Source of the DNA: Thermoplasmata archaeon
Lineage (GTDB): Archaea > Thermoplasmatota > Thermoplasmata > Thermoplasmatales > Thermoplasmataceae
Direction of reading: 5' to 3'
NCBI GenBank assembly: GCA_021797355.1
Contig: JAJZZX010000002.1
Span: 124,001-188,000, forward strand
Length of the DNA stretch: 64,000 nucleotides
Position numbers and translations under genes: made by a program. Shown here in pieces: positions 1-64,000 of the stretch. The notes beneath the pieces are model-generated. The model saw only the letters and a list, made by a program, of their open reading frames with translations. It had not been told where the DNA came from and searched no databases. Positions within the stretch are counted from its first letter, which is position 1, and each line of letters opens with the position of its first letter.

Positions 1-15
1 TTTTCATATGGAATC

Positions 16-393
16 ATGCTTTCAAAATCCAAAATTCTTTCAAACCTTCTTCTGGTTGCTGCACTTACCATACTGATCGGGGCAGCCATACTGAGGGCTG
101 CTGGTCTTGTGCCAATGTACCTTACGTACCTGACGGTGCTGGCAGCCATCATAATTATTGCAGATGCTGTGTTTGTACGCAGGAACAGCAAAACAGCCGC
201 CTGGATAGGGGTTGTCCTGGGAATTGCAGCCATTATTGCATCAACAAACCCTTCACACATTGCTGCCCTTGAGAGGTTTGGATCAGCACCGGCGCTAACA
301 GCTGCCGATATTACAATGGTACTGGGTTTCTACATATTCCCCGCAGCCTATTTCATTCTGTTCTTTCTGTGGCGCTGGAACGCTGAACAATAA
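16..393 (+). CDS. small multi-pass membrane protein of unknown function
   Basis: 125 residues, almost wholly hydrophobic, with about four predicted membrane spans (roughly residues 10-30, 34-50, 60-76 and 97-118) and short basic loops (VRRNSK near residue 54). The N-terminus MLSKSKILSN is positive and would stay in the cytoplasm. No catalytic motif is visible and I do not recognise the family. The gene starts close to the window edge, so its promoter cannot be judged. The next gene, another small membrane protein on the same strand, has its own TATA-like box, so the two are probably separate transcripts. Confidence 0.6.
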   Translation: MLSKSKILSNLLLVAALTILIGAAILRAAGLVPMYLTYLTVLAAIIIIADAVFVRRNSKTAAWIGVVLGIAAIIASTNPSHIAALERFGSAPALTAADITMVLGFYIFPAAYFILFFLWRWNAEQ

Positions 394-418
394 ATGAAAA
401 AATACTGGTAGGGGAAAG

Positions 419-424
419 TATATA
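419..424 (+). promoter_or_regulatory. TATA-like box for the zinc-finger membrane protein gene
   Basis: TATATA lies 22-27 bases before the ATG at 446, the spacing expected for a leaderless archaeal transcript. Confidence 0.5.
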
Positions 425-445
425 GGACTCAGTTCACATAGGGTT

Positions 446-769
446 ATGTTGCCCTTGATAAGAACCTGTGCTGATTGCCATGGATCGGGATACATGGATA
501 CCGAACATCCCGACATCTGCCCATCATGCATGGGTGTGGGAAGGTTCTATGAGGTCAGCACCGGAAGCAGCCACAAGGTTGATCTGAGGCGCACAAACAT
601 CATCCTGTTGTTGATCGGCATGATCCTGGTGTCGCTTGTGATGGCAAGCGGCCAGATTAGGGTCCGCATCCTCATTATGGTGATTGCAATGTACATCTGG
701 GCAACGATGCTTTCTGTGGAAGCATTCTTCGTACACGTTGGAAAAGTTTTAAGCAGGATCTTCATATAA
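446..769 (+). CDS. DnaJ-type zinc-finger motif membrane protein
   Basis: 107 residues. The N-terminal 40 residues hold two CxxC pairs, CADCHGSG and CPSCMGVG, the CxxCxGxG pattern of the DnaJ cysteine-rich domain, enough for one zinc site. The rest forms two hydrophobic spans (about residues 50-67 and 70-90). The combination suggests a small zinc-binding domain tethered to the membrane; a role as chaperone-like or redox protein is inference. ATG 446 fits a leaderless start behind a TATA box. Function unknown. Confidence 0.65.
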   Translation: MLPLIRTCADCHGSGYMDTEHPDICPSCMGVGRFYEVSTGSSHKVDLRRTNIILLLIGMILVSLVMASGQIRVRILIMVIAMYIWATMLSVEAFFVHVGKVLSRIFI

Positions 770-874
770 TTAATTCTGTAGAGAAATTTTTTTCTGCGGG
801 AATAAAAACCTAGTTTAAATATTGTCAGGCAATCTGGGATCAGATTTACCCTGTGGCAGAACCACGGGCTTCAA

Positions 875-2065
875 GTGTTTGCTATGGTGTTCTTCGGTGC
901 AATCGTCTGGAGCTACAACCTGAACGATCCTGATTTCCGGAAAGTCGTAATGGTGTCGCCCACAGAAATCCAATCTATGGCGGATTCAATCTCAGTCCAC
1001 AATGTTGTGCTGTCCACCTGCAACAGGGTGGAAATCTATTTCACTTCAAATGAGCCCCGCAGGGATAGCCTTCCCTTGGGCGGCATCAGACTTGATGAAG
1101 AGGATGCAATAAGGCACCTCTTCAGGGTTGCCTCCGGCCTCGAATCCATGTCTGTGGGAGAAAATGAGATACTTGCACAGCTGAAGGATGCCTATGAATC
1201 AGCCCGCTCCAGGGGGAGTGCGGACGGGACAATCTCCCTCATCTTCAGGAAGGCCATCAGCACAGGAAAGACAGTCAGAGAAAGAACCTCAATATCCAGG
1301 GGAAAAACCTCCATTCCGGTCATAGCAATCGACATAGCATCAAGGCACGTGAAAATTCCAGGATCCAGCATACTTGTAATTGGCACAGGCAACATGGCCG
1401 GAACCTTCATACGGTATATCTCTAAGATGAACCCTGGCAGAATAACTGTTGCCGGGAGAAATGCGGTAGCAGGAGAAGCTCTTGCCCGAGAAGCTGGAGG
1501 TTCTTTCCAGCATGTGGACTTGCTCCCATCACTAGTTGCAGGCCACGAAATTGTTATGGCTGCAACATCTTCCCACAGCATACTGGTCAACGCATCAATG
1601 GTAAGTAACGGCAGTCGCCAGGTCTTCATAGACATTTCAAACCCTGGCAACATAGATCCAGCCATAGCCACTATGCAGGGTAAAACCATTGTAAATCTCG
1701 CCGCCATTGAGCACGTAGTAGCAGTAAACAGAACCCAGAAGGCACAGGAGATACCAAGGGCTGAGAAGATAATAGAGGAAGAGGTTGGCAAGTTCTCAAA
1801 AAAACTCCTGGAGCTGCAGGCTGAGGAATATATATCAAGCTCATTTTCCTATGTTGAGGGTATAGCTTCCAAGGAAATTGAGAAATTCTTGCTCGAGCTC
1901 AGAAAAGGAAAGAACCCTGAGGAGCTAAGATCAAGGATGGTCAACTCTCTAACCAAGAAGATACTGAACCAGTATGGCACGGCTCTTAGGAGAGCCGCCC
2001 TCAACAATGACACCGAAAGGATGAAGGCCATATGGGAAGCTTTCAGCGGTCAATCAGGCGACTAG
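875..2065 (+). CDS. hemA: glutamyl-tRNA reductase
   Basis: First committed enzyme of C5 tetrapyrrole synthesis: reduces glutamyl-tRNA to glutamate-1-semialdehyde with NADPH. The catalytic cysteine motif STCNRVEIY is at residues 47-55 (Cys49). A GSADGTISLIF/KTVRERTSIS segment matches the tRNA-binding region, and VIGTGNMAG near residue 168 is the NADPH Rossmann loop. The C-terminal helical dimerisation domain is complete; 396 residues is normal. Start is GTG 875, with ATG 884 three codons later as an alternative. A TATA-like GTTTAAATA near 811 suggests a short leader. The 3-prime end overlaps convergent hemL by 12 bases; hemL acts on the product. Confidence 0.95.
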   Translation: MFAMVFFGAIVWSYNLNDPDFRKVVMVSPTEIQSMADSISVHNVVLSTCNRVEIYFTSNEPRRDSLPLGGIRLDEEDAIRHLFRVASGLESMSVGENEILAQLKDAYESARSRGSADGTISLIFRKAISTGKTVRERTSISRGKTSIPVIAIDIASRHVKIPGSSILVIGTGNMAGTFIRYISKMNPGRITVAGRNAVAGEALAREAGGSFQHVDLLPSLVAGHEIVMAATSSHSILVNASMVSNGSRQVFIDISNPGNIDPAIATMQGKTIVNLAAIEHVVAVNRTQKAQEIPRAEKIIEEEVGKFSKKLLELQAEEYISSSFSYVEGIASKEIEKFLLELRKGKNPEELRSRMVNSLTKKILNQYGTALRRAALNNDTERMKAIWEAFSGQSGD

Positions 2066-3292
2066 TCTTGAAGAAGCCCTGCTGACGGCTCCAAGCACTT
2101 CTTCTAAATCCTCCTTTGTGTGTGCAAAACTGGCAAAGCAGGCCTCCATCTGCGATTTTGGAATGAACACTCCCAGGTCGAGAAGGGCCCTGAAGAATTT
2201 TCCATAGGTGGACTGGCTTGCCATCTCAGCAGACCTGCCATCAGTTACAGGATGGGGTGAAAAGAATATGGTGAACATGGTTCCCCAGCTGTTTAGGTGA
2301 ATATCAATCCCTGCGTCGCCCATTATTTCCTGTACGCCTGCCGCAAGCTTTTTCACATATCCAGAAGGTACCGAATAGTCCATTTCCCGCAGCAGTGAGA
2401 GTGTAGCCTGTCCAGCGGCCATGGAAACAGGGTTTCCAGAAAATGTACCCTGCTGGTAGAACTTACCCCGGGGAGCGACTTCTTCCATTATGTCTCTTCT
2501 TCCGCCGAAAAGCCCAACCGGAAGACCGCCGCCTATTATCTTGCCTAGGGTAGTAAGGTCGGGCCTGATGCCCACTGAATCCTGGAATCCCCCGTAAGAC
2601 GATCTGAACCCAGTAATGACCTCATCGAAAATCAGAAGTGAATCATACTCGGTTGTCAACTCTCTTGCAGCCTTGAGGAACTGAATATCGGGTGGCACCA
2701 CTCCAACGTTTCCGAGCACAGGCTCTGTTATGAAGGCAGCAATTCTCTTTCCCAGAGTCCTGAATGCACTTTGGATTTCATCGGTGTTGTTATACTCAAC
2801 TTCGACTGTTGAAAACCTGGGCGGTTCAGACCCCTCCCTGTATGCCTGGGCTTCCAGGGCCATCTGGTGAGACCCATGAAACCCGCCACTTACCTTCAGT
2901 ATGAGGTCTCTACCCGTGAAGTGCCTTGCCAGCCTCAGGGCGTGCATTGTTGCCTCAGTTCCTGAGTTTGTGAATCTCATCATTTCAATTGACGGAATGC
3001 CCTCCCTTATGAGGCGACCAAGGGAAATCTCTGCCTGCGATGGGGCTCCATAAAGAATGCCGGCATCGATTTGGCTATGCAATGCAGCTCTGACTTTCTC
3101 ATTTCCGTGGCCCAGTATCATTGGCCCGAATGCAAGGCAATGGTCGATATAGGCCTTCCCGTCAACGTCCCTAATCCTGGCCCCTGACGCAGATGCCATG
3201 AACCTGGGGTATGGCTCGTAATACCGCACTGGAGAGTTGACACCACCCGGAAAGAGTGTTGAAGCATCCCTGAACAGCGATTCTGAGGACAT
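2054..3292 (-). CDS. hemL: glutamate-1-semialdehyde 2,1-aminomutase
   Basis: PLP enzyme converting glutamate-1-semialdehyde to 5-aminolevulinate, the step after HemA, encoded tail-to-tail with it. Class III aminotransferase fold: FPGGVNSPVR near the N-terminus is diagnostic for HemL, FDEVITGFR is the PLP-aspartate region, and the Schiff-base lysine is in TLGKIIGGG (Lys251). 412 residues is full length. The start codon sits 19-28 bases downstream of a TATA box, which supports a leaderless start. The convergent arrangement with hemA means the two are separately transcribed despite sharing a pathway. Confidence 0.96.
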   Translation of the reverse strand: MSSESLFRDASTLFPGGVNSPVRYYEPYPRFMASASGARIRDVDGKAYIDHCLAFGPMILGHGNEKVRAALHSQIDAGILYGAPSQAEISLGRLIREGIPSIEMMRFTNSGTEATMHALRLARHFTGRDLILKVSGGFHGSHQMALEAQAYREGSEPPRFSTVEVEYNNTDEIQSAFRTLGKRIAAFITEPVLGNVGVVPPDIQFLKAARELTTEYDSLLIFDEVITGFRSSYGGFQDSVGIRPDLTTLGKIIGGGLPVGLFGGRRDIMEEVAPRGKFYQQGTFSGNPVSMAAGQATLSLLREMDYSVPSGYVKKLAAGVQEIMGDAGIDIHLNSWGTMFTIFFSPHPVTDGRSAEMASQSTYGKFFRALLDLGVFIPKSQMEACFASFAHTKEDLEEVLGAVSRASSRLVA

Positions 3293-3310
3293 GCCTGAGT
3301 ATCGCCGGAT

Positions 3311-3320
3311 TATTTATAAT
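3311..3320 (-). promoter_or_regulatory. TATA box of hemL
   Basis: On the minus strand ATTATAAATA lies 19-28 bases upstream of the hemL ATG. The intergenic region 3293-3422 is shared with divergent guaA, whose own AT-rich box (ATTATTTTAATTAG) lies around 3386-3399. Confidence 0.55.
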
Positions 3321-3422
3321 CCCTGGGTGGGGCCAGCCATAATGGCCTGACACGGGCCGTAGCATCAGCTGAAGCTGGTGGTCACATTATTTTAATTAGC
3401 ACAGGCACAATCATGATAGGAA

Positions 3423-4361
3423 ATGGTTAACGAGAAGACCTTCCTGGAAGAGGCGACAAATGAGATAAAGTCCAAGCTAACTGGAAAGGGAGTGCTTGCC
3501 TGTTCGGGTGGCCAGGACAGCACACTGCTTGCTGTCATAGCCAGCAGGGCGGCTGGAGACCGCGTTCTGACAGTGTTTGTAGACACAGGGCTTCTCCGAA
3601 AGGGTGAAAAGGAAAGGGTTGAAGGCGTATTCAGGCGGTTTTCGCTTAATTACAGGATCGTGGACGCATCAGACAGGTTCATGGCTGAACTCAAGGGGAT
3701 CACTGATCCAGAGCAAAAGCGCAAAATCATAGGGAAAACTTTTATCGATGTCTTCGAGGAGATAGCCAGGGAATTTGGGGCAGAATTCCTGCTGCAGGGG
3801 ACAATCGCTCCCGATTGGATCGAAAGTGGCGGCAGCGTGAGGGAGGTAATAAAGAGCCACCACAATGTTGGCGGGCTTCCGGAAAAGATGAATCTGAAGC
3901 TGATAGAACCCCTTAGGGACCTGTACAAGGATGAGGTGAGGGCAGTGTCAAAGTATCTAGGCCTTGACACGGGCATACAGCCTTTTCCTGGGCCTGGGCT
4001 TGCTGTAAGGATAATAGGGGAGATAACCCGTGAAAAGGCTGATCTACTGCGCGACGTAACAGAGATCGTTGAACGAAGGGTGCTGGAACGGTATCCAGAC
4101 GAGAAAGGAAGGCCTTGGCAATACTTTGCCGTACTGCTCCCCGTCAGCAGTACGGGAATCCATGGAGACAAGAGGACGTACGGATCAACGGTGGCGGTCA
4201 GGATGATAGATACAAGCGATGCGATGAGCGGCACATTCACGCGGCCCGACTGGGATTTCATGGACAGCCTCTCTACAGAGATAACCAACGAGGTGAGAGG
4301 CGTGAATCGAGTGGTTTACGACATTACCAATAAACCTCCAGCAACAATAGAGTGGGAGTGA
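3423..4361 (+). CDS. guaAB: GMP synthase, PP-ATPase (synthetase) subunit B
   Basis: Adenylates XMP and aminates it to GMP with ammonia from a separate glutaminase subunit, as in archaeal two-subunit GMP synthases. The PP-loop ATP pyrophosphatase motif ACSGGQDST is at about residues 24-32. The C-terminal dimerisation/XMP-binding domain ends in the characteristic KPPATIEWE. At 312 residues it lacks the glutaminase domain found in bacterial GuaA; no glutaminase subunit gene is in this window. It stands alone between hemL (divergent) and rps2. IMP dehydrogenase, the preceding step, is at 14.9 kb. Confidence 0.95.
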
Positions 4362-4372
4362 ATGGTTCAGGT

Positions 4373-4384
4373 AATTTAAATATA
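4373..4384 (+). promoter_or_regulatory. TATA-like box for ribosomal protein S2
   Basis: AATTTAAATATA about 40-50 bases before the S2 ATG. This leaves room for a short leader of about 20 bases containing a purine-rich AAAGGGAT before the start. Confidence 0.4.
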
Positions 4385-4423
4385 CGGCGAAGCATTGAGG
4401 GTAGTTATCAGTAAAGGGATATC

Positions 4424-5026
4424 ATGACAGAAGAGGAACTATTGCTTTCGGAAGAGGAATACCAGAAATCCGGCATTCACATAGGGACACAGGTAAAGTC
4501 CAAGGATATGCAGGAATACATTTTCAAGATAAGAAATGACGGGCTGTACATCCTAGACATAAAGAAGACCAACAGCAAGCTGATAACAGCCGGAAAAATG
4601 CTTGCAAGATTCAAGCCTTCTGAGATACTTGTTGTTGCTCAGAGACAGTACGCCTTCAAGCCTGTGACAAAATTCTCGGAAGTTGTGGGAGCGGAATCCA
4701 TTGTTGGAAGGTTCATTCCAGGTACGCTCACAAATCCGCAGCTCTCAGGTTACAGGGAGGCAAAGGTTGTTATCATAACAGACCCACTTGCCGATACTCA
4801 GGTAATGAAGGAAGCCAAGAGTGTTGGCGTTCCCATTGTTGCACTTTGCGACGCAAACAACAAAACCGATTTCGTTGACCTGATCATACCGACAAACAAC
4901 AAGGGGAGAAGGTCGCTGGCCGTCATATACTGGCTTCTCGCCAGGGAGATACTGAAGAACCGTGGCACCATTAAAGACTATTCAGAGTTCTCGTATACGA
5001 TAGACGACTTCGAATCCCAGATATGA
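4424..5026 (+). CDS. rps2: 30S ribosomal protein uS2
   Basis: 200-residue archaeal uS2. Diagnostic segments are GIHIGTQVKSKDM near residue 16, RNDGLYILDIKKT, FIPGTLTNPQ, the ITDPLAD motif, and the NNKGRRSLAVIYWLLARE helix. It is a single gene with its own promoter rather than part of the usual rpoN/enolase/S2 cluster. Its last 49 bases overlap the 3-prime end of the convergent endonuclease gene. Confidence 0.95.
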   Translation: MTEEELLLSEEEYQKSGIHIGTQVKSKDMQEYIFKIRNDGLYILDIKKTNSKLITAGKMLARFKPSEILVVAQRQYAFKPVTKFSEVVGAESIVGRFIPGTLTNPQLSGYREAKVVIITDPLADTQVMKEAKSVGVPIVALCDANNKTDFVDLIIPTNNKGRRSLAVIYWLLAREILKNRGTIKDYSEFSYTIDDFESQI

Positions 5027-5961
5027 TCCTGGTGCAGGAAAGGGTCCCTTACCCTTATTATCCTCACGTACCCAATTTTTCCTTCGCATGAGTATCCGGC
5101 GAAGATCATCTCCTTCCTGACACCCTGCGCCACCCTTACTGCTCTGCTTATCTTGTACCACTCCTCGGTTCCGTCAATAACGTGGACAAGGAATTCGGCA
5201 TGCTGTGAGATACTTTTCCCGTATATCCTGAAATTTGCTCCGTACTTGAAACCAGTCCTAACAATGAAGCCCCTGGAGACAAGGTCGACGAAAGCCTGCA
5301 TAACTGGATTACCATCACTGACTTTGCCGGAAAGCAGGGCAGCCTCGAAAACATTGAGCAGCCTTATCCCGGAAAGTTGTGTCCCCATCCATCCAGGCAC
5401 TTCCTGATCAGTTGTGGCAGCTTGCCCCTGCAGATCTATTATGCGGACTTTTGGCAGAATACCTGTTCCTATGGTGCCATGCGGATCTGCGCTTTCAACC
5501 ATAAAATAAGTGAGGTCATGATCGTCATCTATTGCCGCGTATATGCATCTGGGATTTCCAAAGAGCTTGGAGAATGATACCTTCACATCCTCCCTGACCA
5601 ACCTTACGGGCCCTTGGAAAGCCTCCTTGGAATCCTTGCGGTAGAACATGTCACCACCCTCCATCTTGACCACAAAACCACGGGATTTTAACTGTTGAAA
5701 AAGGTAAAACCGGTCGATAAATCCATCATCAGTCTTCATAGCCGGAAGAAGATTCTCTAGCCTGTTTAGCAATGGGTTCTCGGCACTGATTCTTTTCTTC
5801 TCCAGGAGGTAAACTGCCTCGTAGGGATTTAAATGCAGCGTGCCGGAGATTATCCGGCCGACCCTGTACCTGCTCTGAATATGTGAGGGACCCTTTCCAT
5901 CCTCTATGATGAAAGAAACACCGTCGCAAAGAGCCCTATGGGGCCCGCTGCCTTTTTGCAT
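4978..5961 (-). CDS. endA: tRNA-splicing endonuclease, two-repeat form
   Basis: Cuts the bulge-helix-bulge at both ends of archaeal tRNA introns, such as that in the tRNA-Trp at 21.1 kb. At 327 residues it is about twice the length of the homotetrameric archaeal enzyme and matches the homodimeric two-unit type: residues about 1-150 are a degenerate endonuclease repeat, the rest the catalytic repeat. The C-terminal half has the catalytic signatures: Tyr in GFKYGANFRIYG, His in SQHAEFLV, Lys in GVRKEMIFAGY. It overlaps the GTPase upstream by 26 bases (probable co-transcription) and the convergent rps2 by 49 bases. Confidence 0.92.
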   Translation of the reverse strand: MQKGSGPHRALCDGVSFIIEDGKGPSHIQSRYRVGRIISGTLHLNPYEAVYLLEKKRISAENPLLNRLENLLPAMKTDDGFIDRFYLFQQLKSRGFVVKMEGGDMFYRKDSKEAFQGPVRLVREDVKVSFSKLFGNPRCIYAAIDDDHDLTYFMVESADPHGTIGTGILPKVRIIDLQGQAATTDQEVPGWMGTQLSGIRLLNVFEAALLSGKVSDGNPVMQAFVDLVSRGFIVRTGFKYGANFRIYGKSISQHAEFLVHVIDGTEEWYKISRAVRVAQGVRKEMIFAGYSCEGKIGYVRIIRVRDPFLHQDHIWDSKSSIVYENSE

Positions 5962-6472
5962 AGAATCTCTCCAGGAGCGTAGCTGTTACACCCTCCATAA
6001 GTTCCCTGACACCATCACCGGTCCTGGCAGAAACCATAAAGTAATCAACGCCAGTTTTTTGTTTCACCCTGTCAAAATCCTCAATCCAGATTTCCGCCTC
6101 GTATTTCATGTCAGATTTCGTTCCAACGAGGACCAGTGGGGGCCTCTTCTCGAAAGATCTGGCATACTTGATCATATTAACCGCAGTGGCCAGTGATTCT
6201 GCAGATGTGACATCAGCCAGGATGAGTATTATATTGGAGCCAGGCAGCAATCTCTCTGCCTCAGGCTCGTCAGATATCTCCTGGAGAAGGAGATCAGCGG
6301 GAATTCTCACCCCATCTCGCTCTACGGTGATCCTCTTTCGTGAGAGGAGCTTTGAAGCGGAACTCGTGCCGCCTGAATCATAAACTATCCTGGAAATAAG
6401 CGAGCTTTTTCCGGAACCCTTCGATCCGGAGACGCTGATCTTCCAGGCGACACGATCCATAACCATTGGCAT
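5936..6472 (-). CDS. Ras-like small GTPase with atypical G3 motif
   Basis: 178 residues. The P-loop GSKGSGKSS is at about residues 16-24, the guanine-recognition motif appears as GTKSD (TKxD) near residue 117, and VSARTGDG is the G5 SA loop, so this is a small GTPase of the archaeal Ras/Rab-like type. The usual DxxG (WDTAGQE) G3 motif is not present; the matching position reads LLLQEISDEPEAE. Hydrolysis chemistry may therefore differ. Downstream it overlaps endA, suggesting one transcript. Role unknown; membrane or cell-shape functions would be guesswork. Confidence 0.8.
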   Translation of the reverse strand: MPMVMDRVAWKISVSGSKGSGKSSLISRIVYDSGGTSSASKLLSRKRITVERDGVRIPADLLLQEISDEPEAERLLPGSNIILILADVTSAESLATAVNMIKYARSFEKRPPLVLVGTKSDMKYEAEIWIEDFDRVKQKTGVDYFMVSARTGDGVRELMEGVTATLLERFYAKRQRAP

Positions 6473-6878
6473 TTGATTAGTAAGCTTTTCTTATAGTTTT
6501 TGCTGTTGGGCTAAAAATTCGTCTCCACAGCATCAAGTAAGTAACAAGCAATTAATAGTCCCTGGCAGGAATCGGATACGCTGTAGGAAATATCCTTGAA
6601 AATATTATCTGCGAAATTACTGCAGCCCTTAGAACATTTTTCTTGTGAAGGCCACTGGAAAGGGCTGGCAACTGTATTCAGAAAATGCGCCATTTTGAAA
6701 GCTCTGCAAAACTACTCGATCCAGCAGTTTAATATTGCTGCGGGATTGCTTTTTCATGAGAGCCAACACTGCGTAAGCAGATTCCACAATTTTTTGCAGA
6801 GATTAGAAAATATTGCCTGTGACAATGATTTGCACAGATTAGGTTTATTAGCTTTTTGGGCATTCTCAGCTGATAATT
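6473..6878. other. 406-base gap without a supported gene
   Basis: Lower GC than its flanks. Short open frames exist on both strands but show neither family resemblance nor a Shine-Dalgarno or TATA signal at a suitable place. The right end carries AGGTTTATTAGC (6841-6852), a plausible TATA box 27-38 bases before the aminotransferase start. The rest may be decayed sequence. Confidence 0.5.
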
Positions 6879-8087
6879 ATGGAGTTCAGATTTTCTGACA
6901 ATCTGAAGAATATGAAGCCATCTGAGATAAGAGAACTTCTGAAATATGCTTCAAACAAGAATCTCATATCATTTGGTGGAGGCATGCCAAACCCGCTCAC
7001 CTTTCCAATGGCAGAGCTGAAGGGCATAATGGACGATGTCATGGACAATTACGGTGCACTCGCACTCCAGTACGGGAACACGGGTGGAATGAACGAGCTC
7101 AAGACTGAGATTAAGAGGCTTGTGAACGAAACCGAAAAAATAGCATCTTCCGAATCTGAGATTCTGGTAACATCTGGATCACAGCAGGGCCTTTACGAAC
7201 TGGCCAAGATTTTTGTAAATCCTGGCGACGTCATCATTACAGAGGAACCCACCTACGTTGGGGCCATATCTGCCTTCGATGCGAACAAAGCCGAAATGCA
7301 TTCAATACCAATGGACAGCAACGGCATAAGGACAGATCTGGTGGAGGAAGAAGTAAGGAAACTTGTCGCAGCAGGCAGGAAGCCGAAATTCATCTACACA
7401 ATACCGACCTTTCAGAATCCAACGGGCATAACAATGAGCCTGGACAGGAGAAAGCACCTCATCGAGATATCACAGGAGTACCAGATTCCCCTTGTGGAAG
7501 ACAATCCATACGGTGAGCTCAGGTATTCGGGGCAGAGAATCCCAGCCATGAAGTCGCTCGACAGGGATGTCATCTATCTGGGCACCTTCTCCAAGATAAT
7601 GTGCCCCGGATTGAGAATGGGCTTCACAATCGGGCCAGAGGCGTTCATTGGCAAGGTAAATCTTCTCAAGCAGGCTCTTGATCTTTCATCCAGCACATTC
7701 AGCCAGTTCGTTGCCTGGCAATACCTTGCCAGGAACATGGTAAGCAAGCAGATTCCAAAGACTGTGGAACTGTACAGGAAGAAGAGGGACATAATGCTCA
7801 AGGCTCTTGAGGAGGAATTCCCAGAAGGTTCCTCGTGGTCCAGGCCGGACGGGGGCATGTTCCTGTGGGCAACAGTTGATTCCAGGATCAACACGACAGA
7901 CCTTCTGCCAGAAGCAATACAGGCAGGTGTGGCATATGTCAGCGGCAATGCCTTTTCTCCAGCGAGAATGCAGGGTTCAAGCATGAGGCTCAACTTCACA
8001 TTCTCAGAGGATGATCAGATCAGGGAAGGCATAAGGCGCCTTGGCACCCTCATCAGCAAGAAGATGGAAATACTGGAAACGCAATAA
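6879..8087 (+). CDS. PLP-dependent aminotransferase (2-aminoadipate/aromatic type)
   Basis: 402-residue fold-type I aminotransferase. Visible features: FGGGMPNPLTFP at the N-terminus, SGSQQGLYELAK cofactor region, PTFQNPTGITM, and the Schiff-base lysine in GTFSKIMCPGLRMGF (Lys239), followed by a C-terminal arginine region (GSSMRLNFTFSEDD). These are typical of the LysN/2-aminoadipate and aromatic aminotransferase group (MocR-like without the DNA-binding domain). Substrate cannot be fixed from sequence: 2-oxoglutarate with an aromatic, branched or aminoadipate donor are all possible. Six bases upstream of the coaD fusion on the same strand, so probably co-transcribed. Confidence 0.85.
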   Translation: MEFRFSDNLKNMKPSEIRELLKYASNKNLISFGGGMPNPLTFPMAELKGIMDDVMDNYGALALQYGNTGGMNELKTEIKRLVNETEKIASSESEILVTSGSQQGLYELAKIFVNPGDVIITEEPTYVGAISAFDANKAEMHSIPMDSNGIRTDLVEEEVRKLVAAGRKPKFIYTIPTFQNPTGITMSLDRRKHLIEISQEYQIPLVEDNPYGELRYSGQRIPAMKSLDRDVIYLGTFSKIMCPGLRMGFTIGPEAFIGKVNLLKQALDLSSSTFSQFVAWQYLARNMVSKQIPKTVELYRKKRDIMLKALEEEFPEGSSWSRPDGGMFLWATVDSRINTTDLLPEAIQAGVAYVSGNAFSPARMQGSSMRLNFTFSEDDQIREGIRRLGTLISKKMEILETQ

Positions 8088-8093
8088 CACTGC

Positions 8094-9077
8094 ATGATAA
8101 CCATACTTGGTGGCTCTTTCACAAGGTTTCACAAGGGCCACCAGAGAATGCTTGACGCAGCTGTTGCAACCGGCAACCATATTATTGTTGGCCTCACCAC
8201 AGACGATTACCTGAAAAGCCACAAGGCATATGGGGCTCCTGGCTACAATGCCAGGAAAAGGAGGATATCAGAATACCTCTCTAGAAAGACTCAGGATTTT
8301 GAGATACAGCCTCTGGAAAGCGGAAACGGGAATGCGGAGACAAACCCGGAGTATGGCTGCATTGTTGTATCTCCGGAAACAAGGCGGCAGGCGGAGCGAA
8401 TCAATGCTGCCAGAACATTAAGGGGGCTTAAAGAACTTCAGATAATAACAGTGCCCATGGTTCTGGCCGAGGATCTATTTCCAATAAGTTCAAGCAGAAT
8501 TATGGCCGGTGAAATCAGGCCTTCCGGTTCCAGGGTGAATCCCGTGAGCATAGGCATCTCAACCATGAATCCGCTTAAGGTAATGGGCCTTGAGAAATTT
8601 GTGTCCAGAATAATGAAGAACTACAGAATTGTACGGAATGAGGACTACAGCCTTGCATCGTTCCAGCCATTCTCAGAAGACACGGTGTCTTACGCCGTGA
8701 AGCGTTCCTTGTCAGCCCTGGGCTCCAGGGATTATGGCATAGGCGTAGAATCAGGGCTTTTCAGGGACCATGTGACCGGCACTGTATTGGACATACATGT
8801 ATGCGTTGTGGTGGACAGGTACTCGAGGCTCACAATAGGGCAGAGCAGCGGTTTCCAGGTGCCGGAACAGATTGTGAATGGAGTAAAGATTGGCATGACT
8901 GAATCACAGGCATACGCCAATGCTTTTTCTTCCCATGATCCAAGCCAGGAATCCGGGATTGTTGGCATATTGTCTTCAGGCAAGGTCACCCGCATGGATC
9001 TTGTATATGAATGCGTGCGCAATGCCTTTATACCACGCCTTGGGCCTTCATACTATGGCCTGGACCAGAAGCTGTGA
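8094..9077 (+). CDS. coaD: fused phosphopantetheine adenylyltransferase / inosine-xanthosine triphosphatase
   Basis: Two domains. Residues about 1-145 are the archaeal PPAT nucleotidyltransferase, GGSFTRFHKGHQRML at the N-terminus being the HxGH-type motif and ISSSRIMAGEI the ISSTxI motif; it makes dephospho-CoA. Residues about 155-327 resemble the DUF84/YjjX family that hydrolyses ITP/XTP: GISTMNPLKVMGLEKF at the domain start and GIGVESGL in the core. The combination is one known from Thermoplasmatales entries called bifunctional PPAT/NTP phosphatase. Here it is a single uninterrupted 327-residue frame, six bases after the aminotransferase. Confidence 0.9.
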   Translation: MITILGGSFTRFHKGHQRMLDAAVATGNHIIVGLTTDDYLKSHKAYGAPGYNARKRRISEYLSRKTQDFEIQPLESGNGNAETNPEYGCIVVSPETRRQAERINAARTLRGLKELQIITVPMVLAEDLFPISSSRIMAGEIRPSGSRVNPVSIGISTMNPLKVMGLEKFVSRIMKNYRIVRNEDYSLASFQPFSEDTVSYAVKRSLSALGSRDYGIGVESGLFRDHVTGTVLDIHVCVVVDRYSRLTIGQSSGFQVPEQIVNGVKIGMTESQAYANAFSSHDPSQESGIVGILSSGKVTRMDLVYECVRNAFIPRLGPSYYGLDQKL

Positions 9078-9176
9078 CGTTATTCTTGGACAATTTTAAG
9101 GCATATTATTTAATAAAAATTTTCCTGCACATCTCCATAACGGTTAAGTATGGGTTAGCCATAGAAATAGGGATAT

Positions 9177-9476
9177 ATGGTAACTAAGGAAGAGATACTG
9201 GAACAGCTAAAGCAAGTTTCAGATCCTGAAATAGGCATGGACGTAGTTAACCTTGGCCTTGTCTATGATGTAGAGATTAATGGCGACAGGGTCTATATAA
9301 AGATGACCATGACTGCACCAACCTGTCCAGTGACCCCATGGATACTCTCGGAAGCCCAGCGGATCGTGGAGAACATGGAGGGTGTTGAGGCAGCGGATAT
9401 AGAGCTGGTCTGGGATCCGCCATGGAATCCAAGCATGATGACGGATGAGGCCAAGGAAGCCCTGAATATGGGATAG
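9177..9476 (+). CDS. MIP18/SufT-like (DUF59) iron-sulfur assembly protein
   Basis: 99 residues, the normal length for this family. SDPEIGMDVVNLGLVYDVEI is the family signature and TAPTCPVTPWI carries the conserved cysteine thought to be reactive in Fe-S maturation. The C-terminus ELVWDPPWNPSMMTDEAK matches the conserved DPPW motif. Likely helps insert Fe-S clusters into targets; radical SAM MqnC/MqnE and the family 4 UDG nearby need such clusters, although that link is only contextual. Single gene. Confidence 0.9.
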   Translation: MVTKEEILEQLKQVSDPEIGMDVVNLGLVYDVEINGDRVYIKMTMTAPTCPVTPWILSEAQRIVENMEGVEAADIELVWDPPWNPSMMTDEAKEALNMG

Positions 9477-9541
9477 ATGTGGCTATCAGGAATTCTGGAA
9501 GTTCATGTTGCAATGACCAATTTCCTATCGGGCCAACACAC

Positions 9542-9564
9542 CTTTAAATACCCTTTTTATATAG
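9542..9564 (+). promoter_or_regulatory. two TATA-like boxes before the TBP gene
   Basis: CTTTAAATA at 9542-9550 and TTTTTATATAG at 9554-9564 both lie before the TBP start (9583). The first is at a distance giving a transcript of about 10-base leader; the second lies 19-29 bases from the ATG and would give a leaderless one. Two boxes could allow TBP to affect its own promoter; that is inference. Confidence 0.5.
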
Positions 9565-9582
9565 TGAACGAAAGGGTTATTT

Positions 9583-10137
9583 ATGAGCGAGAGAGAAAAG
9601 ATAGCAATAGAAAACATTGTCGCGTCAACATCGCTTGCGGAACACCTTGACCTTAGCAGGATTGCCCTGGCTCTAGAAGGATCAGAGTATGAGCCGGAAC
9701 AGTTTCCAGGCCTCATATACAGGCTGCATGAGCCAAAGACCGCAGTTCTAATTTTCAGGAGCGGGAAGGTGAACTGCACTGGAGCAAAGAACCTGGCGAA
9801 TGTGAAGCTCACAATTGACACCATAATCCAGAAGCTTAAGAGGGCTGGCATTGAGGTATATGACAACCCTGAAATTGTTGTCCAGAACATAGTGGCTGTC
9901 TATGATCTTGAGGCGGAGCTCAACCTCACTGACATAGCTATGTCTCTGGGCCTTGAGAATGTCGAGTACGAGCCGGAACAGTTTCCAGGACTGGTATACA
10001 GGGTAGAGGAGCCAAAAGTGGTCCTGCTTCTCTTCGGATCCGGAAAGGTTGTATGCACCGGTGCAAAGGAAGAGAGCGAGATCGAGCAGGCGGTAATCAA
10101 GGTAAAGAAGGAGCTGCAGAAAGTCGGCCTGATCTGA
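9583..10137 (+). CDS. tbp: TATA-box-binding protein
   Basis: Archaeal general transcription factor of 184 residues. Two direct repeats of the saddle fold are visible: IENIVAS...YEPEQFPGLIYRL...FRSGKVNCTGAK in the first half and VQNIVAVYD...YEPEQFPGLVYRV...FGSGKVVCTGAK in the second, each containing the DNA-contacting phenylalanines. It lacks a long acidic tail. The gene is followed immediately by the stop codon of convergent truD. Confidence 0.98.
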   Translation: MSEREKIAIENIVASTSLAEHLDLSRIALALEGSEYEPEQFPGLIYRLHEPKTAVLIFRSGKVNCTGAKNLANVKLTIDTIIQKLKRAGIEVYDNPEIVVQNIVAVYDLEAELNLTDIAMSLGLENVEYEPEQFPGLVYRVEEPKVVLLLFGSGKVVCTGAKEESEIEQAVIKVKKELQKVGLI

Positions 10138-11397
10138 TCAGTAGTTCATTTTCTCCTTAAGGAACTCCCTGATCAGGGAGGTAGCGTAAGTTCCTCTCCC
10201 CAAAATAAATGAAAGTGCCATATTGTCAAGTATGGCGAAATCAGAAGGCAGCGCAGAGGTGATCCTTCTTTCCCCGGATGATGAAAGATCAGGATAATTT
10301 CTCAGCCTGAACATGCTTTCAGTGATGCCTTCGCCTTCCATTATCGATCTTTCAATTTCTCCCTGCCTGCCACCCGTGAGGCGCGTATCAAAGCCTATGA
10401 GGGGCACAGTTGGCCTCAACCTGTTCTGGCTAACCATCTGCCTGAGCATAGTTATATTCAAGGAGTTAGCAGTAATCATCTTTCCTCTTGACTGGTTGAA
10501 GTATCCGTCAACCTCAACCAAGACGTCTCCGTCATAAACCTCATTCAGCCCGATCTGCTCCATCCTTCTTGAGAGTATGAGATTGTAAAGGTATGACTGA
10601 TAGGCATGGACAAAGATCATTCTCAGGTTCTTAGGGAAAACTGAAAGGGCGCCTCTTAGTGTCCCATGTTCGACCATATACCCAAGAAGAGATCTCTCAA
10701 AGTTCAGGTGCTCTGGGAAATCCCTGAGTGCGCTCCTTGGATCCTGGCTATTGTAGAAATCAATCCTGTACTGATCCCGATCCATGGATGGATCACAAAT
10801 GTATTCCATGGCTGCCTCCTCATCTTTACCCTGTACCATAAGCTTGCCGACCATATGCGTATTGGTCCTTATGCTGCCGAACCTCTGCAAGCCAAAGTAA
10901 TTTGGAAAGCCCCCCCTTTCCTTCAGCTGGTTAGCGGTTTCCTGCAATGCGGCAATGGCATCGTTCTTCAGATGCAGGTCAATTGTGAACCTGTTCCCCA
11001 GCAAATCACCCAGCGATAACATCCTGTCAGTACGGAACGCTTCAAGCACTTCAGCTCCGCCCAGTTTTATCTGGGCCGGATCGAAATCGCTGTTTATGCA
11101 GAAATACTGCGTGGTCACGGCCCTCTTGTCCTTTGTCCCGCAGTACGTGATTCTTTTGTTGCTGATATGCAGCTCCCTAGAGAGCCTCACCAGGAACCTG
11201 TTGGTATCCCAGTCCCTTAGCCTGATCCGAAGAACCGTGTATTTCCCGTTCTCTTTCCTCTCAACAGATATTGGGATTTCCTCAACAATGAAGTCATCAG
11301 GAGACTGTTTAAGGACGCCATCTACCGCAGGAGTGCTGGTGGCATAGTGCAGAATCCCTACACTCTTTTCCTCTGGCGTAGCTTCAGGCAGGGTAAT
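10138..11397 (-). CDS. truD: tRNA pseudouridine synthase TruD/Pus7 family
   Basis: Makes pseudouridine (position 13 in the bacterial enzyme; archaeal members may act elsewhere). The catalytic aspartate is in YCGTKDKRAVTTQ, preceded by RLRDWDTNRFLVRLSRELHIS and the N-terminal QSPDDFIVEEI, all conserved in the family. The conserved N-terminus reads open from 11400, directly after an in-frame TAG, with no ATG, GTG or TTG before the internal GTG at 11190. I therefore place the start at the ATT at 11397-11395 (CTG at 11391 is an alternative), five bases after a GTGAT Shine-Dalgarno-like stretch. The start lies inside the end of mqnC, suggesting translational coupling. About 419 residues. Confidence 0.85.
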   Translation of the reverse strand: MTLPEATPEEKSVGILHYATSTPAVDGVLKQSPDDFIVEEIPISVERKENGKYTVLRIRLRDWDTNRFLVRLSRELHISNKRITYCGTKDKRAVTTQYFCINSDFDPAQIKLGGAEVLEAFRTDRMLSLGDLLGNRFTIDLHLKNDAIAALQETANQLKERGGFPNYFGLQRFGSIRTNTHMVGKLMVQGKDEEAAMEYICDPSMDRDQYRIDFYNSQDPRSALRDFPEHLNFERSLLGYMVEHGTLRGALSVFPKNLRMIFVHAYQSYLYNLILSRRMEQIGLNEVYDGDVLVEVDGYFNQSRGKMITANSLNITMLRQMVSQNRLRPTVPLIGFDTRLTGGRQGEIERSIMEGEGITESMFRLRNYPDLSSSGERRITSALPSDFAILDNMALSFILGRGTYATSLIREFLKEKMNY

Positions 11398-12493
11398 TTT
11401 CTATCACTCTGTACAGGTTGTCTCTCTCAAGGGCATTGAAGCCAATCTGGTGCAGTCCCTGTATTATTGCATCCTTGCGGAGGTTTCCCACCTGTTTGCC
11501 CGTTGCGGGTATGACCTTCTCATCGTAGATGGTTCCGCCCCAGTCGTTAGCTCCGAAAAGGACAGACATCTGCCCCATCTGAATTCCATTGGTAAGCCAT
11601 GAGCTCTGTATTACAGGGATTGAATTGTTGAGTACAATCCTCGATATTGCAATGTTTCTCAGCACATCTGCACCGCCTGCCCGGTATTTGACCAACCCAG
11701 ATCTCTGAAGCTGCGTATTGCCAGGCTCAAAGTTCCATGGGGTGAAGCTGACGAATCCATGGTGCTTCTGCTGCAGGCGGACCAGCGAAAGAAGATGGTC
11801 AGCCTTGTGGTAAGCCTCCTCAACATGTCCGAACATCATTGTCGCTGAAGTCTTAACGCCAAGCCTGTGGGCAGCTTCCATTACGTCAAGCCACTGCTGG
11901 CCGCTTCCCTTTGGCCTTCCAAGCACCTTCCGGACATCGTCAGAAAATATCTCAGCGCCAGCGCCGGGAATAGTCTGAAGGCCAGAATCAACAAGTTCCC
12001 TGATTATGTCTGGCACACTGGTGTGCTCCTTCCTGGCAATGAATGAAATCTCTGATGTGGAAAGGCCATGGATTCCAAGGTCTGGATATCTCTCATGTAT
12101 CGAGCGGAAAAGTGTTGTATAATACTCAAGCGGAAGATCCGGGTTAACGCCTCCCTGTATGAGGAGCTGCGTTATATGAAAGTTCCTGTAGTATGGTTCA
12201 ATCTCTGCCAGTACCTGATCACTGCTGAGAAGATAGGAGTCAGATTCCTTGCCAGTCCTGTAAAAAGCACAGAAATTGCACCTGACATTGCAGATGTTTG
12301 TGTAATTCAATATCATGTTTGAGACGAACGACACATTGTTGCCAGATTTCTGGTCAGCCAGCTTTCTGGCCATTTCCCCAAGGACATTCAGGTCAGCTTC
12401 CTCGTACATAAATATGATCTCATCACGGCTGGGCGTTTCCCCCTCCCTGACCTTGAGGAAGATATCCTCCAACTGGTCTGGCTGCTTGAGCAT
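11384..12493 (-). CDS. mqnC: cyclic dehypoxanthine futalosine synthase (MqnC), radical SAM
   Basis: Radical SAM enzyme of the futalosine route to menaquinone, cyclising dehypoxanthine futalosine. CNVRCNFCAFYR supplies the CxxxCxxC 4Fe-4S ligands near residue 70. I assign MqnC rather than MqnE from GFVSFTPWNFEPGNTQL and SSWLTNGIQMGQMSVLFGANDWGGT, which follow the MqnC pattern (SSW...FGAND.G). 369 residues, full length. It overlaps truD downstream and is divergent from mqnE across 194 bases, a shared control region. Confidence 0.9.
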   Translation of the reverse strand: MLKQPDQLEDIFLKVREGETPSRDEIIFMYEEADLNVLGEMARKLADQKSGNNVSFVSNMILNYTNICNVRCNFCAFYRTGKESDSYLLSSDQVLAEIEPYYRNFHITQLLIQGGVNPDLPLEYYTTLFRSIHERYPDLGIHGLSTSEISFIARKEHTSVPDIIRELVDSGLQTIPGAGAEIFSDDVRKVLGRPKGSGQQWLDVMEAAHRLGVKTSATMMFGHVEEAYHKADHLLSLVRLQQKHHGFVSFTPWNFEPGNTQLQRSGLVKYRAGGADVLRNIAISRIVLNNSIPVIQSSWLTNGIQMGQMSVLFGANDWGGTIYDEKVIPATGKQVGNLRKDAIIQGLHQIGFNALERDNLYRVIENYPA

Positions 12494-12687
12494 ACCCCTC
12501 CATTAATTTATGAATAATAACCCTTTGTCAGGAAGAGTTTCAAATTTTCCTTGTTGCAATGCTGTATTGATCGCCTTGATGCGAAACCGTGGAGAAGCCT
12601 TAACCCACCGAAGGGGGAGAAAATGACATGGAAAGTTCGCCAAATTCCGTTTAGAAACAGTTAATTATCATCTGGTAATGTTGACAA

Positions 12688-13803
12688 ATGGAAGGTTTCT
12701 CGCAGTATCCCGGGGATTACTGGGCAGAACAGGTGGAAGCCGGATATCCTCTGGGCTTAAACGAAGCAGTCAATATGAACAGGGAGCTATCCCTGCACCA
12801 GCTAATGAGGATAGCGAACAACCTTGCATCCAGGCAGGTTGGTAATGTCGTATCATATGCCGTATCATATAATATCAACTATTCCAACTACTGCACTGCC
12901 AGCTGCCCAATTTGCGCATTTTACGTCCCAATGAAGATGAAGGGAAGGACAGATCGTGGCTATGAACTGTCGCTGGATCAGGTCAGGGCAGAAATGGCGA
13001 AGGCTCGCAGTGCAGGAGCCACTGAAATACACATTGTAGGCGGGTTCAACAGTGATCTGCCTCTTGAATACTATGAGCAAGTTTTCAGAACGGTCAAGAA
13101 TGAACTTCCAGGCGTGACGCTTAAGGCCCTGACAATTCCAGAGATCGACTTCATAGCGAGGACCACAGGAAATTCACTACGTGAAGTGGTGGAGAGGTTC
13201 CGTTCAGCTGGAATGGATGCGCATACTGGAGGAGGAGCAGAGATATTTAATGCCGAGGTCAGGAAGCAGATCACCACGCCACAGAAGATTTCCGGCGAGA
13301 AGTGGCTGGAGGATGCCAAGATCATACACTCCATGGGCATTCCCGGAAACTCTACAATGACTTACGGCCACGTTGAGCAGATCGAGGACATAATTGATCA
13401 CATAATTCGAATAAGGGATAACCAGCGTGAAGTTCCAGGATTCCTCTCTTTCATCCCCCTGAAATTCAGCCCTGATAATACGCCACTCCAGAAAAGCGGC
13501 AAGGTAAGGATGCCCGCATCAGGAGATCTTGACCTCAGGGTTATAGCCCTTGCGAGGATCCTGGCTGGATCGGACATCCCAAACATAAGCGTCTACTGGG
13601 TATCACTCGGAAAGGAAATCGCCCAGGTGGCACTCAATGGAGGGGGAAGCGATCTGGTGGGCACAGCTTTCAGCGAGAAAATTTTCGGGGCCACGGACAG
13701 GAAGGAGGTCACGAGCACAGAGGAACTCAACGAACTGGTGCGTCAGATAGGCAAGATCCCGGCCCAGAGAGATACATTCTACAGGATAAAAAACTATTTC
13801 TAA
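12688..13803 (+). CDS. mqnE: aminofutalosine synthase (MqnE), radical SAM
   Basis: Radical SAM enzyme joining the MqnA product to SAM to form aminofutalosine. YCTASCPICAFY provides the CxxxCxxC cluster ligands near residue 70. The C-terminal half, PGFLSFIPLKFSPDNTPL and VYWVSLGKEIAQVALNGGGSDLVGT, matches MqnE (YWV.LG...AQVAL, G..DL.GT) rather than MqnC. 371 residues. With mqnC, divergent, and mqnA, downstream on the same strand, it forms most of the futalosine pathway; the nucleosidase and later steps are not in the window. Confidence 0.9.
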   Translation: MEGFSQYPGDYWAEQVEAGYPLGLNEAVNMNRELSLHQLMRIANNLASRQVGNVVSYAVSYNINYSNYCTASCPICAFYVPMKMKGRTDRGYELSLDQVRAEMAKARSAGATEIHIVGGFNSDLPLEYYEQVFRTVKNELPGVTLKALTIPEIDFIARTTGNSLREVVERFRSAGMDAHTGGGAEIFNAEVRKQITTPQKISGEKWLEDAKIIHSMGIPGNSTMTYGHVEQIEDIIDHIIRIRDNQREVPGFLSFIPLKFSPDNTPLQKSGKVRMPASGDLDLRVIALARILAGSDIPNISVYWVSLGKEIAQVALNGGGSDLVGTAFSEKIFGATDRKEVTSTEELNELVRQIGKIPAQRDTFYRIKNYF

Positions 13804-13823
13804 TCAGCATTCCAGCAACACAG

Positions 13824-13997
13824 TCATGGTCTCTTTCCGGACATGAGTCCAGAAAGGACTCCATGTGCGTGCGTCCAGGCGGGCACATTCTGCAGTGCTG
13901 TCAGAATTCCATGATGAAAACCCGCTGCAACGCCAGCAGCGGCGGCAACGGAGCTTCCTGCTGTTAGTACTATCTTAGCTGCTAAGGGGCTCATCAT
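13824..13997 (-). CDS. candidate 57-residue small protein
   Basis: An open frame with ATGATG start, alanine- and glycine-rich N-terminal half (SSVAAAAGVAAGFHHG) and a histidine pair region (WTHAHGVLSG), ending GKRP. A TATA-like TTTATTTTAAA (about 14013-14024, minus strand) lies about 22 bases upstream of the start, as expected for a leaderless gene. It fills most of the mqnE-mqnA gap. The hydrophobic stretch could be one membrane helix. No homologue recognised; it may be chance. Confidence 0.4.
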   Translation of the reverse strand: MMSPLAAKIVLTAGSSVAAAAGVAAGFHHGILTALQNVPAWTHAHGVLSGLMSGKRP

Positions 13998-14114
13998 TAT
14001 TCTTCATAAAGGGTTTAAAATAAAGCTTTATGGTACAAAGATGCGGGCCTCGATCCTTTGCATGATGCACCAGGGGAAACATAAAGGCCTAGAAATGCTT
14101 CAGGAACTGACAGA

Positions 14115-14843
14115 ATGATTGGCCTAATTAATTTCACTCACAGCATACCACTCTATCTAGCATATCCGGATAAGGACTCTGTCAAGCTAGAAACCCCAAA
14201 GGGGATTCTTAAGTTCCTGGAGAATGGCGAAGTTGGCTGCGGCATGATTTCACTTCTTGAATATTTGCGCAACAGAGACCGGTACATCCTGGAGCCTCTG
14301 GCCGTGATCAGGTCGGCCAGGCAGACCATGTCAACGCTTCTTGTGTCGGACGGTTCTGCAATAAGGCAGGGGATGCGTATTGCCGTTACGGAGCACACAA
14401 GAACCACGCAACTCTACATGGAATACATAATGAGGAGAATGGGGATACAGTATGAAATCATCAGCAGCGGGCACACTGATGCAGATGATCTTCTGGACGA
14501 GGCGGAATATGCCCTGGTCATTGGTGATGAAGCGCTTAAGGTCTTCCAGTCAGGGCACAGGATTATATGGGATATAGGTTACCAGTTTAATCTTCTTACA
14601 TCCATGTCGCCAGTTTTCGCAGTAACAGTGAAGAGAAAGGATGCCGAGTGCACGCATGAGGCTGGAAATCTGAAGGAAGCGCTTTCCGGAAGCAGGGCAA
14701 AAGTTCCTGAAGCTGTTTCCATGGCGGCCCGGAAAACCGGAATAAGGCAGGACATACTTGAAAAATATTACAGGACAATCAAGTATGACTACACTGAAGA
14801 GGCAGCGCGCACCGTTGGTTTCGTTGAATCCCTGATTCCATAA
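14115..14843 (+). CDS. mqnA: chorismate dehydratase MqnA
   Basis: First futalosine-route enzyme: converts chorismate to 3-enolpyruvyl benzoate. 242 residues with the periplasmic-binding-protein-like fold of the family. Visible signatures are LINFTHSIPLYLAY at the N-terminus, NGEVGCGMISLLEYL, SDGSAIRQGMRIAVTEHTRTT and EAEYALVIGDEALK. It lies downstream of mqnE on the same strand with a 311-base gap that may hold a small antisense gene, so co-transcription is uncertain. Confidence 0.9.
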   Translation: MIGLINFTHSIPLYLAYPDKDSVKLETPKGILKFLENGEVGCGMISLLEYLRNRDRYILEPLAVIRSARQTMSTLLVSDGSAIRQGMRIAVTEHTRTTQLYMEYIMRRMGIQYEIISSGHTDADDLLDEAEYALVIGDEALKVFQSGHRIIWDIGYQFNLLTSMSPVFAVTVKRKDAECTHEAGNLKEALSGSRAKVPEAVSMAARKTGIRQDILEKYYRTIKYDYTEEAARTVGFVESLIP

Positions 14844-14858
14844 TTTCATATTAAACAG

Positions 14859-14870
14859 GTTTATTTATTG
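14859..14870 (+). promoter_or_regulatory. TATA box deciding the guaB start
   Basis: GTTTATTTATTG is centred about 24 bases before ATG 14889, and overlaps the possible upstream TTG at 14868. This argues for the ATG as a leaderless start. Confidence 0.5.
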
Positions 14871-14888
14871 GCTTTCCCTTACGTCAAC

Positions 14889-16346
14889 ATGTTCACAGAT
14901 AAGTTTCAGCAGATTAGGGAGGCCCTCACATATGACGATGTTCTTCTTGTGCCTTCAAGGACTTCGGTTGAGCCAAGGGAAGTAAGCATTTCATCAAAAT
15001 TCTCCAGGCATATCAACCTTCGTGTTCCCATAGTGAGCTCTCCCATGGATACTGTTACGGAAAGCGACATGGCAATAGCCATGGCTAAACAGGGGGCCCT
15101 TGGAATTCTTCACAGGAATGTGACAATGAACCAGCAGGCAGGCTTTGTCCGGAGGGTGAAGAGGGAGGAGACAATAATTATCAGAAATGTCCACACAGTT
15201 TCTCCAGAAACGCCAATCAACGAGCTGAGAAATATCATGCGGACCAAGAATATTGGGGGCCTGCCCGTTGTGTCAGGTGAAAAGCTGATTGGCATTGTCA
15301 CAAGGAGGGACCTCGACTTCGCTGGCAAGGACAAGAAAACAGTTGAGGACATAATGGTGAAGAAGGTCATTTCCGCTCCAGATAATGTAAGCATCGAAGA
15401 CGCAATTGACATTCTCTACAAAAACAGGATAGAGAAACTTCCCCTCATTGACAGGACAGGGCGGGTTGTGGGCCTGATCACAGCCAAGGACATAATGAAG
15501 CGGCAGAATTTTCCAGACGCCAGCAGGGACGATGACGGGCAGCTTCTTGTCGGTGCTGCTGTGGGACCATTCGACCTTGAAAGGGCGCAGATGCTTGAGA
15601 AGGAGGGTGTTGACGTAATCGTTGTAGACACTGCACATGCACATAACGAGAATGTCATGAACTCCATAAGGAAAATGAGAAAGCTGGTATCAGTGGACAT
15701 AGTGGCTGGAAACATTGCAACCGCCCAGGCAGCGGAAGACCTCATATCCCTTGACGTTGACGGCTTGAGGGTGGGAATAGGCCCAGGCTCAATTTGCACA
15801 ACTAGGATCATAGCAGGGATAGGCGTCCCCCAGATCACTGCCGTATCAGACGTGGCGGAAGTTGCCGCCAAACATGGGGTGCCTGTCATTGCAGACGGAG
15901 GTATAAGATTCTCTGGAGACATAGTCAAGGCAATTGCAGCAGGAGCTAGCTCAGTCATGCTGGGGTCCATATTTGCCGGTACGGAGGAGAGCCCCGGCGC
16001 GGAACTCATAATGAACGGAAGGAAATACAAGGCCTACAGGGGTATGGGCTCACTCGGGGCAATACAGACAGGCCTCTCGGACAGGTACGGCAAGATAGGC
16101 GCAAACAAGTTTGTTGCCGAAGGCGTTGAGGGAGCGGTTCCATTCAAGGGAAAAGTAGAGGAGGTACTTTTTCAGCTCACAGGCGGCATGAAGTCTGGCA
16201 TGGGATATGTCGGTGCAAAGAATATTGAAGAGCTGCAGAAGAATTCAAGATTCGTCAAGATAACATCAAGTGGCCTCAGGGAAAGCCATCCACATGACAT
16301 TAGAATAGTGAGCGAACCTCCAAACTACCAGATCTATCAGGTCTGA
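14889..16346 (+). CDS. guaB: inosine-5-prime-monophosphate dehydrogenase
   Basis: Oxidises IMP to XMP, feeding the GMP synthase subunit at 3.4 kb. TIM-barrel catalytic domain with ALTYDDVLLVPSRT at the N-terminus, the IMP-binding cysteine loop GIGPGSICTTRII (Cys303 from this start), DGGIRFSGDIVKA, and the mobile flap region YRGMGSLGA. Two CBS domains (about residues 85-200, around MVKKVISAPDNVS and GLITAKDIM) are inserted in the barrel as usual. 485 residues from ATG 14889; the TTG 21 bases upstream is an alternative. Confidence 0.96.
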   Translation: MFTDKFQQIREALTYDDVLLVPSRTSVEPREVSISSKFSRHINLRVPIVSSPMDTVTESDMAIAMAKQGALGILHRNVTMNQQAGFVRRVKREETIIIRNVHTVSPETPINELRNIMRTKNIGGLPVVSGEKLIGIVTRRDLDFAGKDKKTVEDIMVKKVISAPDNVSIEDAIDILYKNRIEKLPLIDRTGRVVGLITAKDIMKRQNFPDASRDDDGQLLVGAAVGPFDLERAQMLEKEGVDVIVVDTAHAHNENVMNSIRKMRKLVSVDIVAGNIATAQAAEDLISLDVDGLRVGIGPGSICTTRIIAGIGVPQITAVSDVAEVAAKHGVPVIADGGIRFSGDIVKAIAAGASSVMLGSIFAGTEESPGAELIMNGRKYKAYRGMGSLGAIQTGLSDRYGKIGANKFVAEGVEGAVPFKGKVEEVLFQLTGGMKSGMGYVGAKNIEELQKNSRFVKITSSGLRESHPHDIRIVSEPPNYQIYQV

Positions 16347-16478
16347 CCTGCAAGGGCAAAATGCTGCCTATCCCGGTTGGAACACTGGAAAAAAGGCCAA
16401 GTTCCAGCTCCCAAGATAAGTAGATAAGGAACAATTTACTATGAGTTGTTATTATTTTTCACAGCAGGAGGGTTACGT

Positions 16479-17345
16479 GTGAGTGGGAATAGAATGCATC
16501 TGGCAGCAGCTTCAATGATGGTCGTTATGGTAGCCGCCATGCTGATTGTGCCTGTCTCAAGTGCCGCCTCAGTCAATGTGCGCCTCAATCCCGCAAGCAA
16601 CTTAGCGGATGTCGATGCCTATATTAATTCCACAGTTGCAATCAGCGTTCCAAGATCAGACCAGTACCTGTCTCATCTGCTGGCCGGAATTTCCAGCATT
16701 ATGGATGGAAACACAACATTGAGGGCATCATATTCACCTGCAGACCCGTCCTTTACTGTACCCAACAATACCATAGCTTCAAAGGATGCTGGCGCAAGAC
16801 TTGAAAGCTTCAACGTAATCTATTCCAACACCATAGAAAACAGGACATCCGCAGCAGCTGAAACTCTATATGCAAACAGTTCCCTGCAACTGGAATTCAC
16901 ACTATCCGGAATATTCAGCAACAGAACTGCAAACATGTCCTGGAGGGCAATGGACATAAGCGGCGGCATCACAATACAATCAAATGAAGTAGGTGTGGTA
17001 GACGTAAACGGAACTATGGTTTCGCTGGTCAATTTAACTGCATTCCAGGTTTCCCTTGCAAAATGGTCAAGGGTCTATGATTCTTCTGCAAACACCACAA
17101 CATTCACCTTCAATGCCGGCACAATCCAGAATTATACCTGGAGCTCAAACAGCCGAACGGTAAACCTCAGCCTCAAGATTGACCCGTCGTTTGAAATTTC
17201 GACACCGGGATATGCAGTGGCATCGAATAATTCAATTTACTTGGAAGCTCCACCCGTTCATGATACTGCCATATACTATGCAATAGCTGTTGTCTTTATC
17301 ACTGGGGCTATGGCATCATTCTATCTGTCAAGGCGCAGGCGCTAA
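16479..17345 (+). CDS. secreted, membrane-anchored protein of unknown function
   Basis: About 288 residues from GTG 16479, chosen because GGAGGG ends six bases before it. An N-terminal hydrophobic signal (LAAASMMVVMVAAMLIVPVSSA) is followed by a Ser/Thr/Asn-rich extracytoplasmic region with many N-x-S/T sequons, then a C-terminal membrane span (YAIAVVFITGAMASFYL) and a basic tail RRRR. This type-I topology with likely N-glycosylation is common for cell-envelope proteins of wall-less acidophilic archaea. No domain recognised. It overlaps the convergent UDG gene by four bases. Confidence 0.65.
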   Translation: MSGNRMHLAAASMMVVMVAAMLIVPVSSAASVNVRLNPASNLADVDAYINSTVAISVPRSDQYLSHLLAGISSIMDGNTTLRASYSPADPSFTVPNNTIASKDAGARLESFNVIYSNTIENRTSAAAETLYANSSLQLEFTLSGIFSNRTANMSWRAMDISGGITIQSNEVGVVDVNGTMVSLVNLTAFQVSLAKWSRVYDSSANTTTFTFNAGTIQNYTWSSNSRTVNLSLKIDPSFEISTPGYAVASNNSIYLEAPPVHDTAIYYAIAVVFITGAMASFYLSRRRR

Positions 17346-17956
17346 AACATCTTTACGGCGTGAACTTCAAGGAACTGCTTGTCAACCCCACCCTGCAGAT
17401 CATCTTTCAGCCTGGATATCCTGGCAAAATTGTCCTTGAATCTCTCAAGCCTCTTTGGGTTCCTGAGAATGGCGGCAGGATGGTACTGCGGTGCCAGAAT
17501 AATGCCTGAAACATAGAGGAATCTTCCCTCAACCTCGGAGACCTTGCCTGTTTTTCGACCAAGGATTATGGAAATTGATTTCAGAGCGGAATTGCCCATT
17601 GGAACCACTATTTTAGGCTTGAGTATTTCTATTTCTACCCTCAGGTAATCGGAGCACTTCTTTATTTCCGGCATCTTCGGTGATTTTCCGATTCTTGGCC
17701 TGCACCTGACTGAATTGCTGATGTAGAGTTCATGTGGATGGATTCCGGCATATTCAAGAGCTCTGTTCAGCAATTTGCCACTCCTTCCCACAAATGGCTT
17801 TCCAACCTCATCCTCTCTCGCGCCTGGAGCTTCCCCAATTATCATTATTTCGGGAGAGGGGTTTCCAAAGCCGCAAACAGGGTTTTTTCTAGACATGTAA
17901 AGATCGCATTTCTTGCAGTTGATTATTTCAGAACACAGTTCCTGGAGCGTCTGCAT
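17342..17956 (-). CDS. udg: type 4 (family IV) uracil-DNA glycosylase
   Basis: Removes uracil from deaminated DNA. IINCKKCDLYMSR with later RCRPR and KKCSDYL supplies the four cysteines for the 4Fe-4S cluster of family 4 enzymes. The water-activating loop is GEAPGAREDEVGKPFVG and the C-terminal catalytic loop is APQYHPAAILR. I choose ATG 17956 (204 residues) because a TATA-like CTATTTTATACC (17981-17992, minus strand) is centred about 30 bases upstream and the family normally begins at this point; an open frame extends to 18061. Confidence 0.92.
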   Translation of the reverse strand: MQTLQELCSEIINCKKCDLYMSRKNPVCGFGNPSPEIMIIGEAPGAREDEVGKPFVGRSGKLLNRALEYAGIHPHELYISNSVRCRPRIGKSPKMPEIKKCSDYLRVEIEILKPKIVVPMGNSALKSISIILGRKTGKVSEVEGRFLYVSGIILAPQYHPAAILRNPKRLERFKDNFARISRLKDDLQGGVDKQFLEVHAVKMF

Positions 17957-18035
17957 TTGCGCTATCACCATGGCACTGCGGGTATAAAATAGTTCATTTG
18001 CCTCGGGCGACAGGAAATGTTTAAAAAAGAACTGA

Positions 18036-18962
18036 TCAGGAATTATCAGATGTAACAGCATCGCTCTTGGATACTGTGGAATTCATTTTGCGGGAGCTGA
18101 GGAATATCCCAGCTGCTATGAGCGCAAAACCAAAATATGTGAAGATTGTGTTTTTTTCTCCCAGGAGGAAGTAGCTGAAAACTATGGAAATGGCTGGCAC
18201 TGCAAAGAAAAGAGCAGATATCTCAGACACTGAATACTTGGTGTATAATCTCATGTAAATCCAATAGGCCACTGCAGTGCTTAGCGCACCCATGTATACC
18301 ATAATGGCCAAAAATTTAGGGGTCAGGCCAGAAATGCTGATCATGTGGAATGGGACAACAAAAGCAACAATGAATGGAAGGGCGTAGATGAACTGGAGAG
18401 TATTTACCGTCATGCTCCCCACATGGACGAGATATTTCCTGAAGTACACTGTTGCAACAGACCAGCTGACTGCTGCAAGAACAAGGAATACGAGACCAAT
18501 GCCAGGCCTTATAATTAGCTGCTGGATGAATATAAACAGGAGCCCTACGAAGCCAACTGCAGTTCCGGCAATGCGAAGGCCTGAAAGCTTCTCCTTAAGG
18601 AAGGCAGATGACAGTGCAATGGTGATTACCGGATAGGAGTAGATTATTATGGAGGATAGGGCAGAACTCTCAGTTGCTTCACCAGCAAACCAGAATCCCA
18701 TGAAGAGGACGAGATTAAGGAGAGCGAAAACCAGTATCTTGAGGTTTGTTAGAAGGTCACGGGGAATGTGTATCCCCCGGTTGAATATTATCAAAGATGA
18801 TACCGCAGCAAACAGTATCCTGAAAAAAAGAAGAGCCATGGGAGTCTCGTATGCGTAGGCAAATTTTACCAGAGGGTAGTTCAGAGCCCAGAATGATGCC
18901 ATCAGTATGAAGGAGACCGCATCCGCAAAACGTGACACAAGGGGTCCATTCAAAAAGAGCAT
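18036..18962 (-). CDS. EamA/DMT-family transporter
   Basis: 308 residues with about ten predicted membrane spans in two five-span halves, the drug/metabolite transporter layout. ASFWALNYPLVKFAY and FFRILFAAVSS in the first half and ALSTAVAYWIYMRLYTKYSVSEISALFFAVPAISIVFSYFLLGE-type sequence at the end match EamA domains. Substrate unknown. It is encoded upstream of UDG in the same direction, but UDG has its own TATA box. Confidence 0.88.
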   Translation of the reverse strand: MLFLNGPLVSRFADAVSFILMASFWALNYPLVKFAYAYETPMALLFFRILFAAVSSLIIFNRGIHIPRDLLTNLKILVFALLNLVLFMGFWFAGEATESSALSSIIIYSYPVITIALSSAFLKEKLSGLRIAGTAVGFVGLLFIFIQQLIIRPGIGLVFLVLAAVSWSVATVYFRKYLVHVGSMTVNTLQFIYALPFIVAFVVPFHMISISGLTPKFLAIMVYMGALSTAVAYWIYMRLYTKYSVSEISALFFAVPAISIVFSYFLLGEKNTIFTYFGFALIAAGIFLSSRKMNSTVSKSDAVTSDNS

Positions 18963-19023
18963 AAATCCTTGTTGTAATTATGTTCTGAACGATTATGACT
19001 AAAGCATTAAGTAAATTCTGAGC

Positions 19024-20445
19024 ATGCAGAGAAGTATGCCAGAGCCTCTTTTCAGGGACAGGGTTTCCATCCTTGAATATTTCCATTCCCATGGCATTCT
19101 CATATCACCGAAGGCTCTGAACATGATACTGGAAAGGAGCATGGGAAACCTCATACCAAGGCTCGTATCCGAACAGATTGCGGCATCTGGTTACGTTGAT
19201 GAAAAAACTGTGCGGATGCTGCTTCGTGGCGAGAAAAAGACTGAGAAGATGAATTTTGAGGTGTATCTTCCAGACATAAAGGTGAATAGTTCAGTAGAGG
19301 ACTTCAGAAAAATGTTTGTGAGCAGATATGAGAAGCTCAGGAAGATCATAGCGCTCTCCGGATCAATGAGGGGGTCCATGGACATAAGGACTGCAAAGAA
19401 GACGTATGGAGAGGTTAAGATCATTGGCATGGTATCATCTGTTGACGTGACGAGGAATGGACACAAGCGCATAGTACTTGAGGACATGGAGGACAGCATC
19501 CAGGCCATACTGATGAAGGATAAGGGGCTCTCAGGCGAACTAATTCTGCAGGATGAGGTCATAGGAATTGTTGGATCAGTAAGCAGGGGTCCAGGTGAAC
19601 CCGTGATATTCCCTAACGAGATTGTCAGGCCCGACATACCTTACAGGACTATTGACGAAACAAGCAAGGATCCTGTATTCGTGGCATCGCTTTCGGACAT
19701 TCACGTTGGATCAAAGACATTCAGGAAAGACGACTTCCGGCGAATGATTAACTGGATTAAATCATCCGACGGTGAAGCGGAAAAACTCAAATATCTAATT
19801 CTGAGCGGTGACGTTGTGGATGGGATAGGAGTCTACCCCGGGCAGGAAGATGATCTTGAGCTAGTAAACCCCATGGAGCAGTACGCCAGGCTCGGAGAGT
19901 ATTTGAGAGAAATTCCGGAAGACATTACTACCTTCATAATGCCTGGGAATCACGATGTTGTCAGGCTGGCTGAGCCGCAGCCATACTTCAACGGGAAGCT
20001 GAAGGAGATTTTTCCCGAGAATGCCATTATGCTTCCAAATCCCTACAATCTGAGGCTCGAAGGCAGGAATGTACTTCTTTACCACGGGATGTCACTGAAC
20101 GATATGATAGAGCTTGTCCCGGGCGCGAACTACAGCTCAATTGGCAAGGCAATAGAGGAAATACTCAGGAGGAGGCATCTTGCGCCAAAGTATGGGGGAA
20201 AGACCCCGCTGATGCCATCCGCAAATGACTATCACGTCATTGAGGAGGTTCCTGACATTTTCATCACCGGGCACATCCATTCCCACTATCTGGGCAACTA
20301 TCGGGGTGTCAGGTATGTGAATTCGTCAACCTGGCAGTCTCAGACTGAATACCAGAAAATGATGAACTTCTCGCCAAATCCATCAATTATGACGATGTTC
20401 GATCTGCATTCCAGGACAACAATAATCAAGAACTTTGAGTCATGA
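19024..20445 (+). CDS. polB: DNA polymerase D small subunit DP1 (proofreading exonuclease)
   Basis: Small subunit of the euryarchaeal replicative polymerase. The OB-fold region (about residues 130-200, EVKIIGMVSSVDVT) precedes a calcineurin-like phosphoesterase domain with all metal motifs intact: SDIHVGS, LSGDVVDGIG, MPGNHD, YHGMS and FITGHIHSH. This supports a working 3-prime to 5-prime exonuclease rather than a dead scaffold. 473 residues. The large subunit DP2 is not in the window. Ends three bases before the stop of a convergent small gene. Confidence 0.95.
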   Translation: MQRSMPEPLFRDRVSILEYFHSHGILISPKALNMILERSMGNLIPRLVSEQIAASGYVDEKTVRMLLRGEKKTEKMNFEVYLPDIKVNSSVEDFRKMFVSRYEKLRKIIALSGSMRGSMDIRTAKKTYGEVKIIGMVSSVDVTRNGHKRIVLEDMEDSIQAILMKDKGLSGELILQDEVIGIVGSVSRGPGEPVIFPNEIVRPDIPYRTIDETSKDPVFVASLSDIHVGSKTFRKDDFRRMINWIKSSDGEAEKLKYLILSGDVVDGIGVYPGQEDDLELVNPMEQYARLGEYLREIPEDITTFIMPGNHDVVRLAEPQPYFNGKLKEIFPENAIMLPNPYNLRLEGRNVLLYHGMSLNDMIELVPGANYSSIGKAIEEILRRRHLAPKYGGKTPLMPSANDYHVIEEVPDIFITGHIHSHYLGNYRGVRYVNSSTWQSQTEYQKMMNFSPNPSIMTMFDLHSRTTIIKNFES

Positions 20446-20448
20446 CAT

Positions 20449-20790
20449 TCAGAAAGTCTTCCTTATTATCTCCTCGATCTCCTTCCTGAAAGTGCTGACA
20501 AATTCAGACACTGCCTCATCCTTTATTGATGAAGGCGCAGTTATGAGCCCAACCTCGGCCGTGACTTTTGCCATCCTTGCCATGGCATCGTATTCCTTGA
20601 ACTTGCTCTCGAGGAATTTCTCAAGTATGCCCATGATTTCAGCTTTTATTTCATCGTTCTGATTGATCTTCTTTTTTATGTACTCCTTCACAAGGTCCTT
20701 GATAATATCATGGAGAGCTTCGAAATATAAGTCTTCAGACGGCATTGCTCTAAGGAAATTTTTCAGGTATCTTTCAATATCTTCTGGCAC
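20449..20790 (-). CDS. small charged helical protein, unknown
   Basis: 113 residues, strongly charged and apparently all helical (IKDLVKEYIKKKINQNDEIKAEIMGILEKFLESKFKEY). No membrane span or known motif. A short loop AEVGLITAPSS separates two helical segments. Convergent with and abutting DP1. Good codon character and start context, so probably real; a lineage-specific protein, function unknown. Confidence 0.6.
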   Translation of the reverse strand: MPEDIERYLKNFLRAMPSEDLYFEALHDIIKDLVKEYIKKKINQNDEIKAEIMGILEKFLESKFKEYDAMARMAKVTAEVGLITAPSSIKDEAVSEFVSTFRKEIEEIIRKTF

Positions 20791-21014
20791 GAATGATCAG
20801 TCATCAATAATAGATAAACCCTGTTGTTTGATCATTTTTGGAGAAAACTGGCTGTTATGGTGCCAAAAATATGCAAAAAGCGGAACGCATAACAATATAG
20901 ATGAGATTGGCAGTGACAATTAAAGATAAATAAAACAATCGGATATGGAAGAACTCACTGCCTTTCAATCTAGGTACAGTGAAATCTGAATTGGAGAATA
21001 TCAGAGGTGTAACA

Positions 21015-21122
21015 TTGAAGAGAAGTTCAAGGGACTGGAAAAAGCGCGGTAAAATGCGCTGGAAATGGAGAAAGAAGAGAATCCGAAGACTGAAGAGAGA
21101 AAGAAAGGCGAACAGAGAGTAA
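21015..21122 (+). CDS. rpl41e: 50S ribosomal protein eL41, 35 residues
   Basis: Starts at TTG 21015, five bases after a GAGGTG Shine-Dalgarno (21004-21009), and ends one base before tRNA-Trp. Product: 35 residues, nearly half Arg/Lys, with [20 protein letters not shown] in the middle. This is the eL41 sequence seen in eukaryotes and archaea: a single basic helix at the subunit bridge. The N-terminal KRSSRDWKK extension also fits the archaeal form as I remember it from Pyrococcus. Too short for most gene finders. An AT-rich AAAGATAAATAAAAC box (20922-20936) may drive it together with the tRNA. Confidence 0.88.
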
Positions 21123-21123
21123 G

Positions 21124-21265
21124 GGGAGCATGGGGTAATCAGGCTATCCTAGCGGGCTCCAGTCAGGTTATGATTAACTATGGGTCACCTGATTTGATGA
21201 TGAGTGACTGGAACTATGAACCAGGAAGAGACCCGTAGATCTGGGTTCAAATCCCAGTGCTCCCA
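21124..21265 (+). tRNA. tRNA-Trp (CCA) with a 68-nt intron
   Basis: Acceptor GGGAGCA/TGCTCCC plus discriminator A, anticodon stem GCGGG/CCCGT, loop CTCCAG-A, anticodon CCA at 21159-21161, T-arm CTGGG-TTCAAAT-CCCAG. The intron (21163-21230) interrupts the loop after position 37, the canonical archaeal site. A bulge-helix-bulge can be drawn: UCC/GGA central pairing and GGUU/AACC inner helix. Splicing would use the EndA encoded at 5 kb. No CCA end is encoded. Confidence 0.93.
21163..21230 (+). ncRNA. tRNA-Trp intron: box C/D 2-prime-O-methylation guide
   Basis: Box C-like ATGATTA (21170-21176), D-prime CTGA (21189-21192), C-prime ATGATGA (21197-21203, exact consensus) and D-like ATGA (21216-21219) occur in the right order. 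The 8 bases 21205-21212 pair perfectly with 21158-21165, and the fifth base before box D pairs with C34. The bases 21178-21186 pair with 21230-21238, one wobble, and the fifth base before D-prime pairs with C39. Guidance of positions 34 and 39 by this intron is established in Haloferax; applying it here is inference from pairing. Confidence 0.8.
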
Positions 21266-21269
21266 TTTG

Positions 21270-21598
21270 TTTTGACCGCCTCCCGCCGGAATTTGTACCC
21301 GAACGGTTTTCTTTGAACCACCATCATTTTGTGATTTCAGCGTGCATAATTCAGCATTTGCAATAGGTCTGCCTTTCAGGGATTTTTCACCGGAATCGGC
21401 GTTACTGGGGGCATGTGCTCCAGGAATTTGTATCTTCATGATCGAATTCCCATCATACTGAAAAAGTCTTTCCACAGCGGATTTTCCCTTCTCAGCGGCT
21501 TCTCTTGACATCAGCATCTCATAGATGGTTATGGTTTCAACATGGGTATGCCACAAAAGAATCTGGGTTATCCTAAGGCCGTTGTTTTTAATGTACGT
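21270..21598 (-). pseudogene. possible remnant of a tyrosine recombinase C-terminus
   Basis: An open frame on the minus strand, without a start of its own, includes LRITQILLWHTHVETITIYEML, which resembles the His...Tyr end of integrases (LGH.S.ETT..Y). The frame then reads straight through the 3-prime part of tRNA-Trp, a pattern typical of integrases that use a tRNA 3-prime end as attachment site. It is closed upstream by a stop at 21599-21601 and the HxxR motif is not found. The 592 bases from 21266 to the LysR start hold nothing else I can support. Confidence 0.35.
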
Positions 21599-21825
21599 TT
21601 AGGTTCAATTAAAATGACATGATGATCATCACTTTTGGAAGGTTGTTGAAATCAACGAGAAGTGTCCTTCGAGAAAATTGGGGGCATTATGAATGCCAAA
21701 ACGTGAAAAGGAAAATGTTCCTGCATTATTTACGGATAAATAACTACCGGAGCACTATGGCTATCACCAATATCAAGAATATTCAGAGGTCATGTCACTC
21801 CTATTTTCTGGAGGCTTCAGTAAAT

Positions 21826-21836
21826 CATTTAATAAC
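21826..21836 (+). promoter_or_regulatory. TATA-like box for the LysR-type gene
   Basis: CATTTAATAAC is centred 27 bases before TTG 21858, favouring that start over the ATG at 21792. Confidence 0.4.
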
Positions 21837-21857
21837 CTTTGTTATTCAATCGATAGT

Positions 21858-22805
21858 TTGAATAGCAATAAAAAGGGTAAAGGTGCCCTAGACACTGACC
21901 AGCTGAGGACTTTCTGTGACGTTTGCGTAACCAAGAATTTTACCAAGACAGCTGAGAATCTCGGCATAACTGAATCCACAGTAAGCTATAGGATAAGGGA
22001 ACTTGAGAAATTCTTTGAGAAGAGTCTATTCAACAGGCGTTCAAACAAGACAGTGGAATGCACTGAGTTTGGGAATGCTTTTTTTCCCGAGGCCCAGACG
22101 ATACTTGCCATAGTTGGCAAATACAAGGATAATGTGCGGGAAGGAGAGCTTATAGGCACCATAAAGGTTTCAGCGGGTGAAATAGGCGGCGTCTATCTCC
22201 TCCCCCCGATAATTAGGGCATTTGAGAGCAAGTTCAGCAAGATAAGGGTCCAGATCGAAATAAGCAACTCCCTGAAGACGCTCAGGAAGCTAAGCGAAGC
22301 AGAATGTGATCTGGGAGTTACGGCCAGTGTGGATTTCCAGCCAAATCCCTACGTCAGGAACTTAGAGGTTACAAAGATTGTACGGCTCACCTATGGGCTT
22401 ATTGCCCCAAGGGGCCACCCGTTGACCCAGAAAAATTTTATCGAGGTTACAGACCTTGTGGGGCTGCCATACATATCGAGGGATGAGAATTCTGGATCTC
22501 ACAGGGAAATTCTGAAAATATTCGCGGAGAAGGGATTGAAGGAATCTGATCTGAACGTCGTCTGGAGATTTGATAATTCATCATCAGTGATCAATGCGGT
22601 TTCGGAAGGTCTTGGTGTATCCATAGTAAACAAAATACAGGCAGCCAAGTACGTGGAAGCTGGGCTTGTGGGCTTTGTACCATTAAAGACTGGAGTGATG
22701 TCCTATCTAAACCTGCTTGATCACTGGAAAGGCACAAACCAGGTAGTAAACGCCTTCAAGAACTTCATAAAATACTATGTTGACACCTTTAAAACCTCGT
22801 TCTGA
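21858..22805 (+). CDS. LysR-family transcriptional regulator
   Basis: About 315 residues from TTG 21858. N-terminal winged helix-turn-helix: LDTDQLRTFCDVCVTKNFTKTAENLGITESTVSYRI is the LysR pattern, with the recognition helix around ESTVSYRIRELE. The effector domain (about residues 90-300) has two periplasmic-binding-like lobes. LysR proteins are rare in archaea and usually control a neighbouring or divergent operon in response to a small molecule; here the downstream transporter and PrpD-like genes are the natural targets, though both are broken. Confidence 0.88.
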   Translation: MNSNKKGKGALDTDQLRTFCDVCVTKNFTKTAENLGITESTVSYRIRELEKFFEKSLFNRRSNKTVECTEFGNAFFPEAQTILAIVGKYKDNVREGELIGTIKVSAGEIGGVYLLPPIIRAFESKFSKIRVQIEISNSLKTLRKLSEAECDLGVTASVDFQPNPYVRNLEVTKIVRLTYGLIAPRGHPLTQKNFIEVTDLVGLPYISRDENSGSHREILKIFAEKGLKESDLNVVWRFDNSSSVINAVSEGLGVSIVNKIQAAKYVEAGLVGFVPLKTGVMSYLNLLDHWKGTNQVVNAFKNFIKYYVDTFKTSF

Positions 22806-23001
22806 ACGCCTTAACTTCAACACTGCACCCTCGCGGATGCACCCACTGTCCACTGATACATTGAGGGGAGTATTTTCAAAGTTTTGAGGGGATATATTTC
22901 TTAGAACTGTATTAAGGAGCGTCAATTGAGAAGATAATCGAAGATTTCAATCGATATGCTGTTTACGGAAAATTCTTATATTGATAGATCATAGCACAGG
23001 T

Positions 23002-24376
23002 ATGGAAAACTCTTCCAATACACAAAGGATGGGCGTTGGCGCAAGGTTAGATCGCCTGCCAACAAGCAATTTGCAAAGGTTATTCATAAGCCAGCTGGGA
23101 ATAGGGGTCTGGTTCGATCTGTTTATTCTATTCACAGGTGGCACTCTTGCGCTTCCCATAGCATCAACTTTGCATGTAAGCAAAGCTACGGCCACATTCT
23201 ACGTTGCAGCATTCCCCTTTATTGGAGCATTCCTTGGATCAATAATGTATGGAGTGCTTGGTGACCGTTACGGCAGGAGGATTACTTTCCTAACCAGCCT
23301 TCTTGGTTTTGGAGTATTCTCCATAATTAGTCCTTTTTCAACGAACATTATTGAACTTTGGCATTTTGAGATTTCTGGCTTATCTCAGCGTAGGGGGCGA
23401 AATTGCCATTGTCGATACCTATGTCAGTGAGTTTATCTCCGTTAACCGCAGGGGAAACTGGCTTTCTTGGATGTATACCCTGGCATGGACCTCATCCCCG
23501 GTAGGCGCTCTTCTGGTTTATCTCTTTGAGCCCACAAATTACATTATCCCAGGCTGGAGATGGGTTCTACTCATAAGCGGAATTGGTGGCATCGCTGCAT
23601 GGCTCTACAGGTTCAGGCTATACGAATCGCCAAGATGGCTGGAGAGCCACGGTCGCATCAAAGAAGCTGATGAGACCATGGATAAGATAGAGGAGCGTGT
23701 TATGAAGATGAACAAAGCTTCTTCATTACCGCCGCCTCAGTTTGTTCCGTACTCTACCACAGAGGACAAGATGCCTCTAAAGGACCTGTTCAAGGGAGAA
23801 TACAAGGCCAGGACAGTAATGATATGGATACTCCAGTTCCTCCAGGGTGGCATGAGCTTCATAATTGGAACGCTGGCACCGCTAGTTCTTGTGGCAGCTG
23901 GGTTCTCTATAATTCACAGCCTTCTATTTACTGTTGTTATAGATACAGGATATGTCCTCGGATCTCTCGCAGCAGCATTCGTACTTGACAGGTATGACAG
24001 GAAAGCCGAGATCATACTCTTTGCGATCCTACTTGGAATAGACGGCTTTGCCTTCTCTCTCATCCACATAGTTGGGCTCATACTGTTCTTCGGAACAGCA
24101 TATACATTCCTGGATAATTTCTTCAACAATTCATGGCACATCTACCAGGCAGAAATATATCCTACTAGGGCAAGGACAACCGGAACTGGAGCAGCATTCT
24201 CCCTTAGCAGGATTGGGACATTCATATTCCTCTCCACATTTGTTGCAATAGTTGACGCATACGGGGCAGTGCCGGTCTTTTCCATAAACTTCCTTTTCGG
24301 GGTCATTATCGCACTGGCAGTATTTTTCCTGGGGCCAAAAACAACGGGAAAGGTTCTGGAACTCATTTCCAGATAA
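23002..24376 (+). pseudogene. MFS (sugar-porter-like) transporter with one frameshift
   Basis: Two frames together make one 12-span transporter. The first (to about 23358) has GVWFDLFILFTGG and the MFS loop GVLGDRYGRR; the second (from about 23358) has LRFLAYLSVGGEIAIVDTYVSEF and the rest of the spans. Removing one T from the TTT at 23357-23359 would join them as NIIELGILRFLAYL. A TATA-like TTCTTATATT (22973-22982) is about 24 bases before ATG 23002. It is either a decayed gene or carries a sequencing error. Confidence 0.8.
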
Positions 24377-24379
24377 CCT

Positions 24380-24421
24380 ATTTTTATAATTTTTCCCAAG
24401 CATATCTTAACTTCTTTTTTA
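24380..24421 (+). terminator. T-tract terminator after the MFS gene
   Basis: Two T-rich tracts (TATTTTTATAATTTTTCCC and CTTCTTTTTTAATT) directly follow the stop codon. Archaeal RNA polymerase terminates on such oligo-T runs without a hairpin. Confidence 0.4.
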
Positions 24422-24562
24422 ATTAACAAAATTCAATGTCTGCTACAATACCTTATTTGTTACTAGTTAAGTACAGTAGCTTATCAGATTCTAAATTCGC
24501 TGCTCTGGTGACGGCTTCATGCCTGAATTCATCCCATAAGGAGAAATTTTAGGGAAAAAGAA

Positions 24563-25876
24563 TCAAAAAAGTTCAGATATCTCAGAAAGGTTCGTTTTAT
24601 TTTCCAGTGCGTCGAAATAGTCCCAGACAATCTTGGACTGTTCCTTTCCTAAGACAGGGTCAGAGAGGTGGTGAAACTTTCTCTTGACATCAGCTTCATT
24701 GAGTTCCCTGGAAGGAACTTCAGGGCCCCTGTTTATCTCAGATGCCTCTCTCCTTCCTCCCTTCAGCCTGACCTCTATTATTGTCTGGCCCCTGTTTACT
24801 TCACCTTTCTCATGAACCTTGATCTTCTTTCTCAGAGCTGCTATCTTCCTGTCATTAACAGCCTCATCTGAGAAGTGCTCTGGATAAAGGGGACCGTAAA
24901 CAATGGCAGCTGCTACAGCGTGGGTTATGCTGAACTTAGACTGCAGTCCTGACTTTGGATCCAGAATAGCGGTTAGGACCATTACAACCGGATTGACATA
25001 GACTTCTATGGATTCTATGTCATCAGAGATAACATTCCTTTCCTTTAGCTGGATAGCAGCATCTATGCTAGGATGAAGGACAACGCCGCATGGGTATGGC
25101 TTGAGGAAATTGTCCAGCGCTACCCATTTCTTTCCCAGTTCCTTAGTTAGATTGCTTAAGTCGCGGTTTGTGGATAGCGATGCTGAGAATGTATTCAGGA
25201 TATTTTTGGAAACAGTGATGCCATTTGATATTGCAAAGGCGCTAATTATTCCTTCAGCAGCAGATCTTCCGACCTGGAAGCTCTTTGAGGTAGTGCCTCT
25301 GTTTGAAAGGAAACCGGTCGCGACGGTAAGGCCTTCCAGCATGGAGGCTGAAACTTTCTCAGCGCCTTCATGCATAATAAGGGAGGATGTTACTGCCGAG
25401 GCCGATGTACCATAAAGTGAAGTGTTATGCCAGTCAGAGTATCTCTCGTCCAGCCCCAAAGCCTGGGCCAGCCTGATAGCAGCTTCCATGCCAATTGCCG
25501 ATGCTGCCAAAGCATCCTTGCCGCTGCTGCTGAAAGCCTGGCCAAGGGATAGGGCTGCAGGTATGACAGGAGCGCTGGGGGTGAACTATGGTCTCAAGAT
25601 GGGTGTCATCAAAGTCGAGATAATGGCCAAGTGCGGAGTTAGCCCATGCAGAACCTATTGTGCCGGCTGACTTACCGGACCCATAGACAGGCAGCACCCC
25701 CCATCCTGTATGGTTTTGCAGGCATTTACAATGTTTTTTGTCTCCTCGTAGGCGTTGGCACCTATTCCCACAGCAATGAGATTTATCACTGCCAGCTTCG
25801 TCTTCTCTTTGAGCCTCGAGGGAAGTGCTGAAAAATTCAATTCGGTAGCAAATTGTGCAAAATCGTCAGTTTCCAT
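24563..25876 (-). pseudogene. MmgE/PrpD-family protein (2-methylcitrate dehydratase-like), two frameshifts
   Basis: Three overlapping frames reconstruct a single PrpD-like protein of about 435 residues. N-terminal part: FATELNFSALPSRLKEKTKLAVINLIAVG. Middle: GSGKSAGTIGSAWANSALGHYLDFDDTH, the family signature. C-terminal part from AASAIGMEAAIRLAQALG. The breaks coincide with homopolymers: a run of six C at 25697-25702 and of five C at about 25576-25580 (plus-strand view). Correcting both gives VLPVYGSGKSAG and HPSAPVIPAALSLGQAF. Substrate of the intact enzyme is unknown; the family includes methylcitrate dehydratase and aconitate decarboxylase. Confidence 0.82.
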
Positions 25877-26004
25877 CTGTTAGAATATTCCATCAATATT
25901 TAATTCTTAGGTTGGTAACAATCTAAATTATCTATTGATTAACGCAGGCCTCCAGGACATATTGGGCCATTGTTTTATTATTATATATTGAGGGCATACC
26001 TGGA

Positions 26005-27138
26005 ATGCAGATGAACAGGTACCTGACAGTCGGTCTCATTACCATGATGTTTTCGTCAATTTTCCAGTACTCATGGAATGCATTCGAGCTGACGCTACCG
26101 CTAATATCGGGAATGAATCAGTATAGCCTCAGCCTTATTTTCACACTTTTCATAATAGTTTCTTCTATATCGCAGATACTGTCAGGATACCTTGCCGATT
26201 CCTTGAATCCAAGAAGTGTCTATATATTTTCACTCTTTCTTGCAGCGCTTGGGCTCATACTGTCAAGCTTATCAAGAACAGTTCTCCAGTTCTCTGTGTT
26301 CTGGATTATGGGTTCCATAGGAGAGGGTTCGCTTTACGGAATTTCAGTGAATCTAGCGCTAAAATGGAATGAAAATAACAGGGGATTTTCTGCTGGCTTC
26401 GTAGGAATGGGTTTTGGCATTGGGGCCGTGTTTGCCAATCCCTTTATTTTCCTCTTCAAGAATTTCAGGATGCCCATGATGCTGCTGGGTATAGCCATGC
26501 TGATGGTGCTTCTTTTCCTGGCGAAGTTTGTGGAATATCCGACCACCCAGGGAGGCAGGTCTCCAGCGCAGGTCATCAGGGAAGCAAAGTGGTGGCTCGT
26601 ATTCACCTCCTATTCGTTTGCTGGTTCTCCGCTCCAGCTTTTCTCATTCTTCCTTATCTTTCTCTCGGTTAGGTTCGGCATTTCCTATCTCGTCCTTGTA
26701 ACAATCATTTTCCCGCTGATAAGTGGAATAGGCCGACCTTTCATAGGCAGGATATCTGACAGGATTGGAAGGACAAACACAATTCTGTTCATAGTATCGG
26801 CAATACTTATTGGATCAATTCTGGCTGCAGTGAGGACAGAGATTAGCATCCTGCTTGCAGCCGCACTCATTTCGCTCTTCGGTGGATCGCTTTTTACACT
26901 TTACTCTTCCTACGTCAGTGATCTTTATGGATCAAAGTATTCAACATCCAATAACGGAATACTTTATTCCGGAAAAGCTGTAGCCGGAATTACCGGCGTG
27001 TTTATTTTCACCATACTGGACGAGGCATACGGCATTACGTCTGCCATGGTATTTGTTGTCATTCTGGTGCTGGCATCAATTCTCTCATTTGCGGCAGCAT
27101 CGACCGGTAGAGTAAGGAGAGAAACTTCTTCAGTCTAA
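26005..27138 (+). CDS. MFS transporter, oxalate/formate antiporter-like (OFA) group
   Basis: 377 residues with about 12 membrane spans and intact frame. SGYLADSLNPR and GRISDRIGRTN are the two MFS inter-span loops, one per half. ALKWNENNRGFSAGFVGMGFGIGA resembles the OFA/monocarboxylate subgroup, so a carboxylate substrate is possible but not established. Sits between the broken prpD and cyclase genes, with which it may once have formed a carboxylic-acid utilisation cluster. ATG 26014 is an alternative start. Confidence 0.85.
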   Translation: MQMNRYLTVGLITMMFSSIFQYSWNAFELTLPLISGMNQYSLSLIFTLFIIVSSISQILSGYLADSLNPRSVYIFSLFLAALGLILSSLSRTVLQFSVFWIMGSIGEGSLYGISVNLALKWNENNRGFSAGFVGMGFGIGAVFANPFIFLFKNFRMPMMLLGIAMLMVLLFLAKFVEYPTTQGGRSPAQVIREAKWWLVFTSYSFAGSPLQLFSFFLIFLSVRFGISYLVLVTIIFPLISGIGRPFIGRISDRIGRTNTILFIVSAILIGSILAAVRTEISILLAAALISLFGGSLFTLYSSYVSDLYGSKYSTSNNGILYSGKAVAGITGVFIFTILDEAYGITSAMVFVVILVLASILSFAAASTGRVRRETSSV

Positions 27139-27141
27139 AGA

Positions 27142-27379
27142 GAATTCTCACTGGAACCATCCCCAGTTCGATCATATCAACTGGCTTTCCCGGCGGATGC
27201 ATATGGACAGGTGCATCGATATGAGTTCCTGTGTGTGTTGAGGAACTGTATAATTCCTCTTTGTATCCGTCTTTATCAAATGTCTGGATATCCTGAAGCA
27301 CAATTTCAGGATTTGTAGGCCAGGTAGCCATTCCAGGCTCAATTGTCACAGACAGGTCTATGATTTCCCTGATTTTCAT
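27142..27379 (-). pseudogene. truncated cyclase-family (kynurenine formamidase-like) protein
   Basis: Only the N-terminal third remains. MKIREIIDLSVTIEPGMATWP and the metal-binding signature HTGTHIDAPVHMHPPGK are clear for the PF04199 cyclase family (kynurenine formamidase, isatin hydrolase), whose members are about 200 residues. After roughly residue 78 (near 27142) the frame runs into sequence that is antisense to the MFS gene and loses resemblance. This looks like a deletion joining the two genes tail to tail. Confidence 0.75.
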
Positions 27380-27471
27380 GCCTGAATCATGGCTTGGGCC
27401 ATATTATGGTTTTCATTAGGAAATAGCAATTCATTTCTAAATAATGTATACTGCTTAAAACCATGCAAAAG

Positions 27472-28659
27472 CTAGTTTGAAACGGGAGCCTGAAATTTTT
27501 TCATCATGGATTTCAATGCCGGATACGTAAAGGGGGAAATTGCTATGGCAAGCACACCGGCCCCTGCCATTACATACGGGAAGTAGAAAAACCTGGAAAG
27601 TACAGAGAAGATGATCGCCATGACTGGCGAGCCTCCAGCAGAGAACAGGATAGATATTGAGTTATATCTCCCCATCAGTTCGTTTGGCACAACTTTCAGG
27701 GTAAAGGATTGCAGCTGCACATTTATCATCATAACATCAACACCCATTAAGACAGTAAGGAGAGGTTCAAGCCAGGCTGTTCTCACAAAAGAAATAGCCA
27801 GGATAAGTATGCCGATAAGCGTAACCTCCAAAGTCACAAGCGTCAATGACAAATCGGTTGACACGAATCTGCCTGAAATCAGCATGCCGCCAATTACAAT
27901 CCCAACGGGAAAACCCGCTAAGAAAAGAGTATAGTAAAAGGCAGTTGAATGCAAGACAAGGCGTATCAGGCCTGACCCGTAGACGTCAAGCGATATGAAG
28001 AGTCCGTTAAGAAGCATACTTATGACCATAAGGAAAAGCATTTTCCTGATGTAGGAAAGCGCATCGATGTAATGCCTGCCCGCAACATCAGCACGTTGTA
28101 TCTGGGCAGGTAGGGCCATAAAGGCTGAAACAGCCGACATCCCTATTAGGACTATCCTGAGGAAGTCAATGCCTAGGTATATCATTGCACCTCCAAGCAA
28201 TATACCCGCTATCTCTGATACTGCGGAACCTGTCTGGTTAAGTGATACAGCAAGCCCGTAGTCCTCTTCCCTGACTATGCTCTTTATGATTCCCTGGAAC
28301 GAATCGGAGGATACCCAGCCCAGCAGGGAGGCTATCAGATCCACACCCAGAATTAGGGGAATGGAGCTTCTCAGGAAGAGGAATCCATAAGTTCCGGCAA
28401 GAAGGATAGAAGATATGAAGAGCACTGCCGATCTGTTTCTGCGGTCTATGAGGTGTCCTTCCGGTATAACGATGACAAGGTACCCAAGCAGGGAAAAGGC
28501 AGGAATTAGGCCGGCTAGGAAAACGGAATGGTACCTGTAGACGAGCTCCCAGATAAAGAAAACATAGAAGAGGTAAGTTGATCCCTTTGCCACATTTCGA
28601 GCCGCAAGGTATCTAAAGAACAGTGCTTTTGATTTTATCATATCAGAATGATTAGACAT
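27472..28659 (-). CDS. MFS transporter, EntS-like exporter type
   Basis: 395 residues, about 11-12 spans. IPEGHLIDRRNRSAVLFISSILLAG is the first-half loop, and LNQTGSAVSEIAGILLGGAMIY and PNELMGRYNSISILFSAGGSP are typical of the EntS/MFS_3 export group (siderophore or drug efflux). Divergently transcribed from a winged-helix regulator whose start is 51 bases away, a layout common for regulated efflux pumps. Substrate unknown. Confidence 0.82.
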   Translation of the reverse strand: MSNHSDMIKSKALFFRYLAARNVAKGSTYLFYVFFIWELVYRYHSVFLAGLIPAFSLLGYLVIVIPEGHLIDRRNRSAVLFISSILLAGTYGFLFLRSSIPLILGVDLIASLLGWVSSDSFQGIIKSIVREEDYGLAVSLNQTGSAVSEIAGILLGGAMIYLGIDFLRIVLIGMSAVSAFMALPAQIQRADVAGRHYIDALSYIRKMLFLMVISMLLNGLFISLDVYGSGLIRLVLHSTAFYYTLFLAGFPVGIVIGGMLISGRFVSTDLSLTLVTLEVTLIGILILAISFVRTAWLEPLLTVLMGVDVMMINVQLQSFTLKVVPNELMGRYNSISILFSAGGSPVMAIIFSVLSRFFYFPYVMAGAGVLAIAISPFTYPALKSMMKKFQAPVSN

Positions 28660-28685
28660 GTAAATTCAATTATACGTAATATTAA

Positions 28686-28698
28686 TTTTATAAATAAA
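28686..28698 (+). promoter_or_regulatory. TATA box in the MFS/regulator divergent promoter
   Basis: TTTTATAAATAAA is centred about 20 bases before ATG 28711 of the regulator. The 51-base gap must carry both promoters and therefore the likely operator. Confidence 0.5.
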
Positions 28699-28710
28699 AC
28701 TTCCCATAGA

Positions 28711-29310
28711 ATGGAAACAGACGAAATCATGGAGAAACTCATCACCGCTTTCCTTAACAGGACGAAACTGGCAATAATTACTCTACTGATCCACAGGAGG
28801 AGGCTGACAGTCACCCAGATGTCGAGGTACCTCTCCACAACGCGATCGAATCTCTACCAGACCATATCGGACCTTCTGGAAAGTGGAATAATTCTTGGCC
28901 CGGAATCAGTGGTGAGGAAGAATTATGTAGAGAAGTATTACACTCTAAATGAAGCCATGTTTTCAGTCCTAGACACTGAAAAATGGAAGGAGAGGCTCAA
29001 ACTGATGAACCCAAGCCAGGGAAAGAGCCTAATATCGTCATTCCTCCTTGCACAGTCCCTGCGCCTTCAGATAATGGCCAGCGAGGTTGAAATGGCGGAT
29101 GATGGTGCTGCCAGGGCTATTGGAGACTTGCTTGAAAGCGGCAAGATAATGCTCAGCTATGGCAGGGTATCAGACCGTACATACGGGAGACTTGTGGATA
29201 TGTATGGGAAAATTGAAAGCATGCTTAAGGAATCTGCGGATGAAGACGGCAACAATACATTTGCCATCATAGGCATGCCATCTCTTCTCTCGGGATCGGC
29301 AGTGGACTAA
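28711..29310 (+). CDS. winged-helix transcriptional regulator
   Basis: About 199 residues from ATG 28711, chosen because the TATA box overlaps the region coding for any longer N-terminus. The HTH lies around residues 15-65: NRTKLAIITLLIHRRRLTVTQMSRYLSTTRSNLYQTISDLLESG, an ArsR/TrmB-like arrangement, with YYTLNEA as the wing end. The C-terminal half is helical with no ligand motif I recognise. Probable regulator of the adjacent divergent MFS exporter. Confidence 0.8.
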   Translation: METDEIMEKLITAFLNRTKLAIITLLIHRRRLTVTQMSRYLSTTRSNLYQTISDLLESGIILGPESVVRKNYVEKYYTLNEAMFSVLDTEKWKERLKLMNPSQGKSLISSFLLAQSLRLQIMASEVEMADDGAARAIGDLLESGKIMLSYGRVSDRTYGRLVDMYGKIESMLKESADEDGNNTFAIIGMPSLLSGSAVD

Positions 29311-29430
29311 TCACCATCAACACACACCTTCATGTTTGCAATAAAGTGCACATCATGGACCAAAACAGGGCATTTGGAGCGATTCCTTAAGTCGGATGGC
29401 GCTTCCAGACACTATATTTTCCCCATGAGA

Positions 29431-29440
29431 AAATTTATTA
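29431..29440 (+). promoter_or_regulatory. TATA-like box of the vWA-PP2C operon
   Basis: AAATTTATTA is centred about 27 bases before the vWA ATG at 29462. Confidence 0.45.
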
Positions 29441-29461
29441 GTTGCAAGCATTCGTCTGATC

Positions 29462-30307
29462 ATGTCATACAACTCTGAGATAAGCAGAAGGAACCCGGGG
29501 CTGTTCATTTTCATGGTGGATCAGTCCCGGTCAATGAGTCATAAGTTGGGCGGCACCCACAGATCAAAGGCCCAGGAAGCGGCTGATGCCATAAACAGGC
29601 AGATATACGAACTCATATACAGATGCACCAAAACAGATGGTGTTAGGGATTACTTCGACATTGGAATCATAGGTTATGGGGCGATTGCTGACACGGCATC
29701 ATCCCTCCTTAAGGACGCAGATATCGTGCCAATATCAAAGCTAGCTGAGAATCCACTTAGGATGGAGAAAAGGGTGGAGAAGGTCACTGACCCGGACGGA
29801 AATGAGGTGGAGACAGAATTTGAATTCCCTGTGTGGTTCGAACCGGTTGCAAACTCAAACACGCCTATGGTGAAAGCGTTCCAGCTTGCCAGAGAATGGA
29901 TAGACGACTGGGTAGCTGAGCACAAAGACTCCTATCCGCCAGTGATCATAAACATTTCAGATGGGGCAGCTACAGACGGCGATCCCATGAAGGTCGCCCG
30001 AGAATTAATGGGAATGTCAACATCTGACGGAAATGTGCTTCTATGGAACTGCCATCTGTCCGAACTGAAGGGGGCAAAGCCCTTAGCTTTCCCATCGGAT
30101 GCCAGTGCGCTTCCGCGGGACGATAAATTTGCGCTCCAGCTTTTCGACATGTCAAGCGTCCTTCCTGATGGTTTCCTGTCAATTGCACAGGAACGATCGC
30201 TGGATGTACATCCTGGTTCGAGGGCATACGTGTTCAACGCAGGCCTGGACGAACTTCTTGAGCTCCTCGACATAGGAACAAGGGCTCCATCAGAAAATCT
30301 CCAATGA
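29462..30307 (+). CDS. von Willebrand A domain protein (TerY/YegL-like)
   Basis: 281 residues forming one vWA domain. The MIDAS metal site is intact: DQSRSMS (Asp20, Ser22, Ser24), a Thr in NSNTPMVKA, and Asp in IINISDGAATD. The order and the paired neighbours (PP2C, kinase) match TerY/YegL proteins of bacterial phosphorylation triads rather than magnesium-chelatase or CoxE vWA proteins. Cytoplasmic, no signal. The stop overlaps the PP2C start (ATGA), indicating translational coupling. Confidence 0.9.
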   Translation: MSYNSEISRRNPGLFIFMVDQSRSMSHKLGGTHRSKAQEAADAINRQIYELIYRCTKTDGVRDYFDIGIIGYGAIADTASSLLKDADIVPISKLAENPLRMEKRVEKVTDPDGNEVETEFEFPVWFEPVANSNTPMVKAFQLAREWIDDWVAEHKDSYPPVIINISDGAATDGDPMKVARELMGMSTSDGNVLLWNCHLSELKGAKPLAFPSDASALPRDDKFALQLFDMSSVLPDGFLSIAQERSLDVHPGSRAYVFNAGLDELLELLDIGTRAPSENLQ

Positions 30308-31047
30308 AGAATATGCGGGTCCGCAGCTTCACCATGAGCAAGCTGGGCAATAAACCTCAGGACTGTGAGGATTATTTTGCCTGGAATGCTTCCAGGATGA
30401 AGTTCGCAATGGCAGATGGGGCCAGCACGTCCATTTTTTCTGACATATGGGCCAGGGAGCTTACCAGGGTTTCAGTAGACGCCGAGGAAAGCATAATGGA
30501 CGGAATTGACAGCCCAGCTGAAGGCATAATCAGAAGTGCAAGAATCGCCTGGTACAAATCAATACAGTGGGCAACTCTTCCATGGTTCTTGCGCAATAAG
30601 GCCGTCTCAGGATCATATTCGACACTGCTGCTTTTGCAGATTGCACCCCTTGCCTCATCCTTCAGGTATTCAGCATATGCTGTAGGTGACACATGCCTAT
30701 TCATGATAAGGAGAAAGAAGATAACAGGAAGTTTTCCACTGTCCTCGCCGGAGCAGTTTGGCATATCTCCGAAGCTGGTATGGAGCGGCAAGGGCAGCCC
30801 GCTGCCTGGTGACATCAGGGTCCAAGTGCCAAAATTTCAGAGCCAGGCTGGAATAATCGAACCCGGGGAGATTCTGCTCCTAGCAACGGATGCTCTTTCC
30901 AGGTGGCTGCTTGAAACAGGAAGGATTGACGATCTTTTACACAGAATTGACCATCCACATGAAATGAACAAATTCCTAGCTGGCGAAATAAATTCCAAGC
31001 GGATGCGGAACGATGACGTAGCATTGGCAACCATAGAAATCATATAA
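30304..31047 (+). CDS. PP2C-like serine/threonine phosphatase (PphC/YegK-like)
   Basis: 247 residues. PP2C metal motifs are visible: QDCEDYF near residue 20, MADGAST near 37, YAVGDTCLFMI near 130, LLATDALSRWL near 195, and the C-terminal RNDDVALATIEI. It overlaps the vWA gene by four bases and its 3-prime end overlaps the convergent kinase gene by eight. By analogy with E. coli PphC/YegI, it would remove phosphates placed by the neighbouring kinase; that partnership is inferred from gene order. Confidence 0.88.
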   Translation: MKNMRVRSFTMSKLGNKPQDCEDYFAWNASRMKFAMADGASTSIFSDIWARELTRVSVDAEESIMDGIDSPAEGIIRSARIAWYKSIQWATLPWFLRNKAVSGSYSTLLLLQIAPLASSFRYSAYAVGDTCLFMIRRKKITGSFPLSSPEQFGISPKLVWSGKGSPLPGDIRVQVPKFQSQAGIIEPGEILLLATDALSRWLLETGRIDDLLHRIDHPHEMNKFLAGEINSKRMRNDDVALATIEII

Positions 31048-32476
31048 CTAGGGAGGCGGGATCGATTCCGTCCCACAACGGGCCCCTGGACAGCGATTGA
31101 ATAAGGAGATCCAGAAGTTTTCTGGTGTGTTTGCTGCGAATCTTACCAATGGCGTCAATGGCTTCAGATTCATTTGGCCTTAGGAAATCAGACTTCCTGA
31201 GTATTAGGCAGTCTGGATCGTTTCCATTGAACTTTTTCCACAGATCTGGCTTGAGCCCTATGCTCTGAAGGGAGAGCTGAATCACCAGTGCCGAAAAGGA
31301 ATCAAGCCTTTCCGAGTAAGTATCAGCATTCCTCGCAGGATGCTGGAAATCTGCGTGACCAAGCTCCGTGGCTTTCTGGCCCTTAAAATCAGGAATATAC
31401 ATTCCGTCATAATCGACAAACCTCACATTACCCTTATTGTCAATTATAATATTATCTCCAGACAGGTCTCCGTGTGCTATGCCCACTGCCTGAAGTTTAG
31501 CCACAGCATCAGCGATTCTGTTGCCAAGGCTCCTTATGGCTCTGGAATCGTCAATGTGGGTTGATATGTACTGATTTAGGGTCACTCCGTCTATCCACTC
31601 CATCTTCAGAACAGGAAAATAAACATCCGGAATCTTGCGAGTTTTTATACCTTCAGGAAAATATGAGAAATGTATGAGGTATGGGATACTGCTTCCAAGA
31701 TTGAGGAGAAAGTCGCTTATGAGGCTGTAGCGCTGGTTTATTGTGAGGGATTTCTTCGTAAAGCACTTAATTGCGTAATACTTGCCGTCGTCAGCTTTGA
31801 CCTTGTATATTGAACCATAATTGCCCGATGCATAAACGTACCAGGAGGGGTTTTTCTGGTTCCGGATGGCTTCCCACCGATCAACCTGGCCAAGTGACTG
31901 GTTAAGGCTAAGTTTCAGTGTCTGGAAAGACTGTTCATAATCCTGCCCTGATGGCCACTGGCCATTGTATACTGGGGGAGGAGTCCTGTTGATCGGGTGG
32001 CTCTTCCTGGCAGTTGCTTGTAAATTGGGTGTGGAAACTCCCGTCCCGGCCCTTCCACTGGCCATTGCAATGGGATTCCCTGTGGAGCCAGCCGGACTGG
32101 TAGTCAGGGATTGAGAAACGGGATTATGTTTTGCCTGTGGCTGGATTGGAATGTTGTTGGTGGCAGAATTCTGGGGCATGTTTCCGGAGAGTGCCTCATA
32201 TATCCTTATTGCCATCTCCGTGGTCTGCCTCCAGTCCTCAAGATCAGGGACGGAGAAGAGGATTCTCCTTCCGGAATTGTCAACGATGCAGAGTCTCTTG
32301 AGCAGTTTCCCCTCAATGGACACTGCTGATATTTTCTCAAGAGGTAAGAACAGCTGCTTGTCGCCATTGTCCGGAGTGAAGAGGATCCCGTTGGCAGAAA
32401 GAACAAGCGTGCCACGGTTTCCAGAGGTTGAGGCAGAGGTACCTTTGAAAATCGAATACCTAGATCGCTGAGCCAT
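31040..32476 (-). CDS. serine/threonine-kinase-like protein (YegI-like) with N-terminal PH/GRAM-like domain
   Basis: 478 residues in three parts. Residues about 1-100 look like a PH/GRAM-like beta domain (TLVLSANGILFTPDNGDKQ, SVPDLEDWRQTTEMA). Residues 100-180 are a low-complexity Pro/Ser/Thr/Gln linker. Residues 190-478 are a kinase domain: glycine loop SGNYGSIYKV, Lys237 in YYAIKCF, HGDLSGDN with Asp337, and DYDG with Asp357 in place of DFG. The ELGHADFQHP region and DSFSALV are characteristic of the YegI group. A strong AAGGAGGATC Shine-Dalgarno precedes the ATG. No membrane span is evident. Confidence 0.88.
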   Translation of the reverse strand: MAQRSRYSIFKGTSASTSGNRGTLVLSANGILFTPDNGDKQLFLPLEKISAVSIEGKLLKRLCIVDNSGRRILFSVPDLEDWRQTTEMAIRIYEALSGNMPQNSATNNIPIQPQAKHNPVSQSLTTSPAGSTGNPIAMASGRAGTGVSTPNLQATARKSHPINRTPPPVYNGQWPSGQDYEQSFQTLKLSLNQSLGQVDRWEAIRNQKNPSWYVYASGNYGSIYKVKADDGKYYAIKCFTKKSLTINQRYSLISDFLLNLGSSIPYLIHFSYFPEGIKTRKIPDVYFPVLKMEWIDGVTLNQYISTHIDDSRAIRSLGNRIADAVAKLQAVGIAHGDLSGDNIIIDNKGNVRFVDYDGMYIPDFKGQKATELGHADFQHPARNADTYSERLDSFSALVIQLSLQSIGLKPDLWKKFNGNDPDCLILRKSDFLRPNESEAIDAIGKIRSKHTRKLLDLLIQSLSRGPLWDGIDPASLVI

Positions 32477-32795
32477 CTGATCCTCCTTATAATCCCATTA
32501 GTTCTTAAGATTTGGCATATTTGCAAAAAATGGGAAAAACTGGCCTCTCTTATTATGCATAAAGGCGGCTGTATTTGCAACCAGTAGGAGTACTTGATGC
32601 TATGAAATGAGGGAGATCAGGGAGCAATGTAACTAAACCGTAATTATTGGAAAAAGTAACTAAACAGGAATACCATGGGTAAGTTTGCGCCTTAAGATAG
32701 CAGAACATGTTATACCTTTTTCCGGTACGACATCTGCCAGATAATCCCGCAAACAAAATATACCAATGAAATCATAGGTTCGGAAGTGGAATCCT
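32477..32795. other. 319-base divergent intergenic region
   Basis: Separates the kinase and the M20 peptidase genes, which point away from each other. It holds GGATTATAAGGAGGATC just upstream of the kinase (minus strand, about 32477-32493) and an AAAATATACC near 32756 for the peptidase. No gene or repeat seen. Confidence 0.45.
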
Positions 32796-34127
32796 ATGAA
32801 AAAAGATGGAAATACCTCATCAGGCAGGGACCATGAGCTTGAAGAATATGTTAATTTTCTGAAGTTTCAGTCCATATCAGCGAAGCATGCCAACATCAGG
32901 GAAACAGCAGAATACCTGAGAGATCTCCTGAGAAACCTAGGGGCTGAATCTTCCCTTATGGAGACGGATGGTCACCCGGTTGTGTATGGGAACCTGAACC
33001 TTGGAAAGGAAAGGACCCTGCTTGTGTATAACCATTATGACGTCCAGCCTGTTGATCCACTGGATGAATGGAATCATGATCCATTTTCTGCAGAAATGGA
33101 AGGCGGCAGGATCTATGCCAGAGGATCATCTGACAACAAGGGAACATTGATGGCAAGATACTTTGGCATTAAACGGGCTCTGGATGCAAACGAGATCGGA
33201 GTCAACATCAAGTTTCTGTACGAGGGGGAGGAGGAGATTGGCAGCCCATCCCTTGAAAAATTTATTGAAAAGAACAGAGGCATTCTCAAGAGTGACGCCG
33301 TTATTATGGAGGGCAGCACCTTAGGGGAAGGAGGCAGGCCCATAATATCACTTGGCGTCAAGGGGCTCCTGTATGTGGAAATTGAAGATGAAGTAGCTAA
33401 ATCAGATATGCACTCTTCATATTCAGCCATAGTCCCTAACCCTGCCTGGAACATCATACTTCCTCTCTCAAACCTCTACAATGGTCAAGAGGTGACAATG
33501 CCAGGCTTCTACGAATCCGTACGAGAGCTTACAGAAGACGAGGAGAAAATATTGGAAAGCTATCCGTTCGATCCGGATTCATTTTCAAGGCCATTTGGGC
33601 TTAAATATTTGAAACACAAGGGGAAGAGTGATCTGGTTAGATGGTTGTTTACTAAGCCAACAATGAATATTGATGGTTTCCTTTCCGGATATGTACAAGA
33701 AGGTTCAAAGACGATTACTCCACGAAAAGCAATGGCAAAACTGGACTTCAGGCTTGTTCCAGACCAGGATCCCCGCAAGATCTTTGCCCTGCTGGAGAAT
33801 CAACTAAGATCCAGGGGTTTCAAAGGCAAGATCAAACCCCTTGGGATGGAGTATCCAGTCAGAACTTCGCCTGTATCCAAGCTCGCAGTAGCCATGACTG
33901 AGAGTGCAAGGAGCGTTTACGGAAAGGAACCCATAATAATGATAAATAGCCCCGGAACTCAGCCGATGGCTCTCTTCACCAGAAATCTTGGAATTGAGGA
34001 AGCAGTAAGCGCCATTGGAGTGGGGGACCAGAACTCAAGGGCACACGTTCCTGATGAAAGCATTGCCGTAGAGAATTACTTTCTTGCAATAGAGCATACA
34101 AAGGCATTCCTCAAATCTTTCAGGTGA
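32796..34127 (+). CDS. M20-family metallopeptidase (dipeptidase/carboxypeptidase)
   Basis: 443 residues. Zinc ligands and catalytic residues are in place: VYNHYDVQPVD (His and catalytic Asp), GSSDNKG (bridging Asp), YEGEEEIGS (general base Glu-Glu), and SDMHSSYSA with the dimerisation lid following. The C-terminal His ligand is in SRAHVPDES. Cytoplasmic, no signal sequence, so it probably trims peptides inside the cell; substrate specificity cannot be read from sequence. A hairpin terminator follows. Confidence 0.9.
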   Translation: MKKDGNTSSGRDHELEEYVNFLKFQSISAKHANIRETAEYLRDLLRNLGAESSLMETDGHPVVYGNLNLGKERTLLVYNHYDVQPVDPLDEWNHDPFSAEMEGGRIYARGSSDNKGTLMARYFGIKRALDANEIGVNIKFLYEGEEEIGSPSLEKFIEKNRGILKSDAVIMEGSTLGEGGRPIISLGVKGLLYVEIEDEVAKSDMHSSYSAIVPNPAWNIILPLSNLYNGQEVTMPGFYESVRELTEDEEKILESYPFDPDSFSRPFGLKYLKHKGKSDLVRWLFTKPTMNIDGFLSGYVQEGSKTITPRKAMAKLDFRLVPDQDPRKIFALLENQLRSRGFKGKIKPLGMEYPVRTSPVSKLAVAMTESARSVYGKEPIIMINSPGTQPMALFTRNLGIEEAVSAIGVGDQNSRAHVPDESIAVENYFLAIEHTKAFLKSFR

Positions 34128-34193
34128 TTGATATCTCAGGATAGGCAAATTTCCATCCCTTTATTACCGGAGCTAATTTTCAGTATATTCTTC

Positions 34194-34223
34194 AAGCCCA
34201 GATCAATTTAAGTTGGGCTTTTT
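34194..34223 (+). terminator. hairpin plus T-run after the M20 peptidase
   Basis: AAGCCCA (34194-34200) and TGGGCTT (34214-34220) form a 7-bp stem with a 13-base loop, followed by a run of five T. It lies 67 bases after the peptidase stop. Confidence 0.5.
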
Positions 34224-34503
34224 AACTTCTGCATTCTCCTATTAAGCCTCTGGAATATGTAACGTTAATGACTGGAATTACAAGAAAGGATGGCTTTTGC
34301 GTTCAGCGCGTTTACTTGTGAGGGGCCACGATAATGACTGCATTACAAGCATGTGGGATTACTTATACAAGAAGAGGCATATTCTACGACCTCGGATTCT
34401 ACCTTTCAACTGTAGTATGGAATTCTGTCATGCTGAAGCAGCTATGCCGTAATTTTGCCTGCAAAAAATTGCCTGGTTAAAGCTATTATCATAAGCACGT
34501 TAC

Positions 34504-34581
34504 ATGTATGTGGACAATGGACTTTACGGAACGGCTGCCGATCTGGGCGATACCCTAAAACGCCTCGGGGTAGACCCTTAG
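34504..34581 (+). mobile_element. possible DDE-transposase fragment
   Basis: A 25-residue frame contains YVDNGLYGTAADLGDTLKRLG, which resembles the second-aspartate region of integrase-core transposases (YVDNG...Y.S......L..LGI). Nothing of the rest of such a gene is readable and no inverted repeats are visible. The stretch 34224-34600 otherwise shows no gene. Confidence 0.25.
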
Positions 34582-34599
34582 AACGGACTTACATAGTAA

Positions 34600-35108
34600 G
34601 AGGTCGATCTCAGATTAAAGAAGGGGGAGGCTGATACAGTTGCGGCTCTGCCAAATGATGCTTTTTCCCCATAAAGCATTACATTGAACTGGACAGGATG
34701 CCCACTCACCCAAGGGCATTTTTCACAGGTCCCGGCGGCAGGATGGATGCCGAATATCTCAGGCAGCACATCTCAGTCCTGAGAAAGAAGGTGGTCCCGC
34801 AGTTCCACCCCCATGCTGCCAGGCACTGGGTTGCCACAGCCATCCTGGCGGGAAGGGAGGATACAGGAATGGAACCCATGGACATCAGATTTGTGCAAAC
34901 CCACCTGCGCCATGCGAGTCTGGCGAGCACTCAGGTCTATACACACGTGGATCCAAAATTGAATGCTGACATGGTCAGGGAAAGGATGAACAAATTTTTC
35001 CTCAACTCTAAAATAAATACGGGTCCAAACGCGTCCGAACCCGTTTTAGCGGGTCCGAGGGGGTTCGAACCCCCGACCTATGGATTAAGAGTCCATCGCT
35101 CTACCTAG
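34600..35108 (+). pseudogene. decayed tyrosine recombinase/integrase ending inside tRNA-Lys
   Basis: Pieces in two frames: EVDLRLKKGEADTVAALPNDAF (34600-34665, preceded by in-frame stops), then after a one-base loss in the TTTTTCCCC run at 34662-34670 the sequence KHYIELDRMPTHPRAFFTGPGGRMDAEYLR continues to the end. The catalytic box-II residues remain: HPHAARHW (HxxR), THLRHASLASTQVYTHV (His and nucleophile Tyr). The N-terminal domain and the first Arg are lost. The frame terminates within the antisense of tRNA-Lys (GPRGFEPPTYGL), the usual signature of a tRNA-targeted integrase. Confidence 0.85.
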
Positions 35109-35123
35109 CTAAGCTACGGACCC
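35050..35123 (-). tRNA. tRNA-Lys (CTT)
   Basis: Acceptor GGGTCCG/CGGACCC, anticodon stem ATGGA/TCCAT with loop CTCTTAA, anticodon CTT (complement at 35087-35089), T-loop TTCGAAC, discriminator G. No intron and no encoded CCA. Its 3-prime end faces the accessory segment and overlaps the integrase pseudogene, so it is the probable attachment site. Confidence 0.95.
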
Positions 35124-35189
35124 AGCCATGGCGGATAATTTAACAGGATTTATATCTTATCGTGTGCAGCAATTAATTATTCCAATAAA

Positions 35190-35317
35190 CATTTAAATAG
35201 CATTTTAGGTTAACCGGGTACTTTAACCATACACAATGGGCAATGCAATATGGCATCCCAGTAGAACCGGCAAAATTCTGCCTGATTCTGATGTGTAACG
35301 GTCTTAGGTGATAAAGA
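35190..35317 (+). promoter_or_regulatory. promoter and leader of the L3 ribosomal protein operon
   Basis: TATA-like CATTTAAATAGC at 35190-35201 predicts a transcript starting near 35221, giving a leader of nearly 100 bases, unusually long here. The leader has a 20-codon open frame (ATG 35236 to TAA 35298, MGNAIWHPSRTGK...) and ends with TTAGGTGAT (Shine-Dalgarno) before ATG 35318. Whether the short frame is translated is unknown. Confidence 0.45.
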
Positions 35318-36307
35318 ATGGCAACACCGCATCACCCCAGACGGGGGTCTATGGGGTACTACCCTAGGGTACGTACCAAGAGAATGCAAGGCGATATTAG
35401 GAGCTGGCCTGAAGCCGATGGCAACGTGAGGATACAGGCTTTCGCTGGATACAAAGTCGGCATGACGCATGTCGAGATGACCGACTATAGAAAATTCAGT
35501 GTCACAGCCGGTCAGACAATTGCAGCGCCGGTCACTGTAGTCGAGGTTCCGCCACTAACTGTTGCAGGCATTAGATATTACGATGAAACTGAAACTGGGC
35601 TGGCCATAGTATTTGAGAAATGGGCAGAAAATCTTGACAAGGAAATCTTCAGGAGGATCAACAGTATTGCGAAAAGAAAAGAACCTCCAATGGTTACTGA
35701 AGTTTCAGAAGTTAGGCTTATAGTCCATACCAATCCAAAGATGGTGAGTGGGGTACCCTCCAAGGTGCCAGATATATTCGAGATAAGGGTTGCAGGCGGG
35801 GACGTGAAGGCAAAAATGGCTTATGCACAGGAACATCTAGGTAAGCAGTTGCATTTTTCTGATTTTTCAAAGGTAGGAAATTTTGCCGATGTTATTGGAG
35901 TAACAAAGGGTAAAGGTTTCCAGGGACATGTAAAGAGATTTGGAGTTAAACTGCTCCCAACAAAGAACAGGAAACACAGGAGGATGATAGGTACACTTGG
36001 GCCGTGGCACCCTGACTGGGTAAGAAACACAGTCCCACAGGCTGGTCAGGTCGGTACTCACCAGAGAACCGCCCACAACATCAGGATATTGAAATATTCT
36101 AAAAATGAAGGGGATCAGGATATCAACGTAAAAGGCGGTTTTACTAACTATGGATTGGTAAGGACTGAATATGTCTTGATTCATGGATCAGTTCCTGGAG
36201 CAGCAAAAAGACTCATCAAGTTCAGGGACCCAGCCAGGCAGACTGCGCCTTCTGTTGATAACCTGACCATATCGTACGTATCAAAGGAATCCAAGCAAGG
36301 TGATTAA
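35318..36307 (+). CDS. rpl3: 50S ribosomal protein uL3
   Basis: 329 residues, archaeal length. MATPHHPRRGSMGYYPR at the N-terminus and GVTKGKGFQGHVKRFGVK, the peptidyl-transferase-reaching loop region, are diagnostic. Ends VDNLTISYVSKESKQGD. First gene of the S10/spc-type cluster; an AGGTGAT Shine-Dalgarno precedes it. Overlaps the next gene by eight bases. Confidence 0.97.
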   Translation: MATPHHPRRGSMGYYPRVRTKRMQGDIRSWPEADGNVRIQAFAGYKVGMTHVEMTDYRKFSVTAGQTIAAPVTVVEVPPLTVAGIRYYDETETGLAIVFEKWAENLDKEIFRRINSIAKRKEPPMVTEVSEVRLIVHTNPKMVSGVPSKVPDIFEIRVAGGDVKAKMAYAQEHLGKQLHFSDFSKVGNFADVIGVTKGKGFQGHVKRFGVKLLPTKNRKHRRMIGTLGPWHPDWVRNTVPQAGQVGTHQRTAHNIRILKYSKNEGDQDINVKGGFTNYGLVRTEYVLIHGSVPGAAKRLIKFRDPARQTAPSVDNLTISYVSKESKQGD

Positions 36308-37067
36308 GTTGAAAGCAAATTTATACACTAAGGATGGAGAAGTCAAAGGAGAGATCTCCCTGCCCTCTGTCTTCGAAACACCAGCCAGGCAGGACATAAT
36401 TAGGAAGGCATTCCGTGCCATAACCCTGTCAATGCGTCAGCCATATGGTTCATATCCGTTGGCCGGAATGAGGAGAGTGGGTCACAATGCTGGTCCTGGC
36501 CACGGAACAGCGAGGATACCCAGGACATCAGGATCATCAAGGGCAGTCCTTCTGGGAAATTTCGTCGGAGGAAAAAGTGCACACTCACCAAGGACAACAA
36601 AGGTTCTTTTCAAGGGCATAAACAAGAAGGAAAGAAAGTTAGCAAGAATGAGTGCCATTGCCCTTACCGCATCAAAGGAGGCGGTTAAAAAAAGAGGGCA
36701 TGAAATATCAGAAGACATAACATTGCCAGTCATAGTACAGAATGACATAGAAAAAATTACGAAGACAAAGGAGGCTGCCGAGGTATTGAAGAATCTCGGT
36801 CTCTATGATGACGTAATCAGGGCGAGGAACGGGACAAAAATCAGGGCTGGAAGAGGAAAGATGAGGGGAAGGAGATACAGGGAACCGAGGAGTATACTCA
36901 TTGTAGGTTCATCAAGCGAGAAGCTCAGGGCCTTTTCAAGGTTACCTGGCGTCGATGTTGCAACCACGAGAAGCCTTAGCCTGAGAAAGTTAGCTCCAGG
37001 AGGAGATGCGGGGCGTCTCACATTATTTACTGAATCGGCTGTTAAGGCCCTGGAGGCGATCGAGTGA
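36300..37067 (+). CDS. rpl4: 50S ribosomal protein uL4
   Basis: 255 residues. The exit-tunnel loop is recognisable (GMRRVGHNAGPGHGTARIPR...GSSRAV), followed by the archaeal extension APGGDAGRLTLFTESAVKALE. GTG 36300 or TTG 36309 may be the start; both are preceded by coding sequence of uL3. Overlaps uL23 by four bases. Confidence 0.96.
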   Translation: MIKLKANLYTKDGEVKGEISLPSVFETPARQDIIRKAFRAITLSMRQPYGSYPLAGMRRVGHNAGPGHGTARIPRTSGSSRAVLLGNFVGGKSAHSPRTTKVLFKGINKKERKLARMSAIALTASKEAVKKRGHEISEDITLPVIVQNDIEKITKTKEAAEVLKNLGLYDDVIRARNGTKIRAGRGKMRGRRYREPRSILIVGSSSEKLRAFSRLPGVDVATTRSLSLRKLAPGGDAGRLTLFTESAVKALEAIE

Positions 37068-37318
37068 TGGAAGATATCATAATAAAACCCATTGCAACAG
37101 AAAAGACAATGCTCCAGCTCGAAAAGGAGAACAAACTATCATTCATAGTGAACAAAAAGAGCAGAAAAGGAGATATCAAGAAGGAAGTTGAAGAGAAATT
37201 CTCGGTCAAAGTCACAGATGTGAACATCATCATAACGAAGAATGGAAAGAAAGCCGTGGTCACACTCTCAAAGGAATTTTCCGCGGATGAAATAGCCGGT
37301 AGGATCGGAATATTCTGA
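37064..37318 (+). CDS. rpl23: 50S ribosomal protein uL23
   Basis: 84 residues. IIIKPIATEKTMLQLEKENKL at the N-terminus and KVTDVNIIITKNGKKAVVTL are family signatures. Docks at the tunnel exit where signal recognition particle binds. ATGA overlap with uL4. Confidence 0.96.
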   Translation: MMEDIIIKPIATEKTMLQLEKENKLSFIVNKKSRKGDIKKEVEEKFSVKVTDVNIIITKNGKKAVVTLSKEFSADEIAGRIGIF

Positions 37319-37326
37319 GGTGAAAT

Positions 37327-38019
37327 ATGGGGAAATTAATAATACCGCAAAGAAGAGGAAAGGGAGGGCTTGTCTATAGAAGCCCAAGCCATAGACATTT
37401 GGGCGAGATGAAACTGGTTCCCCCTGGGACTTACAAGGTCGAGGATATAGTTCACGCTCCGGGCAGGAACTCCCCGGTTCTCATACTTGAGGGCCAAAAC
37501 GGGAAGAAAATAAATCAAATTGCTTTCAATGGAGCTTTTAAGGGACAAGCCATAGAAAGCTCTGATTCTGCTCCGGCAGATATTGGAAACACACTAACTC
37601 TGGGTTCCATACCAGATGGCAGCTATATTCACAACATAGAAAGCAAACCCGGCGATGGTGGTAAATTCTGCAGGACAGCTGGTTCTAGTGCCCTACTAGT
37701 TAGCCATGGCGAAAAGGTTGCCGTGCGGCTACCATCAGGGAAAATAAAGCAGTTCCATCCCCAATGTAGGGCAACTGTCGGTTTCGTGGCTGGTTCAGGA
37801 AGCAAGGACATACCAGTTCTTAAGGCTGGAAGGAATGTACATTATCTGCAAAGCAAGGCTAAGAGACCTTACACTGTCAGAGGGGTTGCGATGAACGCTG
37901 TTAATCACCCCCACGGAGGAGGTAACCATCAGCATGTAGGAAGGCCAAGCACAGTAGGCAGGGGAACACCTCCGGGAAGAAAGGTTGGCAGGCTGTCTCC
38001 TAAGAGGAGGAAATCATAA
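37327..38019 (+). CDS. rpl2: 50S ribosomal protein uL2
   Basis: 230 residues. The universally conserved His-containing loop [20 protein letters not shown] near residue 195 needed for peptidyl transfer is intact. A GAGGTGA Shine-Dalgarno sits just before the ATG. Its stop overlaps the uS19 start. Confidence 0.97.
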
Positions 38020-38477
38020 TGGCGCAGAACAGACAAGCATCTGTAAAATCAATCAAAAGAAGGGCACGGAAGTCTCAGAAAGTAGTCATGGGACGGGCGA
38101 AAGAGTTCACATACAAAGGCCTATCCCTTGATGAACTTAAGGCTCTACCAATGGAAAAGCTGATAGAAATCCTTCCAGCAAGGGCTAGAAGGTCCCTCAA
38201 GAGAGAAAAGAACCATGACCAGGCTGTACTCTATGAGAAACTGTCTTCTCCAGAAATAACGGAATACAAGACACACATCCGCGACGCAATCATAATTCCA
38301 GCTTTCATTGGTAAAGTCGTGGAAGTATACAACGGCAACAGTTACGTGAAGTTCGAAATAAGGCCAGAAATGGTAGGACATTACTTGGGTGAATTCGCCC
38401 TTACCAGAAAAGAGGTTAAACACTCTGGTCCAGGTGTTGGAGCAACCAGATCATCAAAATTCATGCCACTGAAGTGA
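38019..38477 (+). CDS. rps19: 30S ribosomal protein uS19
   Basis: 152 residues, with an archaeal N-terminal extension of about 60 residues before the conserved core THIRDAIIIPAFIGKVVEVYNGNSY and MVGHYLGEFALTRK...HSGPGVGATRSSKF. The gene starts at the last base of uL2. Confidence 0.96.
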   Translation: MAQNRQASVKSIKRRARKSQKVVMGRAKEFTYKGLSLDELKALPMEKLIEILPARARRSLKREKNHDQAVLYEKLSSPEITEYKTHIRDAIIIPAFIGKVVEVYNGNSYVKFEIRPEMVGHYLGEFALTRKEVKHSGPGVGATRSSKFMPLK

Positions 38478-38483
38478 TGAGAT

Positions 38484-38933
38484 ATGAAAGGATATTCAAT
38501 AACAGAGTTTCCGGAAAGATCGGCAATTGCCCGAGTCAGGGAAGCGGATATTTCACTCAAAGACGCAGTCAACATAGCCCACTTTCTCAGAGGAATGACC
38601 CTTAGCAGGGCTAAGGAGACCCTTGAGAGGGTAATGGACAAGAAAGAACCTGTTCCATACTTCAGGTATCTTGATTCAGTTTCCCACAGAAAGGGGATGG
38701 GACCAGGGAGATATCCGGTAAAGGCGGCAAAGTCATTTATGGAGCTTCTTAACAGCGTCGAGGCCAATGCTGAGTTCAAAAGCCTCAATACAGATTCATT
38801 GGTTCTGAAGCACATAGCAGCATCAAAGGGACGGATGATAAAGAAATACACCCCAAAGGCATACGGCAGAGCCGGTGCTAATTTCAAGGACCTTGTAAAT
38901 CTGGAGGTTCTTGCAGAGGAGGCCACAGAATGA
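38484..38933 (+). CDS. rpl22: 50S ribosomal protein uL22
   Basis: 149 residues. [25 protein letters not shown] and [23 protein letters not shown] identify it; the C-terminus [16 protein letters not shown] is the tunnel loop region in its archaeal form. Overlaps uS3 by four bases. Confidence 0.96.
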
Positions 38934-39592
38934 AGGAGAGAAAATTTGTTCAGAACACGGTTAACAAGCTTCTTGTTACGGAGTACATAAGAAGAGAGAC
39001 TGAAAGCGCTGGCTTTGGCGGTATGGAAATGAAGAGAACCCCGTTCGGAACCAACATAACGCTTTACGTAAATAAGCCCGGTCTTGTCATTGGGCGCAGG
39101 GGCAGCAAGGTCCAGGAAATTACCGATACCCTAGAGAAGAAATACAAGGTTGAATCACCTCAGATCGAAGTGAAGGAAATTGACAATCCCGATCTCAACC
39201 CTCAGGTTGTATCCAAGAAGATTGCCCTTTCCCTAGAAAAGGGCTGGTCCTACAGGAAGGCTGGAAACACCTCTCTGAGAAGAATAATAGACAGCGGGGC
39301 CAGGGGCGTTATGATAAGGATCGGAGGCAAAATTTCCGGTGAAAGGGCAAGATCACAGAAATTCATGTACGGTTCCATCAAATATTCCGGGGAACCTGCA
39401 AGAGCTGGAATGGATGTGGGATTCTCTGCCGCAAAACTTAAACTGGGGATTATAGGGGTTTCAGTCAGGATGCTAAGAAAGGACTACAGGCTTCCTGATG
39501 ACATTCACGTGGAACTGAAGGGAGTTCAGAAGAAAGAATTGGAGGAACCAGCAAATGGAGCTAAGATCGAAACAGATAAGGCAAATGAGTAG
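38930..39592 (+). CDS. rps3: 30S ribosomal protein uS3
   Basis: 220 residues. KH domain with [22 protein letters not shown], and the C-terminal half [25 protein letters not shown] short acidic/polar tail ([16 protein letters not shown]) follows. Its end overlaps uL29 by 38 bases. Confidence 0.96.
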
Positions 39593-39758
39593 GGCAGAAG
39601 TTGAGGAGAGGCTGAAATCTCTTAAGGATTCCCTGCTGAAGGAAAGAGCATCGGTGGCCATGGGTGGTGCACCTACGAATCCGGGGAAAATCAGGTCAAT
39701 AAGGAGACAGATAGCCAGGATTAAATCTTTCCTGGAATCGGAGGCTACCAAGGAATGA
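39555..39758 (+). CDS. rpl29: 50S ribosomal protein uL29
   Basis: 67 residues, helical: [24 protein letters not shown] and [17 protein letters not shown] are typical. A start at the internal ATG (MSRAEV, 39588) would remove the large overlap with uS3, and is plausible. ATGA overlap with the next gene. Confidence 0.93.
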
Positions 39759-40054
39759 AGGACAAGAATTTCACCGGATTGCCAAAGGAATTGCAGCCTT
39801 GGGAGGGTTTCACAAGAGACAACCAGACCGTTAAGATAACAGTGGACAAGAGAAGATACGGTAAGTTTGTGACAATAGTTGACGGCATTGATCCAAAATC
39901 AGAGAATATCTGGGACATTGCCAAGGAACTCAAGAAGAAGGTAGCGTCAGGTGGCACTGTGAAGGATGGGAAGACCATTGAGCTTCAGGGCGACCACAGG
40001 GATTCAGTGAAGAAGTATCTAGAAGATATGGGTTTCAAAACAGAGGTGGTATGA
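39755..40054 (+). CDS. translation initiation factor aIF1 (SUI1)
   Basis: 99 residues, SUI1 fold: VKITVDKRRYGKFVTIVDGID and KKVASGGTVKDGKTIELQGDH are the family signature. It helps start-codon selection on the small subunit. Placement between uL29 and the RNase P gene is the standard archaeal order. Confidence 0.93.
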   Translation: MKDKNFTGLPKELQPWEGFTRDNQTVKITVDKRRYGKFVTIVDGIDPKSENIWDIAKELKKKVASGGTVKDGKTIELQGDHRDSVKKYLEDMGFKTEVV

Positions 40055-40347
40055 TGATTGGTGACTACGTCTCTGAGTTTCTCGGCCTCAACATGAAGAT
40101 TATGAAACATTCAAATCCAAACAACATAGGAAAGGAGGGCACGGTGGCCTTTGAAACTGCGAGAACGCTGGTGATCCTCAGCAATGGAAGAAGGCTGGTA
40201 ATTCCCAAGGAGACTGGTGAATTCAATTTAACTGACGGGCAAAGGAATCTCCGTATTGTGGGGGATCTGATTGCCATGAAGCCCGAGGAAAGGCTGAAAA
40301 ATTATAGGAAGATCGCAAAAAAGTTACAGCAGAGGGAAGGTGATTAA
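40051..40347 (+). CDS. rnp1: RNase P protein component 1 (Rpp29/Pop4)
   Basis: 98 residues. Sm-like fold of Rpp29: HSNPNNIGKEGTVAFETARTLVIL and VIPKETGEFNL. Partner of the RNase P RNA in tRNA 5-prime maturation; the RNA gene is not in this window. Overlaps by four bases with aIF1 and by eight with uS17. Confidence 0.93.
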   Translation: MMIGDYVSEFLGLNMKIMKHSNPNNIGKEGTVAFETARTLVILSNGRRLVIPKETGEFNLTDGQRNLRIVGDLIAMKPEERLKNYRKIAKKLQQREGD

Positions 40348-40672
40348 CATTACTAACAACATAGGTTTGGACGTTGTTCCGCCAAAGGAAGAATGCCATG
40401 ACAGGAAATGCCCGTTCCACGGTGACCTCAAAGTCAGGGGGCAGGTAATAACCGGTGTAGTGGAATCGGCAACAATGATAAAGAGCGCGACTATAGTCAA
40501 GGAATACAAGCGCTATGTCAGAAAATTTGAGAGGAAGGAGACAAGGTTCTCCAGGTATCATGCTCATGTTCCAGACTGCATCAAGCTGCAGCCAGGAGAC
40601 AGGGTCAAGATAGCCGAGTGCAGGAAACTGGCAAAAACAGTTTCGTTCGTGGTAGTTGAAAAGGTGAGTTGA
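40340..40672 (+). CDS. rps17: 30S ribosomal protein uS17
   Basis: 110 residues from GTG 40340. Archaeal N-terminal extension GLDVVPPKEECHDRKCPFHG precedes the OB-fold core GQVITGVVESATMIKSATIVKEY and FSRYHAHVPDCIKLQPGDRVKIAE. The extension has two cysteines and three histidines that could bind zinc (inference). Confidence 0.95.
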   Translation: MINITNNIGLDVVPPKEECHDRKCPFHGDLKVRGQVITGVVESATMIKSATIVKEYKRYVRKFERKETRFSRYHAHVPDCIKLQPGDRVKIAECRKLAKTVSFVVVEKVS

Positions 40673-41070
40673 TGAAGGGTATAGCGGGAAGACAGCACAG
40701 AGGTTTACCACTTGGTGCGGTGATGCCATGCTCTGATAACAGTGGTGCAAAGGTAATCAGCCTCATTGATGTTAAGGCATACCATGGGGTTGCCAGCAGG
40801 ATACCAGCAGCTGGCGTTGGGGATATGTTTATCGCCAGTGTGAAGAAAGGCACACCTGAAATGAGAAGCAAAGTGGTATACGCAGTGGTCATAAGGCAGA
40901 GACGTCCTTACAGAAGGCCTGACGGTACGATGGTACAGTTCGATGAAAATGCTGCTGTACTGGTCACACCTGAAGGTGAAGTTAGGGGATCAGAAATAAA
41001 GGGACCAGTCGCCAGGGAAGCAGCGGAAAGATGGCCCAGGATAGCTGCAATAGCTTCCACTATAGTATGA
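40672..41070 (+). CDS. rpl14: 50S ribosomal protein uL14
   Basis: 132 residues from ATG 40672, which overlaps the uS17 stop and follows an AAGGTGA Shine-Dalgarno; an extra upstream TTG codon is also open. VMPCSDNSGAKVISLIDV and VVIRQRRPYRRPDGTMVQFDENAAVL, GEVRGSEIKGPVAREAAERWPRIA are diagnostic. Confidence 0.96.
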   Translation: MKGIAGRQHRGLPLGAVMPCSDNSGAKVISLIDVKAYHGVASRIPAAGVGDMFIASVKKGTPEMRSKVVYAVVIRQRRPYRRPDGTMVQFDENAAVLVTPEGEVRGSEIKGPVAREAAERWPRIAAIASTIV

Positions 41071-41079
41071 GGGATCTGG

Positions 41080-41571
41080 ATGTACAGCAAAATCAAGGTA
41101 TCATTGAACAGTGACCTCAGGAAAAGATTTGGCCTTCGCTCATTTGCCATTTCTGAGGGCGATATCGTAAAGGTGAGGTCCGGCTCCAGGAAGGGTGAGG
41201 GAGGAAAGGTCGTTAAGGTCGATCATGTTACGGGCAAGGTTTCAGTTGAGGGCTTGACAATTGCGAAGGCTGACGGAAAACAGAAGGAATTTTTCCTTGA
41301 GCCCAGCAGCCTGGTAATAACCAGGCTAGATCTATCAAGGCAGGAACGCCTAGCCAGAATCAGGGAAATTGCAGCATTAAAGAAGATAACGATTTCAGAA
41401 CCGACGCCAGAAGAACTGGCTCCTCCAGAGTCAGAGACTGAGCCTGAAACAGAGGCAGAACCTGTGCAGTCAGAGGTAGTTTCCGAAGAAACGTCAGCTG
41501 AAACCCAGGAAAAAGAGCCAGAAGAGGAAAATTCCGAAGAAAGCGAAGAGGAGGAAGAGAATGATCAATAA
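41080..41571 (+). CDS. rpl24: 50S ribosomal protein uL24 with long acidic tail
   Basis: 163 residues. KOW motif region ISEGDIVKVRSGSRKGEGGKVVKVD identifies uL24. From about residue 107 the protein changes to a low-complexity Glu/Ser/Pro tail (PESETEPETEAEPVQSEVV to the end), about 55 residues, which is not part of the conserved protein. The tail overlaps the start of eS4 by 11 bases. Confidence 0.94.
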   Translation: MYSKIKVSLNSDLRKRFGLRSFAISEGDIVKVRSGSRKGEGGKVVKVDHVTGKVSVEGLTIAKADGKQKEFFLEPSSLVITRLDLSRQERLARIREIAALKKITISEPTPEELAPPESETEPETEAEPVQSEVVSEETSAETQEKEPEEENSEESEEEEENDQ

Positions 41572-42268
41572 GACCAAAAGACTAGTTATCTCCAGAGCAG
41601 TTAAAATAGCCAGAAAGGAGTATTTCTGGGCGGCAACACCAATGACGGGAAGGCATAACAAGGAAAATTCTGTTGCGCTCTTGACGGTTATCAGAGATTA
41701 CCTTGGGCTAGGAGACAAGGAAAGAGAAGTTACCAGGATGCTGAATAACGGTCTCGTAAAGGTGGACGGTAAGATAGCCAAGGAGAGGAAAACCGCACTT
41801 GGCTTTATGGATGTCATATCAGTCGAATCTCTGAAATTATACTACAGAATAGTCTATGACAACAAAGGACGTTTGATAGTTGCGAAGGAGGACGAGAAAA
41901 ATAGCTCTCTGAAGCCAAAGAAGGTTGTCGACAAGATTACCATTAAAGGCGGAAAGACCCAGCTTGTCTTCCACGATGGAGAAAACATACTTACAGATGA
42001 TAACAGCGTATCTACCGGGGATGTTGTGGTTCTATCAGTACCGGAAAACAAGATTACCCAGGTCCTGAAGATGCAGCCCGGCAACAAGGCTTTCCTGACT
42101 GGAGGCGAGCACGTCGGATCAACCGGAACAATCAAAAAGGTAGAGGTCAAGGAGTCCTCTGGAAAGAATCTAGTCCACTTTGAGGAAGGCTTCTCCACAG
42201 TTTCAGATTACGCCTTTGTCGTAGGCAGCCCAAAGTATACGTTCACAATTCCAGGGGGTGAGCAGTAA
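41561..42268 (+). CDS. rps4e: 30S ribosomal protein eS4
   Basis: 235 residues. N-terminal S4 domain (LKRLVISRAVKIARKEYFWAATPMTGRH-like), LGFMDVISVESLKLYYRIVYD, and a C-terminal KOW-like part GGEHVGSTGTIKKVEVKE. Archaeal/eukaryotic-specific. Confidence 0.95.
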   Translation: MINKTKRLVISRAVKIARKEYFWAATPMTGRHNKENSVALLTVIRDYLGLGDKEREVTRMLNNGLVKVDGKIAKERKTALGFMDVISVESLKLYYRIVYDNKGRLIVAKEDEKNSSLKPKKVVDKITIKGGKTQLVFHDGENILTDDNSVSTGDVVVLSVPENKITQVLKMQPGNKAFLTGGEHVGSTGTIKKVEVKESSGKNLVHFEEGFSTVSDYAFVVGSPKYTFTIPGGEQ

Positions 42269-42819
42269 TGCCAAGAAAAAAACAGGCAGAGAAGACTACC
42301 CAGGTTGAGAATGACATGAGAGCCATAGTGCTGGACAAGGTTGTAGTCAATATCGGAGCCGGGCAGGCCGGCGAAAGGCTTAACAAAGCAGCAAGAGTAA
42401 TCGAAATGCTCACTGACCATAAGCCTGTGTTTACCACAGCAAAAAGGACAGTGAGGGATTTTAATATAAGAAAGGGTCTGCAAATAGGCGCCAAGGTCAC
42501 GCTGAGAAAGAAGGACGCAGAGGAATTCCTAAGGAAGGCACTTTTTGCAAGGGACTACAAGATTCAGGATTATTCATTTGACAGACAGGGTAATGCCTAT
42601 TTTGGAATCGCGGATTACACAGACTTTCAGGGAATGAAGTACGATCCGGAAATAGGCATATTCGGCCTGGATGTAGCTGTAGTACTGAAGAGGAAGGGCG
42701 GATACAGGCTGACCAGGAGAAGGATAGGTTCCAGGAGACTGCCATCAAGCATGGGTATCGCGAAGGAAGAGTCAGAGAAGTTCCTAACCGAGAATTTCAA
42801 TGTAAAAATAATCAGGTGA
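42268..42819 (+). CDS. rpl5: 50S ribosomal protein uL5
   Basis: 183 residues. [49 protein letters not shown] and [25 protein letters not shown] are the family signatures. Binds 5S rRNA with uL18. Starts at the last base of eS4. Confidence 0.96.
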
Positions 42820-42823
42820 ATTA

Positions 42824-42985
42824 ATGTCGCAGGTAAAACTTGAACCAAAGAGAAAATTCGGTCACAAGGAAGGTTGCGTTAGGTGCGGAAGGAAGAGGGG
42901 AATGGTAAGAAGGTACGGGCTGAGGCTGTGCAGGCAGTGTTTCAGGGAAACTGCACCATCCCTTGGATTCAGGAAATACAGTTGA
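42824..42985 (+). CDS. rps14: 30S ribosomal protein uS14, zinc-ribbon type, 53 residues
   Basis: Short frame from ATG 42824, between uL5 and uS8. The product has CVRCGRK and CRQCFRE, the two CxxC pairs of the zinc-binding uS14, then [10 protein letters not shown] at the end as in archaea. A CAGGTGA Shine-Dalgarno lies seven bases upstream. Easily missed because of its length. Confidence 0.95.
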
Positions 42986-42994
42986 GGTGAGCAA

Positions 42995-43384
42995 ATGAGA
43001 CATGATCCGCTTAATGATATTATAAACAGCATCAAGAATGCATCTAGGACAGGCAAGAGAGAGATTGAGGCCGAACCGGCAGCAAATCTCATAGGAAGAG
43101 TGCTCAAAGTAATGCAGGACTACAACTATCTGAAAAGTTTCGAGGTTGTTGACGAAAACAGGGGTGGCAAATTCAAGATTGTACTTAGCAACACCATTAA
43201 CAACTGTGGTGTTATCAAGCCAAGGCTACCGGTGAAGAAGGCCAATCTGGACAGATATGAGGCCAGATATCTTCCTGCACAGGATTTCGGCATTTTGATC
43301 CTCACAACAACCAAGGGTGTGATGAGCCACATCGAAGCAAGAGAACAGGGTCTTGGTGGAAAACTACTTGCATATGTCTATTGA
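42995..43384 (+). CDS. rps8: 30S ribosomal protein uS8
   Basis: 129 residues. MRHDPLNDIINSIKNASRTGKREIE and the C-terminal GVMSHIEAREQGLGGKLLAYVY are diagnostic. GAGGTGA precedes the ATG. Confidence 0.96.
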   Translation: MRHDPLNDIINSIKNASRTGKREIEAEPAANLIGRVLKVMQDYNYLKSFEVVDENRGGKFKIVLSNTINNCGVIKPRLPVKKANLDRYEARYLPAQDFGILILTTTKGVMSHIEAREQGLGGKLLAYVY

Positions 43385-43396
43385 GGTGAAGATAAG

Positions 43397-43927
43397 ATGA
43401 TAGAATGGAAGGAAACGTGGAGTTACGACATTCCTGCCGGCGTTACCCTTTCCGTTAAGGATGGCGAGGTAAAAGTCAAGGGAAAGCTTGGAGAGACCAG
43501 CCGCGTCCTGCGGGACAACTATGTTAGGGTTGAAGGGGACGGCAAGAGAGTCAAAATTTCCATCAGCAAGGATAATCGCAGAAACAAGGGAATTTCAGGA
43601 ACATGGGCATCGGAGATTAAGAATATGGTAACCGGTGTTACAACAGGATTTGAATATGAGATGAAAATAGACTACACACACTTTCCCATGAGGGTTTCGG
43701 TAAGAGGCAACTCGGTGCTAATAGAAAATTTTCTGGGAGAGAGATCACCAAGGACAGCCGAGATCAGGGGTAGCACAAAGGTAAGCGTGAAGGGCGACAG
43801 GGTATTCCTTAACGGTATAGACAAGAGAGATCTTGGCCACACAGCTGCAAATATAGAGAAGGCAACAATGATCAAGGGATTCGATTTGAGGGTATTCCAG
43901 GATGGAATCTATCTGTTGAAAGGATGA
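43397..43927 (+). CDS. rpl6: 50S ribosomal protein uL6
   Basis: 176 residues. IPAGVTLSVKDGEVKVKGKLGE in the first domain and YDIRAHFPM-equivalent YTHFPMRVSVRGNSVLIENFLGERSPR in the second. GAGGTGA Shine-Dalgarno just upstream. Confidence 0.96.
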   Translation: MIEWKETWSYDIPAGVTLSVKDGEVKVKGKLGETSRVLRDNYVRVEGDGKRVKISISKDNRRNKGISGTWASEIKNMVTGVTTGFEYEMKIDYTHFPMRVSVRGNSVLIENFLGERSPRTAEIRGSTKVSVKGDRVFLNGIDKRDLGHTAANIEKATMIKGFDLRVFQDGIYLLKG

Positions 43928-43933
43928 TAAATC

Positions 43934-44341
43934 ATGAACAATATCAAACCAAAACTTACAGAAGCTGAGAAGAAACTTCTCAAGAGAAAGAACAGTGACG
44001 CCAGGCGCCGGGTTGAGTTCAGGCGTCAGGAATGGTTCAGATACAAGAAGCTTGGAGACTCCTGGAGGAAGCCCAGAGGAAAACACTCAAAGCAGAGGGA
44101 GCACCAGGCAAGGAGGCCCCCAGTAGTTGACGCTGGCTTCAGGGGTCCGAGATCAGTTAGGGGCCTCCATCCGTCAGGGTTTAAGGAGGCCATGGTCTTT
44201 AATCCTTCAGACCTTGAGAAGATCGATCCACAGAGGGAAGCAGCAAGGATAGGCTCTACTGTGGGTTCCAGAAAGAGGGAACAAATCATGGAGAAGGCCG
44301 CTGAACTGAACATCAGGGTGCTAAACCCGGAGGTGGACTAG
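43934..44341 (+). CDS. rpl32e: 50S ribosomal protein eL32
   Basis: 135 residues. Basic core [22 protein letters not shown] followed by [16 protein letters not shown] is diagnostic for eL32. Archaeal/eukaryotic only. Starts six bases after uL6 and ends next to eL19. Confidence 0.95.
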
Positions 44342-44342
44342 G

Positions 44343-44798
44343 ATGAAGCTCAATACCGCTAAACGGATAGCAGCCGATGAATTTAAATCTGGTATTTCCA
44401 GAGTATGGGTTGACACAAACAGCCTTGATCAGGTGATGGAGGCCGCTTCGCGGCAGGATGTAAGGGAACTAATTAGGAGAAACGTAATACAGGTAAAGCC
44501 CAAGAAAGGTAACTCCAATGCTCGGCTGAAGAAAAGAATAACACAAAGGTCGAAGGAGAGGAGAAGAGGTCCAGGTTCAATCCGGGGAACAAAATATGCA
44601 AGATTTCCAAGGAAGGACAGATGGATCAAGACCATAAGGGCGCTTAGAGACGAGCTCCGGACAATGAAGAGAGAGAACAGAATCGATGCAAAAACATTCA
44701 GGAAGTTCTATGTGCAGGTTAAGGGCGGAAGCATCAGATCCAGGGCACAGCTTGTCCAGCACATGAAATCAATGGGATATCTGGGTGAGCAGAAATGA
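44343..44798 (+). CDS. rpl19e: 50S ribosomal protein eL19
   Basis: 151 residues. LNTAKRIAADEFKSGISRVWVD, a basic linker RITQRSKERRRGPGSIRGTKYARFPRK and a long helix are typical. Overlaps uL18 by four bases. Confidence 0.95.
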   Translation: MKLNTAKRIAADEFKSGISRVWVDTNSLDQVMEAASRQDVRELIRRNVIQVKPKKGNSNARLKKRITQRSKERRRGPGSIRGTKYARFPRKDRWIKTIRALRDELRTMKRENRIDAKTFRKFYVQVKGGSIRSRAQLVQHMKSMGYLGEQK

Positions 44799-45286
44799 TG
44801 CAGTACAGCGTTATGAAGAGGAGAAGGGAGGGTGTAACCAACTACCACAAGAGGCTCAAACTACTGAAATCTGGCCTTCCCAGGCTTGTGGTCAGGCCTT
44901 CGAACAAGGGGATTCTGGCTCAAGTGGTAAATTACGCACAGAGTGGGGACCTTGTGGTATGCACGGTGACAGAGAGATCCCTCAAGAAACTGGGCCTCAA
45001 TGTTGACGGGAACAGTGTGCCAGTGTCCTATCTTGTAGGTTTCGCACTGGGCCTCAAATGCAAGAAGAAGAAAGTGAAGAATGCTATCCTGGATTCTGGT
45101 AGATACAATATTATCAAAGGAGGAAGGATATCTGCAGTTCTGAAAGGATTTACCGATGCAGGCGTAAAGGTTCCACATGAATCATCAATTTTCCCGAAAA
45201 AAGACAGGCTTGCCGGAAAGCACCTGAAGAACGGTGCGTCAATTAATCTTGATGAGATGAAGAAAATGCTGGAGGAGAAGATATGA
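44795..45286 (+). CDS. rpl18: 50S ribosomal protein uL18
   Basis: 163 residues. RRREGVTNYHKRLKLLKSGLPRLVVRPSNKGILAQVV and DSGRYNIIKGGRISAVLKGFTDAGV are family signatures. Internal ATG codons at 44798 and 44813 are possible starts. Binds 5S rRNA. ATGA overlap with uS5. Confidence 0.95.
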   Translation: MMQYSVMKRRREGVTNYHKRLKLLKSGLPRLVVRPSNKGILAQVVNYAQSGDLVVCTVTERSLKKLGLNVDGNSVPVSYLVGFALGLKCKKKKVKNAILDSGRYNIIKGGRISAVLKGFTDAGVKVPHESSIFPKKDRLAGKHLKNGASINLDEMKKMLEEKI

Positions 45287-45951
45287 CGGAAGAAACATGG
45301 ATACCGGTTACCCAGTTAGGCAAAATGGTAGCCTCGGGCCAGATCAAGACCATGTCTGAAGCCCTGAGAACAAAATTGCCGCTTAAGGAATATCAGATTG
45401 TCGATTACCTGCTACCCAATCTCAAGGACGAGGTAATAGACATTGAGCGGGCACAGAGAATGACCGACTCCGGCAGAAGGATGAACTACTCAGTAACGGC
45501 CGTAGTCGGAAATGAGGATGGTTTCATAGGGGTTGGCCGCGGCAAAGCCAAGGAAGCAGCTCCTGCAATAAGGAAAGCCATTAACAATGCAAAGCTCAAC
45601 ATTCTCGAGATAAGGCGCGGATGCGGGTCTTGGGAGTGCGGATGCGGAAGGGCACACACTCTTCCATTCCTCGTAAAGGGAAAATCCGGGTCAGTCGAGG
45701 TCATATTGAAACCTGCCCCGCAGGGTGTTGGGAGGGCAGTTGGCGATATAGCCAAGATTATTCTCAGGATGGCAGGAATAGAGGATGCCTGGGGCTTTGC
45801 TGAGGGACACACAAAGACAACAGTAAACTATGCCCTTGCAGCCTTCGATGCAATGAGACAGACAGCAAAAATGAAGGTCAATTCTTCATTGAAGATAAGT
45901 ACTCCAATATATACAGGAAGTGTTTCCAATGCTGGCAGTAATACGAATTAG
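45283..45951 (+). CDS. rps5: 30S ribosomal protein uS5
   Basis: 222 residues. [27 protein letters not shown] and the archaeal [16 protein letters not shown] cysteine-containing insertion, then [18 protein letters not shown]. The insertion with CGxWxCxC is a known archaeal feature. Confidence 0.96.
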
Positions 45952-46420
45952 GGGAACAACAGGCATAAGGCCGCAGGCTGCAAAGACAGCCGAGCTGCTT
46001 AGGCTGAACAGGATAAACCACCTTGTTTTCGTTGAGGACAACGAGACCACAAGGGGAATGCTTCAGACGGTCAAGGATTATGTGACATGGGGCGAAGTGG
46101 ACGAGGAAACCATAGAAATGATACTAAAATACCGGGCACAGCTAAAGGGGCACAACCCGCTCTCCGAGGAGGAGCTAAAGGAAATCAGCGGGTACCAGAC
46201 CTTCAAGGAGCTTGCTTCTGCAATAAATACGGGAAAGATCAAGTTCAGGGATATCAGGGACATTGTTCCGGTAATCAGACTCAACCCGCCAAGGGGAGGA
46301 TACGAAGCCATTCGAAAGCCCTTCAAGCAGAAAGGTTCAGCGGGCTACAGGGGGAAGGACATTAACAACCTCATACTTAGAATGCTGAAATCAGGAGTTG
46401 ATTTAAATGGTAAGAACTAG
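45929..46420 (+). CDS. rpl30: 50S ribosomal protein uL30
   Basis: About 163 residues from ATG 45929 (ATG 45920 is also open). [37 protein letters not shown] and [20 protein letters not shown] match the long archaeal uL30. The start lies inside uS5 (23-base overlap). Confidence 0.94.
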
Positions 46421-46847
46421 GACAAAAAAGCTGAGGGGCGGCCACTACGGCAGAGGCATGAAGGCAGGAAGAGGAAAGGGCAAGAGGGGTGGATCCGGCA
46501 TGTCCGGCCTTGGAAAGCATAGATGGGTCTGGCTTCTGAAGTATGATCGGGATCATTTTGGCGGGCACGGCTTTACAAGCCACCATCAGGGCAGACCCGA
46601 CATTCCAATTACCCTCTCACAGCTTGAGGCTAGCATGGACAGCCTCAGGGCACAGGGGTTTGTCAAGGAAGGGAAGGGTGGCCTTATGGTTGACCTTGCC
46701 GCTGCAGGATACACAAAGCTTCTGGGTTCAGGCGATTTCCGGACGAAGGCTACCATAAAGGTGGGCAAGGCAACCGAAAAAGCATTAAGTAAGCTTTCCT
46801 CTCAGGGCATTACGGTAGAGACTGATGGTGGACGTTCAGAGGAATAA
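46407..46847 (+). CDS. rpl15: 50S ribosomal protein uL15
   Basis: 146 residues. [24 protein letters not shown] glycine-rich N-terminus and [19 protein letters not shown] are archaeal uL15 features. Last ribosomal gene of the block; overlaps secY by 23 bases. Confidence 0.95.
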
Positions 46848-48585
46848 GGGGGTTGCCATACCAGTACTTCTGGTATTTGCAATCGTTGTGGCTTCATTTG
46901 CTGAAATTGACCATTACGGCCCTCTGAAACTGTTCGTAGTTGCCCTCCTGCTCTCACCCATTTTCTTCATCTCGTATCTAGTTTTCAGCTACAAGGGCCC
47001 AAAGCAGAGCAAGCTTTACGGCCTGGAATATCTTACTTCTAAGTTGCCTGCCGTAAAGAAGGCAAAGGGGCACGTGCAATTCAAGTATAAGCTGATGTGG
47101 ACAGCTCTGGTTGTTCTGCTCTACTTTGCCCTGACAAATATTTATGTTTATGGCCTAAACAGAACACAGTCCATTGATGTTTTTGCATCATTCAGGGCAA
47201 TATTTGCCGGGGCTGAAGGCTCACTAATGGATCTGGGAATAGGCCCTATAGTAACTGCGAGCATCGTCATGCAGCTATTTGCAGGAGCAAAGATATTCAA
47301 TATAGACCTTACCGATTCTTCAGACAAGGCAATTTACCAAGGCGTACAGAAACTTCTGGTTATTATAATGATATTCGTGGAGGCCATTCCTCAGGCGTTC
47401 GGATATCTGGTCCCCGATACCGCCCTTGTCAATTCACTAGCAGCCATAGCCCCGGGTTATGGACATTTCTTGGCGCAGACAATAATTGTTGCGCAGCTGT
47501 TCTTTGGATCATATCTTGTTTTCCTTATGGACGAGGTTGTTTCCAAGTATGGCATTGGATCTGGTATTTCACTTTTCATAGCTGCAGGAGTTTCGCAGCA
47601 ACTGGTTACTGGGACAATAAACTGGCTTCCATCATCGCTTACTACCACCATGTCGCTTACCAATCCACCGGCAGGTGCAATTCCGAAGCTCCTCTACATT
47701 ATAACTCACGCCAGTTCTGGTTATCTCATATCCACTGGCATACCGCAGATAATGTTTGAGCCACCAAACCCAATTGTAGCCCTGCTTGGCACAATTCTCA
47801 TATTCTTCATTGTTGCATACTTCCAGAGCAGCAAGATAGAGCTTCCAATAGCCCATGAGCGCGTTAGGGGGGCCAGGGGCAGGTATCCGCTTCAGTTGCT
47901 GTATGCATCCAATATTCCAGTAATCCTGGCGACTGCTCTCCTTGCTAACGTATCCATGTGGACACTGCTCTTCTGGAGCAGCCCTGTACTCAGCCATGTG
48001 CCAATCCTCGGCCACAATCCGCTTCTTGGCTCATATCCAACCGCTGCTCAGGTTACAGCACTGAATATATCCCAGACCACACCCACAGGAGGATTGGCAT
48101 TCTATCTCTTCTCTCCAAACGGACTTTCGGACTGGCTGTTTCCAATTCTGCAGCCTTCAACTGCCCAGAGCGTCCTCTTTGGCCACACCGCCTGGCAGGA
48201 GGGAATACATGTGATAGTATTCCTTGGATTTATGATCATAGCCAGCGTCATATTTGCCAAATTCTGGATTGAGACAACCAACATGGGTCCGTCGTCGGTT
48301 GCTCGGCAGATCATGTCAAGCGGAATGCAGATTCCTGGTTTCAGGAGAGATCCTAAGGTCATAGAGAGGGTACTGAAGAAGTACATCCCTGCCATAACAG
48401 TTTTCAGCGGTGCCGTTGTTGGGCTTCTCGCTGCGGGCGCAAACCTTATTGGCACCGTGGGCGACACAAGCGGTACGGGCCTATTGCTGGCTGTAGGCAT
48501 AGTTATACAGTTCTACGAAGCCATGGGAAGGGAGCAGCTCATGGAGATGCACCCAGTCATCAGGCAGTTTTTCGTTGGTGGTTAA
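46825..48585 (+). CDS. secY: protein translocase subunit SecY, with N-terminal extension
   Basis: Channel subunit of the Sec translocon in the cytoplasmic membrane. Canonical sequence begins near residue 76 (KLPAVKKAKGHVQFKYKLMWTALV), with GIGPIVTASIVMQLFAGAKI as the plug/TM2 region and GIGSGISLFIAAGV later. Before it are about 75 extra residues with two hydrophobic spans (about 9-28 and 33-55). At 586 residues it is longer than the usual 430-490. ATG 46825 lies within uL15. Coupled to adkA downstream. Confidence 0.94.
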   Translation: MVDVQRNKGVAIPVLLVFAIVVASFAEIDHYGPLKLFVVALLLSPIFFISYLVFSYKGPKQSKLYGLEYLTSKLPAVKKAKGHVQFKYKLMWTALVVLLYFALTNIYVYGLNRTQSIDVFASFRAIFAGAEGSLMDLGIGPIVTASIVMQLFAGAKIFNIDLTDSSDKAIYQGVQKLLVIIMIFVEAIPQAFGYLVPDTALVNSLAAIAPGYGHFLAQTIIVAQLFFGSYLVFLMDEVVSKYGIGSGISLFIAAGVSQQLVTGTINWLPSSLTTTMSLTNPPAGAIPKLLYIITHASSGYLISTGIPQIMFEPPNPIVALLGTILIFFIVAYFQSSKIELPIAHERVRGARGRYPLQLLYASNIPVILATALLANVSMWTLLFWSSPVLSHVPILGHNPLLGSYPTAAQVTALNISQTTPTGGLAFYLFSPNGLSDWLFPILQPSTAQSVLFGHTAWQEGIHVIVFLGFMIIASVIFAKFWIETTNMGPSSVARQIMSSGMQIPGFRRDPKVIERVLKKYIPAITVFSGAVVGLLAAGANLIGTVGDTSGTGLLLAVGIVIQFYEAMGREQLMEMHPVIRQFFVGG

Positions 48586-49140
48586 TTGAGAGTCGTCATT
48601 TCTGGAGTGGCGGGGGTAGGCAAGTCCACGGTGCTTGAACTAGTCAGGAAGAAGACCAATTACGATATCATAAATTTCGGTACACTAATGTTCGAAATGG
48701 CACGAAACATTGATCTTGTCAAGGACAGGGATGAACTGCGAAAGCTACCAGTCGACACTCAGATAAACCTCCAGAAGAAAGCTTCAGCTGCCATTGGAAA
48801 AATGAACAACGTTATAATTGACACACATATGACAATAAAGACGCCTGACGGCTATCTGCCCGGCCTTCCGGAATGGGTTATCAGGGAACTGAAAGTGTCA
48901 GCATACTATCTGATAGAGGCAGACCCCGAGCAGATACTGAAGAGGCGCAACCTTGACTCCTCCAGGAGGAGGGACAGCGATACTGCGGAAGATATAAAGG
49001 AGCACCAGGAGGTCAACAGGTATTATGCGTCTTCTTATTCTGTTTATACCGGTGCGACAATAAGATTCATCCTCAATGTGGATGGAAAACCTGACATAGC
49101 AGCAGAGAATATAGTAAGGAGATTGATGCCCCATGACTGA
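48586..49140 (+). CDS. adkA: archaeal adenylate kinase
   Basis: 184 residues. P-loop GVAGVGKST at residues 7-15 and the archaeal-type layout without the bacterial LID zinc finger: INFGTLMFEMA, IIDTHMTIKTPDGYLPGLP, and EADPEQILKRRNLDSSRRRDSD (lid arginines). Converts AMP + ATP to 2 ADP. TTG start directly follows the secY stop; adk next to secY is conserved gene order. Confidence 0.94.
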   Translation: MRVVISGVAGVGKSTVLELVRKKTNYDIINFGTLMFEMARNIDLVKDRDELRKLPVDTQINLQKKASAAIGKMNNVIIDTHMTIKTPDGYLPGLPEWVIRELKVSAYYLIEADPEQILKRRNLDSSRRRDSDTAEDIKEHQEVNRYYASSYSVYTGATIRFILNVDGKPDIAAENIVRRLMPHD

Positions 49141-49849
49141 GCAGCAGAAGACAACAATGAACAGGCCCGCACTGGAAAAGAACCAGCAGGCAGCCATGGG
49201 CAAGATGATGCGCTTCCAGATGATCTACATGATGATCAGCATCCTGATGCTCATAGTGATCTTCAATGGAACAATAAGGAATGATATAGGGCTGGGAATG
49301 GGTTACATACTGCTGCCCATAGTCGGGTTCAACTATAGCTTCCCAATATTCACCATCATTCTTGTTGCAATCATAATTGGCCTGATAACGTCCATTCCAA
49401 GATATTTCTTCACCGACTGGATTCAGATGGGTAGGATACAGAACAGGATGAGGGCATTCAACAAGGTCTATTCTGAAGCCATGAGATCACAGCAGAGGGA
49501 CAAGCTGCAGAAGCTTCAGAAGATGAGGATGGAGATGTCCATAGAGCAGTCCCAGCTCAGCATGAACCAGATGAAGCCGCTCATGGTACTGACCATATTC
49601 ACACTGCTTCTGTTTGCCTGGATATACTACTTCGTTACGAGGGTCCCTTACCAGATAATAGCATTCCCCTGGAATTTCAATGTCAACATAGCTACGGCAC
49701 ATCTCTGGACATTCCCGTACTGGTTCATCGCTGACATACTTGCAACTTCTGCCTTTGGCTATCTGGCAACGAGCATTATCAAGATTTTTGACTTCAGCCA
49801 CAAGCTGAAGAAAGCAGAGCAGTCAGGATCAAATGAGATTGACCATTAG
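49133..49849 (+). CDS. EMC3/TMCO1-family (DUF106) membrane insertase homologue
   Basis: 238 residues with about four membrane spans and a central cytoplasmic coiled coil (RMRAFNKVYSEAMRSQQRDKLQKLQKMRMEM). This is the archaeal DUF106 layout, related to the Oxa1/YidC superfamily. It probably inserts membrane proteins together with SecY, which is encoded two genes upstream; that role is family knowledge. Overlaps adkA by eight and cmk by 17 bases. Confidence 0.88.
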   Translation: MTEQQKTTMNRPALEKNQQAAMGKMMRFQMIYMMISILMLIVIFNGTIRNDIGLGMGYILLPIVGFNYSFPIFTIILVAIIIGLITSIPRYFFTDWIQMGRIQNRMRAFNKVYSEAMRSQQRDKLQKLQKMRMEMSIEQSQLSMNQMKPLMVLTIFTLLLFAWIYYFVTRVPYQIIAFPWNFNVNIATAHLWTFPYWFIADILATSAFGYLATSIIKIFDFSHKLKKAEQSGSNEIDH

Positions 49850-50366
49850 CGGCCCGATTGGCAGTGGAAAATCAACCGTTGGCCGCATTCTTTCGCAGCG
49901 GCTTGGAATTGGTTTTTTTTCTGGTGGCTACTTCTTCAGGCAACAGGCTGAAGCCAAGGGAATGACAGTCGAGGAATTCAATATCTACGCAGAAGCCCAT
50001 GACGATGTTGACAGAAATCTCGATGAGATGATCAAGGAGTTTCTCAGAACACATGATAATGTAGTGGTTGAGTCGAGGCTTTCAGGGTGGATATGCCATA
50101 GGGCTGGCATAGAGGCGTTCAAGATATTCCTTTCAGCCTCCCTTGATGTCAGGTACATCAGAATTGCGAAACGGGAAGGCGTCAACTCCGGTCTAAGGGA
50201 GAAGATGATAGAGAGGGAAAACTCAGAGATAAAGCGTTACATGCAATATTACGGAATTGATTATTCAGACACAAGCATCTATGACATGGTTATAAATTCT
50301 GACAACATGGGTGCGGAAGAGGTGGCAGGGGTGATTTATGACAGTGTCAGGGCTAAATACCTCTGA
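49833..50366 (+). CDS. cmk: cytidylate kinase
   Basis: 177 residues. P-loop SGPIGSGKSTVGRIL at the N-terminus, GFFSGGYFFRQQAEAKGM, VVESRLSGWICHRAG, and YMQYYGIDYSD near the end match archaeal Cmk. Phosphorylates CMP/dCMP. Lies in the adk-DUF106-cmk-truB order seen across euryarchaea. Start overlaps DUF106 gene; end overlaps truB by 29 bases. Confidence 0.93.
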   Translation: MRLTISGPIGSGKSTVGRILSQRLGIGFFSGGYFFRQQAEAKGMTVEEFNIYAEAHDDVDRNLDEMIKEFLRTHDNVVVESRLSGWICHRAGIEAFKIFLSASLDVRYIRIAKREGVNSGLREKMIERENSEIKRYMQYYGIDYSDTSIYDMVINSDNMGAEEVAGVIYDSVRAKYL

Positions 50367-51405
50367 TTTGCTGAAGGATTGCTTCATAGCCATTGACAAG
50401 CCGAAAGGGCCCACTAGCCATCAGGTGGACTACTGGGTGAGGCAGATTACCGGCGTGGACAAGGTTGGCCATGTGGGTACTCTCGATCCCAATGCATCTG
50501 GGCTCCTGGTGATGGCACTCGGAAGGGCCGTCAAGCTCATTGACATCGCACATGAGTATCCGAAGGAATACCTCACAGTCATGCGGCTCTACGGTGACAC
50601 TGGGGATGACAACCTGCTTTCGCTCTTCAGGGAATTTACGGGCGAGATATACCAGCTTCCCCCAATGAAATCGGCGGTCGCCCGCACCTTAAGGATTAGG
50701 AAGATATACGACCTTAAGCTGATGGAAAGGGAAAACCGACTGGTCCTTTTCAACGTAAAATGCGAATCTGGCACCTACATCAGGACACTTTGCACGGACA
50801 TGGGCTATGCGCTTGGATTTGGCGCCCAGATGGCAGAATTAAGGAGAACAGTAACAGGGCCCTTTGACGAGTCCATGATGCATACGCTCCAAGACCTTTC
50901 AGACGCTGTCCAGATGGCAGCAAGCGGCAACACATCAAAACTTGGCCAAATGGTAATTCCAATGATACAGCTTTTCCGTAACGATCCGAAAATTGTTGTT
51001 AAAAGAACTGCAATCACGAACATTGCTCATGGATCGGATCTGTTTCCAGGAGGCATCAGGGCAGTCATAGGGAAGCCAATGAAGGGCGACCGCGTTGCTG
51101 TTGTAACTGAAGATAACCAGCTCATAGGCACCGGGCACATGCTTGTTAATCATGACGATATCCTTGATCTGAAAGTGGTTGATTTCGACAGGATACTCCT
51201 TGACAACCCTGACCAGAGGAATCAAGCCTCTGTAATTCGGGAGATGCCCCAGCAGATAACCGGAAGGATGCCCTTCAGGCATAAGCCTGACAGGAATGCC
51301 AGTGGAAGCAGAAACAGGGACTCCGGCAAGAAGTGGCGGGAAAAGGGCCAGAACTATAGGGAACACGGGGGAAAGAATTATGGCGGGAGAAAAAAAGTCC
51401 GCTGA
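50338..51405 (+). CDS. truB: tRNA/rRNA pseudouridine synthase Cbf5/TruB
   Basis: 355 residues. Catalytic aspartate in VGHVGTLDPNASGLL near residue 55; YLTVMRLYGDTGDDN and LPPMKSAVARTLRIRKIY; C-terminal PUA domain (about residues 225-300). The final 45 residues form a basic, Arg/Gly/Asn-rich tail. Acts as the box H/ACA guide catalytic subunit or alone on tRNA U55. Notably the tRNA-Gly at 59.3 kb has C at position 55. Confidence 0.94.
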   Translation: MTVSGLNTSDLLKDCFIAIDKPKGPTSHQVDYWVRQITGVDKVGHVGTLDPNASGLLVMALGRAVKLIDIAHEYPKEYLTVMRLYGDTGDDNLLSLFREFTGEIYQLPPMKSAVARTLRIRKIYDLKLMERENRLVLFNVKCESGTYIRTLCTDMGYALGFGAQMAELRRTVTGPFDESMMHTLQDLSDAVQMAASGNTSKLGQMVIPMIQLFRNDPKIVVKRTAITNIAHGSDLFPGGIRAVIGKPMKGDRVAVVTEDNQLIGTGHMLVNHDDILDLKVVDFDRILLDNPDQRNQASVIREMPQQITGRMPFRHKPDRNASGSRNRDSGKKWREKGQNYREHGGKNYGGRKKVR

Positions 51406-52216
51406 CCGGAAACTGTGGTATGGCAAGCCAATGGCATCCGGATTCCTGGTTTATTCCGGTATTGAAGGCAATTTCAATGAAATATTTGATTCTCTGCGGC
51501 AGGGCATCGATCCTGTTGCGGCTCTGGTGAAGAGGACTTCACTCCCCGATCTTCGGGAGCTAATGCTTAAATACGCAAAATACAGGGTGAAGAGGGAATT
51601 CACCCAGGACCAGTACATAAGAAAGTTCTACTCGCTCGTTCCTGAGATAGACAAATCCCTGAATCTTATTCTGGAGAAGGTCATGAATTTTGGCCTCTTT
51701 ACAGAGAGGAACTACAACTCAGATGACCCCTGCAGATATCTTGAATCGCTTAAAGGCCTGGATCTTCCTGACGATATTGAAAGAATTGTGGAATCAATTT
51801 CGTCCAGCGCTTCAAGCCTCTGTTCCATGAGGAAGGACCTGACAGCCTTCCTGAACCAGCGCATAGTGAAGATAATGCCAAATACTAGCGCTGTTGCAGG
51901 TGCAGAACTTGCTGCGGAGCTTCTCTATCATGCCGGAAGCCTGCAGAACCTGGCTATGATGCCAGCCAGCAGTATCCAGGTACTTGGTGCGGAAAAGGCT
52001 CTTTTCAGGCATCTCGTCAGCGGATCGCCCCCTCCAAAGCATGGGGTGCTATTCCACTACAAGGGGATCTCATCACTTAAGCCCAGGATGAGAGGGAAAA
52101 TAGCCAGGATGCTTTCAGGAAAAATAGCCATTGCGGCAAGGGCCGATCTTGCCGGCACAAGGATTGACACAGAATCAATGGTCGCAGCACTGAGAATGGC
52201 AATGGGAAAGAAATAG
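51380..52216 (+). CDS. nop5: Nop5 (Nop56/58-like) box C/D sRNP core protein
   Basis: 278 residues from ATG 51380; a longer frame extends upstream but only inside truB. The Nop domain is clear: PNTSAVAGAELAAELLYHAGSL, MMPASSIQVLGAEKALFRHL and GSPPPKHGVLFHYKGISSLK. It scaffolds fibrillarin and L7Ae on box C/D guides, such as the one in the tRNA-Trp intron here. It lacks a basic KKE-type tail, and fibrillarin, usually next door, is not in this window. Confidence 0.93.
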   Translation: MAGEKKSADRKLWYGKPMASGFLVYSGIEGNFNEIFDSLRQGIDPVAALVKRTSLPDLRELMLKYAKYRVKREFTQDQYIRKFYSLVPEIDKSLNLILEKVMNFGLFTERNYNSDDPCRYLESLKGLDLPDDIERIVESISSSASSLCSMRKDLTAFLNQRIVKIMPNTSAVAGAELAAELLYHAGSLQNLAMMPASSIQVLGAEKALFRHLVSGSPPPKHGVLFHYKGISSLKPRMRGKIARMLSGKIAIAARADLAGTRIDTESMVAALRMAMGKK

Positions 52217-52224
52217 ACATGTTA

Positions 52225-53673
52225 TCATTCGGTGAAGCTTTCCAGTTCCTTCTGCCTCACCGTCTTTGCCTGTGACGGCACCTGGGTGGGATACATCCCT
52301 GTCAGGCATCCGAGGCAAAGTGAATTTTCGGGTTTGCCTATGCTCTCCACCAGTCCGGTGATGGAAACGTACCCTAGTGAATCTGCGCCTATCTCCTCTC
52401 TGATCTCCTCAATTGTCCTTCCAGTTGCCACAAACTGATCCTTAGTTTTCATGTCCACACCGAAGTAGCAGGGTGCAACTATTGGCGGGGAGCCAATCCT
52501 GACATGAACCTCTGCCGCTCCAGAGGAACGAAGAAGTGAAACAATGTGCTTCATGGTATTGCCCCTCACTATGCTGTCATCAACCAGGATGACCCGCTTC
52601 CCCTCGATCTCTGACTTTATAGTGTTAAGCTTGAGCGCAACCGCCTTCTTCCTGGCTTCCTGTGTGGGCATTATGAAGGTTCTGTCAGAAAATCTGTTCT
52701 TAATTAGCCCCTCACTGTACGGAATGCCGGACTCCTGGGAGTAGCCAAGGGCCTGAGCCCTTCCAGAGTCAGGAACGGGTATGACAACATCGGCTTCAAC
52801 AGGGTACTCCCTGGCAAGATGGTGGCCAAGGTTTATCCTGGACTTAAAAACCTCCACGTTGTCTATAACGCTGTCAGGCCTGGCAAAGTATACATATTCG
52901 AACATGCAGTGTGCAGTCCGGGGCGAGGGCTTCTGGAATAGTACCTGCGGACCGCTGTCTGTAATTTCAACAGCCTCGCCGGGCTTAATATCCCTTATCT
53001 TCCTCGCTCCAAGTATGTCAAGTGCGCAGGTTTCAGAAGCCACAATGTATCCTGCATCAGATTTTCCGAGCACAAGTGGCCTTATTCCAAGAGGATCCCG
53101 AATAGCAAAGAGCCGGTCGTTTATCATCAGTGTAACAGCATAGGACCCCTTCAACCGATCCATGGCCATCTTAATGCCACCAGCAACACCATAATTTGTT
53201 ATGTCCCTGGCAAGTTCCATGAGCAGAACCTCGGTATCAGAGGTTGTCAGGAAGGTAAGCCCCAGCTTCATCATCTCTTCCCTAAGCGGGTCTGCGTTTG
53301 TAATCTCACCATTATGCGATATTGCTATATGGCCAAGGCTGTTTGTTACAAGAAACGGGCCCGCATTTTCCATGGATTTGGTTCCTGCGGTGGAGTATCT
53401 TGTATGGCCTATGCCTACGTTGCCTGTGAGATATGAATCGGTGTAGCGGTCATTGAAAACTTCCGCCACCAATCCCATTCCCTTCCTCACATTGATTGTT
53501 GAGTTGGAGAAAGTGGCTATGCCAGCGCTTTCCTGCCCCCTGTGCTGGAGAGTCTTCAGGGCGGTAAGCAAAATTCCAAAGCCTGGATCATTTCCGCGGT
53601 AACCAACCACGGCACAGTGATCACTTGGCTTTAGCCCATCTATATGATCTGAGTCTTGGGGCTGGGAATCCAC
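52225..53673 (-). CDS. purF: amidophosphoribosyltransferase
   Basis: First step of purine synthesis: PRPP + glutamine to phosphoribosylamine. N-terminal nucleophile glutaminase domain starting at Cys in DHCAVVGYRG, with QHRGQESAGIATF, GHTRYSTAG and SHNGEITN. PRPP loop ILVDDSIVRGNTM. I choose GTG 53673 because GAGGTG lies eight bases before it; this leaves a 19-residue propeptide ahead of the catalytic Cys20. Open frame continues to 53718. The 5-prime end overlaps eL37 by 53 bases in another frame. Convergent with nop5. Confidence 0.93.
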   Translation of the reverse strand: MDSQPQDSDHIDGLKPSDHCAVVGYRGNDPGFGILLTALKTLQHRGQESAGIATFSNSTINVRKGMGLVAEVFNDRYTDSYLTGNVGIGHTRYSTAGTKSMENAGPFLVTNSLGHIAISHNGEITNADPLREEMMKLGLTFLTTSDTEVLLMELARDITNYGVAGGIKMAMDRLKGSYAVTLMINDRLFAIRDPLGIRPLVLGKSDAGYIVASETCALDILGARKIRDIKPGEAVEITDSGPQVLFQKPSPRTAHCMFEYVYFARPDSVIDNVEVFKSRINLGHHLAREYPVEADVVIPVPDSGRAQALGYSQESGIPYSEGLIKNRFSDRTFIMPTQEARKKAVALKLNTIKSEIEGKRVILVDDSIVRGNTMKHIVSLLRSSGAAEVHVRIGSPPIVAPCYFGVDMKTKDQFVATGRTIEEIREEIGADSLGYVSITGLVESIGKPENSLCLGCLTGMYPTQVPSQAKTVRQKELESFTE

Positions 53674-53785
53674 AGTGAGAGCACCTCTTTTGCCTGATGT
53701 GGTACGTGTGGTGACCACACCTGCGGCAGGTTATATGAACTTTCTTATTGTTCATTTTTCCCATTACGGCTGTTCCATTGCTCAT
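53621..53785 (-). CDS. rpl37e: 50S ribosomal protein eL37, zinc ribbon, 54 residues
   Basis: Short frame beginning at ATG 53785, overlapping the Sm-like gene stop by ATGA. The product has CRRCGHHTYHIRQKRCSHCGFP, the two CxxC pairs of eL37, then RLRSYRWAKAK. The Lsm-L37e-purF order is typical of archaea. The gene overlaps the beginning of purF. Too short for many gene callers. Confidence 0.95.
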   Translation of the reverse strand: MSNGTAVMGKMNNKKVHITCRRCGHHTYHIRQKRCSHCGFPAPRLRSYRWAKAK

Positions 53786-54036
53786 TGATTATCACCCTTT
53801 GAAGGAGAGACAAATATAACGTTGTCTCCACGAACCAGAATCCTGTCATACACTCCTTTGGTTTCCCCGCCTATTGTCTCCCCGGCATTCTTTATCACCA
53901 GGTTCATATAGACGTCGTAGCCCTCCAGAATGCCAGAGTACCCTCTGTTTCCCTTTACGTCTACAAGGACATTCCTGTCTATGGAATTTCTGAGGACATC
54001 CATTGGCTTTACTGCACTGGTCTGCGGCTTTGGCAT
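53782..54036 (-). CDS. Sm-like archaeal protein (Lsm)
   Basis: 84 residues forming an Sm fold: DVLRNSIDRNVLVDVKGNRGYSGILEGYDVYMNLVIKNA (Sm1) and RILVRGDNVIFVSP (Sm2, RGDN loop). Forms heptameric rings that bind U-rich RNA. First gene of a Lsm-eL37-purF transcript. Confidence 0.95.
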   Translation of the reverse strand: MPKPQTSAVKPMDVLRNSIDRNVLVDVKGNRGYSGILEGYDVYMNLVIKNAGETIGGETKGVYDRILVRGDNVIFVSPSKGDNQ

Positions 54037-54181
54037 GTTTATTCTGCGCTGAATTGGTAGTTCATATATAATGTTATTGAACTACGCTGGAAATTGCGGC
54101 TACTGCGCAATTGTGGCAGGCTGGGTAGTTTACCATGGAAATTCACATGAATGCAGTCTGCCATGGCAAAAGCAATCCGGC

Positions 54182-54193
54182 ATTAATATTTTT
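54182..54193 (+). promoter_or_regulatory. TATA box of the Gfo/Idh gene
   Basis: ATTAATATTTTT is centred about 29 bases before ATG 54216 and so excludes the longer open frame starting at 54135. Confidence 0.5.
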
Positions 54194-54215
54194 AACGAAT
54201 AGCGGTTTTCTGTTC

Positions 54216-55199
54216 ATGCGCTTTGGAATTATTGGCTTAGGAAATCATGCGATAAACAGAGTTATGCCTGCAATCGTGACATCCGGCAACCAGATTGCGG
54301 CAGTCTACAGCAGAAATCTGGAAAAGGCACGCAAGGAAAGCATCCCATACGGTTCAGAGCCATTTGATGACCTAGATGCGTTCTTTGAGAAAGGTGATTT
54401 TGAGAGCGTTTACATTGCTTCCCCTAATTTTCTTCATTATTCACAGGCAATGAAATCCCTGGAAAGCGGAAAAAACGTTCTGCTTGAGAAGCAGATGACT
54501 CTAAGGAACGAGGATGCGGCGGATCTTGTGTCTACTGCCGAAAGGAGAGGTCTTGCGCTTGCAGTAGGCTTCCATATGCGCTTCCACCCAGCGGTCGCTG
54601 AAGTTAGGAAGATGGTCAGGTCGCAGGAGTTGGGCAAAATAACATACATCAGGGGTGTGTGGGCTGGTCTCTCCCAACCCTCATCTGGAAATCCGGAAAG
54701 GCAGTGGTGGAGCGAGGAGGACAAGGTTGGCGGAGGCTCCGTTATGGGAACAGGAGTGCATGTTATTGACACCATTAACCATATACTGGATTCCAGGCCG
54801 GAGAGAGTTTCTGCCTTGAGGTTTCCCCATGGGAGAGTAATTGACACAACCGAGTGTATCACCATGGAATATCCTGGAACAGTAGCAATAGCCTTATCTT
54901 CCAGGTCGCTCGGAAGTCCCCGCAACGATCTTGAAATATCTGGAAGCAGGGGCACTATCATTGTCCATGACATGTTCTCAACCTCGGTAAAGGCAAGAAT
55001 GGAATTGCCGGATGGTTCTGTCAAGGGCTTTGACACTGGCAACATGTATGCAGAAGAAGTAAGGGCATTTGTGGATCTTGCAGATGGCAAGGAAAGCATA
55101 ATTGCAACCGGGAGGGATGGGGAAGCAGTTGTAAGGATTGTTAACGCTGCCTTTCTCTCGGACGTGGAAGAGCGTTCATACAGGCTCGATCTTCACTGA
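54216..55199 (+). CDS. Gfo/Idh/MocA-family NAD(P)-dependent oxidoreductase
   Basis: 327 residues from ATG 54216. N-terminal Rossmann fold FGIIGLGNHAINRVMPAI, then SPNFLHYSQAMKSLESGKNVLLEKQM, where the usual EKP lysine is kept but proline is Gln. C-terminal alpha/beta domain with GGGSVMGTGVHVIDTINHIL containing the catalytic His region. Oxidises a sugar or sugar-like alcohol; substrate not predictable. Monocistronic. Confidence 0.88.
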   Translation: MRFGIIGLGNHAINRVMPAIVTSGNQIAAVYSRNLEKARKESIPYGSEPFDDLDAFFEKGDFESVYIASPNFLHYSQAMKSLESGKNVLLEKQMTLRNEDAADLVSTAERRGLALAVGFHMRFHPAVAEVRKMVRSQELGKITYIRGVWAGLSQPSSGNPERQWWSEEDKVGGGSVMGTGVHVIDTINHILDSRPERVSALRFPHGRVIDTTECITMEYPGTVAIALSSRSLGSPRNDLEISGSRGTIIVHDMFSTSVKARMELPDGSVKGFDTGNMYAEEVRAFVDLADGKESIIATGRDGEAVVRIVNAAFLSDVEERSYRLDLH

Positions 55200-55247
55200 T
55201 TTACCCCTGGCATCAGGCCTCATGGGTGGCCTGATGCAATGGCAGCC

Positions 55248-55724
55248 TCAGTTCGTTAAAGCTGCGGCCCTGTATGCAAGGGCAAGCCTCAAAAAGGGAA
55301 GGCCAGCAAATCTTTGCTTTGTAAAGCCGGAAGCAAACCTCTCTACCCCTGCCATTCGGATGTACCAGAACATGCAGAGGCGGACATATGAAACTGCTTC
55401 CGTAAGGAGGGGCACTGCCTGCCCTCCCGCTTTTGAAAGAAGATCAAAGGAGCTTTTCTCCTCTTCTGGACCCATGCACAGATCGATGAGAAACTGATGC
55501 CTGGGAGCGTTTTTCTTTTCGATGATAGAAGTGTTCAGTTCGTGGATATAGTCAATCATGGCGCCATAATTTCTCTGGAAGCCCGGATCTGCCAGCTTCA
55601 GCTGGGCAAGCTTTGACATCAGCAAGCCCGAATTTATGAAATACAGTTCCACATCGGAATCATAGTTTTCCACCGTGCCGGAAATTGCGCATTCAAAAGT
55701 TGGGAAAGCTTCATTTTCTTCCAT
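55248..55724 (-). CDS. hypothetical protein
   Basis: 158 residues, mixed helical, with no membrane span or recognisable motif (FPTFECAISGTVENYDSDVELYFINSG at the N-terminus, HQFLIDLCMGPEEEKSSFDLL in the middle). A CCTTATTAACAG box lies about 25-30 bases upstream of the ATG on the minus strand, supporting expression. Not recognised. Confidence 0.5.
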   Translation of the reverse strand: MEENEAFPTFECAISGTVENYDSDVELYFINSGLLMSKLAQLKLADPGFQRNYGAMIDYIHELNTSIIEKKNAPRHQFLIDLCMGPEEEKSSFDLLSKAGGQAVPLLTEAVSYVRLCMFWYIRMAGVERFASGFTKQRFAGLPFLRLALAYRAAALTN

Positions 55725-55813
55725 GGATTGCCATAACCCAGCTGTTAATAAGGCATTTGTCCTTATGGCACATGCAATAATAATATCCCCGAAAATCCTC
55801 CACCAGAGCAGAA

Positions 55814-56710
55814 ATGAAAATTATCAGGCTGATAAAGTACCCTGGATCAAAAATGTCACTGCTTCCCGACATAAATTCCGTGTTCAGAAAGTCACGATCC
55901 AGGATACTGGTTGACGTATTTGGCGGTTCGGGGCTTGTTTCGCTTAACCTCGGCGCAGAGTACGTGATTTATAACGATCTGGACGGCGAACTTGTAAACC
56001 TGTTCAGGATAATAAAGAACCGCCCGGAAGACATGTACACCATGATACTGAATACGCTTCCATTGAGTTTCAGGGAAGATCTTCCTGCTACCATAAACGG
56101 GCACCATCCCCGCTATCATGAGCAACGTGAAGGGCTGGCATCCGGAAATAAGTCGTGGAAGAATGAAAGGATAAGAAAACTGCATTACGTAATGAAGTCC
56201 TCAGCAGGCAATGCGGTACAGATTGACCGCGCACTGGCGAATGCGTACCGGACCCTATACCGGTCAATCATCAGCTTCGGGGGGGTTGGCGAAACATATG
56301 CTACTGGAAAGGAGAAAGCAGCATTCAGCTATTTCCTGAAAATGGCCCAGTCGTTTGGCGAGATCGCCGACAGGGTAGGACGTTGGAAAATAGAGCGCAT
56401 GGATTTCAGGGAGCTCATCTCCAGGTACGATTCTCCAGATGCATTCCTTTACCTAGATCCTCCATACCCGGGTAAGGACTGGTACAGGTACAATTTCAAT
56501 CTTGATGATTACAGGATGCTCGCTGCAAGCCTTAGGTCCCTGAAAGGTTCATACCTGCTTACTCTGAGCGGAGCTGACAGCTATATATCTGAAATGTTTG
56601 GGAAACCATCCTTCGTTAGAGAGTACCGGAACCAGAATGGAAGCAAGGAAAATGGAGAAACCGCTGTCAGGAGTTTCTATATTTTCACCAATGTGCAAAC
56701 GGTGCAATAG
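55814..56710 (+). CDS. D12-class (Dam-like) adenine-N6 DNA methyltransferase
   Basis: 298 residues. Alpha-class layout: N-terminal IKYPGSKMSLLPDI, SAM motif VDVFGGSGLVSLNL (about 33-46), a target-recognition stretch in the middle, and the catalytic LDPPYPG motif near residue 215. No restriction endonuclease, specificity or repair gene is adjacent, so this is a solitary methyltransferase. Target sequence unknown; GATC or similar is typical for the class but cannot be assumed. Confidence 0.9.
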   Translation: MKIIRLIKYPGSKMSLLPDINSVFRKSRSRILVDVFGGSGLVSLNLGAEYVIYNDLDGELVNLFRIIKNRPEDMYTMILNTLPLSFREDLPATINGHHPRYHEQREGLASGNKSWKNERIRKLHYVMKSSAGNAVQIDRALANAYRTLYRSIISFGGVGETYATGKEKAAFSYFLKMAQSFGEIADRVGRWKIERMDFRELISRYDSPDAFLYLDPPYPGKDWYRYNFNLDDYRMLAASLRSLKGSYLLTLSGADSYISEMFGKPSFVREYRNQNGSKENGETAVRSFYIFTNVQTVQ

Positions 56711-56788
56711 AGTGGGCCGCTACGGGCAGGACAGGGGAATCAAGAACAGAACTTCTTCCAAGTTTCATCTGCTGAATGGGGCCATAGC

Positions 56789-57283
56789 CTAGCCCTTCTT
56801 ACCGATCATGAATGAAAGTGCAAGGAATATGAGATCACCAACCACAATGGCGATGCCCACAACTATGAGCGTGCTAAGGACATTGGCCAGTCCGGGGGCT
56901 GTCTGTATGCTGTAAAGTATGTAAGGCTGGCTGTTGCCGAAATAAACCAGATAATACGAGCCGGAGGGGACGTCCCTGTAAATGGATTCAGTGTTGTTGG
57001 TCAAGTTAAGCGTGGTTGAGGGAAGTAGACTCATTCCATAGGCATTGCTGGCATTAACGCTGCCCAGGTTGGATGCACTGACAAGGTATGCTCCGGCACC
57101 AAGAACGGAAAGAACGTATGTTGTGTTCATCTGTAGGGGGGAGGAAACATACTCCCCATTTCCATTGTAGTGGAAATATTCGCTACCCTTTGTGAGGGAC
57201 GAAGCCTCGTGTGTTCCATACACAATCATGAAAAGGCCGCCTATGAGAAGAACGGCAAACAGCACTGCAACAGCTTTGTTCAT
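56789..57283 (-). CDS. membrane-anchored extracytoplasmic protein, unknown
   Basis: 164 residues: an N-terminal span (AVLFAVLLIGGLFMIVYG), a central extracytoplasmic region rich in Ser/Asn/Tyr with several N-x-S/T sequons, and a C-terminal span (LIVVGIAIVVGDLIFLALSFMIG). Hairpin topology with both ends inside. Family not recognised; looks lineage-specific. Confidence 0.6.
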   Translation of the reverse strand: MNKAVAVLFAVLLIGGLFMIVYGTHEASSLTKGSEYFHYNGNGEYVSSPLQMNTTYVLSVLGAGAYLVSASNLGSVNASNAYGMSLLPSTTLNLTNNTESIYRDVPSGSYYLVYFGNSQPYILYSIQTAPGLANVLSTLIVVGIAIVVGDLIFLALSFMIGKKG

Positions 57284-57336
57284 GCTCCACCTCCAGAATC
57301 CTGCCCATCCTTCACGGGATCATCTGCCAGCGGGTG

Positions 57337-57765
57337 CTATTTCCTGGCACTCCTGAGGACAGCGAGCTGGAAATCGTATATCTTCCGCAGTTCGGTACCG
57401 GGCATGATACTCACCGAATCTCCCCTGAAATCCATTTCCACCTCTTTCTTTGGGTGAAGACCACTTACAGTGAAGGCAAGTGTTTCCGCCTTTCTAACAA
57501 GGTCATCGTCTGGGATTTCCTCAAACATGCCTAGTTTTCCATCGGGGAGCTTGACTTCTGCAAATCCAAAGGAAACCTCGTAGGTTACGCTCCCGGATTT
57601 GTACACTACGCTGTCATTATCTGTCGCTGATATGTCTCTGACAAGGATCAGAACAATCTGTGGTGAAAGGACCTTCGCCTCGTTAACTTCCCTTAGTTCT
57701 ACCACCTGGGTTAGTTCCCTTTTGGCCACAGTTTCCGCTTCTGAGATCTCCCTCTCTATATCCAT
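57337..57765 (-). CDS. conserved-looking hypothetical protein
   Basis: About 142 residues from ATG 57765 (a six-codon longer start exists at 57783). Begins with a charged helix (DIEREISEAETVAKRELTQVVELREVNEA), followed by beta-rich sequence (VTYEVSFGFAEVKLPDGKLGMF, EMDFRGDSVSIMPGTELRKIYDF). A TCTTTATCTGG box lies about 25-35 bases upstream. No known domain. Divergent from tpiA. Confidence 0.55.
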   Translation of the reverse strand: MDIEREISEAETVAKRELTQVVELREVNEAKVLSPQIVLILVRDISATDNDSVVYKSGSVTYEVSFGFAEVKLPDGKLGMFEEIPDDDLVRKAETLAFTVSGLHPKKEVEMDFRGDSVSIMPGTELRKIYDFQLAVLRSARK

Positions 57766-57862
57766 CCAAGCCACATAGAACAACCAGATAAAGACTTAAC
57801 TAATCGGTTTGCAGAGCCTAATCCCTATTGATCTTTAAGTATATGGTTGTTGATTCCTGGCA

Positions 57863-58531
57863 ATGGACCATCAAAATTCTACTGTGATTGTGAACCTTAA
57901 GCATTACAGGCAATCTTCTTCGGCATCAGCAGAACGTTTCCTTGAAAAATTCATCGGATCTCAGGGCATGTCAGAGGCAAGAATCATCTTCGCCCTGAAT
58001 CCTATAGACATCAGGCTGGCATCATCATTTCCCGAGATGGAATTCTTCAGCCAGCATGTTGACCCTGTAGAGTACGGCGCCCACACGGGGCAATTCTCTC
58101 CTCAGTCGCTCCTGGACCTCGGCATCACGGGGTCCCTGCTAAACCATTCTGAGAGGCGCATCAGCCATGAAACGGTGGAGAGGACAGTATCGATGGCCAA
58201 GAGATCTGGCCTTGAGATAGCTTTGTGCTGCGAATCTGTAGAGGAAGCACAGTCTTTTGCGCCTTTGAAGCCTGCCTTCATAGCGTACGAGCCTCCGGAA
58301 CTCATAGGGGGAAACGTCTCTGTAACAACAGCAAAGCCATCCGTGATTTCTGACGTGGTAAGGGTGTGCAGTGAATATGGCGTGCCGGTATTGGTGGGGG
58401 CGGGAGTAAAGACGGGAAGCGACTACAGGACAAGCCTCAGGCTTGGAGCATCAGGCATACTGGTGGCATCTGGAATAGTCCTTGCCGAGAATCCGGCAAA
58501 GTCGTTAAGTTCATTAATTGAGAATCAATGA
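57863..58531 (+). CDS. tpiA: triosephosphate isomerase, archaeal type
   Basis: 222 residues, the short archaeal form that is tetrameric in characterised members. Catalytic residues are in place: Lys13 in VNLKHY, His95 in LLNHSERR, Glu143 in AYEPPELIGG, with phosphate-binding GAGVKTGSD and GASGILVASGIV. Interconverts DHAP and glyceraldehyde-3-phosphate. Twelve bases before a membrane protein gene on the same strand. Confidence 0.95.
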   Translation: MDHQNSTVIVNLKHYRQSSSASAERFLEKFIGSQGMSEARIIFALNPIDIRLASSFPEMEFFSQHVDPVEYGAHTGQFSPQSLLDLGITGSLLNHSERRISHETVERTVSMAKRSGLEIALCCESVEEAQSFAPLKPAFIAYEPPELIGGNVSVTTAKPSVISDVVRVCSEYGVPVLVGAGVKTGSDYRTSLRLGASGILVASGIVLAENPAKSLSSLIENQ

Positions 58532-58543
58532 GGCAGGGTATTC

Positions 58544-59221
58544 ATGGCCAAGCCTAAGGAGAGCGCTCCGTTATTTGAAGAACCGGAATTCGATGAGATC
58601 GATTATATAAGATCGGAAAGGAACAGGGCGGCGGTAATACTAGTCATATTTGCCATTGGTGCCCTATCAGGTTTTCTTGCGGGCTACCTGCAGCTAATAG
58701 GCTACACATATCTTTCGGTGCTACTCTTCTTTGTCATCGCAATCTTTCTCTCAAAGATATTAACTTCAATGGGATTCAAGCTTTCAAAGAGGGCATCGCA
58801 CAGGGCCATCAATTACCTGCTCTTCTTTGCAGTTTTCCTGCTGTTCTGGATAATATTCCTGAATCCTCCAGTTCACACAGTCTCGTCACCACAGCTGCAG
58901 TCGGTTGAAGTTATGTACGATGGCCACTACACACAGATTTCAGACAGCGGAAGCAACATATTCCTGATCAATGCAAGCGTATCCTCATCCTCTTACCTTG
59001 TACACATGAGCTACAGGTACAATTTCACCGTGACAGGAGTGCAGTATTATTACGGAACGCAAACTGAAGCATCTGTTGCAAATTTCCATCAGGTTGGCAA
59101 CAGCCTGTATTTCAATCAGACAGTTGTGGAGGCTAACGGGGAGTATTATTTCATTATAGACTGGACATCACCCAGCGTGGCTGTTCATACCCCAGTCGAG
59201 TTCATAATACGGCCGCCATAG
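58544..59221 (+). CDS. three-span membrane protein with extracytoplasmic domain, unknown
   Basis: 225 residues. Acidic N-terminal 30 residues, three spans (AAVILVIFAIGALSGFLAGYL; TYLSVLLFFVIAIFLSKIL; AINYLLFFAVFLLFWIIFL), then about 110 extracytoplasmic residues rich in Ser/Tyr/Asn with beta-strand character (SVEVMYDGHYTQISDSGSN). Lies 12 bases after tpiA, likely co-transcribed. No family recognised. Confidence 0.6.
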   Translation: MAKPKESAPLFEEPEFDEIDYIRSERNRAAVILVIFAIGALSGFLAGYLQLIGYTYLSVLLFFVIAIFLSKILTSMGFKLSKRASHRAINYLLFFAVFLLFWIIFLNPPVHTVSSPQLQSVEVMYDGHYTQISDSGSNIFLINASVSSSSYLVHMSYRYNFTVTGVQYYYGTQTEASVANFHQVGNSLYFNQTVVEANGEYYFIIDWTSPSVAVHTPVEFIIRPP

Positions 59222-59272
59222 TGTTCTCGCACTTAGAAAAAAAATTAAACCCCATACTCATCTCCCAGGGAA

Positions 59273-59347
59273 GCAGGTGTAGTGTAGTCTGGTCTAGCAC
59301 GAGAGCCTTCCAAGCTTTCGACCCGGGTCCAAATCCCGGCACCTGCA
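59273..59347 (+). tRNA. tRNA-Gly (TCC)
   Basis: Acceptor GCAGGTG/CACCTGC with discriminator A, D-stem GTGT/GCAC, anticodon stem AGAGC/GCTTT with loop CTTCCAA (anticodon TCC), T-stem CCGGG/CCCGG. The T-loop reads TCCAAAT, with C where U55 is normally found. No intron, no encoded CCA. Confidence 0.93.
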
Positions 59348-59466
59348 TAACACATGCTTTTATGAGGCTCAAAGGAATATTTTAGTAACGGTAGCAGGGT
59401 TTGCACCAACACACTCCGTAACTGAAGAGAGCAAACTTTTTCCAGAAGGCAGACTCTCTGCAATTC

Positions 59467-60972
59467 ATGATAACGATAGATGGTTCGTCATTGACAGTAG
59501 AGGAAGTATTCAGGGTGGCGGAGAAGAGAGAGCAAGTTACCATTGCATCTGATGCCTTACGCGCCGTGGAAAAGTCTCATGACGATCTGATGGAGCTTGC
59601 AAGTGGCGGAAGAAAGATTTACGGGGTGAATACGGGATTTGGAAGCCTTCTGAATGTCAGTGTCTCCGAAAAGGACATGAAAAAGCTGCAGTCCAACCTA
59701 ATCAGGAGCCATTCGGCAGGTTTTGGCGACCCAATGCCGGAAACTCATGTGCGTGCAATGATGCTTGTCAGGGCAAACAGCCTCATTAAGGGATTTTCCG
59801 GGGTAAGAAAAGAGCTTGTTGTGACACTGGTTCGCCTCATAAACAACGGTTTTTACCCGTACGTCCCAACATTCGGATCGGTTGGGGCAAGCGGTGATCT
59901 TGCACCTCTAGCGCATGTAGCCCTGGCAATGATGGGAGAGGGAGAGGTTCTTGACGAGGGAGGATTAAGGCGCCCCTCCTCTGATTTTCTGGAAATGATA
60001 AGAGTCCGCCCGTATCACTTTCAGGAAAAGGAAGGAGTGGCTTTCATAAACGGGACATCTACAATTTCAGGTATACTGGCCGTTGAGCTTCATAGATCAT
60101 ACAGTGTCTTCCGCAGTGCTCTTCTTTCATCGGCAATCAGTTTCGAGGCTCTCAGGGGGACATCAAAGGCATTCACTAAATGGGCAATAGCAACACGCCC
60201 ACACCCTGGGCAGCAGTTCGTGGCAGAAGCCATGAGGAACCTGATAGAGGGGAGCATGAACGTTATAAAATCAGACAGGGAAAAGGTTCAGGACCCTTAC
60301 ACCCTGAGGTGCATACCACAGGTGTATGGTGCCGTTCTGGACACATTGAACTACGTGAACGAGGTACTAACCAGGGAAATAAACTCGGTCACTGACAACC
60401 CTCTGGTTTACGAGGATGAGTATGTGTCTGTCGGAAACTTCCACGGTGAGCCAGTGGCTTTTGCTGCAGATTTTCTTGCCATAGCAATGACAGATCTGGG
60501 CAACATGATTGAGAGGAGGATCGCCAGGCTGACAGATACAAACCTTAGCGGCCTGCCCCCATTTCTTGTCAGGAACAGCGGCCTGAACTCCGGATACATG
60601 ATTCCGCAGTATACAGCCGCAGCTCTCTGCAACAGGAATAAGACGCTGGCAAATCCTTCTTCTGCAGATAGCATACCAACTTCTGCCAACCAGGAGGATC
60701 ATGTAAGCATGGGTGCCAACGGTGCCATAAAGGTATGGGAAATAGTCAGGAACTTAGAGGGCATTGTGGCAATAGAGTTTCTGCTCGGAGCCCAGGCTCT
60801 TGAGTTTGTCCAGGAAAGGTTTTCCTCCAAGGTTGAGAAAGCCTGGAAGATCATAAGATCGGCGGTCCAGCCCCTAATGGAGGATCGCCCCCCATATGCT
60901 GACATTGAAAAGATAATAGAGATCATGAGAAGCGGCGAGCTCAGATCTATGGCCGATGAAATCTATGCCTGA
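59467..60972 (+). CDS. hutH: histidine ammonia-lyase
   Basis: 501 residues. Deaminates L-histidine to urocanate. The MIO-forming Ala-Ser-Gly is at residues 141-143 in FGSVGASGDLAPLAH; GVNTGFGSL and the C-terminal SADSIPTSANQEDHVSMGANGAIK are diagnostic for HutH. No other hut gene is in the window, so the fate of urocanate is unclear. Separately transcribed from the tRNA-Gly upstream, followed after 38 bases by thrS. Confidence 0.94.
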   Translation: MITIDGSSLTVEEVFRVAEKREQVTIASDALRAVEKSHDDLMELASGGRKIYGVNTGFGSLLNVSVSEKDMKKLQSNLIRSHSAGFGDPMPETHVRAMMLVRANSLIKGFSGVRKELVVTLVRLINNGFYPYVPTFGSVGASGDLAPLAHVALAMMGEGEVLDEGGLRRPSSDFLEMIRVRPYHFQEKEGVAFINGTSTISGILAVELHRSYSVFRSALLSSAISFEALRGTSKAFTKWAIATRPHPGQQFVAEAMRNLIEGSMNVIKSDREKVQDPYTLRCIPQVYGAVLDTLNYVNEVLTREINSVTDNPLVYEDEYVSVGNFHGEPVAFAADFLAIAMTDLGNMIERRIARLTDTNLSGLPPFLVRNSGLNSGYMIPQYTAAALCNRNKTLANPSSADSIPTSANQEDHVSMGANGAIKVWEIVRNLEGIVAIEFLLGAQALEFVQERFSSKVEKAWKIIRSAVQPLMEDRPPYADIEKIIEIMRSGELRSMADEIYA

Positions 60973-61010
60973 TCTGGAACATTCTTATATGAATTAAATT
61001 TAACCCATCG

Positions 61011-63029
61011 ATGTCTCAGGGGAATTCCGCAGGCGTAAAGGCAAGGAAAGGGATCTCATTCGGAGAAGCCCTCAAGGGGGCTGGAGTGAAGAATGCCATA
61101 GCTGCCACAGCTGATGGCGTAGATTATGATCTGTCCACAGTGGCAACCCGCGACATGGTAATAGATCCCATTTTTCCCGAGAGCCCGAAGGGACTAAGGA
61201 TACTGAGGCATTCGGCTGCCCATCTTCTAGCCCAGGCAGTTACGCAGCTTTATCCAGAAGCACGGCCAAATGCGGGTCCCCCAACGGATGACGGCTTCTA
61301 CTACGATATCGACATGAAGCCCATCAGCCAGGACGATCTCCAGAGGATAGAGGACAGAATGAGGCAGCTTGTCTCGGAAAACATACCCATACGGAGAGAG
61401 GAATATTCCCGATCAGAGCTGATGAAGATATTTTCCGGAAACCCATACAAAATGGACAAGATCATTGAGAACGTGCCTGAGAACGGTTCTTCCACGGTCT
61501 ACAGGCAGGGTGAATTCGTCGATTTCTGCCGTGGCCCACATGTGCCTTCAACAGGATACTTGAAGGCATTCAAGCTTGTCAGCATAGCCAGCACCCATTA
61601 TAAGGCAGATGAGAGCAGGCCCATGCTAGTCAGAATATACGGAACCGCATTTCCTGATGAGAAATCACTGAAGGAATATCTGAAGAACAGGGAGGAGGCA
61701 TTGAAGCGCGATCACAGGAAGATAGCACAGGAGATGGATCTTCTGGTATTTAATTCGGAGCGGGCCCCAGGTTTCCCATTTTACACCCCGAATGGAATGG
61801 TCATCAGGGGAGAGCTTGTCAGTTTCATGAGCAGGCTGAACCGGAAATATGGCTGGGAGGAGGTCGCAACACCCCACATATACCGCGACGTCATATGGAA
61901 GCAATCTGGTCATTATGCCAAGTATAAGCCAAACATGTACCTGTTTACACTGAGTGATGGAGATAGCTACGGCGTAAAGCCTATGAACTGTCCTGGGCAC
62001 ATTACTATCTTTGAGAGGACGCCTAAAAGTTACCGAGAACTACCTGTGAAATACTGCGAGCCGGGAACAGTCTACAGGTATGAGAAATCAGGAGAGGTAG
62101 GAGGCCTGACAAGGCCAAGGATGTTCACAATAGACGATGGCCATGCATTCCTCAGGTTCGACCAGATAGTTGATGAAGTCAAGTCCATAATGGAAATGGT
62201 AAAGATCACATTTAACAGCATTCTTGGGAATGCTGTCCTTTCCTTCGATCTCAGTGTAATAGACAAGGATCATCCCGAGAATTATTTGATCCTGTATCAC
62301 TGCAGGAGTTGTGGCAACGACGTTGAGGCCAGGAAGGCCGCAATGGAGGAGGACCTGGTTTGCCCGAGCTGTGGATCGAGGGACCTTGTCCCTGATTTCT
62401 CAACTTGGGACACGGCTACGAACCAACTTAGAGAGGCTCTTGACGAGAACGGCATAAGTTACGTAGAAAATCCTGGGGAAGCAGCATTCTACGGACCCAA
62501 GATCGACATCCATGTTAAAGACGCCTTGGGAAGAATGTGGCAGCTATCCACGATCCAGGTTGATTTCTTCATGCCAACGAATTTCGGACTCTACTACATT
62601 AACAGTGAGAGCAAGCATGACAGAATAGTGATGATACATCGTGCAATCTTTGGCTCTTATGAGAGGTTCATGGCCATACTCATAGAGCACTTTGCAGGGA
62701 AGTTCCCAACATGGCTTTCGCCCATGCAGGCATATATTGTCCCGGTCAGCGAAAAGTTCAACGATTATGCACTGGAAGTTGAAAAGAGCCTTAAAGATAG
62801 AGGCATCAGGGCAGTTGCGGACCTAGGGACAGAGACCATGAACAAGAAGATCAAGACAATAAGGCCAATGAGGCCTTCCTACATACTCGTTGTCGGTGAA
62901 AGAGAACTGCAGGAAGGTTCTGTTTCAGTTAGAAACAGGTCAGACAGGACGAGAACAATGAAGATCAAGGATTTCATCGCTGCAATGGAAAAGGAGATAA
63001 GTGAATACAGCGTAGATCAGTCTATCTGA
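61011..63029 (+). CDS. thrS: threonyl-tRNA synthetase, bacterial-type editing domain, with zinc-ribbon-like insert
   Basis: 672 residues. N-terminal TGS-like part, bacterial-type N2 editing domain (LRILRHSAAHLLAQAV, and FVDFCRGPHVPSTG), then class II catalytic core: GVKPMNCPGHI with the active-site zinc Cys, motif 2 YRYEKSGEVGGLTRPRMFTIDDGHAF, motif 3 HRAIFGSYERFMAIL and the anticodon-binding domain. Between motifs 2 and 3 is an insertion with CRSC (431-434) and CPSC (451-454), a possible extra zinc ribbon. Most euryarchaea have a different editing domain, so this gene type suggests old acquisition from bacteria (inference). Confidence 0.95.
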   Translation: MSQGNSAGVKARKGISFGEALKGAGVKNAIAATADGVDYDLSTVATRDMVIDPIFPESPKGLRILRHSAAHLLAQAVTQLYPEARPNAGPPTDDGFYYDIDMKPISQDDLQRIEDRMRQLVSENIPIRREEYSRSELMKIFSGNPYKMDKIIENVPENGSSTVYRQGEFVDFCRGPHVPSTGYLKAFKLVSIASTHYKADESRPMLVRIYGTAFPDEKSLKEYLKNREEALKRDHRKIAQEMDLLVFNSERAPGFPFYTPNGMVIRGELVSFMSRLNRKYGWEEVATPHIYRDVIWKQSGHYAKYKPNMYLFTLSDGDSYGVKPMNCPGHITIFERTPKSYRELPVKYCEPGTVYRYEKSGEVGGLTRPRMFTIDDGHAFLRFDQIVDEVKSIMEMVKITFNSILGNAVLSFDLSVIDKDHPENYLILYHCRSCGNDVEARKAAMEEDLVCPSCGSRDLVPDFSTWDTATNQLREALDENGISYVENPGEAAFYGPKIDIHVKDALGRMWQLSTIQVDFFMPTNFGLYYINSESKHDRIVMIHRAIFGSYERFMAILIEHFAGKFPTWLSPMQAYIVPVSEKFNDYALEVEKSLKDRGIRAVADLGTETMNKKIKTIRPMRPSYILVVGERELQEGSVSVRNRSDRTRTMKIKDFIAAMEKEISEYSVDQSI

Positions 63030-63185
63030 TCATTTCTTAACGTAGCAGATCGCATATTTGTCACCATCAAAGAAAACATCCCTGTTTGGGTGATCAGACC
63101 GGTATTCCTCCATATAGTTCATGACTTGGTGCAGAGTTAGGCTTGAATCCCTGCCAAACCTGTGAACAATAACGGTACGGGCCAC
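63030..63185 (-). CDS. 51-residue small protein, unknown
   Basis: Frame from GTG 63185 to TGA 63030-63032, abutting the thrS stop on the other strand. Product is soluble and balanced in composition: VARTVIVHRFGRDSS, HQVMNYMEEYRSDHPNRD, VFFDGDKYAICYVKK. A TATA-like ATATTTATCTATAT (63204-63217) is centred about 26 bases upstream, the leaderless pattern of other genes here. The codon use looks like real coding sequence. No homologue recognised. Confidence 0.65.
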   Translation of the reverse strand: MARTVIVHRFGRDSSLTLHQVMNYMEEYRSDHPNRDVFFDGDKYAICYVKK

Positions 63186-63203
63186 CTGGATCAAATTATT
63201 GTG

Positions 63204-63217
63204 ATATAGATAAATAT
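63204..63217 (-). promoter_or_regulatory. TATA box of the 51-residue gene
   Basis: ATATTTATCTATAT on the minus strand, about 26 bases (centre) before the GTG start. The remaining stretch 63218-63613 holds no supported gene or RNA; it is GC-mixed with only short frames. Confidence 0.5.
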
Positions 63218-63613
63218 TCTTTTCGTTGGACGAATATGTCTGCCCGGTGTAATTGTGCAGGTCCTTTCTTCAAGGGGCATTATCCCACCACTTTCATGCG
63301 GTCCGCAGTTCCCCATCCGGCACTGCCAGAAGGCTGCGGGTGGGGGCAGAGACATGAAGTTTTGGTAATTCTGTTGGGCTCGTAAGACAATGCACAGGAA
63401 AGGCGGCGGCTATTGCAGGACTCATAAGCACCTATGGTTTAATTAGAGGGCGCACACCTGCAATGTACTCTGGGATCATAACTTAATGAAAGCCAGCTGA
63501 GGTGCGGAATATGGCATTCCGGGATGGACAGGCAATGAAAAGCTGACCGGTTCTATTGCCAGAAATGAACTAGCATTCCAGCAATCGACCATGAATGGAG
63601 GAATGGCGAAAAA

Positions 63614-64000
63614 TCAGGAGGGCTCTGTGGGAGCCACCTGTTTTTCACTCTTATATTTCCTGACTTCCTGGATCAGTGCTGGAACTGCTTTGTATAGATC
63701 ATCTACTATGACGTAGTCGGAATACTTGAAGATCTCAGCATTGGGATCTGTATTTATTGAAAGTATGGTCTCGCTGTTCTTCATTCCCATTATATGCTGT
63801 ATTTTTCCAGATATCCCCACTGCAACATACAGTCTTGGCCTGACAGTCTGCCCAGTCTGGCCGACCTGGTGATCCCTGCTTATCCACCCCATGTCAACTG
63901 CAGGCCTGGATGCACCAACTACACCTCCAAGTTCATCCGCCAGTTCCTGGATAAGCTTGAAACCGTCCGGTTTGCCAAGTCCCATCCCGCCGGAGACAAC
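63614..64000 (-). CDS. etfA: electron transfer flavoprotein alpha subunit, C-terminal part (runs off the window)
   Basis: About 129 residues visible; the 5-prime part lies beyond the right edge. The FAD-binding domain of EtfA/FixB is clear: SGGMGLGKPDGF, GASRPAVDMGWISRDHQVGQTGQTVRPRLYVAVGISGKIQH, and the end of the domain SINTDPNAEIFKYSDYVIVDD. Carries electrons from acyl-CoA or other dehydrogenases toward quinone, consistent with the menaquinone genes at 11-15 kb. The short C-terminal tail KYKSEKQVAPTEPS is unremarkable. Confidence 0.93.
   Translation of the reverse strand, partial: VVSGGMGLGKPDGFKLIQELADELGGVVGASRPAVDMGWISRDHQVGQTGQTVRPRLYVAVGISGKIQHIMGMKNSETILSINTDPNAEIFKYSDYVIVDDLYKAVPALIQEVRKYKSEKQVAPTEPS

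Follow-up and report, generated by a model that had tools for sequence, protein, structure and literature searches.

In a window of 64,000 nucleotides from a Thermoplasmata archaeon, with a genome of 1.74 Mb, three adjacent genes encode a vWA protein, a PP2C phosphatase and a protein kinase. This locus raises the question of which known triad it is related to, how it has been inherited among archaea, and what the three proteins do together. A first-pass annotation of the window had described an intact vWA-PP2C-kinase triad. All three ORFs were confirmed to be intact at 29462-32476 of the window sequence; the vWA and PP2C genes share 4 bp, and the PP2C and kinase genes overlap by 8 bp. The features are listed in Table 1.

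Table 1. Triad genes and kinase domains with their positions in the 64,000-nucleotide window
Feature	Position	Strand	Evidence
TerY-like vWA protein, 281 aa, complete MIDAS	29462..30307	+	PADLOC TerY 5.1e-86
PP2C/PPM-type protein phosphatase, 247 aa	30304..31047	+	PADLOC PP2C 2.7e-25; Pfam PP2C_2 3.8e-5
Hanks-type protein kinase, 478 aa	31040..32476	-	Pfam Pkinase 9.1e-13; PADLOC STK_OB 1.3e-60
Kinase N-terminal PH-fold domain (predicted), ~aa 7-98	32183..32458	-	AlphaFold2 model, Foldseek
Kinase Pro/Ser/Thr-rich disordered linker, ~aa 99-173	31958..32182	-	pLDDT, identity to congener
Kinase catalytic domain, ~aa 174-478	31043..31957	-	Invariant alignment columns, model, Foldseek to protein kinases
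PP2C/kinase tail-to-tail gene overlap, 8 bp	31040..31047	.	ORF coordinates

Composition of the triad and comparison with bacterial TerY-P loci

The three proteins match the PADLOC families TerY, PP2C and STK_OB, which bears out the earlier description of a triad of the TerY-phosphorylation (TerY-P) type. The TerY match covers residues 1-275 of the vWA protein, nearly the full length, and the Pfam vWA match to the same protein is weak. The MIDAS residues D20, S22, S24, T134 and D167, whose motif had been recognized in the first reading, are present and invariant in 20 relatives. Identity of the vWA protein to bacterial TerY is 43-50%. It is also the slowest-evolving member of the triad, with 90% identity to its congener, compared to 54% for the PP2C and 59% for the kinase.

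In the phosphatase, the PADLOC PP2C match spans residues 10-246 and places the protein in the PP2C family of the TerY-P set. The Pfam PP2C_2 match is weak, and acidic metal-site motifs are present in the sequence. In work ascribed to Dahche in 2009, a PPM phosphatase of Thermoplasma volcanium reportedly hydrolysed phosphotyrosine. That enzyme cannot be assigned to the triad PP2C, since two PPM genes exist in the Thermoplasma genome G102.

The HGDLSGDN and DYDG motifs pointed out in the kinase are located at residues 335-342 and 355-358, and the key lysine is K237. The G-loop SGNYG, the AIK lysine, HGDLSGDN and DYDG were each found in 47 of 47 archaeal relatives. The Pfam Pkinase match is clear, and the STK_OB match is restricted to the catalytic part (profile positions 41-273 of 562). 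The kinase domain is well predicted by AlphaFold2, and its Foldseek matches are protein kinases. In all relatives, the C-terminus of the archaeal kinase is the end of the catalytic domain, 120-126 residues past DYDG. A C-terminal OB fold or zinc ribbon is absent from the window protein and from all archaeal relatives, and a helix-hairpin-helix C-terminal to the catalytic domain is likewise absent in the archaeal kinases.

In bacteria, TerY-P has been described as a module of metal stress and antiphage activity, and the C-terminal OB fold or zinc ribbon of its kinase is thought to contact nucleic acid. Judged by homology, the window locus is an archaeal lineage of this kind of triad. Homology covers the full domains of all three proteins, scores of bacterial TerY-P kinases against the archaeal kinase profile are mostly 225-300 bits, and the order and strand of the vWA and PP2C genes are retained. 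The three genes are adjacent in 50 archaeal neighbourhoods, as in the TerY-P triad.

The differences lie in the kinase and in the residence of the locus. The bacterial sample, which is skewed to the closest relatives of the archaeal query, comprises the 34 loci whose contig includes a kinase gene (32 found by the vWA scan described below, two on plasmids), and in all 34 the kinase gene is co-directional, whereas every intact kinase gene of the archaeal clade is convergent with PP2C. The opposite strand of the kinase had been considered unusual at this locus; the orientation is real, but it is fixed across the whole archaeal clade rather than being a local oddity. In the bacterial kinases the catalytic domain is on the N-terminal side and, in complete genes, a C-terminal tail of 97-550 residues follows, several of these tails matching helix-hairpin-helix or OB-like domains. 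In the archaeal clade, by contrast, the catalytic domain is C-terminal, no tail exists, and an N-terminal PH, membrane or beta module is carried instead. Relocation of the bacterial extension to the N-terminus was ruled out, as the bacterial tails have no similarity to the archaeal N-termini. Additionally, the archaeal triad is a resident single-copy locus, unlike TerY-P.

The core of this triad is known from bacteria, while the inverted kinase gene and the N-terminal modules appear to be new. A search of open-access papers turned up no account of the rearranged archaeal form. In a 2023 study of E-plasma, a membrane-associated Ser/Thr kinase is named as a gain and a PH-domain protein is mentioned, neither being connected with a triad. 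A search for linked Ter genes, which the first-pass annotation had recommended, found TerD in 0 of 77 genomes of the family, with controls detected, and a tellurite (Ter) operon is thereby ruled out.

N-terminal modules and inheritance in the archaea

The archaeal kinases possess approximately 100-330 additional N-terminal residues. A PH/GRAM-like domain had been proposed for this region of the window kinase, and structure prediction agrees with the proposal. The AlphaFold2 model is a seven-stranded barrel with a C-terminal helix (pLDDT ~94), and its Foldseek matches are MTMR6 PH-GRAM, GRK2 PH, Tfb1 (TFIIH) PH, SSRP1 and Rtt106, with E down to 2.6e-5 and TM (query) of 0.67-0.79. Matches of curated PH-family profiles are all sub-threshold, and nearly all of them are PH-like (PH_TFIIH, POB3_N, GRAM, bPH_3, Vps36). 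W82 in the helix is invariant. The N-terminus is confidently predicted to adopt the PH superfold, which would add a PH-domain protein kinase to those of the archaea. The linker that follows is disordered in the model (pLDDT <50 for residues 100-165) and is 27% identical to the congener, versus 64-65% in both domains.

According to the N-terminus, the archaeal kinases can be divided into 3 classes. The PH class is found in genera g1, g9, g11, g12, g13 and g17, with two tandem PH copies in the kinases of g11 (L017/L018). Two to six membrane helices characterize the second class, which comprises the Thermoplasma-like g16, g8, g18 and Sysuiplasma. The third class, found in g3, g4, g6, g7, g10 and g19, has a soluble beta domain that is probably Ig-like, Pfam giving weak Filamin/Ig hints. 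Where one subtype has the PH domain, its sister subtype has the membrane helices. Weak partial matches to the PH profile of the kinase were also found in open frames of ~90-115 codons in several genera (G072:C44:30404-30544, G070:C3:238705-238848, G048:C1:511424-511561 and others). These frames may encode stand-alone PH proteins, a possible source of the kinase PH domain.

The same trio was sought in other archaeal genomes. Strong matches to the vWA, PP2C and kinase proteins occur in the same 54 of 117 genomes of the order, a co-occurrence far above chance. All 54 fall in one family of Thermoplasmatales (54 of its 77 genomes, 16 genera), and these Thermoplasma-related archaea are heat- and acid-loving. 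Absence is mostly genus-wide, as in g2, g5 and g14. The dN/dS values of all three genes are ~0.01-0.12 in pairs with unsaturated dS, and the triad is under purifying selection, as had been supposed from its intactness.

Scanning a genome collection with the vWA alignment gave 491 relatives. Among the best 80 of these 491, which were retained, the top named matches come from uncultured Thermoplasmata MAGs, and those of Thermoplasma, Thermogymnomonas, Cuniculiplasma and E-plasma come next. Sysuiplasma relatives carry the triad too. Of 390 genomes sampled from the phylum, 24 gave a TerY match, namely 22 of this family, G409 and G448. G409 is outside the family, and its TerY protein belongs to the same clade as that of the family. 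G448, of the same class and another family, has two very divergent TerY-type modules (L156 4293-7645 and L157 5270-8805). The module on L156 is co-directional, as in bacteria, so that archaea contain both gene arrangements.

Among the neighbourhoods compared, 50 of which contain the vWA gene, the layout is vWA> PP2C> <kinase, and no further gene accompanies the triad repeatedly across the family. The triad is single copy and is located at genus-stable places. The ends of the PP2C and kinase genes overlap by 8-23 bp in 37 of the 47 intact archaeal loci. A kinase disrupted by frameshift or stop, or by deletion, occurs in 3 of the 50 neighbourhoods (L024, L034, L035). In the assembly of Thermogymnomonas acidicola JCM 13583 (L024 / L096), stops seem to interrupt ribosomal L3 as well as the kinase, so sequencing errors are a better explanation than pseudogenes. 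L035 (5352-7500; same locus L083) shows a natural deletion of ~0.9 kb spanning the convergent junction. There the PP2C has lost its C-terminus and the kinase its catalytic domain, so that each of these two ORFs continues antisense to the other. The vWA gene is intact.

In the vWA tree, each N-terminal class of kinase forms one side of a branch (support 100/100/100). The tree of the kinase catalytic domain contains class branches with support of 100 (PH), 68 (helix) and 97 (beta). In the PP2C tree the PH class is one side of a branch (97), the beta class weakly so (42), and the helix class not. The class-matching of the three trees, which are almost devoid of supported conflict, implies that the triad evolves as a linked unit. 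All archaeal members of the rearranged type form one clade of the vWA tree (support 100), in which Sysuiplasma is nested beside genus g18. The simplest reading is thus a single origin of the rearranged form, with at least one move from order to order.

Ribosomal L3, one gene with weak deep branches, was used as the reference for inheritance. The triad trees have 16-21 supported branches in common with L3 and one supported conflict each, indicating vertical inheritance of the locus within genera. A single clade of PH genomes (p 0.007) and a single clade of beta genomes (p 0.003) are both rejected by L3, and strictly vertical descent of the kinase subtypes is thus ruled out. From these trees, a few ancient inter-genus transfers of whole cassettes are likely. 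Such transfer is less typical of housekeeping genes, a point against the switch proposed below.

Proposed role and competing explanations

In these protein families, a Hanks kinase and a PP2C from one locus work against each other, and a vWA protein whose MIDAS is complete would be the likely shared substrate or adaptor. The reading we prefer, with a probability of about 0.6, is a switch of the archaeal TerY-P lineage, in which the kinase and the PP2C act in opposition on a shared target and the PH domain positions the kinase. Support comes from the profile matches, the joint occurrence in 54 genomes, the fixed layout, the intact catalytic sites, the purifying selection, the largely concordant trees and the predicted PH fold. 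The target would most likely be the vWA protein itself, or a partner held via its metal site. The N-terminal accessory module would determine the site or the timing of kinase action. In the window subtype, the PH domain on its flexible linker would localize the kinase at the membrane or at a protein docking site, and membrane helices would do the same in the Thermoplasma/Sysuiplasma subtype. The triad as a whole may serve as a resident response of stress or homeostasis.

That membrane helices replace the PH domain in a sister subtype suggests that the kinase may be positioned at the membrane. Protein docking is also plausible, because the beta subtype has neither PH domain nor helices and several of the best structural matches of the PH domain bind proteins rather than lipids. 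On this evidence, a whole archaeal lineage appears to keep a TerY-P-type switch as a resident locus while swapping the extension for PH, membrane or beta modules, and the conserved core of vWA, PP2C and kinase would thereby be separated from its input. The role of the vWA protein becomes testable in culturable relatives of Thermoplasma.

PH domains occur on some human signalling kinases. A tentative extension of the switch is that the locus might be a convergent archaeal counterpart of GRK2/Akt, with a PH-recruited Hanks kinase and a dedicated tail-to-tail PP2C. The overlapping gene ends would tie the expression of kinase and phosphatase together, and one vWA-centred output would receive alternative inputs from the PH, helix or beta modules. 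In GRK2/Akt-type kinases a PH fold is likewise coupled to a Hanks-type kinase, and the PH domain of GRK2 ranks with the top structural matches, but the resemblance is in fold only, without sign of shared descent of the architecture. Archaea themselves offer a direct parallel to the switch in Sulfolobus, where ArnC phosphorylates the vWA protein ArnB and PP2A removes the phosphate (PMC12852372). As described there, an archaeal vWA protein is switched by a phosphatase and a Hanks kinase with a C-terminal catalytic domain (PMC12852372). The Arn system differs in its PP2A-type phosphatase, in the N-terminal OB/TPR parts of ArnC, and in the partner ArnA with an FHA domain. In E. coli, PphC dephosphorylates YegI (PMC13232886), which likewise speaks for a switch.

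Homology to TerY-P, which is reported to be active against T7-like phages (PMC7699616, PMC11090510), gives some ground for antiviral defence, in which infection would switch on the kinase, and the virus would be blocked by the phosphorylation status of the vWA complex; the PADLOC matches of all three proteins and some inter-genus transfer also fit. However, the triad is single copy at genus-stable places and is absent mostly by whole genus rather than patchily, the 50 neighbourhoods contain no recurring defence genes, the kinase lacks the nucleic-acid-type C-terminal domain, and at shallow levels the triad trees largely agree with L3, which together make defence unlikely. Somewhat less probable is a metal-dependent scaffold, whereby the vWA protein would build metal-sensing complexes alone and the kinase and phosphatase would merely tune each other. 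The vWA protein is indeed by far the slowest-evolving member with an invariant MIDAS, and in genome G104 (L035) the vWA gene is still intact next to the deleted junction, but this case is one metagenome contig, and the three genes are otherwise always kept together.

The first-pass annotation had likened the triad to YegL/PphC/YegI, and a true archaeal system of this type would indeed have the same three domain types encoded together. The sequence relation is remote, and the likeness fails: against the archaeal profiles, YegL scores 15.7 bits, YegI 6.8 bits, and PphC has no meaningful match. Compared to the scores of the bacterial TerY-P kinases, the 6.8 bits place the archaeal kinase outside the YegI group, an outcome that the first-pass annotation had named as refuting its reading. 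A faint local YegI match to the HGDL..ELGH region is a trace of the resemblance claimed for ELGHADFQHP, whose real likeness was overstated. None of the three E. coli proteins matches TerY, PP2C or STK_OB of PADLOC. In E. coli, yegL, pphC and the kinase gene share one strand, and only the intervening yegJ departs from this direction; YegI has an N-terminal catalytic domain together with membrane and C-terminal HHH-like parts. The sequence profiles thus refute the reading of the triad as a true system of this type, which is scarcely credible.

Surroundings of the locus

The triad had been placed in an accessory segment full of broken genes. This holds for fragment-like ORFs around 20-25 kb of the window and for a truncated integrase on the right, but not for the immediate left. 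Coding density amounts to 0.96 at 28-32 kb. Next to the triad on this side, two MFS ORFs and one winged-helix ORF are intact, and a second species of the genus has their orthologues in the corresponding position (47-73% identity). A decayed accessory island is ruled out by this synteny. Phage or plasmid cargo is also ruled out, as the kinase has no phage match and the only plasmids with a vWA relative are two cyanobacterial ones.

To the right lie an M20 peptidase, the truncated integrase over tRNA-Lys, and a ribosomal-protein operon. The tyrosine integrase ORF (PF00589, 136 aa, 34698-35123) runs into tRNA-Lys(CTT) at 35049-35123(-) and is, from its sequence and position, a relic of an element integrated at the tRNA gene. 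The syntenic left flank and the relic on the right imply a resident locus with an old integration scar alongside. The triad is 3 kb upstream of the ribosomal-protein operon in the window and ~64 kb away from it in the congener G105. This archaeal operon extends over 35318-52216 and includes L3, L4, L2, S3, S4e, S5, SecY, an EMC3-like protein, TruB and a Nop domain.
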